This document shows positions 1 to 64,000 of a stretch of DNA of 64,000 bases, in pieces. The stretch is from Isoetes taiwanensis (lineage: Eukaryota; Streptophyta; Lycopodiopsida; Isoetales; Isoetaceae), in NCBI GenBank assembly GCA_021234155.1, contig JAJEKV010000529.1:94191-158190 (forward strand), in the 5' to 3' direction. Below the pieces are notes generated by a model that ran no database searches, was not told the DNA's origin, and was given only the letters and a program-made list of their open reading frames with translations. Both the position numbers and the translations under genes were made by a program. Positions within the stretch are counted from its first letter, which is position 1. The number at the start of each line of letters is the position of its first letter.

Positions 1-3000
1 TTATATCATGGTGCATGCAGTATTACAATTAGTCAAGAAGTTCTTGTTCTATCAATTTTGTTGAGATTCTCCTATTAAAATAGCGAAGCTATTAATATTA
101 AGATACTACTTTCGAAAAGAATTGGAAAATCTAGTCACCTTTACCTGCTTAAACTCCTATGCTTTCTCACCATAAGCTACGTGCAGCCCAAGAATTAGCA
201 CATGTGCACTTGCAACAATGAAAGAGTAATAAAGATTGGAATTAGATCCATCATGGGGTGTTTTCAAATGGGCATTGTGGGCTTTGAATAATTCAGTAAA
301 GAAAAGAATCTTCTCTATTTCATGATTTTCCCAGTTGCTGCTACCTGCAACTAGTTTTCCAAAAGAATCCCAACAAAGTTGCTAATAGTCAGCATTTTAT
401 AAGCCAGCAGCATAAAAAAGGATATCATAGCTATAGTTTTGAATACGATTAAGCATGGCTACACTCCAATGTATTTACCCTTAAGCCACCTGCATATTTC
501 AAAACACCGTTCAAATCTAGTCAGGCTTGATTTTCAATCAATAAGATAAAATATTACAGTAATTAACTGATAAAGTTAATGTTTTGATTATAACTATGAA
601 TAATTGAAAATATATTGAATATCAATGGCTTCAGGATGATTGACTACATTTGAGAGATCTGCCCATCGTGTACGAGTAAGTAGCAAGGGGGAGCCTCCTC
701 TTTGTTCCACTCTTCCATTGTGATCTCAACAGCATTTTGAGGAAGGGATCTTCCGCTTTGCTCCACCCTCTCCATTTATGTGAAGATTGTGGTAAGGGAG
801 AGCCTCCTCTCTGCTCTGGCCTCCCAGGTATACCTTTGCTCCTGATAAGGGAATGAAGGCCTCGTCCGTGTCCTTCCATGATCATCTTCATTATGATGTA
901 GCACATGAAAGGTCGATTAAGCAAACTACGTGCAGATAACTTTTGTCCAACCATCTAAAGCTCTTTTTCGTCATTCCTTGCTCTTAATTTTTTGCAGACT
1001 GCACATTAGAGGCAAAAAGCATATTGGAATTCTTTAAGCAATATGGACTGAAGAGGATTTTAATCTGGAAGAAGCAGAAGTGAAAGGCGAAGATGTAGCA
1101 CAAAATCTCTAGTCCATTGCAAATGACCAACTCAAAGATGTCATGCAACAGATGCAGATGCTTGCCATAGTGCATGACCTGGTGGGATCTGTCATCGGAT
1201 ACCTGTGGCAAGCCAAGTATGCAGGGTGTAGCTGTAACGCTTCCACTTCCAAGGGTCAAATTTTGTTAATTGTTTTATCTCTGATTGAAATCTTCAAGCA
1301 ACACAACCATGTCCAATTGTTTGTGTCACTGTATATTATCATATAGATCGATATGCGGATCTAGTCTATCCACGTCTGAGTGAAAGTGATAGAAGTTACT
1401 ATCCGCATGTGAAAAGTAGCATGCTGCCACAAAGAGGGGGTGGCCACTACAATTCTGCACGTGGGTTATTTAGAATCTACAACCATCTCCAAGATAGAAT
1501 TTAGCTACATAAGAAATTACAATAACAAGCTATTTGATCTTTAATACATTAATACATGAAATTTCTATTATTCCAGCTTCGAGCTCCCAAATAAATGGAG
1601 TTGTCGTCACTAACTCCATTGTGACGATGACGACCCCTCAAGATGTTGGTGGGAGAGAAAAATGTTTCTCCTCAAAATATTTTGCTACTTCATCTTTACT
1701 ATTGGTCCTTCATATCTTCATTTTATCTTCTTTGACCTCTTAGTCTCAACCTTATATTACCATGACTTAATTTAGATTATTAAGAATTGACCCTAGCAAA
1801 ATCTATATATCTTTTTCTTCGTGATAAAATGTGATGTTTCAGGCAATAATCTAAAAAAAACTTTATTATCTTATAAGCTGCAATAGACTCTATTTATACC
1901 TAACTGAATGAAGAAAGAATGTGCTTACGAGAAAAGAAAACATGCTTACAAAATCAGGGCTACCTCAAATTATAGTGTAAAATGTTGGATTTGGATCCCG
2001 CCATAATTTAGAGGCTGAGGATTTGATCGACCCAACGTTGAAGATGACCCCTCGAATTTAGAGCCCAGATTAGTTCCACCACATAAAAAAGGGCACAAAA
2101 GGGCACAAAAGGCACACAATTTAGACTAAAAAAAAGAGATGACATGCTTCATAAAAAAAGGCACATCCTTTAACAAGGCATATCCTTTAAACTTTTGCCT
2201 CTTTGGACGTGCCCAACCTAGCTTCCAAAGCAAGGATGCTGGCCACCATAAGGAACAAGCACTCATCTATGACAAGCTTGAAGAAGACGAATAATTGGAG
2301 ATTGAAGAGCAACAAGCACAAAACCAAGAGAGCGAAGGCTAACATATGTAGGACTAGCAACTTGGGCTCGATCATGACTTGGTGAAGGATGCATTGTGGG
2401 AGGCGACTTGGATTGACAACATCTTCAGCAATGTGCACCTGCTATATGACAAGGGCATCTTGGCACCAAATTCCTGGCGTCTCCATGGTCTTCGAAGTGG
2501 TCGAAGCCGCGCTCACTCCAAGATCGTGCACAAGACAAGTGAAAAATCAACAACAAGACCTTCAAAGGTTCAAGGACAACTCTTTGCATACTCGAGCATA
2601 GATGCCATCACTGCAACCAACCAACAAGAACTTGGGAACTTAACAGTCTTGATGGAACTTTAAAACATATAAAAGACCTTATACCCATAAGCAACAAGAT
2701 GCTCCTCACCACCTCACAGAAAGTTGACTTTGACTACAACCTCACCACTCAAAACTGTATGAACAAGCATCGGCTGTTCTACTTACCTATCTAACACGAA
2801 AGAGCTAAGTTCAGCTTAAATGATATTAAATCTTTGAAAAACGTTAAATTATTACTGCATGCTTTTCTCATTTCTCATTGTGGCCCACTTTAGTCAGTGT
2901 TACTAGTAATTATATGTTTTCTCAATATTCTTTTTTGGGAGGAAAAAAAATTAAAAGCAGTGATTTATGCTTGACACAATTGATATATTCTTTTGCTTCC

Positions 3001-3147
3001 AAAAACCGGTTTATTGGTGACCTCTCTTATTTCAAAAAACATTTTTCTGTCTAACAGAAAAAACATAACTGCCGTAGCAGCTACTTTTGAATTTGCATGG
3101 AGTGTAAGTTCCAACATCGCATTTTGCATTTGCATGGAGTCTATGCT
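1..3147. other. AT-rich 3' flank, no supported gene
   Basis: No reading frame here looks like a protein I recognise, on either strand. The longest minus-strand frame (631-954) has no domain and sits over imprecise repeats of a GGGAGCCTCCTCT word. Around 2080-2130 there is a short low-complexity run of AAAGGGCACA words. An open stretch near 2380-2660 on the plus strand has ordinary composition but no recognisable motif and no convincing splice sites. The segment is best read as the 3' flank of the phytochelatin synthase gene that ends at 3148. Confidence 0.5.
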
Positions 3148-6100
3148 TCAACATCGCAATTGCTCACACGTTGAAATTGTCTTTTTACATGTTGAATCTG
3201 GCCAAAACATAGAGCACCCAAAATTCAGCATGGAAACCAAATGCCCAAAACGACATACTATACACTTAAAAGTTTGACTAGTGAAGGCAGCAAACATCTC
3301 TTCAAAAAAAACAGACTGTAATTCTCTTGGAAACCCTGAATTTAGAGTGTTTACCTCTTCCCGCAATTCACTTGGCAGCCCCTTCCATGAGACTAACTTG
3401 TACAGAGTCATCACATCTGAGAACTTTATCCCCTCCCATGTATGAAAAGGTATAGCCAGTAGAATCACAGAGAGTAAATCTGCTGATGCGGGATACAAAT
3501 GGCAGAGTATCCCACACATTGTATGGCCAGTTGGGGCAGTTGGCATAAGTATGTCAAAGTGGACATCTGATGCATTGATTGGCTCATCTAGAGCAACAGT
3601 AGATCCTAGCTTACCCATATTAGTCTTCGTGGTATATTTACAGTTCATATTAGAGATATTATGACATCCAGATAGCCATGCCGCTCCATCACAGCAGGCT
3701 TTAGAAACACGCTCAGACAAAGTAAGTGAGCATGGACAACCTATTGATTTCATCCATTTGCTGATCAACATATGCAACTTCGTTGCCCTCAGTTGCTGAA
3801 GAATCCTTACCTGCAAAACAATCATGTCTCCAACTTTATTTAAGTATTAGTACCTAGCAATCGTAAAGTGTGCTTTGCTTTTTATCTGCAAATACACAAA
3901 TGAGGATGAAGTGATTGGATTATGATGCCTTTACACAAGCTTTCATCTTAAAAGAAGGTTATAAGATTGTCCTACAAAGTACTGCAAAATGGAGATAAAT
4001 TGTTGTAAACTTGCACCTTACATTCCAGACGCAGGGCTTCATCATCTTTTAAGTTTGTGCTTGGTCCCTTTACTTCAGCTATCCAGTTGATAAAACTCCG
4101 TACGTCTCCCGGAACAGAGTCCAGGAGTATAGAAAACACGTCTTCAACAGCTTTAATTTCCTTTTTTTGCATAAGTTGGGGCGCTTGTTGGAGAAGATAC
4201 TTAGACATTGCTTTCCACTCCGTACACCTGTAAGACTGAGCAAACTGTTTCATCATTTATGTTATGCAGCACACAGAACAACGAAATGCAATCTAACAAA
4301 GTTCAAACCGCGGTAAACAAGGAGTACCTCGCTAAAGTGAACAAAATAGAAGGACCTTGCTCGCCCTTAGAAATCAGCATATATCTGCAAAAACGAAGTG
4401 TAAAAGAATGATGAGAACTAAAGCCATACACACCCATGCAATATGTAATATGAGTAGCAACTTCTTTCCCAATCAAAATGCTCATCCACTGGGTGTCAAC
4501 AACAATCTAATGTTTTTCTCTGCGCGTGTGTGCAAATGCATGTGCAAAATGGTGCACAACTTCACATGTCGGACCTGCCATAGGCGAGCATGTGGCCAAA
4601 CGAAGTGGAGCATATTTTACATATTCAATAACATTGCAAAAGCAACTTGATGAGCATAAATCTGGACGGGTTTCCCTCCTTTTCAATATGATCTCACTGC
4701 ACACTGCCAATTAGCCTGGCTAAACAGGAAATAAATCCGGTGGTTCATCCCACTCCCAAAAGCCTCCACAAAATGATACAATTTCTACAAAAATCGCTTG
4801 TCTTAGCATTACTGAGGATGGATCTGAGGAAGGATCCAGAGCAGACGTACAATGATGTGCAGTGCGGCAGTTACTTTCTTGAAATTGGGACAGATCAAAA
4901 AGCGAGGCACAAGATTTACCATTTCTAAATCATAACAGGCTAAGGCAAAAAAACACCTTAGTTTTACATGATAATATACGATTAGAATGCTGCACGGCAC
5001 TATAAATCGAAAAAATGACCTGGCATCAGAGGCCTTTGCAGAAAACACAAAGTTGAGATGCGTTGGCAACTAAGTAGATTTCTTCAAATTCAGAAAATGT
5101 GCTTTCTTTATTAATGATGAGGTCATAATTCTAAAATAATGATTTCTAGGATCGCAATGAGCTCATGATATTTTACTAATATCTGCAGACATATTCTATA
5201 ACATAATATTTTGCCTAGTTATGAATTCTATTTGATCCTAACGCGCTGTCACATTTCCATCATATACACCAGAGCAGTATCCTACAGATGTTGATAGAAT
5301 CTTTCTTTTTATCCACATCCAGTACCGGTTTGTGTAATGATTCTTATAGCAAAGAAAAATTGCATAAATTGGACAGGTTAATGGTTAGCACTAACTCTAT
5401 TGTCCTCTAACTTATTATTCTATACTTGGTCATTGCTTACCCTCTTAACTTCCCCGTAGAAGAATCAATTGTGTTTATTGCTTCCCAAAGAAGTGATACA
5501 GGCACCCAATGTGGAGGATACTTGAAGCGCGCAACATCAAGTATCAAAACCATATCCCTACCCGAATGATGACCCCCAAGAGGAGAGAAATGTCCTAAGC
5601 CAGTCTGAGAAGCAATGCAAACGAAATAAATACCAGATTTTTATAACAAAAGCAAATATGTGAAAAATAGATAAACAAAAGAATGCCAGAACAATGCTTA
5701 ATTGAACTTGGTAGTTTCTTCATTAAGAATTTAGCCAGGTTTCTAGGCATGTCAAGTTTGCTGCCCAATCTGTTGACTTCATGAGACAGACTCAACTGAC
5801 TAACATCATATTATTCTAAATATTTAAATCATGTCTCATTGCCATTCTATGGTCTTGTATTGATGATCTGAAATGCACAAGAGCTAAGTTCTGATGCCAC
5901 CAAAAAAAAGATAGGCTGACTCTCACCTAAAAATGATTACAAACCTGCTGGAAAGTTTTCCTGCTGTAGGATGCCAATAAGTGAGAATTCTCAGAAGATG
6001 TACATGTCTGAATATGCTGCCGAAATGTGTCCAACGAACTTTTGTCTGCCCTGAATGCCTGAACTGATGCTCCCGCACATTCAGCTAAGCAAGCCACCTT

Positions 6101-6716
6101 TCCAAACGTAATACCTACATCTTTGACTCTTTCAAGAGGTTCGCAACAAATCTAACATAGACTCGTCAAACCACCTCCATGGTCCTGTAAGTAGTTTGAA
6201 GAGTAAGCATGTAAAGCTGGAGGATATGCATTTGACTCAACTCTATCAAATCGTAGGTAACAACAGTACTAGCCCATACACTTCAGAACTGAAAAATGAG
6301 TATTCATCCAATTTTACTTTGTTAATTCAACAGCTTCAGATTGAAAGGAAATCTCGTGACTCTAGAAATAAAGTTGACATACCTTTCCATTTGCGGCCTG
6401 GATCAATAGAAAGTGCATTAAGCACAACCGACAATGAGGTCAGTCCACAAAACGCAGGCTCAGCTTGAGTCTGAAAATGGGCAATTAAGTTGAAGAATCC
6501 TTCCATCGTTCCCTCTAGAATTGCCTCTCTAAAAATGTTCTGTCACATATTAAGAATGCATTATAGTCTCCAATACTTCTGTAAAAATGTTTATTAAGAA
6601 TGCATTTTAGTCTCCAGTACTTAACTTATATGAAAGGAAATCGGTTAACTCACCTTGCCATCAGGGGAGGTGAAATCAGAAGGAAGCACACGCTTGTAAA
6701 ATCCGGCTACTGCCAT
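3148..6716 (-). CDS. PCS: Phytochelatin synthase, seven exons, one frameshifting base
   Basis: This enzyme makes phytochelatins from glutathione by gamma-glutamylcysteine transpeptidation, the main cytosolic thiol defence against cadmium and arsenic. Exons (minus strand): 6716-6654, 6539-6383, 6184-5945, 5604-5441, 4384-4328, 4227-4017 and 3810-3148; every intron is GT/AG and the phases join. The model gives about 517 residues. The catalytic triad of the papain-like domain is visible: Cys52 in [10 protein letters not shown], His158 in [11 protein letters not shown] and Asp176 in [14 protein letters not shown]. Its spacing (106 and 18) equals that of Arabidopsis PCS1 (Cys56, His162, Asp180). 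Exons 5-7 are the variable C-terminal domain, ending in a cysteine-rich tail (CPC, CC and CIVC clusters). The start is chosen for the family-like opening [21 protein letters not shown]. One extra T in exon 3 (6148-6150) breaks the frame after MLD. This is either a real mutation or a base-calling error, since all other exons are intact. Confidence 0.95.
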
Positions 6717-9700
6717 GGCCGATGTGGCGAAGGGAAGAGTGATGGAATTTGGTAAAAACTGATTCTTAAAACTTGATGTGCAACCATCTTCGGTGAGGCG
6801 CGGGTAAACTTGAAAAAAATCTGCAAACTAGTTTAAAAATTCTACAACAGTAGCACTGCGATGTAGGGCTTTAGAAACGACGTACATAGTAGCCACGACG
6901 TGTGTTATGTGTGCATGTGATTGTTGGAGTGTGTATTTGCGCATGTCGTCCTTTGGCCCAATATATCTTCACATTCCTAATGGCTCATTCTGGATCATTG
7001 GATCCAGGAATATTGGACTCTAATGGGTCTTGGACTCTATTGGGTTTTTAAAAAAGATTAGAAAAGATGTGCGCCTTGGTTTTGGCTTGCTCCTCTATGG
7101 TTTTATGCAGGGGTCTAGATGCCGTACAGGTGGCATGATCTCTCATCCACATGGCAATGGAGAGAATGGGGTGCAGTCCATTGAAGCAAGAAAGCCATGG
7201 CATCGAAGCAAGAAAGCTTCAGATTCGAAGCAAGCACGATGGAGCCAAGCTTGACGCCGAATTAAACTTTCAACGGATTTATTCTGGCTGCCCTGCTTTA
7301 GAATACAAGCTTTGAATCCTGCTTCGAGTCCTGCTACAAGGAGAAGGAAGAATCGTTTAACTACAAAAGAGCGCACAGTCTCCAAACCCAGTTCTATTCG
7401 ATCCGCTATGCTGTCTCACCTTTCCAACCAAGCTAGACGGCCGAATGCGCCAAATTTACCCTCTAACATTGCTACCCATCATCGCGTGTGCAAATTCAGC
7501 ACTACGTCCTGTTTGTGCAAAATCCAGGGACAATTCAAGACCTTCAGGCAAACAAACCTATCTGTCCTATCTCTGTCAAGCGCTCCATCTTCAAATCTTA
7601 CCCAATTGGCCATCCTTGCAGCTGGAGCAATCTATTCTTTGCAAAACAATCGTACCTCTCCTGTTTCCCTCAAGCGCCCATTTCTTTCTGTTCCATAACT
7701 AGGATCGAAGAAGAGACACTTGGTTTTCATGCTGCACAACCCAAAATAGAAATATTATGATCTTCAGCCACACAAAAAGCACCATTGAAGCAACAAGCTA
7801 TCCAATGACTATCATGTTTTCCAACAAAAAAAAAAATTAAAACCTGAGAGTAAAAATGATTGCAGAACTCTAATTGTTATGGAAATAAGAAATCAGTCAA
7901 CGAGAAATCTGCACCCCATCGCTGGAAATGTTGGAAGTGGGCATGTTATAGCTAGCCTTAAATGGCAAAAAATCTATTGTCCACAAAAACGTCGTGTATT
8001 TATTTATTTTTTTGGCGTGGCTATAACATGTCAAAGACATGGATATACCACGGATATGCACGTGGCTATAACATGACAGCATCCGATATATACAGTGCTC
8101 GATCTGCACCTCACACCCCATACGAGAGAGTGCTCTCCACCGTATATATGTACGTAGACATATACGAACTAAGCTAACAAATATGGTGGGGTTAACCATT
8201 GGAAATGAATTAAATTTAAACCATTAGAACCAATTTAAACCACAATGAATTAAAATAAGTGAAGAGACAATGAAGAGGAAGGCTGCAATAATAGTCTTCC
8301 CACACACAAACGTAATGCATACTTAGGGCAGAATTATTGCATTTTTCTGCTGATTTTATCACGTGCAATTCTCTCTCCGCCTGTGTATAGCGGCGCCACC
8401 AGTATTTTGTGGCTATGGCAGACTATGGCGGATCAGCTCTTCTGGTGACCCACCCTTCAAATCTCTCATTTTGAAGCCAGCATAGCTAAGGAGAGCAAAC
8501 TAAAGTGATGCACTGCTGCCGGATGTTTGAAGTAGAGTAGCCTGAATAGCAGAGAGCCAGAGAGCAGTCGGAATAGCAGAGAGCCAGAGAGCAGCCGGAG
8601 AGCTTCTTCATTTAGAAAAGCCAGAGCTTTCTTCTGCGAATCTATTTCTCAACTTTTGTTTCTTTTCTGTGACATTTCATGCTTTCGATTCCATGTTCCT
8701 GCATTTTTTTCCTGTTACATGCATTAGAAGCTCCGATTGTGATGATAGAAGCATTTTGGCAATGATAAAAGCATAGATCTAGGGTGGCGATGGCGTTTCT
8801 GAAGCGCTCCGGCTATTCATGGGAAAAGTTTCTGCCATAGCCGTTCTCGTCCTCTGCTCAGCAGATTTTTTCTGTTCGTAATTCTGCCTTGGTGTGCATT
8901 GCGTAAAGGAAAAGTTCTTGTCTCAGAACATTCCCTCGGAAATATATTCTCGGTGGGCCGCCAGACTCGGCGGTGCTGCGGCTTTGTCGCTTGGGCGCCA
9001 CCTCGTCTGGCGGCTCCGCCTCAAGAAATTCCCTCGTGGAACTTCCTCAACTAGAACTTTCCCTAGTACATAAAACACAGCTACAACAATAGCCAATTCC
9101 TTATAGCAAATCATCATTGAGGACAAAGCCCCCACATGCAGAGGAGTTTCTTTAAGAAACCTTCGCTAAAGAAAGCCCTTTCAACAGCAGGAAGACAAAG
9201 GACGAAGCAAAACAAATCCCTGTATGCCTTCCACTAATCGAGCTGCTACTGCATCTGCATGCCTTCCACAAATACAAGTTGCCATGGCACTCCTCTCTGC
9301 GGGCTTCCCTCAGCATCCAAGCATCCCTTCCCAACAACCCTTCCTAATTTATGAAAACATGTTGCACTGAAAAAGAGCTCCTGCAGTTCCATGAGAAACC
9401 GCTCTTGCCATCGCTTACTTAGGTGACCAATTCCTACAAGACGACCCAGCAATTCATCTTCCTTGTCCACCGTGGTCGGCTTGATTATAACAGTCTCTAT
9501 GAAACTAAATCTGCACTATTCCTGGACCATGTAAGAAACATTGCTAATAAAAAAGATACCTATGGTAAATGCCCCAACCTTTAATTTTCGCTAAACCATT
9601 GGCAAGATCATATATTCCAGTCAATCGTGGGACGTTATACCTTCACATATGGAGGATTTTGTTTTTGCTCAATGTGACTTACAAGTTTAAGTGATAATTT

Positions 9701-9768
9701 TTTGTCATTGTGATGGGTTCCTACACACCAATCCTAGAACATTATATACGAGGCTGCTCGGAGTCATA
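6717..9768. other. Upstream flank of phytochelatin synthase, no supported gene
   Basis: This is the upstream, probable promoter side of the phytochelatin synthase gene. I see no clear TATA box within the first 200 bases. Overlapping open frames at 7312-7760 (up to 128 codons) have no recognisable domain. A 14-bp word, GTGGCTATAACATG, occurs twice near 8018-8075. A 27-bp unit starting GAATAGCAGAGAGCC is tandemly duplicated at 8544-8598. The frames on the minus strand at 8923-9470 look like chance frames. The segment ends at the left end of the large CACTA element. Confidence 0.45.
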
Positions 9769-10080
9769 CACTACAAGGGTTAATGGGGGTTTGTAACGTA
9801 TGGGTTTGTAACGCATATTGATTTGCAACGCAATTTTTGATTTGTCACACGTGATAGATAACATTGTAATTTTGTAACGTGTGGCACATTTTGTATACTT
9901 GTAACGTGTTACTAAAATTTGTATAAGCTTGTTTGTAACGTGTGACAAATATTAAATTGTGTAATGGGTTACAAATTAAAACTGTAACGTGCGACAAACA
10001 TTAAAATTTGTAACGCGTTACAAGTTTCAATTGTAACGTGTAACAAATATAACTATTTTGTAACACGTTACACAAGGCCC
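9769..10080 (+). repeat. E1 left terminal and subterminal repeat array
   Basis: After the CACTA terminus, words such as TTTGTAACGTGTGACAAAT and the palindrome TTTGTAACGCGTTACAAG recur about ten times in 300 bases, in both orientations. Clustered short repeats just inside the terminus are the binding platform for the transposase in known CACTA elements. The same words reappear at 34390-34696, and a small degenerate group lies at 27905-27995. Confidence 0.8.
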
Positions 10081-12733
10081 CCAAAAAAAGATAGTTATTA
10101 GTTTTATGGCTTACTTTTTGTATTAAACCACTAAAATAAACTAATGTTACTAAGTGGGTTAATGTGTTGAATAACCATAGGCAGTTAAATAGTGTAGTTT
10201 GCATTTAAAGTTTTTGAACGTGGTATATCCATATTGTAAATGTCTAGAGCTTTTCATTGTGGTTTGTTACTATAGTTTTTCACTATGGTTCTTTCTTAGT
10301 TTGTTGCCATGTGACATGTGGGTCAATTAATAGTTTTAGTTTTTAGTTTTTTATAGTATATGTTATAAATCACTAATGGCTTTAGCCTTAAAAAACTGTG
10401 CAACTTGTAATGGTAATTTAATCAGCTCATGAATGTCTTGCCACATGAACCATTGTTGTCGCATAGAATAAAGGCTTCAAGTTTCACATTATAAGAATTA
10501 ACAATTTATACATTAAACTATTGGTGGCTTTGTATCTTCGTAGTACTATGTAATACAAACAAACTAATCATATTTTGGATTAAACAATTGATATTAGTTT
10601 TGTAACGAAATTAAGATATATCATTTGTAAAGTAATAATAGCTTTAGCTTTAAGGAATGTGCAATTCATGGTGGTTGTCCAATGAAACCATTGTTGTTTC
10701 AAGGATCAATGGTTCAAGTTTGTTACAAAAAAAGTAAAGACGCTTTCCATCAAAACAAGTGTGGCTTTGTTATGTCAAACATGTCATGTGTTAGACGCAA
10801 ACCAATATCCTATACCATAGGATATAGTGGCGGGTTTGTGTCTTTAAAGTACTTTCCGTTGGAGACAACTCAATTATATTTTGGATAAAAAATTGATCTT
10901 ATTTTATAGAGAAATTAAGACAACTCTTTTGTTAGCAATAATAGCCCAATAATAGCTTTATCTTTAAGGAATTTGCAGGTGATTGCCTTGTTGGTTTTTC
11001 ATGCCACACACAATAACCCTAATACTAGGTCCGCATATTATTTCTCAATGTCGTTTTTGTGAAAAAAAAAAGTTCAAAAATTCAACGTTGTTTTTAGTAT
11101 TTTTTTTTCTCCAAGAAAGAATTGTGAGTTTTGCATAAAAACCTCGTGCAATTTTATAAAAATAACTAATGTTTTTTTCAAACAATAAATGATGTGGTTT
11201 TAAAAACAACATAATGTTGAAATTTTAAAAGGCACTTATATCCAAAACAAAGATAAGGCACTTATATCCAAAGCAAATAGCTGTGGCAAATGCATCACTA
11301 TTCACAATTCACAACATGGTTACAAATGTTCAGAGCATGTAAGAAAATTAAGAATTAAAAAGTTGGCCACGTATATGTTGTTTTACTGTATCTTTGGCAT
11401 TTTTGAGAGCTCTAAAACAACAATATATAAGAGCAATAAAATCGACAAATTAGATTGTTACAAAAATTAGAGTTGTAACTGTCATTGTTCCACTGTTTTA
11501 TTCATGGAGAAAGGGGGGAAATGTTGTGCTCTCGCCTAAGCTTCTCCATTACGAATCCAAGCTAAATCTGAATCCAGGGTCAAGAAATTTGACCCAATAC
11601 AGGGGTTCCGAATTTTCCCTCATCAGATCGAAAAGAGAACCTTCCAGATCGGGTCTGCATCAAAAAGCATAAATTGGGATGTGGGTCTTCACAGAACAGG
11701 GGCGGCAAGAGGCTTGGCAGGGCTCTATTCTGATAATATGTGTCTGTGCTTAAGCAAGAGCGCTACAACAAAATCGATTTGCACCACACAGCAAGTAATT
11801 TGCACTAGATATCTTCCAGGTTTAAAACCCAGAGAAAACAATTCAAGATCAACCGCAGACTTCAAAATCTGGCTAGAAAAGATACTGCAACACTCAGCAC
11901 TGTATTCCGGCTGCATGCATCCAATCGCGACCTCCTTAACTGATTCCATTTTGCTATCAACAGCTGATTCACAGCATGATGAACTGCTCAAGGCCCTTGT
12001 TAATGTCGGTCTGTGTAACCATCGCTGCCACATGCCAAGAACCATGCATTTGTGTGACATGATATATTTAACACATTAAGCAAGCGCAGACAACTGCGAT
12101 TCATTTTCCACAGATCCAAGCCATGTTCTTGGCACCAAGACACCTTCTTGAAAATATTTGGAGCAAATCCAGGACTAAGGGGTCTCTTGGCCCTGCTAAT
12201 TTGAAACTCAGAACTCTGTTCCACCATAAAGCACATAAAACAACAACGAAAAACAGAGGGTGGCATCACGCATGGTTTGGGTATGGTGGAAGACTCCAGG
12301 GATGAATTCGACAAAAAAGGCAGATCCAGGAAAAAACTCAGATATGTTTGGAAACACTCAAGGACCAAAGCTTGAGCAAAGTTTGATCTTTGAAGAGAAG
12401 AAGAGAAGGAGGCCCAACAGTTAATGATCAGAAACGGAGAGAAGGCCAGAGAAAGGCCAAGAATCAACATTTAGAAAAGAATAAGAGGATTTGAGCCCGC
12501 CAAAAAAGCCCAGCATCCACCACCAAAAGTGCAACCAATGAGATATGAAGGCTGGGATCGAGATCTAAGCCCTTGGTTTATCTTTGATCTGACAGTTACG
12601 ATATCCAAATCAGCACATAATATTATTAGAATCATTTTCAATACAAACTTATCAATAAACCCCTTTTCCAATTCGAATTTGAAATCGTGGGGTGTGTATT
12701 AGAAATTTTCGTGGCCAATCACATTATGGGACA

Positions 12734-12849
12734 TCTTGCGAAATATTCCATGAGCATCCATATGGTCTGTCCCTTTGAAGTCAAGATGGGGTCTTGCGAA
12801 ATATTCCACGAGCATCCATATGGTCCGTCCCTTTGAAGTCAAGATGGGA
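12734..12849. repeat. 58-bp tandem duplication
   Basis: A 58-bp unit beginning TCTTGCGAAATATTCCA and ending CAAGATGGG occurs twice head to tail, starting at 12734 and 12792, with only a few differences. It looks like a simple local duplication with no coding meaning. Confidence 0.85.
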
Positions 12850-15754
12850 TCGCCCCATGTTGACCCAATTTATAAGGGTCCATTTAAAAAATCCAATCCA
12901 AAGGTTACCTCATACAACACAAAAAGATGTAACCTGATACAACATTCAAGCTTCCAACTAAACAGAGCTTGGGGAATCCAACCCCAACGAGATGCCAATG
13001 CCTCCAAAACAAACCAAAACGAAGCCCGGAGGTATTGAGCCCCCGTGTTTCACTAGAAGCTTGTTATACAATAAAGGCCTAGAAATAATGACCTTGCCCA
13101 ACTTTTTCTGTGATAAGTAAGTATTGGCGTAATTTCCGCCTGTGGCAAAGAAACTTGTGCAAGAAAGAAACAAGTTGCAACACTGATGAATGCGTTTACC
13201 TAAAAATTGCGTCTGTAATCTATTTCGTAGCCATATATTTTCTTACTAGAAACAGCTCAAACCTAGCATTGTCTTATTCCTAGAAGTTGAAAGAAAGTAG
13301 CCTTGGCTGCAAATTGAAGCAAACAAGCCTCTGTGACTGCCGATCCAGCAGAAGCCTAGCCACCGTCATCAAAAGCTTCCCAGCAAGAACAAAAAATAAA
13401 TTGAAAACAACGTGAAGCTGAAGCTATGACTTCCGGCCCAAGCAACAGGCAATCCAACACCTGCACATACCGAGAATAGAAAAAAAAAAACTGAGCGCCA
13501 TACCAAACATCCCTAAACCCACGAAAAAAAATAGGGCATGGTTAAAGGGCTAATTCGAGGGGTATGCCTCGAGGCTTCGTGATCAATGGTTGAAACTTTC
13601 GATTCAATAGAGGTAGGGAGAGCATCAAGAGTACCTTCATTCTTGAACCCTTATGACTCTTGTAATTATGTATTCATGGTGGTATGAATCCCCTCATCTG
13701 ATGATTCTTATGGTGGTTATGGTTGTGTTCCGAGGGGTATGCCCCAAGGACACATGGTGTATAGGGTTTAGGGCTTATGTATTGAGTGTGTGATAGAGGT
13801 ATGAGTCCCCCATGTATTGGTTGGACTAATCAGGGTGGAACAAGTTGATCATATAGAGTACCTTAGGACACTTGTGTTTTTTCATGGTTTATGAGTTTAC
13901 TTATGGATGAAATACTTAGCTATGATTTTTATTATTATTTTTCCATATGGCATGGTGCCCAACTGTCTTGGTTGTGGCATGTAATCAAGCGGCATTCCCA
14001 AGGAAAGATGGTCTAGAGTTTAAAACTTGGGCATATATTATACTCTTGATGGTGGAACGACCCATGTACGTGATGGTTGTTTCCATTGCAGGTCTCCCCA
14101 ATTGTATGAGCCCTCCCATGCTTATCTGCTCCTAGTTTTGTCTGCTCACTGCCAGTTCACCCTGCCAGCCAATCCCATGGTGCCAAGTTACCCTTATATC
14201 TGTTGAGGTGGAAGCATGAGTTCACTCGCCCGTGAAACTGATTCTCTAAGTGCAGGTTGCCCATGAAATCGAATCTCTAAGCGCAGTCTGTCTTTCCAGA
14301 CTCCTCTTCACAAGAAAGGGTGTTTTTATGGTGCATGCCTAGATAGCTCAAAACCCAAATTCACCGTTGAATAGTCAATACCTGTGGAAAAAAAAACATA
14401 TCCACAAAATTTTTGAAAGATCCAACGGTTGAAGTGCTACAAATGCACATCAGCCTTGCCGCTGGGGCAAAATCATCCCGATGTCTCCGATGACCTGGCT
14501 GCTCCAAAGCCGCTTGACCGCCAATACTACCCTAGAGATCAAGTTTTATGGTCATCTGATATATCGACACCTCGACGTGTTCAACTCTCAGTTGATGTGG
14601 TAAGTGGAGTCATAAATGAACCCAAAAGAACTAGCTTGGACCTGAGAAGCCGAACTGACTCTGAATGCTCTACTCAGAACTCTAGTCTACAAACACAAAC
14701 ATGCTAAGGACTGAGTGATCTGCTATCAACTGAAAGCATGAAGATCAAGCAGAATCTATCAATCTACTCTTTTAATCCTAAACATCCATCCTAAGCAAGT
14801 CTAGCCTAGGCTACTAAGACTAGGGATCTAGGACCTGAGAAATGCAAGAAGGGGAGATGACCAACACTCTAGGGAGGGTTACAACTATCTCTCCAAATGT
14901 ATGCTCTAGACCTGGACTATTGGGGAATGCATGAAGCTGAAAACGACCAGGACTAGACTTCTCAGGGGCTACATGGGTGTGTTTCTAATCATATCCCTTG
15001 CAACACCGTACCCTAATGGTCCCATAGATTCCCTCCTGAGGGCAGGGAGGTCAGAGGAAGTGGGACCTTCCTCCACTGAAAATTGCAAAATCCGTGAGTC
15101 ACCACCATGAGGGAGGGAGGGAGAGGGGGAAAAGGAAGAAAACACAAGATGAATGCACAACAACCCCATGGAACCCAACCCCACCCGACCCCAACCCCAA
15201 ACAAACAAAAACATCTCGAGACACCTCCCCCGCCAAGCCCGGGGACCAACCAAAACAACGAAAACGACAATGAGGACCTTGCCGTGTGGGAACCCACCGT
15301 GTCTAAAACTTCCTAATCTCACCAACTCTAGATAAGGGCTAGCTCAATCCTACCATTCTCGGCCCACTAACTCTTAAGGGAGGAGAGATCTTGCTTTGGG
15401 AAGGAGGGGAGGGACGCTTCTTAACCCTATCGTCCATGGAACCACTATGCGAGTTTTTACTTCTCCCTTGTGGGGGCCATGGGGAAGCCCTAAGTGTGCA
15501 AGCCCTAAGGTATTCAACGTCACCAACAATGAACCCCTTCTATTTCTAGCACAATAACTTTGAAGGCTAGCTTATATGAGATGAAAAGGTTACGAGCAAA
15601 TGTAGACAAGAAGCTCTAGGCTTTTTACAGATTTTTCTTTCTTTTTCTTTTTCCCCAAGATGCAGCCAAAACTCCAAAGGAGAGCAAGAAGAGAAGAAAC
15701 CCTCTAGCCCAAAACCAGGTCTCTCCTAGATTTAAGTAAGGGGGACTAGCTATG

Positions 15755-15793
15755 CAAGTCCCATGTTCAACTCTCAGTTGAACATGGGACTTG
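15755..15793. repeat. Perfect 18-bp inverted repeat with 3-nt loop
   Basis: The arms CAAGTCCCATGTTCAACT (15755-15772) and AGTTGAACATGGGACTTG (15776-15793) are exact reverse complements separated by CTC. They would form a tight 18-bp hairpin in single-stranded DNA or RNA. It is flanked by ordinary sequence inside E1, and no gene overlaps it. Confidence 0.9.
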
Positions 15794-16329
15794 ATGCATT
15801 ATTGTGGCTGTTCTAGACTTTGGGCCCTTCCCATAAAACTTGGTCCCTAGGGTAATAATGACAGTCTGAATGCCATGGTGCAATCGGTATGGCAGAGTGT
15901 TCTTTTATTGCAAAAATATACAATTTGCATAACTATCTTGTGAAAATTAATGGATTTTCATTATAAATGCTCGCTTTAATAGCATGCACGATTTTCCCAA
16001 AAATGATTTGTTGGATGATGAAAAAGCATGTTTTTTGTTTAATGATGTTGTAAACGTATTAAAGTAGAAACATATATGGTTTGTTTGATGTTTATAAAAT
16101 ATGTTACATGTTGATGAGTGCAGCAAAACAAATTTGTATTGTCAAATAACAACATCTCTTTAATCATGCAAGTAGGCAACTAAGTTCTCAATTATTGAGC
16201 CAAATGGTTGTTGATACACCATGGCATAAGATATAATAACGTTAAATAAATAATTTGTGATTGCAAGGACCATATTGTCATCCGTGTTTCTTGAAGACAA
16301 TGAATCTATCTTCAAACTATTCCACTATT

Positions 16330-16600
16330 CATTTAGAGGTCTTAAAAAGACATTACTAGTTATAATAAACCACTAATAATTCTAGTTTGTATTTGAAATG
16401 GTCCCATAAACTACAACTAGTTTTAGCAAACCAGTAACTTGTTAGTAACTGACATAAATAACCATGTTATAAACCACTATTCATTTTGACAAACCACTAT
16501 AGCATGTGGTTTTCTACTATCAAATAAATTGTTGTATGAAAAACCATGTCTATCATGGTTTTTAGATTATCTGATACCATTTTTGTATGGTAGTTTATTT
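16330..16600. repeat. Cluster of AAACCACTA-like words upstream of the SET gene
   Basis: Words such as AAACCACTAATAAT, AAACCACTATTCA and AAACCACTATAGC recur about every 30-60 bases, with inverted versions (CATGGTTTTT). The same words occur at 10090-10900. They lie in the promoter region of the SET gene and may be protein-binding sites, or the two halves of one internal array split by a later insertion. Confidence 0.55.
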
Positions 16601-16745
16601 TTGGGCGCCTTGTGTTACAAAGATATTTCGTAAATATAGCCGTTTGAAACTTGCAATTTGAGTTCTTGTAGGCACCCATTTGAGCTTCCATGCGCCCATT
16701 TGAGCTTACAGGCGCTTGAGGCATTGAGCTTCTCTTCTAGGCGCC

Positions 16746-17930
16746 ATGGATGATCTATTTGCAGATTTGCCTGCAACCACTAGGAGAAGAAGGTTGAAAG
16801 AGCTTGTTGACGCAGGTATGCTAGATCCTAGTGCAATATCACGAGCTCCTAGAGGACATTGTGCTGATGAGTTTGAAGTATGTTGGTGTGCATCTTGTGT
16901 GGGCCAACATAATCGATTGCCTACGACGATTGAGAGGCATCTTAAGTCATTTGGTGCCTATTGGAAAGCTCCTGAGAACTTTTGTACTCGTTTTGGTATA
17001 CCTTACAACTTTCGGCTCCACCGTAGGTACGGGTTAGTAAACCCCCTTGTTTGGTTTATTTGCTAGTGTGTGCATGTTCTGCATGCATGTCCATTATGCA
17101 TCAACCATTAGAATATGCATATTACTTCTTGTTTGTATTATAAAACACATCTATTGGTATTCTAACAGACTTCAACACAACAAGCTACAATTAGTTTTTC
17201 GAGGGGAGTTTGGAGGCACATAGAGGTTGATGATGAGATGGATTACGCATGTAGTAATTCGTTATAGGACCCATAAGAAGTTGCGTGTGGATGTTATTAG
17301 TGGAAGTAGAAATTATGCTATAGGTTGTGATATACCGATCTAGTTATGCCTCATGACATTGAGAAATTAATAAGGCATGTTGACCGTAGAAGATTGGGTC
17401 TTTATATTGGTCCATTACCAAGTTTAGGTGAGGAATTCAGTTATTGGGGTCGTCGATATATAATAAAACAGTCAACGATCCCTGGTGCCGGAAGAGGGTT
17501 ATTCATTGCCCAAGATGTTCAAGTTCGCTTTGGTACAGTTATTCCTTTGATGATCTATGGAGGCCCAGAATATAATGCATTAGAGTGGGAGGCACTAACT
17601 TATTACTCGTTCCGCATGATGGTTTATGGCTGCAATAGCAATGCATGCACCATGGAGATGAGGTTGGACCGTAGCGAGGATAAGAGAACCTTCATTGATG
17701 GTCGTGTTGAAGAACATGGCAATATAGCAGGGTTGATAAATAGTTGTGGTAGTAATAAAGACTCAATCAATTGTATATTTGAGGAAAGAAGTAATGATCG
17801 TGAGGAGTTCATGGCAAAGGCATCTAAGCATTTTGTCATGGTAATGGCCATAAGAACACTCAAAGCGGGTGATGAGTTGATTTTGGACTATGAATTGCCA
17901 TCCAATGTACCAGATCATTTTCGATATTAA
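16746..17930 (+). CDS. SET-domain protein with N-terminal zinc module, carried by CACTA E1
   Basis: The first exon (from ATG at 16746, open to about 17036) encodes an arginine-rich start and a zinc-binding pattern CxCx2Cx13H (Cys46, Cys48, Cys51, His65) resembling the transposase-associated domain usually found at the N-terminus of CACTA transposases. After an AT-rich intron, the frame 17346-17930 encodes 194 residues of SET domain: GAGRG at about residues 47-51 (AdoMet loop), GNIAGLINSC at 125-134 (variant of the NHSC motif, histidine absent) and GDELILDYE at 175-183 with the end tyrosine at 182. SET proteins methylate lysines on histones or other proteins; the substrate here is unknown. The SET frame ends in a stop 12 residues after Tyr182. 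The same layout and tail length recur in E2 (50415-52069). The exact splice between the two parts is not resolved. The SET call is firm; methyltransferase activity is inference. Confidence 0.8.
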
Positions 17931-18228
17931 TCAATGTCCATTATTTCAAAATATGTTGAAATGCATATTATGTTTGTTCCACCATTATTGTTTATCTTCT
18001 TTCGCCTCTCCTTTGATTTTCAATTCAGTAAGGTGCATTTGTCCTAAACTTGTACGATTTACAATAAGAAAATGATACTTTAATAAGTTGCAAGTTCCAC
18101 TTTAAGCACTTTTTTTTTTTTTTTTGTAATAAATGGTTTTGGTAAAATGTTTAGCTTATAATTGTTATTTATCTTTGGTTTGTATTTCACATATTATTAT
18201 TATGACGTAGGTTGAAGGAGCTCCTCGG

Positions 18229-21200
18229 ATGTCAAGGTTCCATCTTCAAGATATGGAAAAGCTAGCACGAGAAAATCCGGTAATCAATGGGAATGTGGAG
18301 CAAATAAACAACCATGTTTATGATGAGATGACTCGCAATTTGCTATATGAGCATGCACAATTTGAATGTCTTATGGAAGATATTGATAATGAGGTAGGTG
18401 CACAACATATGAATGACTCAGAAGATGATGGAGTAGCTTTTGAGGTAGATCCGACTCAGTACTTTGATGAGCATATAATCCATGATGCTAAAACAAAATT
18501 ATATGAGGGTTGCAAGATATCGAGATTGACATTCAATCTATGTATTCTCAACTTACAAGGACAATATAAGATATCAAATGTGGCAATCGATGCAATATTG
18601 AGGTTTGTCTCTCCCTCCATAACTCCTAATTTTGTTTGCAATCTATATGATCTCTTACTTTGTACATCAATCTTAACTTTATCTCAATTTTTTGTAAGCA
18701 GGCTTATCAACAAAATATTGCCCTCGGCAACAGCGAGGTTCCTTCTAGTCGTGATGAAGCCACGAAAACTCATAAAGGCACTTGGTTTTGAGTATGAAAG
18801 TATTCATGTATGTCCAAATGAGTGTACCTTGTACTATAAGGACACTAAAGACATGGTAAAATGCCCTAAATGCAATGAATCAAGATATCGTAGTGATGTC
18901 CAAGGCTCGCCATCCCACCCAAAGGTATTGCGCTATTTTCCTATAATTCCTAGACTTTCTCACATCTTTTCGAACAAAGGAAAATGCTGCCTTAATGGGA
19001 TGGCATGCAAGTAAACGTGGATTCGGATGGAGTTATCGCGCATTCCTGGCGATTCCGAGGCTTGGAGATTTATTCATGAAAGATGGCGAGAATTTGAAAA
19101 GGAACCTAGACATGTTCACTTTGGTCTTGCAACGGATGGTTTTAACCCCTTTTCTAGCAACGGGTTGCCTCATGGTCTACTTGGCGGTCATGCTTGTAAA
19201 TTACAATATACCTCGGAGGAATCTATTAAAGCGGGGACATATCATGTTGAGCATGATTATTCCAGTGTTTTCACTTTTTCCACTTATTAGTAAATTTCTC
19301 ATATATATGATGAAATGTTTCAATGATTGACTTATGAATGTTGGTAATGCAGGTCCATCTCAACCAAAACAGTTTGATGTCTATCTTTTGCCCCTAGTTG
19401 ATGAATTGCAACAATTATGGAAGGGGATCCCCATGGTTGATATCTCTAAAACCAAATCTAAGGAGCAAAAGTTTTTATTAAAGGCTATCTTAATGTGGAC
19501 CATGCATGACTATCCTGGCCTTAGCATATGTACAGGTACGATTTTTTTTTTGTTTCCTTGTAAAATGGTTTGTAATTATATTGTTATATTTGTAGGCTTG
19601 CAAACAAAAGGGGAATATGCTTGTGTGCGTTGTGGTGGTCAAATCACCTCAAGATATTCCAAATCTATGAAAAAAACGGTATATGAGGGCCATGAGAAGT
19701 TTTTACCTATGGATCATCCACTTCGAAAAGGGGCACACCGAGAAACTTGTATCCCAAAGTGCATGACCACAAAAGATTGGCACAATGAATGGGAACGTGC
19801 AGAGGACAAGGCATGGCAAGAGGCCAAAAGATGCTTGTGATTTATCACGAAGACCCGATGACATCAAGATCAAGCCTCTAATGGTATGAAACGTCTTTCC
19901 ATATTATATGAGCTACCATATTGGTGGGAGTTGAAGTACACATCTCTATTGGATCCTATGCACATCATAAAAATGTTTGGATTCGATATGGAAGCATATA
20001 GTGGGTGAGAAGGATACAATTGGTTCTCGAGATGATTGTTTCTGGTGTACCCCCGCAATGCTATCTTGAAGGACCCAAAATCTAGATCCACCATGGGTTA
20101 TGAGTAGTCGGGACATACAGATTGTGCGAGAATCTATTAAGAAAGTGAGGATGCCCATTTGGGTATTGCTTTCGTCATTTCAAAGGTGTTGGACAAAGGA
20201 TGGTAAGTTAGCAGGACTCAAGTCCCATGACTACCACAAATTGTTGGCGGTAAGTTATTGTATTGCAATTTTATGCCCTAGTGCTTCTTATTCATGTCAA
20301 GCATGTTTGTCCATTTACATAGGAAGTATATTGTATTACTTATGCAATTATGCTCATTCTTGTAGGAGATTTTGCCCATGGTTCTCAGGAGAGGTTGCCT
20401 CCCAAAATTTGTGAGCCTATTTTTTAAATTGGCCAAGCTATCTGAGTAAATCCAAATATATCATTGGTCACCCTTGGTGTATTGTTTTATTCCATATTAA
20501 ATAGTTTTTTATGCATTCTGAGATGGATATCATTGAAGGAGATAAACAAAAGTGACATCGAAAAAATGAAAGAGTTATCTATTGAAGTCTTATGCTTATT
20601 TGAGAAGGTGTTTCCAACGAGTTTCTTTGATATACAGGTCAGTCTTCCAAAATCTTGATATACTAGAACTATCGTTATACAAACATCTTAATTAGTTTCT
20701 TGGGTTTCAATCATATTTGTAATATATGTTTTGTGGCCCTCATACAGGTTCACCTACTCGTACATTTAGTCGATGACATCGATTGGGCAGGACCAGTTTC
20801 TTATCGTTGGATGTTTTTTCTTGAACGATTTATGAAAGTTCTTAAAGACTTTGTGAGACAATTTGCCAAACCGAGGGAGCATGTGTGGGGGTGGCTTCTT
20901 TGAAGATTGCAAGTTTGCTGTATCAACATATCTTAATAATGTTGATAAAGAGGCAATGATGTTTCTGCAACCTGAACAAGGCTTGGATAGGTTACATAGC
21001 AAAGGGCGCACTTACAAACTAAAACCCCATGAGCTTAGTGCGATCAAATTGTATATAGTACAGAATGAGCAATGCATGTCCAAATGGGTGCAAAAGTACA
21101 ATGACTTGAAGCAAGCGAGGGAATTAGATCGGCAATTATTTGGCAACACTCCACGAGCCCCATATCCTCGAGCTAGAAAGACTACCAGATCAGGTAGCCG

Positions 21201-22166
21201 AAGATTGGCTATTAAACACAATATTGGCTTCAGCAGAAGATGAAGTTGGTTCAGTGACCGACGAGGAAAGGCAGATTGCATATGGGCCTTCAGCATGGGT
21301 AAGATAGTAATATTGTTAAGATACTTTTTTAAAAATGACTTAACATGGTTGTGCAATATGTAGGTTTCACTATATAATGGATACATTTGCAATGGGCGAC
21401 ATTTTCGTGTGCAGAAAAAGGATGAAGTTTGTGTTACCTTTGACTGTGGAGTTATGTCTACTTTCATAGTTGAAAGTCGTGCAAGTGCAAAAGACAAAAA
21501 TATGATTGAGGCTGACATTGAGTATGTCGGAAAGATACAACAAATATTAGAGCTTGACTTTAGAAATTTTACTAAAGTCTTGTTTCGAATTAGATGGTAT
21601 GATGCACAACTACGAGGCAAAGGTGCCACATTTCGTCAAGGTCCCAATGGTTTAGTGCTCATCAATTCGAAGCGGTTGATTCCAGAAGACAATGAACCTT
21701 ATATTTTTCCAGAGAAGTGTGAACAAGTATATCTACATCCAGCACCTAATGATCGAGATTGGCTATATGTGATGCAGGTCAATCCTCGACAACGAAGAGA
21801 TTATGAAGCAGTTATCGAACCTCCTCCTCTTGCATTGCATGATCATACTCGGTATAGAGGATGAGAGTGAAGACACCATCATGAGGAAGAAGTGGTACCT
21901 TTGGTGGCTGAGGTAGAAGGCATTGATATGGAAGAAGCATGTGGTACCCTTGGTAGAAGGCATTAGTATGGAAGAAACATTGACAAATGAAGAGGACGGA
22001 CGGGGGCAAGGACACAAATAATGGTGGAGTGTTTGTTTTCCTTGATATTGATGGGGATGATGGCACTCTAGAGCAAGAAATTTGTATTGGTCAAGATTTA
22101 TATGTAAACCGAGGAAGAATGCGGGCAATATTGCATGAAAATGATAATGTAGAAGGCGATGATTGA
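18229..22166 (+). pseudogene. CACTA tnp2-type transposase, frameshifted
   Basis: This is the DDE-type transposase of CACTA elements, which cuts at the CACTA ends. Domains in order: N-terminal tnp2 (LYEGCKISRLTF, then GFEYESIHVCPNECTLYYKD and VLRYFPIIPRL, 18480-18960); tnp2 core (EKEPRHVHFGLATDGFNPF at about 19090; FDVYLLPLVDELQQLW at about 19373; MWTMHDYPG at about 19495; ACVRCGG at about 19620); DUF4218 (HLLVHLVDDIDWAGPVS, FMKVLKDFVRQFAKP, 20750-20880, on to about 21240); DUF4216 (LDFRNFTKVLFRIRWYD, EPYIFPEKCEQVYLHP, 21360-21860); and an acidic tail ending at the TGA at 22164-22166. One clear intron is 18603-18701. Frame changes near 18976 and 19030, plus later in-frame stops, make it a pseudogene unless some are sequencing errors. 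The start at 18229 follows a likely acceptor. It lies 300 bp downstream of the SET gene. Confidence 0.9.
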
Positions 22167-22319
22167 ACTCATAGGAACGGATGGCAAATAGACAATATTC
22201 GATAATATTCTTCTTAATATGTTTTTCAAATATTAATGCCTTGACAATGATTGTTGGCTCAAAATTTAGATTAATGTAGATGTAGGGGTAACATTTAGGA
22301 TTCATATCTAACTCACTAC

Positions 22320-25300
22320 AAAAATGTTCCCAAAGACCAAAACTTCGGCACCCAAAATGCACTTATGGGGTTTCGCTGGGACCTTCTATTCACGGCGTCA
22401 TGGGGTTTCGTTTGAACGCGCGGTTTGATATGTTCTCCGGACGGATGTCGAACTTGAACAAAGGATTCAATGGTGGGATATAGAGCACGCCAAAAAGTCG
22501 AGGCTGCTGCCTCGAAGGGAGCTTTTAAGCGCCGCCTATCTAATGAGGACGCCTTGCAAGGTCTGGCCTTGTTTGCTTGGGCAAGTTTATGACGCGGACG
22601 TATTATAATTAATCTAAACCTTTCCAAAATTTTTAAGTCCTGTATGTTGGCGATGACTACTATGCATTAATTTAAGTCCATTACTATGCATTAATTACAA
22701 TTCGAATGTCTTGCTCTGCGCAAATGCGGCCCTTGACTTCTAAGCTGCCACAACGGGAGAGTACAGGTCCAAACTCCATTCCGTCGGGTTCCCCTTGCTT
22801 CGGCGTACTCAAGCGCATGTGATTGGCCATGTCCCAAGTGCAAAAGACCAAAACTTCGGCACCCAAAGCGCAAAACACGCTGGCTAGAACACGGCAACTC
22901 ATAGGGTTTACGTCGAGGGGCTCTATCCTTGTCGGTCGACTAGGACCTTTGTAGTGTCTTGGCGTAGAGGGGGGGTGTTGGCCTTGAGCCACGGACCCTA
23001 AAACCACCGGGCGGCTTGCCCCAAAAGTCCTCTCAGAAGGCCACGGCGGCGGACGGGCAACTTCCCCTCTCGGGAACCGTGATCTGTCTCGCCCAATGGA
23101 CTCGAAGCGTCTACATTGCCCTAGTGACCAAGTTTTTGTGGGCGAAGCCCACCCCTTCTCGAAGAAGCCAAACTATCTCATGTGCAACAACTTTCGTAGT
23201 CAATTGGCCTAGGAGGTGGCTGGCGAATCTTTGCAATGTAGGGCATAAGTGTTTCTTTCTTTTACCAAAGCCAGCCGTATAACTTGGTCCCTAGGGTAAG
23301 TTTGGCATTCCGGACGATGTGGCAAAGTCGAATCGCCATTTCGGAGCCTCCACAATGTCCGAACGACAAAACACTTTGGTTTTACACTTTTCGCCCGCCC
23401 GGGGCGCTTGGCGGTTTGATATGTTCTCTGGGACGGATGTTGGATTTTTTGGACCTTCTCGAACCAGGTTCCTTGAACAAAGGATTCAATGGTGGGATCA
23501 CGGGGCAGAGATGGGAAGTGTGGTCTTTAGCGTCGCCCGTGGGCTTTTTTGCGCCGAGAAAGGCTGCCTCGGGAAGCTTTTGGGGCTCGCCTCACGGGGT
23601 TGGACTCTCCCCTCTAATGAGGAGGCCTTGCAAGGTCCTGGCCTTGTTTGACTTGGGCAAGTGTGCCAGCTCGGCTGCCCAACAACAGGCTGCCCGGACC
23701 GTTCTAATGCAAACTATTTGATCTAAATCTTATCCAAAATTTTTGAAAGTTGGCATGTATGTTGGCGATGACTTAGGAAGCTAGCTGACAAAAAATCAGA
23801 ATTTAAGTCCGTACTATGCATTAATTACGAATTTACGAATGTCTTGCTCTTTGCAAAAGCGACCCTTGACTTCTAAGCGCCACAGCGGGAGGATTCTGAG
23901 GTCCAAAGCGTATTCCGTCAGTTCCCCTTGCTTCCGTTCTCAACTGCATGTGATCGGCCACGTCCCAAGTGCAAAAGACCAAAACTCGGCACCCAAAACG
24001 CAAACCCTGCTAGAACCTGGCAACTCATAGGGTTTACGTTTCGGAGGCTCTATCCTTGTCGGTCGACTAGGACCTTGCGCCGTGTCTTGGCGTAGGGGGG
24101 TGTTGATGCGAGCCACGGACCCTAAAACCACCGAGGCGGCTTGCCCCAAAAACTCCTCTCGAAGGCCACGGCGACGGACGCAACTTCCCTCTCGGGCTGT
24201 GATACGTCTACGCCAATGGACTCGAGCGTCGACATTGCCCGAGGGACCAAGTTTTGTGGCGAAGCCCACCCTTCTCGAAGAAGCGCCAAACTATCTCATG
24301 TGCAACACACTCGTAGTCAATTGGCCTTGGAGGTGGGCTCTTTGAATCTTTGCAGGTGTTTCTTTCTTTTGCAAAGCCCGGCCAGGTGTAACTTGGTCCC
24401 TAGGGTATTTTGGCATTAGGACGATGTGGCGAAGTCGAATCGCCATTTGAACCTCTAATGTCCGAACGATAAAACACTTTGGATTCTACATGCGTCGCTG
24501 AGGGCCTTGGCGGTTTGATATGTTCTCCGGACGGATGTTGGATTTTTTGGACCTTCGAACCAGGTTCCTTGAACAAAGGATTCAAGCGGTTGGGATCACG
24601 GAACCAAGATCCGGGAGTGTGGTCTTTAGCGTCGCCCCGTGAGGAGCTGCCCGAGGAAAGGCTGCCTCGGGGAAGCTTTTGGGGCTCGCCTCACGGGGTT
24701 GGACTCTCCCCTCTAATGAGGAGGCCATGCAAGGTCACGGCCTTGTTTGACTTGGGCAAGTGTGCGGCTTTCATTTGCCCAACAACATTTGGCCCGGACG
24801 TTCTAATGCAAACTATTTGATCTAAACCTTATCAAAAATTTTGAAAGTTGGCACTGTATGTTGGCGATGACTTAGGAAGCTAGTGACAAAAATCAGAATT
24901 TAAGTCCGTACTATGCATTAATTACAAATTTACGAATGTCTTGCTACAGCAAAAGCGGCCCTTGACTTCTAACTGCCACAATGGGAGGAGTACAGGTCCA
25001 AACTCCATTCCGTCAGTTCCCCTTGCTTCGCGTTCTCAACTGCATGTGATCGGCCACGTCCCAAGTGCAACAGACCAAAACTCGGCACCCAAAACGCAAA
25101 CCCTGCTAGAACTTGGCAACTCATAGGGTTTACGTTTCGGAGGCTCTATTCTTGTCAGATTCGACTAGGACCTTGCGCCGTGTCTTGGCGTAGGGGGTGT
25201 TGATGCGAGGAGCGGACCTAAAAACCACCGGGCGGCTTGCCCCAAAGTCCTCTCCGAAGGCCACGGCGGACGGACGGGCAACTTCCCTCTCGGGAACCGT

Positions 25301-26640
25301 GATCATCTCGCCAATGGACTCGAGCGTCGACATTGCCCTAGGGACCAAGTTTTGTGGCGAAACCCACCCTTCTCGAAGAAGCGCCAAACTATCTCATGTG
25401 CAACACACTTTGTAGTCAATTGGCCTAGGAGGTGGGTTCTTGAATCTTTTGCAATGTAGGGCGTAAGTGTTTCTTTCTTTTGCAAACGGACCGTGTAACT
25501 TGGTCTCTAGGGTATTTTGGCATTCGGACGATGTGGCGAAGTCGAATCGCCATTTCGAACCTCGCAATGTCAGAACGACAAAACACTTTGGTTTCTACAT
25601 TGTCGCCCGCAGGGCGCCGTGGTTTGATATGTTCCCGGACCCGGATGTTGGATTTTTTTGGACCTTCTCGAACCAGGTTCCTTGAACAAAGGATTCAGCG
25701 GTCGGATACGGAGGCCGAGATCGGGAGTGTGGTCTTTAGCGTCGCCCCCGGGGGCTGCGAGGAAAGGCTGCCTCGGGGAAGCTTTTGGGGCTCGCCTCAC
25801 GGGGTTGGGACTCTTCCCTCTAATGAGGAGGCCTTGCAAGGTCTGGCCTTGTTTGACTTGGGCAAGTGTGCGGCTCATTTTGCCCAACAACGGCTGCGGG
25901 ACCGTTCTAATGCAAACTATTTGATCTAAACCTTATCAAAATTTTTGAAAGTTGGCATGTATGTTGGCGATGACTTAGGAAGCTAGCTGACAAAAATCAG
26001 AATTTAAGTCCATACTATGCATTAATTACGAATTTACGAATGTCTTGCTATTGCAAAAGAGCCCTTGACTTCTAAGCGCCACAACGGGAGGAGTACTGAG
26101 TCCAAACTCCATTCCGTCGGTTCCCCTTGCAGCGTTCTCAGCTGCATGTGATCGGGCCACGTCCCAAGTGCATAAGACCAAAACTTCGGCACCCAAAACA
26201 CAAACCACGCTAGAACACGGCAACTCATACGGTTTACGTTTGGGCTCTATCCTTGTCGATTCGACTAAGACCTTGCGCCGTGTCTTGGCGTAGGGGGGTG
26301 TTGAGGCGAGCCACGGACCCTAAAACCACCGGGCGGCTTGCCCCAAAAGTCCTCTCGAAGGCCACGGCGGCGGGCGGGCAACTTCCCCTCGCCGGGCCGT
26401 GATGCTACGTCGCCAATGGACTCAGAATGTCGACATTGCCCTAGGGACCAAGTTTTGTGGCCAGAAGCCCACCCCTTCTCGAAGAAGCGCCAAACTATCT
26501 CATGTGCAACACACTCGTAGTCAATTGGCCTAGGAGGTGGGCTGCGAATCTTGCAATGTAGGGCGTAAGTGTGTCGTTTTTTTGCAAAATTGACTGTGTA
26601 ACTTGGTCCCTAGAGTAATTTTGACTTTCCAAACGATAAG
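22320..26640 (-). repeat. Tandem array of about four 1.1-kb units (array 1)
   Basis: The anchor GGTTTGATATGTTC recurs at 22423, 23413, 24512 and 25621, giving periods of 990, 1099 and 1109 bp; the first unit carries deletions. Other landmarks recur in the same order in each unit, for example CTAATGAGGAGGCC, ATGCATTAATTAC and TTGGCGTAGGGGG. Each unit holds an inverted pair, CCCTAGGGACCAAGTT and AACTTGGTCCCTAGGG, about 150 bp apart. Copies differ mostly by small gains and losses of bases, so no reading frame stays open between units and a coding role is unlikely. The minus strand is given because the related array at 56.7-64 kb runs the other way. Confidence 0.9.
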
Positions 26641-26897
26641 CGACGTCAGATCCGCGGGCGGCGTTAAGCGGCGTTTTTGTGCGTGTACGACACGCCGCGC
26701 TTGCTGGCGTGGCGCCCGGCACCATGTCCGCGGGCATGGTGGACCGCGTCGGCTGTTTATGTGGCGTCGTTGAGCGATGTCGTGATGCGTTGAGCGGCGT
26801 CCGCGGTCGTCAAGCGGCGTTTGTCGTCGTTCCTCGACGACTTGAAGTCGTTCAACGACCTTTAGACGTCGTTGAAGGTCGACTATCCCTTGTAGTG
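26640..26897. repeat. GCGGCGT-rich subterminal zone of the nested element
   Basis: Words such as TTAAGCGGCGTTT, GTTGAGCGATGTC, GTTGAGCGGCGTC and TCAAGCGGCGTTT recur through this GC-rich stretch, ending at CCCTTGTAGTG. Similar AAGCGGCGTCG words lie at 56571-56655 beside the second array. Such clustered short repeats are typical of CACTA subterminal regions. Confidence 0.7.
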
Positions 26898-28680
26898 ACT
26901 CTTGTATGCATATGGGTAAAAATAGTAAACTTTGTATATGTAGATGTACAAGAAGATGAGCACACTTAAATTAGGGGTGCCACCTATCTCATTATGCACT
27001 CTACTTGGCAAGTTCAATCGATGAGCTTGGGGTACAACGCGACCAATAATTATAAATGGTTCAACAAACCATGGAGCTCATTTCTTAGCTTTAGGAATGT
27101 TAAAGAACTATGGTTTATCCTAAAAAAATACCTAATCCCCTACAACAAATTTGCATGGATAACATGGAACTTGGGTCGGGATTATCGTTGGACCGTAAAT
27201 CAAGAAATTTATATTAAGTGGTCCATTTGGTGGTACGTGACTTAGTCCCTTGTGAGTTGATTGCACTTGCCATGCAATAAATACTATTATATATCTCATG
27301 GGCAATATTGTTACTTCAACATCTCTAAGCTAGTATGTCATAAACCACCCTCAATAGATCCAGCTTATTGGTTTGTGGCATATCCACATTTGAACTTTTT
27401 TAAGCTAAAGAGTCTTTTGTAACAAATAGCATTCCCTAGCCCTATACAAGATACATGCATAAGTTGCGAATGTGAAAAATATTAATTAGATATTTGCATA
27501 GATATCTAACCTAGGTCATAGATAAGATTTAAGTGCAGGGATTTATCATATGGTATTCTCGCAGAAAGAAATGGTCGATGGTTTGATTTTTAGTGACATT
27601 GATGCATAATGCAATGGTCAATTAATATGACCATATATGCATAGAGATCTTGCAAAAAACTTGGTTAAATAAAGACGGCGAAGTGGGAAACGTGACTAAT
27701 TCAGTGGCCACATGTTTTTGAGATTATTGTGCTGGAGAACCAACTCATTAGTAAATTTACTAGCACAACCTTAAAATTTGCAATGGTTATATCATGACGA
27801 TGATTTAATGAGTTATATGGCTTATATATATATGTAACACTTATGCTTACATATATGGCTTATAAGGGACAAATAAATTCAAAAGAGAAATTATCAAATG
27901 CAATCTTGTAACAGTTGTAACGAGTCACAGGTGGTGGCGAATCGTCACAAATTTTTTCATCTTCTTCATTGTAACGAGTCACAGTTGGCGGGGATGCGTC
28001 ACAAACTTATTCCCAAATTCCCAAATTCTTCCGTGATTTCTTGATTCCCGCCAATCTTGCTAATCGATCTTGTTTGCGGTGCTTGCGGTGCTGAAGGTTG
28101 ATCTGTAGACGCTACTCATCATCCTTCCAGGTATTTTTTTATCCCTCACTTTCAATCTAAAATCCCTCACTTTCAATTTAAAATTTATGCATAGGTAGCA
28201 AGAATGCTCAAACATTGTGTTTTAATTGTTCACCGATGTAGAGAGGCAAATTCAAACGGGCAAAATTCCGAGGGAAGCAAAGGGCTATTTTCAAGGAATT
28301 GAGTAAGAAGGCAAAACCAGGTCAGAAATTAGATACGTTTATTTGTAATAGAGTATGCAAGCTTTGATGTGCAAGAATAGAGTTGGCTCATATATGCAAG
28401 CTTTGATGTGGAAGCCTCGTATATTAAGCTACACTCAAACAGAATGGTGAATTTTATTGTAATGAGTGCATCTTCTTCATATGACGGCAATCTAAGAACC
28501 TAGAAGGCACAAGCTTTGTGTGGAATCCTCTTTGAGCATAGGTGCTAACTGTATGCGCTAGTTTCTTCTCATCAAGTGTTTACATTATTTAACATTGAAC
28601 CCCCACTTAACACTCCATGTACAAGTGAAAAATCGATGCAAGCAGGGAAAGATGTTTTTTTGCCAAAGAATTGACATATA
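26898..28680. other. E1 interior with a promoter-like segment, no clear gene
   Basis: The open frame 26994-27245 (83 codons, tryptophan-rich) has no match I recognise and may be the 3' region of the transposase gene, displaced by the nested element. At 27905-27995 two copies of TTGTAACGAGTCACAG and two of the word CGTCACAAA repeat the E1 subterminal vocabulary. They are followed by CTTCCAG/GTATTT at about 28130, a plausible first-exon donor. The word TATGCAAGCTTTGATGTG occurs twice near 28355-28415. Confidence 0.4.
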
Positions 28681-28689
28681 GTACAGACC

Positions 28690-28945
28690 TCATCTAGCAG
28701 CTATTGTTGATAGAAGTTCATCAAGTAGTGCTTTTAACTTTGCTTTAGTGATGGCTCCTTCTCTGCGGCTTCCAGGTACTTCTTCTCCGTCTTTAAAAAG
28801 AATAATAGTTGGCAGCTATAGGGTTTGTATTTGTCAACCAGCTGTGGATTAGGATCTGTTTTAATCTTGTAAACTTTTAATTGCCCAGCATAATTCTGCA
28901 TAAAATTCAAAAGAGTATCTCCATCAAAATTCCGCTATGAATTCA
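28690..28945 (-). pseudogene. Thioredoxin C-terminal fragment captured in E1
   Basis: Reading on the minus strand, the sequence encodes QLKVYKIKTDPNPQLVDKYK, then after a one-base frame change [17 protein letters not shown] and [17 protein letters not shown], ending at a stop at 28692-28690. This is the second half of a thioredoxin fold: the cis-proline loop in LPT, the strand IILFKDGEE and the final helix. The wording is closest in my judgement to plastid thioredoxins of the y or m type. The active-site WCGPC half is absent, so this is a non-functional piece, probably picked up by the transposon. It runs opposite to the E1 genes. Confidence 0.75.
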
Positions 28946-29008
28946 GCGTTATCAGTTTTCAATTGTTTCCAATAATGGAATATATTTCACGACAAACCAT
29001 TACCATAG

Positions 29009-29092
29009 TGGCCAGTATAGACTAAAGCATAAAATGGCCTATATTAATGCATGGTGGCCAGTATAGACTAAAGCATAAAATGGCCTATATTA
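29009..29092. repeat. 45-bp tandem duplication
   Basis: The 38-base word that begins GTGGCCAGTATAGACTAAAG is present at 29009 and again at 29054 without visible change. The identity suggests a recent duplication. Confidence 0.9.
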
Positions 29093-29259
29093 CCTATTTT
29101 GCCATGTTTTTGTCCATTTCTAATTTATCACTTTGCTTAGGGCAGTTGACAGTAAGTTCTTGCATATTGCTGCAACTGTCAAAACACAACAAGGAGTTAC
29201 ATGGAGTTGTATTCGTGTTTAGAATGTGCTGGCAGAGCCCGGACTTAAGGCAACTGGTC

Positions 29260-29600
29260 ATATGAATAAGGCACGCATATACACAGTTGATGGAACTCCT
29301 CATGCACAAGGAGTTGCTTGTCTAACAGCAGACTTCACTGCTGAATATTTGTGGCATGCCAGATATGGTCATGTAGGAGCATGAGCTTTTGGTGAGTATT
29401 GGAGCATTAGCTTATGGTGCTATTCCTATGGAAAAAGCAAAACAGCCTTTGCTAATGTCCAAAAGGATGCAATCCTCAAATGAAGCAGGTCTTTCCAGAA
29501 TTGCAGATTTTGTGGAAGATGGCACTTATAAACAAGAGTTTAGGGTTGAACTTCTTAAAATTTGTTTCAGCAAATTCCTTGCGTACAAACACCATCTTCA
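29260..29600 (+). pseudogene. Ty1/copia polyprotein fragment (pre-integrase region)
   Basis: In broken frames the sequence reads IYTVDGTPHAQGVACLTADF, then TAEYLWHARYGHVG, then IPMEKAKQP and LSRIADF. The LWHxRxGH motif and the following IPM and KAKQ words match the pre-integrase zinc region of plant Ty1/copia polyproteins. No protease, integrase core, reverse transcriptase or LTR was found nearby. It is therefore a small fragment between the thioredoxin and PPR pieces. Confidence 0.5.
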
Positions 29601-29709
29601 CAACACGAGCCTGTTTCATTCTTCAGTTGATAAGGATGTCTCTAATTCTCATCTATAGAGGCTCTTCAGGTTGAAGATGTCGCTCCTTGAAATGCAATGA
29701 TTAAAGGGC

Positions 29710-31204
29710 ATGGCCTTAATTTTGCAGGGAGCATGGCTGTCCAATTTTTTGAAGACATGCAAGAACATGGTGTAAATCCTAACATTCACATGTCTGCTTG
29801 CTGCCTGTGGCCGCGCAAGTTTGGTGGTCAAGGGTCATGAGTATTTCAAAGTAATGCAGGAGGTATGGCATTATGCCCACAGAAGATCACTATACTTGAT
29901 TATGCACGACCAGGATACTTGATTAAGGCAGAGAAATTGGCTGGCTGTACCACGCCTCTTATCAAAAGTGTGGCTCATTAATTGACATGTATTTTAAGCG
30001 TGGCGAAGAATCCATTCAACTCTGTTACCGGATCTTTGCAGGAGAATATACCCCAAACAAGGTTACTTTTGTTAGCATTGTTGATGCACGTACTAGGCTT
30101 GAATCTCGACCAATGGGATTTCGATACATTGGGATATTGTTAGACATGGCGACTCGGATGTCATTGTAAAGGCGCACTACTTAATATGTATGGCAAATGT
30201 GGGCTATTGGGAGATGCCGTCAAATGTTTGATGAGCTTCCTAAAAGGAATGTTGTATCTTTTACTTTGCCATGATTGCAGCATATGCTTCGGCATGGTCT
30301 TGCCAAGGAAGCCTTGGAACTCTTCTATGAAATCGGCAGGATGGCACAAAGCCTAATGAAATCACTTTCCTTAGCATTCGCTCTGCATGCGACCATTACG
30401 GACTATGGGACAATGGTGACCTTTGGTTTGTTTCCATGTGTGCAGATTATGGCATCTTACCTTTGGTGGATCACTACTATAGCCTATTAAATCTTATTAG
30501 TCATGTTTGGATGGTTCAATGAAGCGAGAGGATTTTTGTTAGTGAAATGCTATTTCAAGCTACATTACATTTAGCGATATTATGGTTGCATGCGACCATG
30601 AGGGATTTGGTTGATGATGGCTGTCATTGTTATGTCTCCATGAGTATAGATTATTTCATCTCACCGGTGTTGCAACACTTCAGCTCCATGGTTGATCTTC
30701 TTAGCCATACGGGATTTCTAGGCATTCTTTGAATCACTCATCAATAACATGCCTCTTGAGGCGATGCGGTATCATGGGCGACATTATTACGCTCCCACAA
30801 ACTTTTGCGGATCACGGGTCCACTACTAACTACTAATATTTTTCCATATATTCGCAAGAATTGATCCCTTGTGGCCTTGGCAATTTATATTTCAAAACAC
30901 AATCCTTTCTGTATTATGCTTGCAGAATTGGCAACTAAAGAGAAACTTATCTGCCTGTATCTCTAGTAATCAGTATTTTAATCTAATGCTACCAGATTAA
31001 CTGCAGATGTTTGCTGGTCCACCAATTGGACAATGTTATGATGCAGCTGGGCATATGGTGAACTTGAATCCTTTAGATACCACAGCATATGTCTTGCTTT
31101 CAAATATTTATGCTAAAGATTTTAGTTGGGCTGACCAATTAGGGTTGCAATGGGAGAGTATGCTTCATGAGATGTCCACTGGGGAAGTTGCGACTAGCAT
31201 GTAA
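29710..31204 (+). pseudogene. Pentatricopeptide repeat (PPR) gene remnant
   Basis: PPR proteins bind organellar RNA for editing or processing. Several degenerate 35-residue motifs can be read across changing frames: AVQFFEDMQEHGVNPN and CLLAACGRASLVVKGHEYF (29730-29850), YARPGYLIKAEKLAGCT (about 29900), YTPNKVTFVSIVDA (about 30045), NMYGKCGLLGDAV and MFDELPKRNVVSFT (30180-30265), HGLAKEALELFYEI (about 30295), and an E-type ending LDTTAYVLLSNIYA (about 31075). The order is shuffled and there are stops and frameshifts throughout, so it is a dead mosaic copy. The motif wording is like the large PPR families of ferns and lycophytes. It lies inside E1 and is probably captured. Confidence 0.8.
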
Positions 31205-32670
31205 AGATCGTAGCAAAAGTATGACGAGATAGTTAATACATGATGGATTTGTGAAACACAAGAGATATTAGTGGGAAAATGGTATGCATGCTTGGCCACA
31301 TGGTAGAAATGATCAACTAGGAGAGTTTTCGGTTCTAAACAAAAATCACGAGTTGATCTCTTTATTGTTTGCAACAGGTATATGGACACGGTTTTTATGC
31401 GCTGCGGAGACATATACCGATGCTTAAGATTGAGATCCTTTGAGAACCATGAGGGTGCATATGTTTAGGCTTATGCGAGATCGGATAATTGAAGCATCAA
31501 ATTGCGATGCGGTTTTTGAGTTCTTGATACCGGGACACACCTTTCTATTATTGTAATATGAGTATGTTAAAGATAGGTCTGACCTAAGCAATCACAAAAA
31601 AGTAGATCTCTTTATTGTTGTGCAATTCAAGAATCGAACCATACTTCAAATATACATAGCTTATCGGCTTGCTTTAAATTGATGTCCTTTGGGACAACGT
31701 GACCAGCATTGCTTTAGCTTTATCCATTGTTGGATAATCGAGGCATCAATTTCAGACTGGCTTTGGTGTTGGCGCACACTTACTACTTTGTGCCATCGTT
31801 GATTGACGAATGAGTAATATCGTTTCTGAATAACTATCATTTCTGACACACATGGGTGTTCTAAAGACAGTGCCTACCTAAAAAAGCGGATGGGCAAAAG
31901 ATTAGAGATATGAAGCCACGAATCTTTGCCAGAGGAGAAAGTAATCAACAACCATTACTGTGTCTAGAGTGAGACACACATATAGGGGATTCCGAACTGA
32001 CAGCTTGAGGTAGGTATTTCAAAAGATTGAGAAATCTGCAATATGGAAGAGGATGCACAATGGATAGTGGCAAATATGAATCTAGATGCGAGAACACATA
32101 TTACACTCAATTGTTCAGGAAGGAATTTTTACCAAGATGTGAACAAAGCAAGTTCCAAGGAAATAATGTAATATTTGAGTTTGCCCCTGTGTTAATGCTA
32201 GAAATCTCACTCTTTCTCCATATTAATTGTTATGTTCAAAACATGAGTAAGTTATAATAAAATATTTGAGTTTGTCCGTGAGCTTGAATAAGTATTGTAA
32301 AGCGTTTTTAATTTTAAAAGAGTACTTGAAGTAAGGATTTCTATTAATTTTGCATATGCTAACATGTGTTCAAATATAGATGGATGATTTTTTGGGACCC
32401 ATTTAATGTTGCGGTCTTGCGGATACTCTCGAGAGATATACAAAGCATTTGGGGGGATAGAGGAAGCGGAGTTAATGGGTGGATACAGGGACTTTGTTGG
32501 TACTATCCAACTTGCAAGGAGGTTGAACCCAAGGTTTGACGGATCATGAGGATCGGGGAGCAGCCCGGGAGGCGGCTTGGCGGCATGGAGATGATCACAC
32601 ATGTTGCCCATCGGACACCATTGCCGTCCCAGGGGCATGGCGCCACCCCTCAGTAGGTCCTACATCGCCG
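31205..32670. other. E1 interior with diverged direct repeats
   Basis: Two diverged direct repeats about 250 bp apart share GGATAATTGAAGCATCAA-like and GACCTAAGCAA-like words (about 31480-31590 and 31728-31880). A minus-strand frame of 128 codons (32252-32638) has no recognisable domain. The end of the segment is GC-rich and leads into a TATA box, so it probably contains the upstream promoter region of the next gene. Confidence 0.4.
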
Positions 32671-32675
32671 GATCC

Positions 32676-32685
32676 TATAAATATA
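32676..32685 (+). promoter_or_regulatory. TATA box of the second E1 gene
   Basis: CCTATAAATATATCTCG is a strong plant TATA context. It lies about 230 bp upstream of the first exon-like segment of the downstream spliced gene and in the same orientation, after a GC-rich stretch. Confidence 0.55.
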
Positions 32686-32914
32686 TCTCGCCTATGACTT
32701 CCCACGGGTTCTAGAGGTAGAGGGAGGCCACGGCGCCCTCCACCTTCATCAGAGGCTGACATTGTTGGGGTTTGTATAATTATTATACTTTTTGTATTCT
32801 TGTTCAGGTTTGTATAATTATTATACTTTTTGTATTCTTTGTATTCTTATTATTATAATTATTATACTTTATTTCTTGTTCCTTTCTTATGATATTGCAT
32901 GTTGGTTGCTTTCT

Positions 32915-34255
32915 AGATTGGAATCTTCAAGTATGAACCGGGCACAAAGGTGATACAAGGTACAACGGGTCTTCCTCCAATGGCTATAAGCAATTTGGGA
33001 AGCCAAAACTTAGGCAAGGGTCAAGGATTTTGCAAAATCCATAAAGAGGGGTGACGATTTGTTTTATTGGAAAGAACCACATAAGCACATGAACCAACAA
33101 AATAGATCGCATATTGAAGAAGTAAGTTTCTACCTAGATTTTTTAGTGTTATTTAGTGATATTCAAAAGTTCAGTAACTAGATGTTTTTATTGTTATTTA
33201 TTAGTGATATTAAAGAAGTTTGTAACTAGATTTTTTTTGTTATTATTATTTAATGATGATAAATTAAGTTTCAATGACTTAGGTATTGAACACCCTAGAG
33301 ACTCGGCATGGTGTTGGATTTGATAAATCTGAAGTGAAAGCGCAAGATGTGCGGCGTTTGAGGTAATCATATACAAAATAGAATAGATGCATTATGCTTT
33401 AGATGATTTGATTTTTGGAAGTGTTTATCGTTGTTAGAGTTGAAACTCACATTTCAATTCTATGGTTTTGTAGGACACGACGTTATAGAATGAAAAAAAA
33501 AGCTATGGTGTCTTTGGAGAAGAATACTCAAAAGCCTAAACGAGCAAGTGATGAGTTTTGGGGTGGGCTATTAAAAAAAGCCCAGTTGGATAAGGCGGAG
33601 ATCGAGACATGCACAACAAAAATTTCTTTTGCGTAAGTCCTACAATTCCTTGATGTATCTTGTCTATTATTAAAACTTTATTGAAATGGTTATGCTCTGA
33701 GTGCTAGAAAAGGAAGATCTTTGAGTGCGGGCCATCGACTTGGTAGCGGTGGTGAACTTACGTTTGCCCACGAAATTTGTAAGTTTCCTAACTTCTCTTC
33801 TTTTTATTTTATTTTTTGCTTTTTTTGGGGAGGGGTTCTATTATTTGAGTATAAATAAAAGCTAACAAATTTTTAATATTGTTTCATTTTAGTACCAAAA
33901 ATATGGGAAAGAGCCAACATTTGACCAAGCCCAATTCGCTAAAAGAATGTCTTTTCTTGAGTTGGAGCTTTATCTTACTTCGCCATAACACATGGCCCTT
34001 TGCACCATCTTTGATCAAGAAGTAAGTTCATATGATATTATTTATGCAATGACATTGGTCCTCGATGTTTATTAATCATAATTCTTTTTGCAGAGAATTA
34101 TGGCGACTAGGGCGATGAAGGAGGGGCGATATTGATGCTCTAATGTGGATTACGCATAGCGATAGCATTCCCCTTGGCGTAGAGGGTGACGAGATACGTA
34201 TGCGTCGGGATTATTTTGATGGAGATGACGACAGGAGCAGTAGCTATGCTGCATA
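32915..34255 (+). CDS. Second spliced CACTA gene (TnpA-like accessory protein), probably degenerate
   Basis: A chain of exon-like open segments with good splice sites occupies the slot where CACTA elements carry their second, regulatory/DNA-binding protein. Segments: about 32917-33120 (LFYWKEPHKHMNQQNRSHIE), 33283-33362 (LNTLETRHGVGFDKSEVKAQ), 33474-33632 (lysine-rich, KPKRASDEFWGGLLKKAQLD), about 33703-33779 (RSLSAGHRLGSGGELTFAHE), about 33893-33990 (YQKYGKEPTFDQAQFAKRM), and a last acidic piece ending SSSYAA and a stop at 34253-34255. The YGKEPTF region resembles the short C-terminal module of plant En/Spm accessory proteins (PF03004-like); that match is tentative. At least two joins need a frame correction, so the copy may be dead. 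It ends 135 bp before the right subterminal array. Confidence 0.55.
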
Positions 34256-34389
34256 AACTTGTTTAAACAGTTTAAACCATATTTTTTTGTATACATTATT
34301 TTCTATCATGTAATCAATTTTTCAGTGTATTCTTTTACTCTTGGATACTCATTCCCCTTCCCTCCCCCCTTTTTTTTTAATTCAATACG

Positions 34390-34696
34390 TTTGCAATTGA
34401 CACCCGTGACAACGAACTATGGTTACAATTACGAGTCACTCGTGATGCGTGACAAATGTAAATACACGTGGTATAAAAATTAATTAGTGACGCGCGACAA
34501 TTACGATTAGAATTTGTTACACGTCACAAATATTATTATAGTAGCGCGTTACAGAATAATATTTTGTAACGCGTTACAAGTGGTTCTTCGTTGGTAACGC
34601 GTCACAAATCACCTTTTGTGACGCAAATAAAAAAATACTAATTAATGTATTTTCTGTTACAAAAAACGTTACAAACTATATTATATTCTATTAGTG
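34390..34696 (+). repeat. E1 right subterminal array and terminus
   Basis: The words TTTGTAACGCGTTACAAG, GTTACACGTCACAAAT, AACGCGTCACAAATC and GTGACGC recur in both orientations up to CTATTAGTG at 34696, followed by the ATA target duplication. They are the same words as in the left array, which is the best evidence that the two ends belong to one element. Confidence 0.8.
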
Positions 34697-34699
34697 ATA

Positions 34700-35870
34700 T
34701 TCAATGCAAAATTGTTGGCAATGACCCAACACAGCAACATTGATATAGTATTATGTCATAAACATCCTTCTTTGTTGTGGCAATAGTTACAGGATCATAA
34801 AATGCTGGCTCTGATTAGTTGTCTGCATTCTACATTGAATTATGAAGATGAAGCTCAAAAACCCTTCTCCTCTCTTTATTTGCGATGAAAGATTTTGTGA
34901 ACCAGCTAGAAGGAATGGATGATTGTGTTTTCACAATCATGCTAATAAGGCATCTAGATGATGGAGTACCTTTGTTCTCGGGTGCAAGACCAAGCATTTA
35001 CCTTTTGTAGAAGAATGAAGGGAGCTTCAAAAATGGCGAGCCTTCCTGGCCTACCTATCCAGTTCCTCTTCTTACTACACGATCTGTACAAACCCCAATC
35101 CACCCATATAAGAAAATCTTATGTTTGTTAATCGTGCAGCATCCATGAACTACGCTAGAGTGAAATAGATGGATCAAAATTTAGCCGTAGTAGACTACAC
35201 ACAAGCAACCCAACAAAATGTTGGATTTAAAGCAAAAGCAAAGCACTGAAAAGGCCATGTGAATGGGGAGTGGTTTAACTGGACAAATTCCCAGTGGTTT
35301 TTTCGGACATCCGGAATCAACCAACCCCGTCCCATCCGACCCCATGGCATGCAGGATCCTCAATCCATGCCCCCATCCGACATCGCTGCATCGCATCCCT
35401 CGCATGGATCCATGACCCATCCATGCCAACCCTCCATCCATGCCGTACCTAGCATTCCTTTATTCCTGCGACAAAGGTACATGGAGGTAACTGCCTCACG
35501 CCACTCGAACTAGGTCATTAAAGACAAAAATAGAATTTTTCATGCCGGATTCGATCCATTTCAACAGGGAATATGTACAATTTCCCTTTGGATGATACCC
35601 TGTTCAAACGCCCTTTACTAAATGTTCACCCTCCAAGTTCGATGGCAATAGAGGCGGACTGCGTGGATCCGGATGTGTTGCAAGTGAGTAGATCACTCCA
35701 GTGTTTTATAGTTTTTAAAGAGTTCAAGCTTCCTCATCCTCGCAATTAACTAGTATCCCCAACTCTGGCCGTTTTGACTCGAAATTTATATCCATTTTTA
35801 CTAAGGCCTTTCTTACTTCAGAGGTTGCAGCTTGGATGCATGTCCTGATTAACCATACAAGAAACTTATC
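34700..35870. other. Intergenic stretch, no supported gene
   Basis: I see no recognisable protein. Part of it (35330-35450) is rich in repeated CCATGC/CATCC words, which create opposed open frames (35181-35513) of no coding value. The rest is ordinary AT-rich sequence. Confidence 0.5.
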
Positions 35871-35873
35871 GCG

Positions 35874-36060
35874 GCGGCCTATCGGCCGCCACGAACGTTT
35901 CTCTTCACCAACTTATCTATACGTTGTATAACTCATCTATACGTGGTAGAACATGCAGGACTTGAACCTGCACCTTTTTTTTTCGCGAACGTTTCTCTTC
36001 ACTAACTCATCTATACGTGGTAGAACATGCAGGATTTGAACCTGCACTTTTTTTTTTGCC
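35874..36060. repeat. GC hairpin and duplicated tRNA T-arm-like segment
   Basis: GGCGGCCTATCGGCCGCC near 35874 is a perfect 7-bp hairpin with a 4-nt loop. After it, a segment of about 75 bp beginning CGAACGTTTCTCTTCA is tandemly duplicated. Each copy contains, on the minus strand, TGCAGGTTCAAGTCCTGCA, a perfect T-arm stem-loop with a polymerase III B-box (GGTTCAAGTCC). It is preceded on that strand by an A-run, so only the 3' half of a tRNA-like sequence is present. This is not a tRNA gene. Confidence 0.6.
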
Positions 36061-36140
36061 TTGTGTCCAGCGCCTGCGCGATATAAGGATGCTGACCATA
36101 ACGACTATAGGATGCCCTTTTTTTTTTACAATCATGTCAT

Positions 36141-36680
36141 GCAACAATAGCCAGTGGGTTTTGAACCTGGACAGGGGAACACCCATATCCATTGGTCTAA
36201 CCACCAGGCTATGATCGCCATGACATAGATCATCCGTGCCACCCAATAATGGTCAGTGGGATTTGAGCCTGGACAGGGGACACCCATATCCAACAGCCTA
36301 ACCACTAGACCACTACTGCGATAAGCACTTTTCATAGATCAATCACGCCACCCATTGATAGCAAGTGGGGTTTGAGCCTGGGCGGGGAATACCCGTAACC
36401 AGTAGCCTAACCACTATACTGCCAATGCGATAAGCATTTCTGCCACGTAAGCAAAGGGAATCCCATAGTAAGTATGTAGCACGTCGTAGCACGTCGTCTA
36501 TTGAACAGGCTATATATGTATAGGTATGCACATGTACTTTATTGTTTTGAGATGGATATCTCATTTCCTCTCTTTTTTTTCCTTTTTGTTAACCACCCGA
36601 TGATAGTCAGTGGGTTTTGATCCTGGCTAGGGGCGACCTATAACCAAGGGATTTACCACTAGGCCATCACCGCGATGGAT
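36141..36680 (-). repeat. Cluster of four tRNA-derived SINE-like repeats
   Basis: Four related segments lie in the same (minus) orientation at about 36141-36220, 36238-36325, 36348-36435 and 36593-36680. Read on the minus strand, each has an A-box-like TGGTCTAGTGGTTAGG word, 35-40 bases later a B-box-like GGCTCAAATCCC or GGTTCAAAACCC word, and then ACTGRCTATYRATGGGTGG. The conserved 3' extension beyond the tRNA part (at least three copies share the GGGTGG tail) and the poor acceptor pairing argue for a tRNA-derived SINE family rather than working tRNA genes. Polymerase III transcription is possible from the A and B boxes. Confidence 0.6.
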
Positions 36681-36715
36681 GGTTTTGGTTGTTCACTTTT
36701 ATCAAACTTGGTCGA

Positions 36716-36981
36716 GGGAAATCCCGTTATAATCAAACAGCACGTCATGCATCACACAGGCGGGTAATAGTACCCGTTAAAGTATAGGAAGAATACCTTA
36801 TTTGAGTCCGGTTGACGATATGGCATTACGCTTAACCTACAACTGAAAAGGGAAATCCCGTTATAATCAAACAACACGTCATCTATCACACGAACAGACA
36901 ATAGTTCCTGTTAAAGTATAGGGGGAGTACCTTATTGGAAGTCCAGTTGACTTATAACGTACCTGCTTAATTTGCAACTAA
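36716..36981. repeat. 134-bp tandem duplication with a palindromic hairpin
   Basis: Two diverged copies start at 36716 and 36850 with GGGAAATCCCGTTATAATC. The first contains CGGGTAATAGTACCCG (36761-36776), a perfect 6-bp hairpin, while the second copy has lost it. The pair lies next to the 3' side of the minus-strand Helitron. Helitron 3' ends carry a short hairpin, but no CTRR terminus follows at the right distance, so I do not assign it as the element end. Confidence 0.55.
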
Positions 36982-37228
36982 AATGCAAGGAAACATGTTT
37001 GTGATACCGCCGAGAGGGGGGTCCGCTTTACTTGAACTCCAGATCTCTATCACATTCCTGTGGAAGGGTATTGAGGGAGTTATATGCAACTACCACTTAC
37101 TGCGGTGGTGGAAATTCCTTCAAATTTGTTAGCAAGGTAACACGATCAATGATAGACGATGATATGCTAGAGGAAATGTACCTTTTGTTAGAGTAGCTCC
37201 TTGTAGATGACGTTCCACGGTTTACGGG

Positions 37229-39086
37229 TTATGTTATCCGGGAGAGGAGTATTAAGGTGTCCCGTCTGCTTTTCATTGTTACGGGTAAAGGCCGTATATA
37301 ATCGGCCATGTGCAAAGACATTCGTATGCGCAGATCAATGACCACTCGATCCAATGTTAAACCCCGGACGCCTGTTAAACGTGGTTGAATACGATAGTCT
37401 GAGTGGTAATTGTCGCCGATGAATAGTCCATGGGCGGTTTTCTGGTTGATAGAAGAAATCTGTTCTGGAAATCGGGTACACGTTCCCTTCTGGATCACCT
37501 AAAACCCTCACCATTACAAACTTCTCATGCATCGATTCAATCACAACCCTAGCATTCTTCACAAGTCCCTTCTCCATGTCTAATCGTTTCATCACATGAC
37601 ATATCGCCCCCACCTTAAGTGTGAGTTCATGATTGGGAATCCCAGAGTGTGTGAAATTATTCAAGAAATCCGATGTTGCATAGGGATGGTCATGAATAAG
37701 TTGGTCTTGTTCGGTTATATGATCATGGCTGTAATACAACTTATCCTGGTTAGGAACCCTGCTTAAGACCCGACCATTGAAATCGTCAACGTGCCTATTG
37801 ATTGGAGCGAGGGAAACTCGTTTGTCGGATTCGACTGGATCGTCGAGGATATTTGTTGGATAGAGGAATTCAACTGTATCCGCAATGTTTGTAGTTATAT
37901 TGAATAAATCCAACGATACCGTAGTTTGTTCCCAGTTCTCCCCGATATTGTCAACAAAACGCATGAGCTCTGGATCTCCTGCATTTCGTATTGGTTGATG
38001 CAACCTCAACACGCGAAAGACTTTCCATAACTACGATGATTTTATAGATGCACTGAATGCTGCAATTCTTCCCCCACCCTTTACTACAGGTGCGACTTGC
38101 CTAAAATCACCGGCAGACTATGAAGTGTTTTCCACCAAAAGGAAGATGTTTCCACGGTCGTTGCAACACATGATTTCGCTTTCTATTACGGCCTTATTGG
38201 CCATTGGAAACTCATCGGATAATGACCTTAGCGGTGATGAGTTGTCTTTGCTCCCGATTCGGGGTCCAACATCTAATGTAGCCAAACATTATTTTCAATT
38301 CTGAGGGGATCACGAAATAGGGAATCTGGATTTAAGCCCTTGCATATAGTCTGGCTGCCAGTGCCGTTGTACCACATGGAAGGACTATGCCTCTGTTGCT
38401 GCGTATGAGAAAGCATATGCATTTCAAAACAAATGTTTTCCCTGTGCCAGCTTTTCCATCTACAAATATAGGATCATTGCTTAGAGGTGATTCCAACCAT
38501 TGTTTTATGAAATGAAATATTTCTAGCTGATTATCATTCATCATACTTGACATTTGAAGCATAGATTCTAGGTAGATGCGTGGTCAGAAAATTTTGCTAG
38601 CTCGTGCATCACATCTCTGCCAATACGATGTTGCAATTGCAGCCCAAACGCCATGATGTTAGTCCCATGTTGAACGAGAATATTATTGACTAAGTGCAGA
38701 GATTCATTGAAAGCAATTACATCATCATTAGGGTATTCATCTAATAAGTCAAGACTCATAGGCACCTGAAACTTGGTCCATAAATCGACTGCTGGTCCCT
38801 GATCAAGTATTAACATGGCAAAAAGAAAACGTAGCTGTGTAGGACTCAACGATAGAGAAGTTGCCTCTTCCATAACTAGCATTGCTTCATTATGTGCCGC
38901 AAGCAAACCCCCCGCTTCTGCAGCCTGTTGATATGTCTCATAAGTTTGATCATTAACCCTCTTCAATTCATCCCACGTCCTGGCCGGACGGTGCAACAAA
39001 ATTTGTCTTAAGTAGAACGCCTCGCCGACCTTAGGTAATAATAAACGTATTCTACATACTAATGGTTGTCTAATCCTTTTCCTCAC
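37229..39086 (-). pseudogene. Helitron transposase, helicase half (PIF1-type), frameshifted
   Basis: This is the 5'-3' helicase part of the RepHel protein that drives rolling-circle transposition. On the minus strand, in order: a linker typical of plant Helitrons (YLRQILLHRPARTWDELKRV, about 39010-38950); Walker A in FVDGKAGTGKTFVLK (about 38470); GDFRQVAPVVKGGGR after a stop (about 38100); the segment LAPINRHVDDFNGRVL (about 37790); GIPNHELTLKVGA (about 37640); and the final helicase motifs PLRLSYSTT then LTLDRVVIDLR (37420-37310), with a frame change between them. Several frameshifts and stops show that the copy is dead. It continues upstream into the Rep half. Confidence 0.9.
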
Positions 39087-39233
39087 AATGCTTCGTGTAA
39101 TTCCTTCTTGCTCTTGTTCTACATATGATCCAGATTCAGATGCTAATGATGGGTTAAAGGGTGTTAACGTATATTGTTCGTAGTATTGAATATAAGTCAG
39201 CGTATCAAATACATGATCAGGCGGACGTAAGAA

Positions 39234-41131
39234 CTATCGATCCAATAATGATCTTGTATTTGGTCGCAACAGATGCAAAGGCAGACATTTAACAGCAGGG
39301 GACTTGTTCGTTATGTCGTATGACATTATTCTCCAAGACGCCTCCATGGCCGAAAGGTATCGTGCCTTTAAGTACTCACGTATCTCATCTCTAGGAACCG
39401 ATGCACTAGTATGCGTCTGCGGAATGTTTTCAGAGCAATGACCTGTATTGAGATTTGTATGCGCATCATTCACTTGTGTACCTCGTGTGATCGGAACTCT
39501 CTGCTGATCAAGGCCCAATGACGTCCCCGTGTTTGTATGCCTCTCTTGAGTAATTTGAAATCTTGCAGTATCAAAGCCCTTATATATGTAACCATAGAGA
39601 TAAGAGAAGACATGCCCGATGGATGCGATGTCAACCATAATATGGCAATCGAGTTCATGAAGCAAGAATGCATTATATGGAACTACCAGCGTCATCTACA
39701 CTCCTCCTCCTATATTGCATTACCCTTTCGAGTCAAGGTGCATTGTTGGATTAACTAGCTTTGGATAGTTATAGCAGCAAGAAGCACCCGCGTGGGGAGC
39801 ATCTATTAGAATGTCTATGAATCATAAATTTTTTGGACCCTACGAATAATAATCGGATCACTTGGTAGTTCTGCGGATATAATTTCATCAACACATTCTA
39901 TTGGTATATCTGGTTCGGTACATAACACAAGATGCGAATGCGGTAATCCTCGCTTCTGAAACTCTACTACTGTTATTATATATGATACCCGCTGAAAGAA
40001 TTTATGTAACAATTCTTTTAGGCGTTGCAACCTTCCATGAAAACATCGAACAACAGTGATAGGTATATCAGAAGCATTTTGTCCAGGCCCAAGGGCAGCC
40101 CTTATTTCTGGCCAATCCGTGTTTAGTCGATCATCGTAACAAATAGAGTTGGCGGCCTTTTTTGACCTAGACAATGCCAAGCGCGACGGCAACTTTGACT
40201 GAGGCACCACCGTTGACAACCCAAGAACGACGAAGGAAGGATAACATCATTTTGATTGTCATTTTCTCGCTCAGAATAATCTTCATCGTATTGAATCCTC
40301 CTATTCCTGAAGGCGGAAGTCCTAAAGTAATTTAGTCGTGCGTCCTCAACCCTTGAATATATATCAACGAGATACTCCCCACATAAGCGGCCTAGGTGAA
40401 GGAACCTATCCTCATGCAATATTCTTGCTCTGTACCATTGTAGTTGCGTGAGACCATATTCATTCCTAAGACCCCACCCTATGGTGTACCATGCGGAAAT
40501 AGTAGTGGATATTGTAAAGGTTCATACATGGGATCAAGAATATTCAAAAGTCGGTTCACCCACATTTCGAGCCCAAAGCCGCGCCTTTCGGGGCCTTAAT
40601 ATCAGCCAGTATTGCTGACCTGCGCAATTCTTGCTATTTCGCCGCTCCCAATTATTCCCTCAATCGTAATATATGCCGAAGGCATAAGCACACTCCCCAT
40701 AGTTGAAGGTGTCTAATAAATGGATTTGCTCGATCGAGAATTGAACCAATGGTTGCAACCCCGAAAGGGCACACCGAAGTCCCGCTTTGCGCGAAGCGTT
40801 GCGAATCGTCATATATATACTAGTGTATGGGATTTCCAGTATCTCTTGTTGGAAGCAACCGATGATACGTACGACCCGTGATCGTCACTGATGAAGGGAA
40901 GTCCAAGTTGACGAACTCCCCATCAACCCCAAGCACGTTGAAGCAAAATAGTCTATTTATCTTTCTACATACTCCATTAAAACCCGGCATGTTGTATAGA
41001 TTAACCAATGCTTCAGGCAAGGAAGGTAACTGCAGGAGCAACCACTTTCCCTTATTACAACAAAACCCATTTTGTTCAACATTCAACAATGGAATATTGC
41101 AATACGTGCATCGTTTATTCCATGTGCACAT
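39234..41131 (-). pseudogene. Helitron transposase, Rep (HUH nuclease) half, frameshifted
   Basis: The frame from 41131 gives the zinc-type start of the Helitron N-terminal domain (CTYCNIPLL, CCNKGKWLL, FCFNVLGVDGEF, TGRTYHRLLP). After damaged sequence, 40419-39815 gives SFLGCQRW, then VEFQKRGLPHSHLVL, the HUH nuclease motif (two histidines around a hydrophobic residue) that nicks DNA. Next, 39695-39234 gives VVPYNAFLLHELDCHI, YLYGYIYKGFDTA (around the region of the catalytic tyrosines) and YLKARYLSAMEASWRI. These blocks follow the order of plant Helitron Rep domains. Frame changes near 40200-40240, 39815-39700 and elsewhere make it a pseudogene. Confidence 0.9.
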
Positions 41132-41739
41132 CGTGAACGTTCGATTAATTCTTTGTTCTCATATGTTGTTACGAGCACGCCAATAATGCAAGCACCCTTG
41201 ACGAAGTCGGTCCTCTATACTACCTGCTTGCATCTCGACATGGCTAGATGTCGTGCCTGCAGCAGATATATTTGTATGACGTCCTCTGCTTATTAGACGT
41301 ATACGGTCCCTTTCTTCCGAGGGCGGGGCAAGTTAGCGCTCTCTTAAGTCTATGGCGTACTTCATCTGCCCCCTCATTTAACCTTGCATACCATCCACGC
41401 TTTCATGCGTGTTACGATTGCTCGTGATTTGCCCGATGAGTCATTGACCAACTTCGTTTTCATTGGTTAGATTAACACGTTTAGAGTTGGAACCGATTCT
41501 TTGTTCCATCTCCATGTATGTTTACCATTTGTCTGCGCTCGATGCCCATTCCTACGCGAGATGCATCTCGAGCGGCTTCTCGTAAATTTCTATATCGCTC
41601 TGTTTTGCCTCGATAAGGTACCTCATCCTGCCTTCTTCCTCACTCAAACTAGCATACCATCCGGTCCATACGTACTCTGTTGGCCTTCAACTCTTGGTGA
41701 CCTCTCGTGTAACTTCGGCTTTTCAAATGCGGGGTAGAA

Positions 41740-42800
41740 CATCCAAATTTGAAAGCTATTCATTTATCCCAATTCCGACAAAGGAGGATTCAATGTAAAC
41801 TTGCAACGGTTCCTTAAGCCCTCACGACGCACTTCCTCCCGACCTTCCTCACTCAATCTAGCATACCAGTTCGAGTTACAGGTATTCTGCTCACCTGCAA
41901 CTACCGGTGACCCCTCGAGTAGTTCGCTTTCAGTAGTAGACGGAACATTTGCACTTGGAGCAAATTCGTTTGTCAATGAGACATTGACCAACTCGTTTGC
42001 AAGTAGGACATCCAAATTTGAAACAGATTCATTTATCCAAATTCCAGTGACAAAAGGAGGATTCCGTAAATTTGCATCAGGTTCCCTTAAGCCCTCTGAC
42101 GCACTTCCTCCCTACCTTCCTCACTCAACCCTAGCATACCGGTTAGGAGTTACGAACATGCGCTCACACCGCAACTACCGGTGACCCCTCGAGTAGTTCG
42201 CTTTCACTAGCAGACGGAACATTTGCACTTGGAGCAAATTCGTTTGTCGATGAGTCATTGACCAACTCGTTCGCAGGTAGGACATCCAAATTTGAAACAG
42301 ATTCATTTATCCTAATTCCAGCAGCAAAGGAGGATTCACGTAAATTTGCATACCGTTCCTTAGCCCTCTCGACGCACTTCATCCCAATCTTCCTCACTCA
42401 ATCTAGCATACCGGTTCGAGGTTCACGGTATTCTTTTCACCGCAGACCCGGTGACCCTCTCAGTAGTCGGCTTTCACTAGCGGGCGGAGCGTTTGCACTC
42501 TGACAACCGTTTACCGTAAGTCCATTTTGTATGTAAAGGGCTCCATCTAACTTCGTTAGTCCTCCCAGGTTGGCGTTGTTTTGGTTGTCGTCTAGCCCTC
42601 TCCTCATTACCACCTCTCGCGACATCGGTCAAGCTTGCATGCCACTCTCACTCCCAGGCTCGACTCCTCTATAATAATCTATTTACGGTAGAGCGAGGGG
42701 TCTCTCCTATCTGCCCAGCTAGACGCCGTCTAGCACGATCTCTTGCCATTGCTCGCAAATTTACATATCGTTCTATCCTTCTAGATGAGTTATCATCCAT
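41740..42800 (-). pseudogene. Helitron protein N-terminus with about 272-bp internal repeats
   Basis: An ATG at 42800 opens MDDNSSRRIERYVNLRAMAR followed by DRARRRLAGQIG, the arginine-rich start common in plant Helitron proteins. Downstream, a unit of about 272 bp is repeated at least three times (the anchor CGGAACATTTGCACTTGGAG starts at 41941 and 42215, with a diverged copy at 42485). Each unit encodes an ARLSEEGREEVR- or ERAKERYANLRESS-like charged stretch plus SVSNLDVLPANELVN. The periods (274 and 270) are not all multiples of three, so the reading frame is broken in the present copy. It belongs to the same gene as the Rep and helicase pieces downstream. Confidence 0.7.
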
Positions 42801-42899
42801 GTTCAATGCAAATTCTATTGCGACGCGCAATGATGTAGAAGAAGACTTACATGTCTGTCTACTCCGCGAACACCTTCCATTCGGATAGATCGCAATGAG

Positions 42900-43350
42900 A
42901 CTGGGAATCTGTAATTAGGATCAAAGGAATTGTATTATTAAGGTAGCTCATCATGCATTACATGACACAACCATCTAGTACATAGCATGGCATCTAGATA
43001 TCACATCCATCTAATACATAGCATGAGATACATGGCGTAATTCATAGGTCAGCTCACAACATATACCTTGTATAATGAGTTTATTGTGATGGAATTATAT
43101 TGATAGTATATTACGCTTAAATAAAAAAAAAAATACATATATCTAAATCCGCTTAAATACGCATGGTCACCTAATTATCATATTGGCATAATCCATAATC
43201 CAATTCCACAGTATATATCTTACGTAACATGTTTATTATAACGGAAATATATTCAGATCATATTACGACTCGCAAGGAAAAAGTATCATATAATATGTCC
43301 ACGGCAGTGGCATAATCATCTAGTTATCATAAGCACATAACATGATCAAG
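42900..43350. repeat. AT-rich spacer with two diverged direct repeats
   Basis: Two stretches of about 85 bp (about 43035-43120 and 43185-43275) share an order of words (CATAATTCATA..., ATATACCTTGTATAATGAGTTTATT and ATATCTTACGTAACATGTTTATT, then ATATTACG). A shorter word, TACATAGCATGG/A, is also repeated at 42980-43030. It separates the Helitron protein from the small ORFs upstream and encodes nothing I can see. Confidence 0.5.
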
Positions 43351-43354
43351 TCAT

Positions 43355-43761
43355 CTAGAGATCTCCCTCTAATACTGCCGACATTACAGCATCCTTCGCC
43401 TCAACAATTTGCAACAATCGGTGGAGACGCGTCAATTGCGCAGTGAGCCTTTTAACACTGATCGTAAGAGTGATATAATCCTTAGATATTTTATCGAGCT
43501 CTTCAGAAAGCCTATCCACCTGTTTTTGAAATTTCCTTGTGATTACTGGAGGAGCACGTTTCCTATGCGATGCTATGTGCAAAGCAATTTGGTTTTCTGC
43601 GTACTTGTGAAGGATTCCCTTCACGGCGGTCACCACGGATACCTTCATTTGTTACGATTATTGTTCAAATGCACATTCATATCATGAATAGTTAGAGACT
43701 CGTCAGTACCATTATCCAGGTCAACTTTAGCCCTAGCGGTCTCCTCAACCAATTCTGCCAT
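43355..43761 (-). CDS. Small coiled-coil ORF pair upstream of the Helitron gene
   Basis: I do not recognise this protein. An ATG at 43761 opens a 38-residue acidic frame (MAELVEETARAKVDLDNG) that stops at 43645 and overlaps, by ATGA, the ATG of a 97-residue frame (43648-43355). The second frame is lysine-rich (HIASHRKRAPPVITRKFQKQ) and then strongly helical with coiled-coil spacing (VDRLSEELDKISKDYITL, VKRLTAQLTRLHRLLQIVE). One lost or gained base would fuse the two into a single protein of about 135 residues. It lies 0.5 kb upstream of the Helitron protein start and in the same direction, so it could be an accessory gene of that element or unrelated host sequence. Confidence 0.4.
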
Positions 43762-43923
43762 TTACTACAATGCAAGATACAACAAACAAAAATCAAAATA
43801 AATCCAAACATGAACATTCCAACCCCACAACACACATTAAGGTTATGTAAAGGTTAACATCGATATTAAATTAAACAAAAGTACATTTGATAATCCAAGC
43901 TTGTTCAATAACTAACTATAGGA

Positions 43924-44268
43924 TTAGATGGCACTGAATATCCCAACTTCAATCCTACCGTCCACCATTTCAGTCTCCACTCTAAAGATACCTGCAGGAC
44001 CAATGGAGCCACAACCCATGTACTTATCAAGATAATAGGATATGGCGCCTAAAGGGTAATTTGTTTCGATTACTTCTAGTTTGTTGAGTAAGGAGCTAGG
44101 TAGAAAACGTTCCACAGCTAAAGTATCAAAAAGAAACTCCGAGGATCCCTGTATCCAACCACATTCCACATGGTATAACTCATCTCCCTTTACTTTAATC
44201 GTTACATATAGAAATTTTTTAATCTTAGACGTCATCATAACTATGGCCTCCGGCAATGGCTTGCCCAT
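43924..44268 (-). CDS. Unrecognised 114-residue protein upstream of the Helitron gene
   Basis: The frame encodes 114 residues of balanced, folded-protein-like composition: alternating hydrophobic strands (KKFLYVTIKVKGDELYHVEC), then FLFDTLAVERFLPSSLLNKL, and a glycine-rich end (MGCGSIGPAGIFRVETEMVD). I cannot name a family. It is preceded by a likely 5' leader with a donor AAG/GTAATT near 44477 and a TATA box at 44603-44610 on the same strand, which supports a real transcription unit. Its position beside the Helitron and the coiled-coil ORFs suggests one shared unit, but this is inference. Confidence 0.45.
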   Translation of the reverse strand: MGKPLPEAIVMMTSKIKKFLYVTIKVKGDELYHVECGWIQGSSEFLFDTLAVERFLPSSLLNKLEVIETNYPLGAISYYLDKYMGCGSIGPAGIFRVETEMVDGRIEVGIFSAI

Positions 44269-44602
44269 CTAAAATTAGTAGACATTATTAACTCACAGAG
44301 CAAAGAAAATTCAAGCAAAATTGAACTTCATAAAGGGATCAAAATAAGTGTTAATAGCGTACATGGAATATTAGTGTAGATCTTGAGGGAGACATAATAC
44401 ATTTATAGAATGGTCGAGAGAAGGGAATGAGAAATATAGAATGCAAGAAGCAAGAAGAAAACTGCAAAGAATTACCTTAGAGGTAGGGCGATTACAAAAT
44501 AAGCCCACTTAGAAGTAGGGCGATTGCAAAAATAAAGCGAGGAAGAGATCGATTTGTGTTCAGAAGAGATCGATTTGTGTTCGACCCTTTCAAGATGCCA
44601 TC

Positions 44603-44610
44603 TATTTATA
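44603..44610 (-). promoter_or_regulatory. TATA box for the minus-strand unit upstream of the Helitron
   Basis: On the minus strand GGCATATAAATAGATGG is a strong TATA context. About 30 bp downstream the leader contains AACACAAATCGATCTCTTC twice in tandem and then the word TAATCGCCCTAC twice. It reads toward the 114-residue ORF. Confidence 0.6.
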
Positions 44611-44966
44611 TGCCAATCTTAATATGCGCACGTTTTTGTAATGTAGACATGCAAAGATCAAGAATCTAATGAATCTAATATTTATATGATATGATACATA
44701 TATTATTTGATATCCACGTGATATATAAAGCGATTCTAATAATGTGGTATAATAATGGCCTTCACAATGGTACGATTAATTATAATGATATAATGATGGT
44801 GCAGTTATTGGCTCCAGCAATATCCCTGTCCCCCAAGGTGAGCCGGAGATCTTGAGAGTTTGAAAAAAAAAAATCATTTCTAACTAGATAGGCTAAAGGT
44901 TTCAGATCAATACTTGATCGCTATCAAGCTCAGATCAAGAACTTTGCCTTTGCCCATTCCTTCTAG

Positions 44967-45346
44967 GCACAGAGATTTGTTGTCGCTGCCGCCAAATCAG
45001 AAGTATTGCCGCTGTTTGTTGTGGGTCTAAAGATTGGGGAGGTCCTGAGGGCGGGACTTACATGGGTTGGGGTGTGCAATGCCTTCCTGCTTGGATTAGT
45101 ATTGCGGAGAGCATATGGACGGCAGGGTCTTCTTATAGCGGCACTCTATTTTGCCATGGTACGAAGACTGTGAATTTGTAACCAAAATATTGGCTTACCT
45201 CGTTAGTGCAGGGAACGGCGGCGGCAAAAGCAAAAATAAAGCAGAAAGAAGCAGAAGGTATAGCCGAAAGAAGGAAGGGGAAAACAGGGATCGTATCAGA
45301 TACTTTTGTTCTGCATAACGTAGCATGCCATTGCCGTAGATACTAA
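44967..45346 (+). CDS. Two-exon membrane-protein fragment, unrecognised
   Basis: Exon 44967-45158 follows a good acceptor (CCATTCCTTCTAG) and ends before GTACGA. It is open for 64 codons and strongly hydrophobic (PLFVVGLKIGEVLRAG, GVCNAFLLGLVLRRAYG, LLIAALYFAM), suggesting two or three membrane segments. The next exon, 45212-45346, follows GTTAGTGCAG in the same phase. It encodes a charged tail (KAKIKQKEAEGIAERRKGK) ending at a stop at 45344-45346. Correct splice sites and matching phase make a real captured or truncated host gene likely. I do not recognise the family, and no upstream exon was found. Confidence 0.45.
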
Positions 45347-45878
45347 ATCTTCACGAAACAGGGCTTCAAGAAACAGAGCGGCGCGAACGAAGGCGAACTT
45401 TCCATGCTTTTTCTTTATTTCCTTACGTCCTATGGGTCCAGTAGACCTTTGGAATAGACTGAAATCAATTGAATATTATTCAAAACTAGATATGCTGTTC
45501 CGTAACTCTAAGTACCCCCAGACTACTTCAGCATCTACGTCCTTTTTCAACAACATTTCTTTTTTCTGTAACTCTATGGTGGGCTAAAATTTCTGCCATA
45601 GATCCTAAATATTCAAGAGACGGAGGCGGAGTGATGGGTTCCTTTTGGGCGTTTTGTGTTGGAAAAATACAGAGACACATCAGCATCAGCAAAACGACAG
45701 AGTTTGTTAGTCACGGTTCAGAGTTTTTGCTAGTCACGGTTCAGAGTTTGATAAGGCAATCATTGCAGTTCACAATGATGCTTGAATGGACCCCTGCATC
45801 TGTTCACATCTGTTTATGTTATTTAGGCATTCTAATCTTTGGCTTTATTTCCAGAATTGGCCTGTTGGGGTCTTGCAT
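45347..45878. other. Spacer left of element E2, no supported gene
   Basis: A word like CCGTAGATACTAAATCTTCACG (45333-45358) recurs in diverged form at 45596-45622. An open frame at 45631-45984 has a hydrophobic middle but crosses the proposed element end, and I cannot assign it. Confidence 0.4.
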
Positions 45879-45894
45879 CACAACAAGAGAATGG

Positions 45895-46390
45895 ACTTTT
45901 AGCGACGTGGGCTTGCGACGTCCGTGCGACGTGACGTCGCAAATAGCGCGTCACCATCACGGCGTCAATCGCGGCGTCATGTAAGCGAACCACGTCGCTG
46001 CGGCGTATGGTGCGGCGTCGACCGCGTATGGTGCGATGTTTGACAATGTGGCGTCGCCGGGCGGGCCGGTGTCACGCCGGCGGGACCCGGCGAACGCGCC
46101 CAGTCGCGTCGCATCACGGCGTATGGTGCGACGTCGACCGTGGCGTGGCGGTCTGTCACGCCAGTGGGCTTGCGCCCGGTGGGCGGACAGTGCGATGTTT
46201 CGGCGTGGCGTCATGCGGCGTCGTATATATGGTATGTGGCGTATGTGTCGTGAAAACCGTCGATGCGTATATGTGGCGGATGTGACGTCCATGCATTATA
46301 TGTGGCGTATATGACCGTCGGTATGTATATGTGGCGTATATGACCACGTCGATGCATTATATGTGGCGTAGGTGAATTCGCATGGCGTAT
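45895..46390. repeat. GCGTC-rich subterminal array of E2
   Basis: Words such as GCGACGT, CGGCGTATGGTGCG, GTCGCATCACGGCGTATGG and TATATGTGGCGTA are repeated many times, while flanking sequence is AT-rich. The right part is a diverged tandem series of about 45 bp (GCATTATATGTGGCGTATATG). All long frames here arise from the repeats. Confidence 0.75.
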
Positions 46391-47530
46391 ATTTTTATAC
46401 GACGAAGGTTTGGTTTTTAAGTTACAAATTCAAATACACGTTGATTGATCGAAAAAGACTCGGCGACCAACTGCGGCTTCATTTAAGCGTGTTGCACGCA
46501 TGCATCATCACGATAGATGTGCTTTCTGGCATGAGATTACCTCCTTCATCTAGACTTTGAGAAAAATGGTTTTGGGGCTTTGAGAGCTTGCAAATTTTGG
46601 AAAAATATTGTCTCGAACTATATCGACAAACCAAAGAAGCACATATGGATCGTCAATACGGGGGAAGAAGGTTATGATCTAAAATCTCATCTTTGGGTAT
46701 ACAAGTAATTCTAATGGCACTATGGAAGTTGAAGATCAACATCAAGGTTGGAATCGTGACAATGCTTGAACTTGCAACTTTACACACTTAAGCGTCCGGG
46801 ATGATTTTGTGATATATGATGGTGGAGGAATTTGCGTTTCAATTGCACAAGTTCCATATAAACCGACCCCATTGATGAGGATTTTGAAAAGCTTAGAGAT
46901 ACTATGTGGCTACACTGTTGATGGCCTTGTTTAGGAGATCCATACATGGAAAGTGGAATTGGAACATAGCTCATTTTGCTATGCCGATAAGAGTATCTAA
47001 AGCGCCAATTTGTTACCTTGGAAGTCTTCAAAGTAGAGCATGTCATGGTGCAAAGGAAAATGGGCTTCAGACTTTTGGAGCTTAGGGATCACAAAGGCGG
47101 TTGAGCTTGCCGACATTGTTGGGGTTCTTGAACACCCAATAGAAAAAGCAGACCTCTCTTACGCTCCCTACATGCCAAAATCAGATCCTTTGGTGCAGTT
47201 TTTTTAATGCCATGCTCAGTTGTTTTCGCTTCATGACTCATGAACTTGTTCCGTTTGGCGCCAAGATTTTTATGGGTTCTTCTTTGCATCGATTGTATGA
47301 TCAAACCGGTCACAACATCTGGCGACGAAAAAATCATCGCTTTTCGAAAATCTCTTCCTTTGTCTTTTTAATTTCTTCATTATGGCCATTTCGAGGGTTG
47401 TGGAGGTTGTTCCCTTCTTGGACAAGTTTGTTCATCGAAAATCAAGAGAATTGTGGAGTTGGTTGAACTAAAATATTTTAATTGGTCATCTAGCAAAATG
47501 CTTTGGGAAGAAAATAAGTGTATTCTCTAG
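46391..47530. other. E2 interior, no recognised gene
   Basis: Short open stretches on the plus strand (for example 46800-46930) have protein-like composition but no motif I can name, and they are broken by stops. The word AAAATGGTTTTGG and later AT-rich runs show no repeat structure of note. Confidence 0.35.
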
Positions 47531-47537
47531 CAACATT

Positions 47538-47652
47538 CATTCTAGAACTTTCTACAACATTACGGAATTTTCTAGAAGGATTCTTAGGCTCACCCAAGAT
47601 TCTCTTATATTTTAAAACTTTTTAAAACTTTCTAGAACATTCTAGAACTTTC
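47538..47652. promoter_or_regulatory. Cluster of perfect heat-shock elements
   Basis: TTCTAGAACATTCTAGAACTTTC at 47630-47652 is five alternating TTC/GAA units at exact 5-bp spacing, a perfect heat-shock element for HSF trimers (three more bases than I would usually quote, so key units are TTC 47630, GAA 47635, TTC 47640, GAA 47645, TTC 47650). Upstream are TTCTAGAACTTTC (47540-47552, three units) and GAATTTTCTAGAA (47565-47577, three units). Eleven correctly spaced units in about 110 bp is far above chance. It lies about 0.9 kb upstream of the B3-domain remnant. Confidence 0.7.
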
Positions 47653-47659
47653 GTGTATA

Positions 47660-48540
47660 TGTGATATATGTGACATATGTGTGGTAGAAGGTCGCATGTT
47701 CGGAAAGGCACCATCTTCATTGTGCCCTTAAGCCCCGGCAATACGTGAACTTTTAGTGTGAGCTTTTCTAATGGATTGAGCTTCATCGAATAATTCTAAA
47801 CCACCTAATGTTGACGGTGTGCCCTTAGCACTGGGGGGCTGCTTCTTTTCATCCTCTTGGATGGCTTACGTAATTGAGAACAAATGGTTCCCATATGTAG
47901 TAAGCACAATGTCGTTGCTTACAAAGTTCAACACAATTTATTCTTCTCGATCTTCATGGTATATGTACGGATAGCTTGGCCGGATGGTGCTACTTTTTCC
48001 TTCAATTCATGTTCCCATTGTTTTAAAAGCGATTTAGGGCAAACAATCAAGGTGCTCTGCATTCTTCTACATTGTATCTTTGGCGTTTTGGCGGTCTAGC
48101 CTTCAAAATCAAAGCAAAGGATTGTCTTTCCAAATCCACGATAATTTGATAATTATAAACATATAGGTTCCCAGACAATCTTACGAGTTCAGATTTCTCC
48201 ATCCAAGCAAGGGCAATCAGCTATATTACATCCCAACCATGTCAATTGCAGCTATAAAATATGAAATAATAATATATCTAGTCATACACGGTGCTTGAGA
48301 AGTTCTATTGTTATCGGGGTCATTGTCTAGATTTTGCTTCTTCATCTTGCAATTGTATTCTAATATTCTAACCAATTTTCGAGGTCGGTTGCGAATGGCT
48401 AATATGGGATGTGCACAAATGAGTCTCGGCTTGTGGCTGCGGCCGAATGCATTCTTATCAAGTTCGACCACGCAAATAATCTCCGGTGTGGCGAAGATAT
48501 TCGTAGTTTTTCTGATGGGGGTTGGCAAAGGAGTATAGAA
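47660..48540. other. Segment between the heat-shock elements and the B3 remnant
   Basis: A plus-strand stretch near 48409-48618 reads as a 69-codon frame (ECILIKFDHANNLRCGEDIR) of protein-like composition. It may be an upstream part of the B3-domain gene, but I cannot assign a family. The rest is AT-rich without clear features. Confidence 0.35.
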
Positions 48541-48541
48541 A

Positions 48542-49133
48542 ATGATGCGGCGTCATCTTTTAGAGAGCTTGGATTCACGTTTGATCTTGAGCCATCGTGC
48601 CACAAAAGTTCAGCCTAGAGGATATTATGCTAGACACTCCACGGATATTTACGTGGTGGATCTAGTTGGCTCTCAAGATAGTGTGGATTGGTTAGATAAG
48701 AAAGTCCTTGAGGCGGCATTTCATTTAGTGCTTGTGCAACCAAGTGGGTGGCTTGATTTGATAAAGCGATTCTGCGTTGGATTTTTTGTTTATTTCGTCA
48801 TTCAAAAAATCAGCGAAGCACATTTGCCTGCGATGGAATTGTGGGAAAAAAAAAAGGTAAGATGCTTACGTTTATAGATGAAAATCAATGCATGTGGAAA
48901 TTTAGATCTTGTTATTGGGATAGTTAAGCAAAGTTATGTCTTATAAAGAAATTTGGGGCGGGTTTGTCAAGGCAAAAGAATTTGCGGTGAATGATGTGGT
49001 TTCGTTTGAGAGATATCAAGGTAAAAAAATTTACATCGGTGGCGAAGGGATCCTTCTGGCTTTGGTCTTTGGAACAACGATGACCCTTCGAGGAAAGTTT
49101 GACCCTGTTTGGAGTTTCGATATTTGGTATTGA
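48542..49133 (+). pseudogene. B3 DNA-binding domain remnant
   Basis: B3 domains bind specific DNA words and are plant transcription-factor modules. From about 48794 the plus strand reads FVIQKISEAHLPAMELWEKK, then, after a frame change at an A-run (48844-48854), KMLTFIDENQCMWKFRSCYW, then after further changes QSYVL and YKEIWGGFVKAKEFAVNDVV, SFERYQGKKIYIGGE (to about 49047). The blocks EAHLP, MWKFR.CYW, QSYVL, GGFVKAKEF..NDVVSFER and the closing IGG strand match the order of RAV/ABI3-type B3 domains. Two or three frameshifts mean it is broken. It could be a captured host factor or part of an E2 accessory protein. Confidence 0.65.
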
Positions 49134-49780
49134 AGCAACTTAAATTCTATCTTTTGATATAACTATAATATGGTAGTTTTGAGCTCAGATTAGCTCTGGT
49201 TGATCGAATTTTTGAGCTTCGAATTTAGCTTATGGTTGATCGAGAATTTTGAGGCCTTGCCTTATGTATATAAGCATGATGTAGAATACAAAAACTGGAT
49301 ATATGATATGATATAGATTTAAAATCAGTTTTTCAAAATGGAATTTGAAGATAAAAATATGAAGAAGATGAATATGATCGGGATGGATATCAAGAAGATG
49401 AATACCCACGATGAATAAGGATATGACAATAATATTGCTTGTTTTAATTTGTATAGGCCTATTTTTGCTATGGGTATTTTGAAAAAGCGGATGAATTTAG
49501 TGATGGACATGGAGTTGGAGATGGTTGATCCAAAATTTTTTGAGCTCATAATTTAGCTTACGGTTGATCGAGGAGAAAGAGAAAAAAAGAAGGAATTAGA
49601 AATGACATATGGATTTACCCTAGAATTTCTAGCGAGAATATTGGGTAGTCAAAAGTGGGACTCCCATATCCTCGGTCCAACATCTTTAGCGAAGCAACAA
49701 AATGCAATCTGAATGAGGAACTTGGTGTCGGCATAGTGGGAGAAGCGCCCGGCGACTCCTTGCAAATCAAGGCATTAATG
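49134..49780. other. AT-rich stretch after the B3 remnant
   Basis: Two copies of GATTGATCGA..TTTTGAGC.TC-like wording (GGTTGATC...TTTTGAGC at about 49198-49250 and 49522-49575) form diverged direct repeats. There is an approximate GAAGATGAATA repeat at 49365-49405. No gene was recognised. Confidence 0.4.
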
Positions 49781-50290
49781 TCCCATGTGTCAGCGCGTCG
49801 ATCAAAATTTGCCTAAAAATGCCGCCCACCCAGGCTGGCATCGTCACGACAAATGTCACGGCAAATGTCCGGACACATCCGCAATTTGCTCGTGATGCGA
49901 CTAATCAAGCTATGTTCAAGTGTTTTGGGGTATGCAGTTTTTAGGTTGTTACACAAAACTTGCTTTCGGTTTTAGGTTGCTTTCCGAGCGGCATAGGTAT
50001 ACATAAATTTGCATACAGGCAAATGTCACGACAAATGTCACGACAAATGTCGGGCGTCATCGCGACGTCATGTGACGTCTGAGAACATAAGACACGTCGA
50101 TGCGTGCCTTGCGTGTCTTGCCGGTCGCGCATGTGACCTGGATTTTGACCCAGATTGACTATCGTCGCATGCGGCGTGGTCTGAGCGCATGATGCGTGCA
50201 TGCGTACTTGCGGTGTCTTGCCAAGTCGTAGGTGACGGCATGTGACCGATTGACCTCGTGGCCCGGCGGCGTCCGCGTCGCATGCGGCGT
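49780..50290. repeat. Second GCGTC/GACAAATGTC array of E2, before the TATA box
   Basis: GTCACGACAAATGTCACGG and relatives are repeated at 49852-49875 and 50022-50055, followed by CGCGACGTCATGTGACGTC and many GCATGCGGCGT words. The vocabulary overlaps that at 45895-46390. It ends a few bases before the TATA box of the SET gene, as in CACTA elements whose subterminal repeats double as promoter. Confidence 0.7.
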
Positions 50291-50300
50291 TAAAGATTTC

Positions 50301-50308
50301 TATATAAA
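50301..50308 (+). promoter_or_regulatory. TATA box of the E2 SET gene
   Basis: GATTTCTATATAAACAAC immediately follows the GC-rich array and precedes, by about 107 bp, an ATG with a good first-exon donor. A pyrimidine-rich leader (TTTTTTCTCGGCCTTC) starts about 10 bp later, a plausible transcription start region. Confidence 0.7.
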
Positions 50309-50414
50309 CAACTTTTTTCTCGGCCTTCATTGTTATTTTCTTTCGCTCCTCTTCCAGCCTAGCGCCTTTGGTGTTCTTCTTTTTAACCATATCTTATACT
50401 TGTTGCTGCCCTAC

Positions 50415-52069
50415 ATGGATCGCCATGGTCATCGGCATGATCGGCGCTGGAGATGGCGGAGACAGATTGATCTTTGTCTTACCACCGGGGGAGATTTTGG
50501 ATATGCGGAACCGATCACATGTAAGTTACGATTCTTGTATTTAGTAGCCTAGACATATATAAACTAGGAAGGGCGTAATGCTGCGAGTAGTAAAAAAGCA
50601 GGTGTTTTGGTCAAGGACATCGCCTCCACCTTGAGTGGAGAGGACCCGGTGTGCAGGGCCCAAACTCACCTTCATACCTTACTAAGTACAATGTAGATTA
50701 CAAAATTGAGGTGTCGGCGTAGTCAAGGTCATATGTCGACTTCACCTTGAGTGGAGGGACTCTATGTATCGGGGCTAGCAGCGTCTCCAAAAAGATCTTT
50801 ATTGAAATTGAAACTTATATAAAAAGTGCGTTAATTTCGGGGAAAGGGCATGAGTTCGACTTCACCTTGAGTGGAAGGGACTCGATGTCGGGCCCAATTA
50901 CATCCATTTAGGATTTAGGGTTTAGGGTTTAGGGTTTATACTACCATATATTGTATCTATCCACAGCCGTTCAAACTATTATGCGGTATATAGTACTTAC
51001 CTTTTGTAATTGGCGGAGGGACAAAATAGTTTGTGATTGTAAAAGATGTATGGGGCTGAAGAGCGACTTAGAAACGGTTGTTGAAGACCATCGATAAGAT
51101 TTGGTACATTTGAACAACCCACCCGGATCGATGCTCGTCATGGATATCGGGTTGGTATACAATTATTATTTGTTTTTTTTTTTTTTTTTTAAGAGTATCT
51201 CTCCGGTTCAAGTATATATTCAAGATGTTTATGATATCTAAATATGTAGGTAGATGATCTTTGATGTCTCCTCAAACTAGATGTGGATTTTGGTTTAATG
51301 TTGTCCATAGAGGCATATGGCTGAAGCGGTAACCGATTCATCAATAATGTGGATGGGTGCAGCTCAGCGGCTGAGAGTGTTCCCCTGCGTGAAAAGAACA
51401 CGAAGGGCTACAATCATGAGAACATTGCATGTGTGCACATTTCCCAAGAGCAGCTTGGCCTCCTTTGCCCGGCGTGAAATTCAAAAGAATTGCAAAGATT
51501 AGTCCGACCCTTTGTTAGGCACCCAAGACATTTGGCTTGTGGCCAGTGAACTACCTATCCCTATGGATCAAGAATTTGCTTATTGGGGAAGAAGATACAT
51601 CATTATCTTGAGACGCATTTGTCAATTTGGATTGGCCTTATCTCGACACTTGGCGTATAGAAGTGGGCGAGATACCCACATTCCATTAATGCCATATCAC
51701 GGGTCAGAAGTACGATTGGAAAACTTGGCAAACTTTGACTAAATATGCTTGGCGTATGAGGATTTATGGAATGAATTCCAATCTTTGCGTCGATAGGCTG
51801 TGGGGGCATGTGATGAGGAGTTGAAGTTTATTGATGGTGCGTCGAGGGGGTTCATGGCAATATTGCGGGGTTCATCAACAGTTCTATTGACAACCGTGGC
51901 GATGCAATTGTGAATTTTTAGAGTGTCAAGGAGGGAGGAAGATTTTTTTACAAGATGCGTAAAAGCGGATATATCATGGTGTGTGCTATTAAAAGCATAA
52001 ACATTGGAGATGAGTTATTCATCAACTATCGCTATGATAGACCTCTCCCATTTGAGATGGAACAATAGT
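50415..52069 (+). pseudogene. SET-domain gene of E2, diverged homologue of the E1 SET gene
   Basis: Exon 1 (ATG 50415 to 50520, donor GTAAGT) encodes a histidine/arginine-rich start, MDRHGHRHDRRWRWRRQ. After a long intron, the stretch 51013-51106 encodes CDCKRC followed 13 residues later by histidine, the same CxCx2Cx13H module as in E1. The segment 51512-52069 is the SET domain: QEFAYWGRRYIII (E1: EEFSYWGRRYIIK), HGNIAGFINSS and IGDELFINYRYD, ending in TAG at 52067-52069, 12 residues after the SET tyrosine, exactly as in E1. Stops and frame changes at about 51740-51830 and at 51920 (a TAG) break the frame, so this copy is inactive as read. The coding sequence is much diverged from E1 but keeps the key motifs. 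Confidence 0.75.
50627..50936. repeat. Three direct repeats and telomere-like TTTAGGG in the E2 intron
   Basis: The word CACCTTGAGTGGAG with a following GGGACTC...GGGCCCAA tract occurs at 50627, 50743 and 50863, spacings of 116 and 120 bp. Right after, at 50914-50936, are three TTTAGGG units, the plant telomere repeat in interstitial form. The block sits between exon 1 and the zinc-module exon of the SET gene. Confidence 0.8.
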
Positions 52070-52199
52070 ATTGTTGTACTAAAAAAGGAATAAAAAGTTT
52101 TTTTTTTTTAATATGTTTTTTGTCATTAATTTGAGTCTATACAAATGGTTGTATGTATTTTATACTTATTACATTATTTGACATGATGGTTATCGTTAC

Positions 52200-55100
52200 T
52201 CTGTTTAATGAACTCATTGAGGCGGTCTCCATCCCAATCCATTAGTTCTAAGTTCTGAGGCAAAGGAAACCTATCGTCGTGAATTTCAAGCAGGCGCACC
52301 AATATGAAGATATTGCATACGATCAATATGAAGAGGATGAAACTATTGCCGAACCGAGCGAAGTCTTTTCGTGACGACCCGATGCTTCGATATGTTGCGC
52401 TCTTCAAAATTACGATATTGATTTAGATGATGTGAGGATGGTGGTGGAAGGATATGGTAGAAGATGTGGGATACCCTTGAGGATTGGTCGTCTTGGCGAT
52501 GACCCTATTGTTATCGAAGCGAAGCTTGCGATTATTTCTGCGTCTCGAACCTCTCGTTTGTCGGCGTGCACGCTAATTCTCAATCTCAAACCAAGTTCAA
52601 GTGGAGCAATGCAAGTGTCTACTGCTCTATTGAGGTGACATACTTATCAAGTCTTTCTATCTTACCACCATCTCCATCTTTTATCTTACCACTCTTAGAT
52701 CGCATGGGAGGTTATTGCGAGAAGATCCTTCGAGAGAAGAACAATATGCCCTGAAAGCCGGATCTCAAGTTAAGAAAATGATTCAAGCGACCAGGCCTTG
52801 GTTATAAAGTCATACATGCATGTCCAAATGATTGTATGATCTTCTATCCCCTACTGTAGAGCATGAGAAGTCCACTCATTGTCTAGGTATGTAATGAGCA
52901 GAATACGGGGAATGACCTAAAGGGAAAAAGCGGTACCTCGAGAAGGTTATTGACACTTTCCAATAATCCCAAGGTATATGCATCACCACTTCTTACAAAT
53001 AGTTGTAAATTCACTTATTTTCGGTACTTATATGTTGCCTATAATTTATTCTATAGGTTAAAGTTGATGTTAGTTGCAAGACATTGGCTAGCCTAATGGA
53101 CTTCCGCGGCTACACATGCATCTAGTGATGATGTGATCGCGAGTCGGCGGCGGTCGCGGCTTGGAAGCATGTCGATCGCGACATGGCGACTTTGGAAAAA
53201 GAACCGCGTAGCGTGCGTTTGGGCTGGCCACCGATGGCGTAAACCCATATGGTACACAATCATTTGCATGGTCTACATGGCGATGATGATAGTGAACTAC
53301 AACATACCCCATGGTTGTTGATGAAGAGTGGGCACATTATGATGACTTTATTGATACGGGAAGAAAAACCAAGTAATTTAGATGTGTACCTAAGAATAAT
53401 TGTGGATGAGTTACTCCCTTTGTGGAACACGCGGTATTCAGGTCTCGATGCCCATAAAATGGCGTTTTTAATCTTAGAGGTATACTATTGTGGACTATGC
53501 ATGACTTTCACAGGTTTTGCTTAGAGTGTTACGGGTTTAAGACATCGGGGCACTTCCCTTGCATGATATGTGGGGAAAAGTTGCAGCACCGTCACTCTAA
53601 GCATCTGAAGAAAGTAGTATCTGAGGGTTTTAGGAAGTATTTGCAGCTCCGCCCCTTGAAGCGGCGTGCACAATTCGGTGTACTTGTAGACTATCTGAGA
53701 ACCACCAAGCGGAATTACCATCTGAGAATGGGGTGGCGTTGGGATAAGAAGGAAGAGGGGGAAAATCCGCAAGGAAATCCGGGGGGCACCTGCGGTGAGG
53801 AGGGTCGTAGCCGACCTGAGGCAGTGAGGATGAGGAATTATCACAGTGGTGGCGAGGAAGCGGCGGAGGAGGAAGTCTTTCTTTGCCAATATGAAAAGGA
53901 AGTACATTTTTTATAGACTACCATATTGGACCGACCTATTGATTCAACACCTTTTAGACCCGATGCATATCTTCAAGAGCGTGGGAAACTCTTTATGGAA
54001 GCATGTATTTGGTCAAAAGACACAACAAATGCCGGGATGGACCTTAAGGTAAGTAATACAAAGAAAGAGGCATGGATCAGGGTGAAGGGCAACCACTTCC
54101 TCGGCAAAATGGGTTATTGCTAGGGCTGACCATCGAGCTATTTATGATGATTTAAGGGCCCTTAGAACACCAAGCTGGTTACATGCAATCATTGCGAACC
54201 GCATTCACAAGTAGTGGGGGCTGTTTGGTTTTTAAAGTCCATGGTGGCATAAGTTCTTGCATGTAAGCAATTGAAGTCCACATATATATGCACTACTATA
54301 AAATGTAACCCATAACTTATATTTGGTGTTTGGATCATGCGGTTCTTCATGCCCACGACCTTTAGGGGAGTTTTAGACAAAGGGACCATTGGAGGCAATA
54401 AGTGCCCTATCAAAGGTCATAAGGTTGTTACCCATGTTGATTTAGTGGTCCCGTCTATTTTATTTGTGGCTAAGTTTTTTTTTGTTTTGGACCTCATAGG
54501 TGGATGTGTAAAAACTATACCGAAAGGCGAAATTGAAGAGATGAAAGTGAAAATGGAGGCATGTTGCTTGTTGGAGAAGGAGTTTCCTACGAGCTTTCTT
54601 GTGATCAAACCCATCTTTTGGTACATCTTATTGAGGAAGTGGAGCTTCATGAGGCTGTACATGCGGATGGATGTTTTTTCTTGGAAAGGTTTATGAAGGT
54701 ATTGAAGGATATGGTGCGTCAAAAGCCGTCTGAAGGTAGTATGGCGAGAGGGATGGCTTGCGAAAAGAGTCACTTTTCTATATAATGAGAATATATTTCC
54801 GCCCGTACATCGGATGCACCTGGCGCTTATGGAGTGATGAAGGGGCGAGAAGATTGTGGGGGGTAGTGGCGAGAAGGCAATGGTATGCAGAAGTCATTTC
54901 CGCTGATATGATCATTAAAGGTTAATCAATTTCTTCTTTACAATTCGGCACCAATGGCAAAATGGATTGCTTTCGTTATGAGAAGCATAAAAGGAAGAAA
55001 TGGAAGAGAAAGAGGCATGAATGGAGGCGACATAATAGAAGCGAGCCCGTACCACGATGGATATGAACCCTTCTTGGGACAAGATGGAAAGAGAATGGGT

Positions 55101-55980
55101 ACTACAGGCTTTGACCGATGCATATCACAAGGGGGAGTATATTACAGCTACGGAATGGGCATACGCACAAGGTGTCATGAAAAAGGTAGTTGCAACAAAT
55201 TATGTTGATGTCGAAATCGAGTATTTTCTTTTGATGTTATTGTATCTATTGACATTAATGGTGCTTTTGGCCGGTATATATCTTACTCCTCGATATGGTG
55301 GCATGGGACCCACTATCGTGTGAGTTCTCTTGACATACGGGGAAGACTTGTGGCTGCAGTCATGGCATCATTCGATGGAGTTTCAATCAAGTGTTGCCGA
55401 TCGTGTCGTCGAGGGAAGCCACACTGTGATTGGGTGGGAGGTTAAAGACTATAATGGAGGTGGATGTTGGTGGCAATTTTAAGACCTTCATATTCGATGT
55501 CGATTGGTTTGACCTTCAATTAAGGGGGCGGGCCTACGGTAAAAGTATGATAGAACAAGTGGCTTTTTTTTGTCAACTCTAGCAAGATGTACCACGGTAG
55601 TGAGGCGCTTGTCCTTCGGACAAGCGTGAGCAGTACACACATACACATATCCACTTCAAAATTTAGACCATCAATATCAATCTCCGTCCGGCTTCTTTGA
55701 CCAGATTTTTTTTCTTTACCGTCGACAAGACCCAACATGGTGGTTTATCATACAAACTACAGAGGGGGCCCAATATTTCAAGGTGTTGTGCTAGAGAGTC
55801 AATAGCGTCGAAGAGCCCTGGCGGATCAAGGCATTCAAACTCAGGAAAAGCGAGCATCAGAGGTTGGACCACCGGCTCTCATGCGGCATCTTACACGAGC
55901 AATTCCACGAAATCTGGATGTACTTGGGCATTTTAATACAAATGTTGGCAATGCTAACAATGGCGACTCTAGTTAGCACC
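52200..55980 (+). pseudogene. CACTA tnp2-type transposase of E2, heavily frameshifted
   Basis: Transposase blocks occur in the canonical order across changing frames: GLGYKVIHACPNDCMIFY (about 52795-52850); AWKHVDRDMATLEKEPRSVR (53159-53220) and the GLATDG-equivalent; LDVYLRIIVDELLPLW (53379-53430); MWTMHDFHRFC and FPCMICGEKLQHRHSK (53488-53600); DUF4218 with HLLVHLIEEVELHEAV and FLERFMKVLKDMVRQKP (54610-54730); DUF4216 with GNFKTFIFDVDWFDLQLRG (about 55475-55535) and DPTWWFIIQTTEGAQYF (about 55725-55780). The acidic N-terminal stretch near 52290-52370 (DIAYDQYEEDETIAE) also matches E1 in position. Frameshifts and stops are frequent. It starts about 150-300 bp after the SET gene, the same arrangement as E1. 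Confidence 0.85.
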
Positions 55981-56551
55981 TAGAGGAGGCGATCATTAAA
56001 TTCTATATGTCAAATATTATGCACATCCTCGGTGCAATCCTTACGATAGGCTATGTCTATTGGTCTTAGGTGTGCAATAAAACCCATTCAATTCAATTCT
56101 TTTTCCCCTCCCCTCCCCCCTTTTGGTATACATTATATGAGGAGGAATAAAGAGCGAATTTGGAACATGGGCTCAAAGAAGCCACATAGGCTCAAGCATT
56201 GCCTCTAGACTAGAACATGCAAAGAGTCTTCAATGGTATCTTAGTTACTTAGATTTTCTCTAACCTTAAACCCGATTGCCACCACCAAGTTAACGATCAT
56301 TGCTTAATTTGATGCTATCCACTAGCTTTTACATTTGTGGATCAACTGCTCTACCTTTCAAGCGGATAATAATAATGGTATTTTGTAGGGTGAACAAGTC
56401 CAAATACATAGAGTGAACCATGAGGAGCCTGGGCGTTGAGCGTGTAGGCGTTGCATTTCCCTTAGGGTCGAACATGCTACCTAGGTTCAAACAAGCCTCT
56501 TAGGCTCAAGCATTGTCTAGGCTCAAACATGCCCCGATTATCAAACATGTA
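55981..56551. repeat. E2 3' region with TAGGCTCAAGCATTG-type repeats
   Basis: Words such as TAGGCTCAAGCATTGCC (56188), TAGGCTCAAGCATTGTC (56501) and TAGGCTCAAACATGCC (56517), plus CTACCTAGGTTCAAACA and GGGCTCAAAGAAGCC, recur over 400 bp. The region follows the transposase end and precedes the array element. A GCTCAAATGGG-like word, in inverted form, also lies just upstream of the E1 SET gene (16677-16735). No gene was seen. Confidence 0.5.
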
Positions 56552-59500
56552 CACAACAAAAATAAAAATAGTTTAAGCGGCGTCGCTATAACAAATAGCG
56601 TCGCATCGCGGCGTATTGGCGTCGCATCACGACATTACCGGCGACGTTTAAAACTCATTTCTTAGTTGGGTGAACATGAGTGGTCTTACAGTCCTGAGAA
56701 CTTGGTCCCAGAGGGCACGCGTCGGCGTTCGAGTCCATTGGCGAGAGTCAAATCGCAGCTCGGGAGGGGGAGTCGCCCGTCCGATCCCGGGGCCTTGGGG
56801 AGAGGAATTCGGGGCAAGCGGCTTCGGGGGATTTTAGGGTCCGTGCTCTGGCGTCAACACCCCCACTCCGTCAAGTCCGCGGCGCCAAGGTCCTTGCGAA
56901 TCGACAAGGAGAGGGCCTCAAAAGCGTAAACCACGTGGGTTGCGAGGTTCTAGAAGGGTTTGCGTTTTGGGGGCGAGGGCAGTCTGTTGCACTTGGGACT
57001 GGCGAAAAGGCTGCGTAGAGAATACTGAACAGGGAGGCCCGGCGGGCGGAGTTTGGGCCTGTCCTCCTCCCGATGTGGCAAGTAGAAGTCGAGCTTTTGC
57101 GATGGCAAGACATTCATAAATTCACCAATTAATGCATTTACGAAAATAAATTCGATTTTTTGCGGTGGAATCCTAATCCATTTCGGCACTGAGCCCAATT
57201 TTGAAATTTTTAGGAGAAGGTCTAGGTCAAAGGGTTAGCATTAGAGCGGTCGGGGCAGCGGGTTGCGGGAGAACAGAGGTTGGCACCCTTCCCCAAGTCA
57301 AGCGAGGCCGGGACCTTGCGGGGATCCCTCCAGAGGGGAGAGTCCGGGACCCCAGGGCGGGATCCAAAAAAAGTTCGAGGCAGACCCTTCTGGCGGCGCT
57401 CCCGGCTGCGCTAATGACCACCCTCCTGGGCCGGTTCCCCTATCGACCGTTGGATCCTCCGTTCAGGGGCCCCTCTTCCCGGGAAGGCCCAAAAGATTCA
57501 GATCGGTCAGGAGAACTTGTCAAACCAGCCAGGGGCGTCTGAGGTCGGCCTTGTAGAAACCATGATGTCTTGTCGTTCGGACGCAGGAGGCTCGGGGAAT
57601 GGCAAATCGACCACCGCCAAATCGTCAGGAATGGCGAAATTACCCTAGGGGGAGCAAGTTACAAGGTGGGTTTTGCAAAAGAAGAAAAACACTCCGCGCC
57701 CTCCCGCGGCCGGTATCCATCCCACATCCTAGGCCAATTGACTACGAGTGTGATGGAAGTGAGCTACTTTGGCTTCTTGGAGGCGGGGTGGTCTTCAGCC
57801 CGCGGAACTTGGTCCCGAGGGGCAATGTCGGCGTTCTGAGTCCATTGGCGAGAGTCAAAATGGCGATTCGGAGAGGGAGGTGCCCGTCCGTCCCGGGGCC
57901 TTGGGGAGAGAGAATTCGGGGCAGCGGCTTAGGGGATTTTAGGGTCCGTGCTGCGGCGTCAACACCCCACTCCCGCGTCAAGTCACGGCGCAAGGTCCCC
58001 CGAATCGACAAGGAGAGGGCCTCCAAAGCGTAAACCATGTGGGTTGCGGGTTCTAGAAGGGTTTGCGTTTTGGGGGCGAGACTTGTGCATTACACTGGGA
58101 CTGGCGAGGCTGCAGCCGAGAATCTGGAGCAAGGGCCAGCGGCGGGCCGGAGTTTGGGCCTGTCCTCCTCCCGATGTGGCAAGTAGAAGTCGAGGCTTTT
58201 GCGGTGGCAAGACATTCATAAATTAGCAATTAATGCATTGTATGCGAAAATAAATTCTGATTTTTTGCCGGCTGGAATCCTAATCCATTTCGGCCACACA
58301 CCCAATTTTGAAATTTTCGGAGAAGGTCTAGGTCAAAGGGTTAGCATTAGAGCGGTCGGGGGGCGGTTGCGGGGCAACCAGGTGGCACCCTTCCCCAAGT
58401 CAAGCGAGGCCGGGACCTTGCGGGGGATCCCTCACAAGAGGGGAGAGTGGGACCCCAAAGGCGGGATCAAAAAAGTTCCCGAGGCAGCCCTTCTGGCGGC
58501 TCCCGAGGGCTGCGCTAATGACCACCCTCCGGGGCCGGTTCCCCTATCCGACCCGTTGGATCCTCCGTTCGGGGGCCCCTCTTGGGGAAGGCCCAAAGAT
58601 TCCAGATCGGTCGGGAGAACTTGTCAAACCCTTGAGGCGTCTGAGGTCGGCCTTGTAGAAACGCTTGATGTCTTGTCGTTCGGGACGCGGGGAGGCTCGG
58701 AATGGCAAATCGACCCTGCCAAATCGTCAGGAATGGCGAAATTACCCTAGGGAGCAAGTTACAAGGTCGGTTTTGCAAAAGAAAACACTCCGCCCTCCCG
58801 CGGCGGTATCCATCCACATCCTAGGCCAATTGACTACGAGTGTGATGGAAGTGAGCTACTTTGGCGCTTCTTGGAGGTCGGGTGGTCTTACAGCCCGCGG
58901 AACTTGGTCCCCGAGGGCAATGTCGGCGTTTGGAGTCCATTGGCGAGTCAAATCAGCGATTCAGGAGAGGGAGGTGGCCCGTAGTCCCAGGGGCCTTGGG
59001 GAGAGAATGAGGGGCAAGCAGCTTAGGGGGATTTTAGGGTCCCGTGCTCTGGCGTCAACACCCCCACTCCCGCGTCAAGTCCATGGCGCAAGGTCCCCCG
59101 AATCGACAAGGGAGGGCCTCCAAAGCGTAAACCACGTGGGTTGCGAGGTTCTAGAAGGGTTTGCGTTTTTGGGGGCCGAGACTTGGTCTACATTTGCACT
59201 TGGGACACGGGCGGCTGCAGCCGAGAATCACACGCAACAAGGCCCGGCGGGCGAGTTTGGGCCTGTCCTCCTCCCGATGTGGCAAGTAGAAGTCGGTAGC
59301 TTTTTTGCGATGGCAAGACATTCATAAATTCGCAATTAATGCATTATGCGAAAATAAATTCTGATTTTTTTGCAATTTGGAATCCTAATCCATCTCGGCA
59401 CACGGCCCAATTTTGAAATTTTGAGGAGAAGGTCTAGGTCAAAGGGTTAGCATTAGAGCGGTCGGGGCAGCCGTTTGGGGGCAGCAGAGCTGGCACCCTT

Positions 59501-62500
59501 CCCCAAGTCAAGCGAGGCCAGGACCTTGCGGGGGGATCCCTCACAAGAGGGGAGAGTCCGGGGACCCCAAGAGGCGGGGATCAAAAAGTTCGAGGCAGCC
59601 CTTCCTGGCGCTCCCGGGGGCTAAATGACCACCCTCCGGGCGGTTCCCCTATCCGGCCGTTGGATCCTCCGTTCGGGGGCCCCTCTTGGGGGAAGGCCCA
59701 AAAGATTCAGATCGGTCAGGAGAACTTGTCAAAAGCGGGGCGGTTGAGGTCGGCCTTGTAGAAACCGCGGTGTCTTGTCGTTCGAGACCCTTCGGGGAGG
59801 CTCGGAATGGCAAATCGACCCTGCCAAATCGTCAGGAATGGCGAAATTACCCTAGGGAGCAAGTTACAAGGTGGGTTTTGCAAAGAAAAAAACACTCCGC
59901 CCTCCACGGCGGTATCCGCATCCACATCCCTAGGCCAATTGACTCTGAGTGTGATGGAAGTGAGCTACTTTGGCTTCTTGGAGGTCGGGTGGTCTTCGGC
60001 CCGCGGAACTTGGTCCCCGAGGGGGCAATGTCGGCGTTCGAGTCCATTGGCGAGAGTCAAATCAGCGATTCAGGAGAGGGGAGGTGGCCCGTCCGTCCCG
60101 GGGCCTTGGGGAGAGAAGTAGGAGACAGCGACTTAGGGGGATTTTAGGGTCCGTGCTCTGGCGTCAACACCCCACTCCCCCGTCAAGTCCGCGTATGCAA
60201 GGTCCCGCCCGAATCGACAAGGAGAGGGGCCTCCAAAAGCGTAAACCACGTGGGTTGCGGGTTCTAGAAGGGTTTGCGTTTTTGGGGGCGAGACTTGTCT
60301 ATTGCACTTGGGACCTGGCGGGAGGCTGCAGTAGAGAATACGGAGCAAGGGGCCCGGCCGGGCGGAGTTTGGGCCTGTCCTCCTCCCGATGTGGCAAGTA
60401 GAAGTCGAGGGCTTTTGCGGTGGCAAGACATTCATAAATTGCATAATTAATGCATTATGCGAAAATAAATTCTGATTTTTTGCCGGCTGGAATCCTAATC
60501 CATTTCCGCACACTGACCCAATTTTTGAAATTTTCGGAGGAGAAGGTCTAGGTCAAAGGGTTAGCATTAGAGCGGTCGGGGCAGCCGGGTTGCGGGAACA
60601 GCCAGAGCTGGCACCCTTCCCCAAGTCAAGCGAGGCCGGGGACCTTGCGGGGATCCCTCACAAGAGGGAGAGTCAGGACCCCAGAGGCGGGATCAAAAAG
60701 TTCGAAGGCAGCCCTTCTGGCGGCTCCCAGGGGGGCTGCAGCTAATGACCACCCTCCCGGGCCGGTTCCCCTATCCGGCCGTTGGATCCTCCGTTGGGGG
60801 CCCCTCTTCGGGGAAGGCCCAAAAGATTCCAGATCGGTGGGAGAACTTGTCAAACAGCGGGGCGTCGAGGAATTGACCTTGTAGAAACCTTGGTGTCTTG
60901 TCGTTGAACGAGGGAGGCTCAGGAATGGCAAATCGACCACCAAATCGTCAGGAATGGGGAAATTACCCTAGGGAGCAAGTTACAAGGTCGGTTTTGCAAA
61001 GAAAAACACTCCGCCCTCCGCGGCCGGTATCAGCATCCACATCCTAGGCCAATTGACTACGAGTTTGATGGAAGTGAGCTACTTTGAAGGGCTTCTTGGA
61101 GGTGGGGTGGTCTTCCCGGACGGAACTTGGTCCCCAGGGCAGCGTCGGCGTTCACGAGTCCATTGGGCGAGTCAAATCGCGATTCAGGGAGGGAGGTAAA
61201 GCCCGTCCCGTCCCAGGGCCTTGGGGGAGAGAGAAGTTCGGGGCAAGCGGCTTAGGGGGATTTTAGGGTCCGTGCTGCGGCGTCAACACCCCACTCCCAC
61301 GTCAAGTCCGCGGCGCAAAGGTCCCTTAGAATCGACAAGGAGAGGGCCTCAAAAGCGTAAACCACGTGGGTTGCAGGGTTCTAGAAGGGTTTGCGTTTTG
61401 GGGGCGAGACTTGATACATTGCACTTGGGACTGGCGAGAGGCTGCAGCCGAGAATCTACGAACAAGGGGCCCGGCGGGCGGAGTTTGGGCCTGTCCTCCT
61501 CCCGATGTGGCAAGTAGAAGTCGGCTTTTGCGATGGCAAGACATTCATAAATTACATAATTAATGCATTATGCGAAAATAAATTCTGATTTTTTGCCGGC
61601 TGGAATCCTAATCCATTTCCGGCCACACCCAATTTTTTCTAAATTTTGAGGAGAAGGTCTAGGTCAAAGGGTTAGCATTAGAGCGGTCGGGGCAGCCCGT
61701 TCTGGGGAACAGCAGAGCTGGCACCCTTCCCCAAGTCAAGCGAGGCCGAGGGACCTTGCGGGGATCCCTCACAAGAGGGGAGAGTCAGGACCCAAGAGGC
61801 GGGATCAAAAAGTTCCCGAGGCAGCCCTTCTGGCGGCTCCCAGGGGCTGAAGCTAATGACCACCCTCCGGGCCGGTTCCCCTATCCGGCCCCGTTGGATC
61901 CTCCGTTCGGGGGCCCCTCTTGGGAAGGCCCAAAAGATTCAGTCGGTCCGGAGAACTTGTCAAACCCATGGAGGGCATATGAAGCCTTCCGACCTTGTAG
62001 AAACCCATTGTTTTGTCGTTGGACAAAGTACCCGGGGAGGCTAGGAATGGCAAATCGACCTTGAGGGATTGTATGTGCCCATAAATGTGCGGAATGGCGA
62101 AATTACCCTAGGGAGCAAGTTACAAGGTCCGTTTTGCAAAAGTCAAAAAACACTCCGCCCTCCAAGGAACCCCGGTATCCAGCATCCACATCCTAGGCCA
62201 ATTGACTACGAGTGTGATGGAAGTGAGCTACTTTGAAGGGTTTTCTTGGAGAGTGGGGTGGTCTTCTGCCCACGGAACTTGGTCCCGGGGGCAATGTCGG
62301 CGTTCTGAGTCCATTGGGGGAGTCAAATCGCGATTCAGGAGGGAGTCGCCCGTCAGTCCCAGGGGCAGGGGAGAGAAGTCCGAGGCAAGCGGCTTAGGGG
62401 GATTTTAGGGTGGGTGCTCTGGCGTCAACACCCCACTCCCGTCAAGTCTTGGCGCAAGGTCCCCGAGAATCGACAAGGAGGGCCTCAAAAGCGTAAACCA

Positions 62501-64000
62501 CGTGGGTTGCCGGGTTCTAGAAGGGTTTGCGTTTTGGGGGCGAGACTGATCTGTTGCACTTGGGACTGGCCAGAAGCTGCAACCCGAGAATCTGGAGCAA
62601 GGGAACTGGCGGGCGGAGTTTGGGCCTGTCCTCCTCCCGATGTGGCAAGTAGAAGTGGGAGGCTTTTGCGGTGGCAAGACATTCATAAATTCGCAATTAA
62701 TGCATTGTCACGAAAATAAATTCTGATTTTTTGCCGGCTGGAATCCTAATCCATTTCGGCCACTGACCCAATTTTTGAAATTTTGGGAGAAGGTCTAGGT
62801 CAAAGGGTTAGCATTAGAGCGGTCGGGGCAGCCCGTTTGCGGGGGCAGAGGTGGCACCCTTCCCAAGTCAAAGCGAGGCCCGGGGACCTTGCGGGGATCC
62901 CTCACAAGAGGGAGAGTCCAGGACCCCCAACTATGGGATCCAAAAAAGTTCGAGGCAGCCCTTCTGGCGGCTCCCGGGGGCTGCGCTAAACCACCCTCGG
63001 TGCCGGTTCCCCTATCCGGCCAGTTGGATCCTCCGTTCGGGGGCCCCTCGCCGGGAAGGCCCAAAAGATTCAGGTCGGTCAGGAGAACTTGTCAAACCTG
63101 GGCGTCCGAGGTATGGCCTTGTAGAAACGCATGTGTCTTGTCGTTCGAGACGCGGGAGGCTCGGAATGGCAAATCGACCTGCCAAATCGTCAGGAATGGC
63201 GAAATTACCCTAGGGAGCAAGTTACAAGGTCGGTTTTGCAAAAAAAAAACACTCCCGCCCTCCACGGCGGTATCCCGCATCCCACATCCTAGGCCAATTG
63301 ACTACGAGTGTGATGGAAGTGAGCTACTTTGGCTTCTTGGAGGTCGGGTGGTCTTCGGCCCGCGGAACTTGGTCCCGGGCAATGTCGGCGTTCCGAGTCC
63401 ATTGGCGAGTCAAATGCTTCAGGAGGAGGGGAGGGAGGTCGCCCGTCCGTCCCCGGGGCCTTGGGGAGGGAAGGAGGGGCAAGCGACTTAGGGGGATTTT
63501 AGGGTCCGTGCTGGCGTCAACACCCCACTCCCACGTCAAGTCGGCGCAAAGGTCCCGCCGAATCGACAAGGAGAGGGCCTCCAAAAGCGTAAACCACGTG
63601 GGTTGCCGAGGTTCTAGAAAGGGTTTGCGTTTTGGGGGCGAGACTTGGTCTGTTGCACTTGGGACGGCGAAGGGCACCCGGCCGAGAATCTGAGACAAGG
63701 AGGCCCGGCGAGGCGGGTTTGGGCTGTCCTCCTCCCGATGTGGCAAGTAGAAGTCGGTAGCTTTTGCGATGGCAAGACATTCATAAATTCGCATAATTAA
63801 TGCATTGTGCGAAAATAAATTACGATTTTTTGCCGAAATTTGGATTCTAATCATCTCCATCCACCACGACCCAATTTTTGAAATTTTTAGGAGAAAGGTC
63901 TAGGTCAAAGGGTTAGCATTAGAGCGGTCGGGGCAGCGGGTTGCGGGCAGCCAGAGGCGGCACCCTCCCAAGTCAAGCGAGGCCCGAGGGACCTTGCGGG
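56552..64000 (+). repeat. Tandem array of 1.1-kb units (array 2), continuing beyond the window
   Basis: A terminus-like CACAACAAAAATAAAAATAG at 56552 and a short AAGCGGCGTCGC / GCGTCGCATC zone (56571-56655) lead into an array that begins part-way through a unit at about 56680. The anchor GACATTCATAAAT recurs at 57109, 58211, 59317, 60427, 61540, 62678 and 63776, giving periods of 1102, 1106, 1110, 1113, 1138 and 1098 bp. The units are homologous to array 1 but inverted, for example GCAAGACATTCATAAAT...ATGCATTA here against TAATGCATAG...CGAATGTCTTGC there. Units hold the same pair CCCTAGGGAGCAAGTT and GAACTTGGTCCC. Frames are not conserved between copies, and the many open frames of 60-220 codons are by-products of GC-rich sequence. 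Confidence 0.9.

Follow-up and report, generated by a model that had tools for sequence, protein, structure and literature searches.

Evidence for a SET-domain gene as an established component of several diverged classes of CACTA transposons in Isoetes taiwanensis

Transposons with chromatin-modifying genes

Canonical plant CACTA (En/Spm) transposons encode TNPA and TNPD, of which the accessory protein TNPA is a DNA-binding protein and not a SET protein. The family described here, represented by the element E1 of Isoetes taiwanensis, shares with them the tnp2 transposase, the CACTA ends, the 3-bp target-site duplication and the subterminal repeats, but carries a SET gene. SET and a transposase also occur together in SETMAR, a primate fusion of SET with a mariner transposase; however, SETMAR is a single domesticated host gene, whereas the SET gene of E1 belongs to a family of transposons that multiplies.

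Two groups of Phytophthora DNA transposons, HarbingerS and SET-bearing MuDR elements, are described in the accessible part of PMC12730594 as having incorporated a SET histone-methyltransferase gene (Kojima and Jurka, 2014, cited in PMC12730594). Compared by description, they resemble the E1 family as DNA transposons with a SET gene, while differing in that they belong to the Harbinger and MuDR superfamilies of oomycetes and the E1 family is a land-plant CACTA/En-Spm lineage with tnp2. No match to a Harbinger or MuDR transposase was obtained among the open reading frames scanned in E1 and in the copies L024 and L031, the transposase being tnp2. The same source, as far as it was available, describes fungal EnSpm and other DNA transposons bearing TET/JBP genes, for which evasion of silencing has been proposed (PMC12730594). 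These likewise place a chromatin- or DNA-modifying enzyme aboard EnSpm-type elements, but the chemistry is DNA oxidation, the hosts are fungi and one type shows frequent superfamily exchange, whereas the SET gene of I. taiwanensis tracks tnp2 across classes. Also in excerpt, the VANDAL MULEs of Arabidopsis are described as encoding VANC, which acts sequence-specifically on the element's own epigenetic state (PMC10398659; PMC12730594). Both VANDAL and the E1 family are plant DNA transposons with a protein of their own that acts, or in the E1 family may act, on their epigenetic state; VANDAL belongs to the MULE superfamily. To our knowledge, VANC is not a SET protein.

The preliminary description of this locus regarded a SET gene as unfamiliar among the standing components of CACTA elements. 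For transposons at large, such novelty has to be qualified, as SET genes are reported in other superfamilies (PMC12730594, in its accessible part). For CACTA elements, searches of the open literature found no SET-bearing member, including the available portions of PMC1633745 and PMC8616336. A barley paper with both SET and CACTA places, in the portion available, the host SET gene and the CACTA element on different BACs.

The E1 element and the E2 remnants

The window, that is, the whole stretch of DNA analysed, spans 64,000 nucleotides and contains the following features.

9769-34696, plus strand: E1, an end-to-end complete CACTA (En/Spm) element, 24,928 bp long with its nested insertions, its coding parts broken
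10073-16613, no strand assigned: 6.5-kb insertion within E1, bounded by the inverted ends CAAGGC..GCCTTG and missing from the C1018 copy
16746-17030, plus strand: Zn-type exon carrying a zinc-binding-like module, CxCxxC-x(n)-HL-x-G, where the SET gene putatively begins and the transposase possibly does too
17331-17930, plus strand: SET domain open reading frame with its own stop (core 17346-17927), passing the curated Pfam cut-off for SET (E 7.4e-6)
18211-20414, plus strand: E1 tnp2 transposase region, exons broken, PF02992 E 1.5e-23 at 19331-19840
20540-21861, plus strand: DUF4218/DUF4216 part of the transposase gene, start approximate
22314-26897, no strand assigned: nested CACTA element with ACT/ACT duplications, containing tandem units akin to the 56.7-64 kb satellite
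51554-52050, plus strand: E2 SET remnant, found by tblastn with the E1 SET protein (joint E 1.9e-17), with a stop and frame changes
52764-53757, plus strand: E2 tnp2 remnant, PF02992 E 1.6e-9 on 53243-53524, collinear matches
55415-55531, plus strand: E2 DUF4216-like remnant, tblastn E 2.5e-4

At the 5' boundary of E1, homology to the C1018 copy starts at the junction of ATA and CACTA, with CACTA at 9769. At the 3' boundary, TAGTG closes at 34696 and is followed by ATA, and 15 of 72 matches end at positions 34693-34700. The element is bracketed by 3-bp ATA duplications (9766-9768 and 34697-34699), and ATA also stands on either side of the C1018 copy, consistent with the 3-bp target-site duplication of E1. 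The perfect inverted repeat between the E1 ends comprises the CACTA letters only. Within the terminal 350 bp of E1, subterminal motifs of the TTTGTAAC type number 7 and 3, versus a window average of 0.1, which served as the baseline with no shuffle control. The subterminal repeat of the element reads TTTGTAACG. CACTA..TAGTG at both ends with a 3-bp duplication is established for E1, and a 5' CACTA was found at the copy boundaries of C1018, C1077, C889 and the L011/L024/L025 class; when the 3' ends of this last class were sought, homology ran into poly-A tracts and no terminus was found. An end of E1 near 22.2 kb, or elsewhere at 22-27 kb, was rejected: the ACT-flanked stretch is nested, and E1 runs from CACTA to TAGTG at the positions listed, with ATA on both sides.

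The SET domain reported just upstream of tnp2 in E1 is real, given the Pfam matches to both. The E1 tnp2 region is collinear with the 513-aa tnp2 open reading frame of L024, whose own tnp2 (Transposase_21) match has an E value of 9.6e-76, and E1 aligns 349 of the 370 positions of the L024 DUF4218/4216 reference. The DUF4216 match of E1 at 21364-21864 (E 4.9e-6) lies slightly under the Pfam cut-off. The SET core is still open in E1; the 5' part of the SET exon and tnp2 are broken. In E2 both SET and tnp2 have decayed to broken remnants, yet the diverged SET domain that had been noticed there upstream of tnp2, in E1-like order and orientation, is homologous to that of E1 and matches the E1 SET protein in three collinear pieces. 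E2 is closer to the L024 class than to E1 in SET (39% versus 21% identity) and in tnp2 (41% to L024 tnp2 versus 28%), in alignments anchored on L024, which favours L024.

The SET family and its association with tnp2

Searches of the 1.66-Gb genome with three SET queries gave 151, 142 and 154 matches, in overlapping sets. A spinach rbcL sequence matches at 92-93%, as befits a land plant. Whether SET homologues lie upstream of tnp2 genes beyond this window had been posed as a check, and many do: among the best 72 of 151 SET matches, at least 29 had a tnp2 match 0-6 kb downstream on the same strand, versus 0.008 expected, when paired with 65 of 150 tnp2 and 54 of 150 DUF4216 matches (DUF4216 being allowed to 9 kb). 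Within the same best 72 of 151, 43 were without a listed tnp2 partner. For one of the 72, tnp2 and DUF4216 lie on the opposite strand. From the side of the transposase, at least 31 of 82 further tnp2 matches had SET upstream and none had it on the wrong side or strand among the matches listed, using 104 of 154 SET matches plus 22 from the other two queries picked for the same contigs. PF02992 gave a SET partner for at least 17 of the best 60 of 167 matches, paired with 43 chosen SET matches that were partly selected by contig. Three of the 150 tnp2 matches were omitted as second pieces of places already listed, and 87 of the 147 listed had no SET partner among the matches listed. All these association counts are lower bounds and not rates. 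Spacing and orientation from SET to tnp2 are nearly constant among the matches listed.

For reading of the DNA itself, 20 loci were picked among weak Pfam SET matches, most with open frames, and C1018, C1077, C889 and C1034 were selected for already showing SET plus tnp2. In 15 of the 18 SET loci whose DNA was read, tnp2 follows downstream on the same strand; in L010, L022 and L027, no recognisable tnp2 was found in the DNA fetched around SET. Homology between copies spans SET and tnp2 jointly and begins at the CACTA ends.

Pfam SET was matched by 12 of 12 aligned members, and the GxG, HGN..A..INS and GDEL..Y positions, which we take to be the cofactor and catalytic motifs of SET, are conserved across the SET classes; the family has NS where the usual motif is NHS. 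The protein is quite probably an active lysine methyltransferase. A Foldseek search with the SET model listed 50 matches, all SET-domain structures (best E 4.2e-5), but with TM-scores to the query of 0.31-0.38, rmsd of at least 10 Å and a low-confidence model (mean pLDDT 58.5). Profile search against PDB sequences was weak (best E 0.021, one of the three best matches not SET by name), and a single-sequence PDB search with SET returned nothing at E <= 1. No relative was found in phage records, nor in IMG/VR and GTDB genomes by a scan for two short peptide patterns followed by confirmation, and Rfam gave no match at the gathering score. The E1-class and E2-class SETs fall into one family, whose resemblance to the eight host SETs (presumed as such) examined alongside is only slight (best E 0.38).

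The identity of each SET to E1 correlates with that of its tnp2 (Spearman 0.67, n=29 among the matches listed). Agreement of the SET and tnp2 trees, another check that had been proposed, was found in the distances: the Mantel correlation was 0.86 for 21 copies, 0.81 without E2 and 0.94 for 7 representatives, in alignments anchored on L024 that favour placement of E2 there. Many copies are near-duplicates, so the Mantel P should not be read as if each copy were an independent event. Constraint on SET codons, likewise proposed for examination, was found in most of 18 chosen pairs of open-frame copies: omega was computable, significant and within 0.14-0.34 in 11 of them, including E1/C1077 (0.14, P 3.6e-22), C1077/C889 (0.21), L009/L026 (0.24) and L024/L025 (0.30). 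In 5 of the 18, including E1/C1018 (0.77), omega below 1 was not significant at 0.05, and in 2 it was not computable owing to saturation, though P values were strong. Every E1 pair except E1/C1018 has dS above 1. The intron control for L009/L026 differed at 40% over 193 aligned sites, in an alignment too poor for it to serve as one.

These comparisons of sequence show a SET exon that is homologous between several diverged classes, where it is collinear with the transposase, inherited together with it and under purifying selection. The SET-tnp2 association, the matching distances and the low omega in 11 of 18 pairs give good support to SET as an established component of these CACTA classes, rather than a chance capture. 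The old CACTA lineage with a standing SET component that the preliminary description envisaged is borne out by the fixed order in several classes, the matching distances and the constrained codons.

Gene organisation and possible roles of the SET protein

Upstream of SET, a loose CxCxxC..H motif occurs in 18 of 23 copies, a count made with no chance control; by this loose pattern it was not found in L012, L020, L021, L022 and L027, the last being the sole L027-class copy read. Codons of the Zn-type exon are constrained among four other E1-type copies. Pfam Transpos_assoc matched the exon below threshold in 3 of 5 cases (E 0.028-0.062) and not in the E1 copy, with unrelated HTH/helicase matches equally good. 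As judged by eye in E1-type (C1018), C1034, L024 and L009-type (L015, L026) copies, the Zn-type exon has a phase-0 donor, and the SET and tnp2 exons have phase-0 acceptors. Residues of tnp2 located 5' of its first ATG align between copies, and C889 and L024 are without that ATG. In L024, the gap between the SET stop and the tnp2 frame is about 145 bp. A SET-to-tnp2 fusion through an internal donor close to the end of SET was also considered; inspection by eye showed no GT at that place common to all classes.

In the favoured reading, the coding order is the CxCxxC..H exon, the SET exon with its own stop, and the tnp2, DUF4218 and DUF4216 exons of the transposase. Chances appear evenly balanced that the first intron of the transposase gene holds the SET exon, the Zn-type exon being spliced to either SET or tnp2. 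Since the phases of the Zn-type exon fit joining to either, one gene may make a transposase and a co-targeted methyltransferase. It is conceivable, though rather doubtful, that this single CACTA gene yields two alternative proteins whose DNA-binding first part is common to both, one being the transposase and the other a SET methyltransferase from a terminal exon within the transposase's first intron. The element would thus possess its own sequence-directed chromatin writer, retained over a time sufficient for SET and transposase to diversify together. Through the shared N-terminal module, both proteins would be directed to the same subterminal repeats.

As an overall explanation, a diversified land-plant CACTA/En-Spm lineage with this coding order and a SET protein of its own is somewhat favoured. 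That SET, by methylating histones on the element's copies, would keep their ends permissive for expression or transposition, in a role comparable to that of VANC in VANDAL, is a tentative proposal with a probability a little short of even. The same anatomy also fits an opposite and unlikely explanation, in which SET deposits a repressive mark on its own copies as self-silencing or copy-number control, and a heterochromatic CACTA lineage persists harmlessly for the host. The copies are numerous and nested, which is compatible with a heterochromatic niche, and the weak profile matches to solved structures include the SETs of both KMT2A, an activating enzyme, and EZH2, a repressive one. However, a self-silencing gene should tend toward loss under element-level selection, yet SET omega is 0.14-0.34 in 11 of 18 pairs. 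Slightly less probable still is methylation of a non-histone partner, e.g., the transposase, which would modulate how active it is or how it enters the nucleus. Non-histone substrates are known for some SET enzymes, and the SET7/9-TAF10 and SET7/9-ER structures are among the listed Foldseek matches; the mutual tracking of SET and tnp2 in evolution would also fit, but co-inheritance alone explains it.

Chance capture of functionless host SET fragments by independent CACTA elements, despite the known gene capture by Pack-CACTA (PMC13317346, in its accessible part), was rejected as highly improbable in view of one SET family in a fixed position in several classes, its co-divergence with tnp2, mostly purifying selection and the low resemblance to the eight host SETs (presumed as such). 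Equally negligible is the probability of a family of host SET genes that adjoins tnp2 elements by coincidence, to which the many intact SET open reading frames and the three fetched loci without recognisable tnp2 might point. It was rejected because it conflicts with the boundaries of the elements in the E1 and L024 classes, with copy homology covering SET and tnp2 together from the CACTA ends and with their nearly constant spacing and orientation among the matches listed.

The survival of transposons under host silencing is a long-standing question. The SET-keeping family suggests that an element may mark its own chromatin rather than merely being silenced by its host, and it brings together a defined enzyme, a likely target in the subterminal repeats and many natural variants. 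It thereby allows asking whether elements write their own chromatin marks and, if so, whether an element is activated, hidden or restrained by them. Among the SET-domain genes predicted in such genomes, some may also be transposon genes mistaken for host epigenetic regulators.

Gene order and the SET protein

E1 and E2, the two CACTA transposon copies in the window, had been described as each carrying a SET-domain gene next to the tnp2 transposase, and this arrangement was recovered by Pfam and E1-protein query matches, with SET ahead of tnp2 on the forward strand in both elements.

SET and transposase features of E1 and E2
17331-17930, forward: E1 SET ORF (Pfam SET, E 7.4e-6, above the curated cut-off)
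19331-19840, forward: E1 tnp2 transposase (PF02992, E 1.5e-23), downstream of SET
21364-21864, forward: E1 DUF4216 match (E 4.9e-6, just under its cut-off)
51554-52050, forward: E2 SET (E1 SET protein query, three collinear pieces, joint E 1.9e-17)
53243-53524, forward: E2 tnp2 (Pfam, E 1.6e-9)

The coding copies of E1 and E2 are both decayed, to differing degrees. Pfam SET was matched by all 12 aligned members, and the GxG, HGN..A..INS and GDEL..Y positions are kept across classes about 40% identical. The AlphaFold2 model of the SET protein is weak (pLDDT 58.5, pTM 0.61); with it, the best 50 Foldseek matches were all SET-domain structures (best E 4.2e-5), including MLL1, SET7/9, SETD8, NSD2 and PRDM9, with poor superposition (TM-scores of 0.31-0.38 to the query, rmsd of at least 10 Å). 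The searches made in phages, IMG/VR and GTDB genomes found no relatives.

Element boundaries and neighbouring features

The genome searched comprises 1.66 Gb in 1110 contigs, and the window occupies C252:94191-158190 in it. Homology between the window and a near-identical copy, C1018, starts at 9766 with ATA plus CACTACAAGGG at 9769, and the left flanks of the two diverge beyond ATA. At the right end, a 10-kb query had 72 matches; 15 of them stop at 34693-34700, where the boundary sequence is ATTAGTG|ATA, and the others are mostly inner parts or a different repeat. From these left and right limits, E1 is placed at 9769-34696 with ATA on each side. Exact sharing between its termini is limited to CACTA, and TTTGTAAC-type motifs are enriched near the two termini (350-bp counts of 7 and 3, vs an average of 0.1). 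Two further E1-type copies, C1077 and C889, show mutual homology from CACTACAAGG on, with unlike flanks, and in a second class (loci L011, L024 and L025) homology starts at, or at most about ten bases from, CACTACTAGAGAATGG, again with differing flanks. The common sequence of L024 and L025 (joined with L037/L038) stops in a poly-A tract in both, with unrelated sequence after it.

Insertions within E1
10073-16613: 6.5-kb insertion with CAAGGC..GCCTTG inverted ends, missing from the C1018 copy; no Pfam match (E <= 0.01) in two ORFs tried
22314-26897: ACT-flanked nested CACTA, present in the C1018 copy too, at 1.06 kb

Other features were observed nearby. A tandem array at 56700-64000, reaching the window edge, consists of GC-rich units of about 1.1 kb (7 copies in family D1); its reverse complement also occurs inside the nested CACTA at 22.3-26.9 kb, which suggests that this satellite and the internal repeats of CACTA elements are related. 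About 2.6 kb past the E1 3' end lies a Helitron remnant (37335-40246, reverse strand) with pieces of Helitron_like_N (E 1.2e-14) and of the Pif1 2B domain (E 5e-8), and left of E1 an ORF with a Phytochelatin_C match (3148-3846, reverse strand; PF09328, E 3.6e-19) is perhaps a host gene. Elsewhere in the genome, two near full-length open rbcL matches (G000:C1052:5415867 and C840:19969; 93% and 92% identical to spinach rbcL) may represent the plastid contig and an insert.

Spread, co-inheritance and selection

The E1 SET protein query gave at least 151 genome matches, with identity from 100% down to about 40% (1,488 first-look candidates, 150 scored), and queries of the L024 and L027 classes gave at least 142 (1,852 candidates) and at least 154 (1,207 candidates), in overlapping lists. 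Weak Pfam SET hits were used to choose 20 loci, of which 18 contained an E1-type SET. The gene order was kept in 15 of these, with pieces of tnp2 downstream of SET (5.7 kb away in L019), and the E1 query detected DUF4216 in nine of the 15; tnp2 was not found in L010, L022 and L027. Pair counts by coordinates alone are lower bounds: at least 29 of the best 72 SET matches had a listed same-strand tnp2 no more than 6 kb downstream (0.008 expected), typically 1.6-1.9 kb away, at least 34 had a tnp2 or DUF4216 partner, and one had both on the opposite strand. From the tnp2 side, a listed upstream SET accompanied at least 29 of 65 matches and at least 31 of 82 further ones; in this second set, no listed SET lay downstream of its tnp2 or on the opposite strand. 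The corresponding figures were at least 17 of the best 60 PF02992 matches, and at least 23 of 104 L027-class SET matches with a listed tnp2.

E1-type copies (E1, C1018, C1077, C889, C1034) separate from L024-type copies (L011, L024, L025) in every tree: those built from SET and from tnp2, each with 21 copies, and the one for DUF4218/4216, limited to copies with sufficient sequence. E2 groups with the L024 type in alignments anchored on L024, which favours that placement, and L009-type copies, some broken, are less well resolved. In agreement with the old lineage proposed in the preliminary description, SET and tnp2 distance matrices correlate at 0.86 over the 21 copies (permutation P 0.0001), 0.81 without E2 (P 0.0001) and 0.94 over seven representatives (P 0.0018); identity to E1 likewise correlates between SET and linked tnp2 (Spearman 0.67, n=29). 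The dN/dS check on SET codons also bore out the proposal, 11 of 18 pairs being computable and significant with omega of 0.14-0.34 (pairwise NG86). Five pairs, all very close, were not significantly below 1 (among them E1/C1018, 0.77), and two were saturated.

Selected SET omega values (NG86)
E1/C1077: 0.14 (P 3.6e-22)
E1/C1034: 0.19
C1077/C889: 0.21
L009/L026: 0.24
L024/L025: 0.30

Between C1077 and C889, the SET-tnp2 intron differs at 4.0% of sites, and SET dN and dS are 0.016 and 0.076. Recent capture from the presumed host SETs compared appears unlikely, because the SET profile reaches them only at E 0.38 or worse, with any hit in four of eight loci.

Gene structure and possible role

An exon with a CxCxxC..H motif lies 5' of SET in 18 of 23 copies, covering the E1, C1034, L024 and L009 types; it was not seen in L012, L020, L021, L022 and the sole L027-class copy. 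This exon is constrained among four E1-type copies, and the Pfam transposase-associated domain matches it below threshold (E 0.028-0.062 in three of five tested), no more strongly than unrelated HTH/helicase families match the same exons. By eye, its donor CAG|GTTAGT (C1018, C1077, C889, C1034) and the acceptors of the SET exon and first tnp2 exon are all phase 0. The tnp2 frame is probably spliced to an exon lying 5' of SET, since residues ahead of its first ATG show conservation from copy to copy (VEGAPRM in E1, VPDAPRI in C889, REDGHRM in C1034) and the gap between the SET stop and the tnp2 frame in L024 is only about 145 bp. On the simplest reading of these sequences, SET would be an alternative terminal exon within intron 1 of the transposase gene, which would give the two proteins a shared, putative DNA-binding start.

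No report of a SET-bearing CACTA was found in the open-licence literature searched, and the main text of a 2026 review of plant-transposon gene capture (PMC13317346) is without 'methyltransferase' or 'SET domain'. That SET is constrained speaks for its being useful to the element. Methylation of the transposase by the SET protein is ranked third among its possible roles and self-silencing second, behind a putative methyl mark that, by analogy with VANC, the anti-silencing proteins of VANDAL elements, may serve in anti-silencing or in the upkeep of permissive ends.
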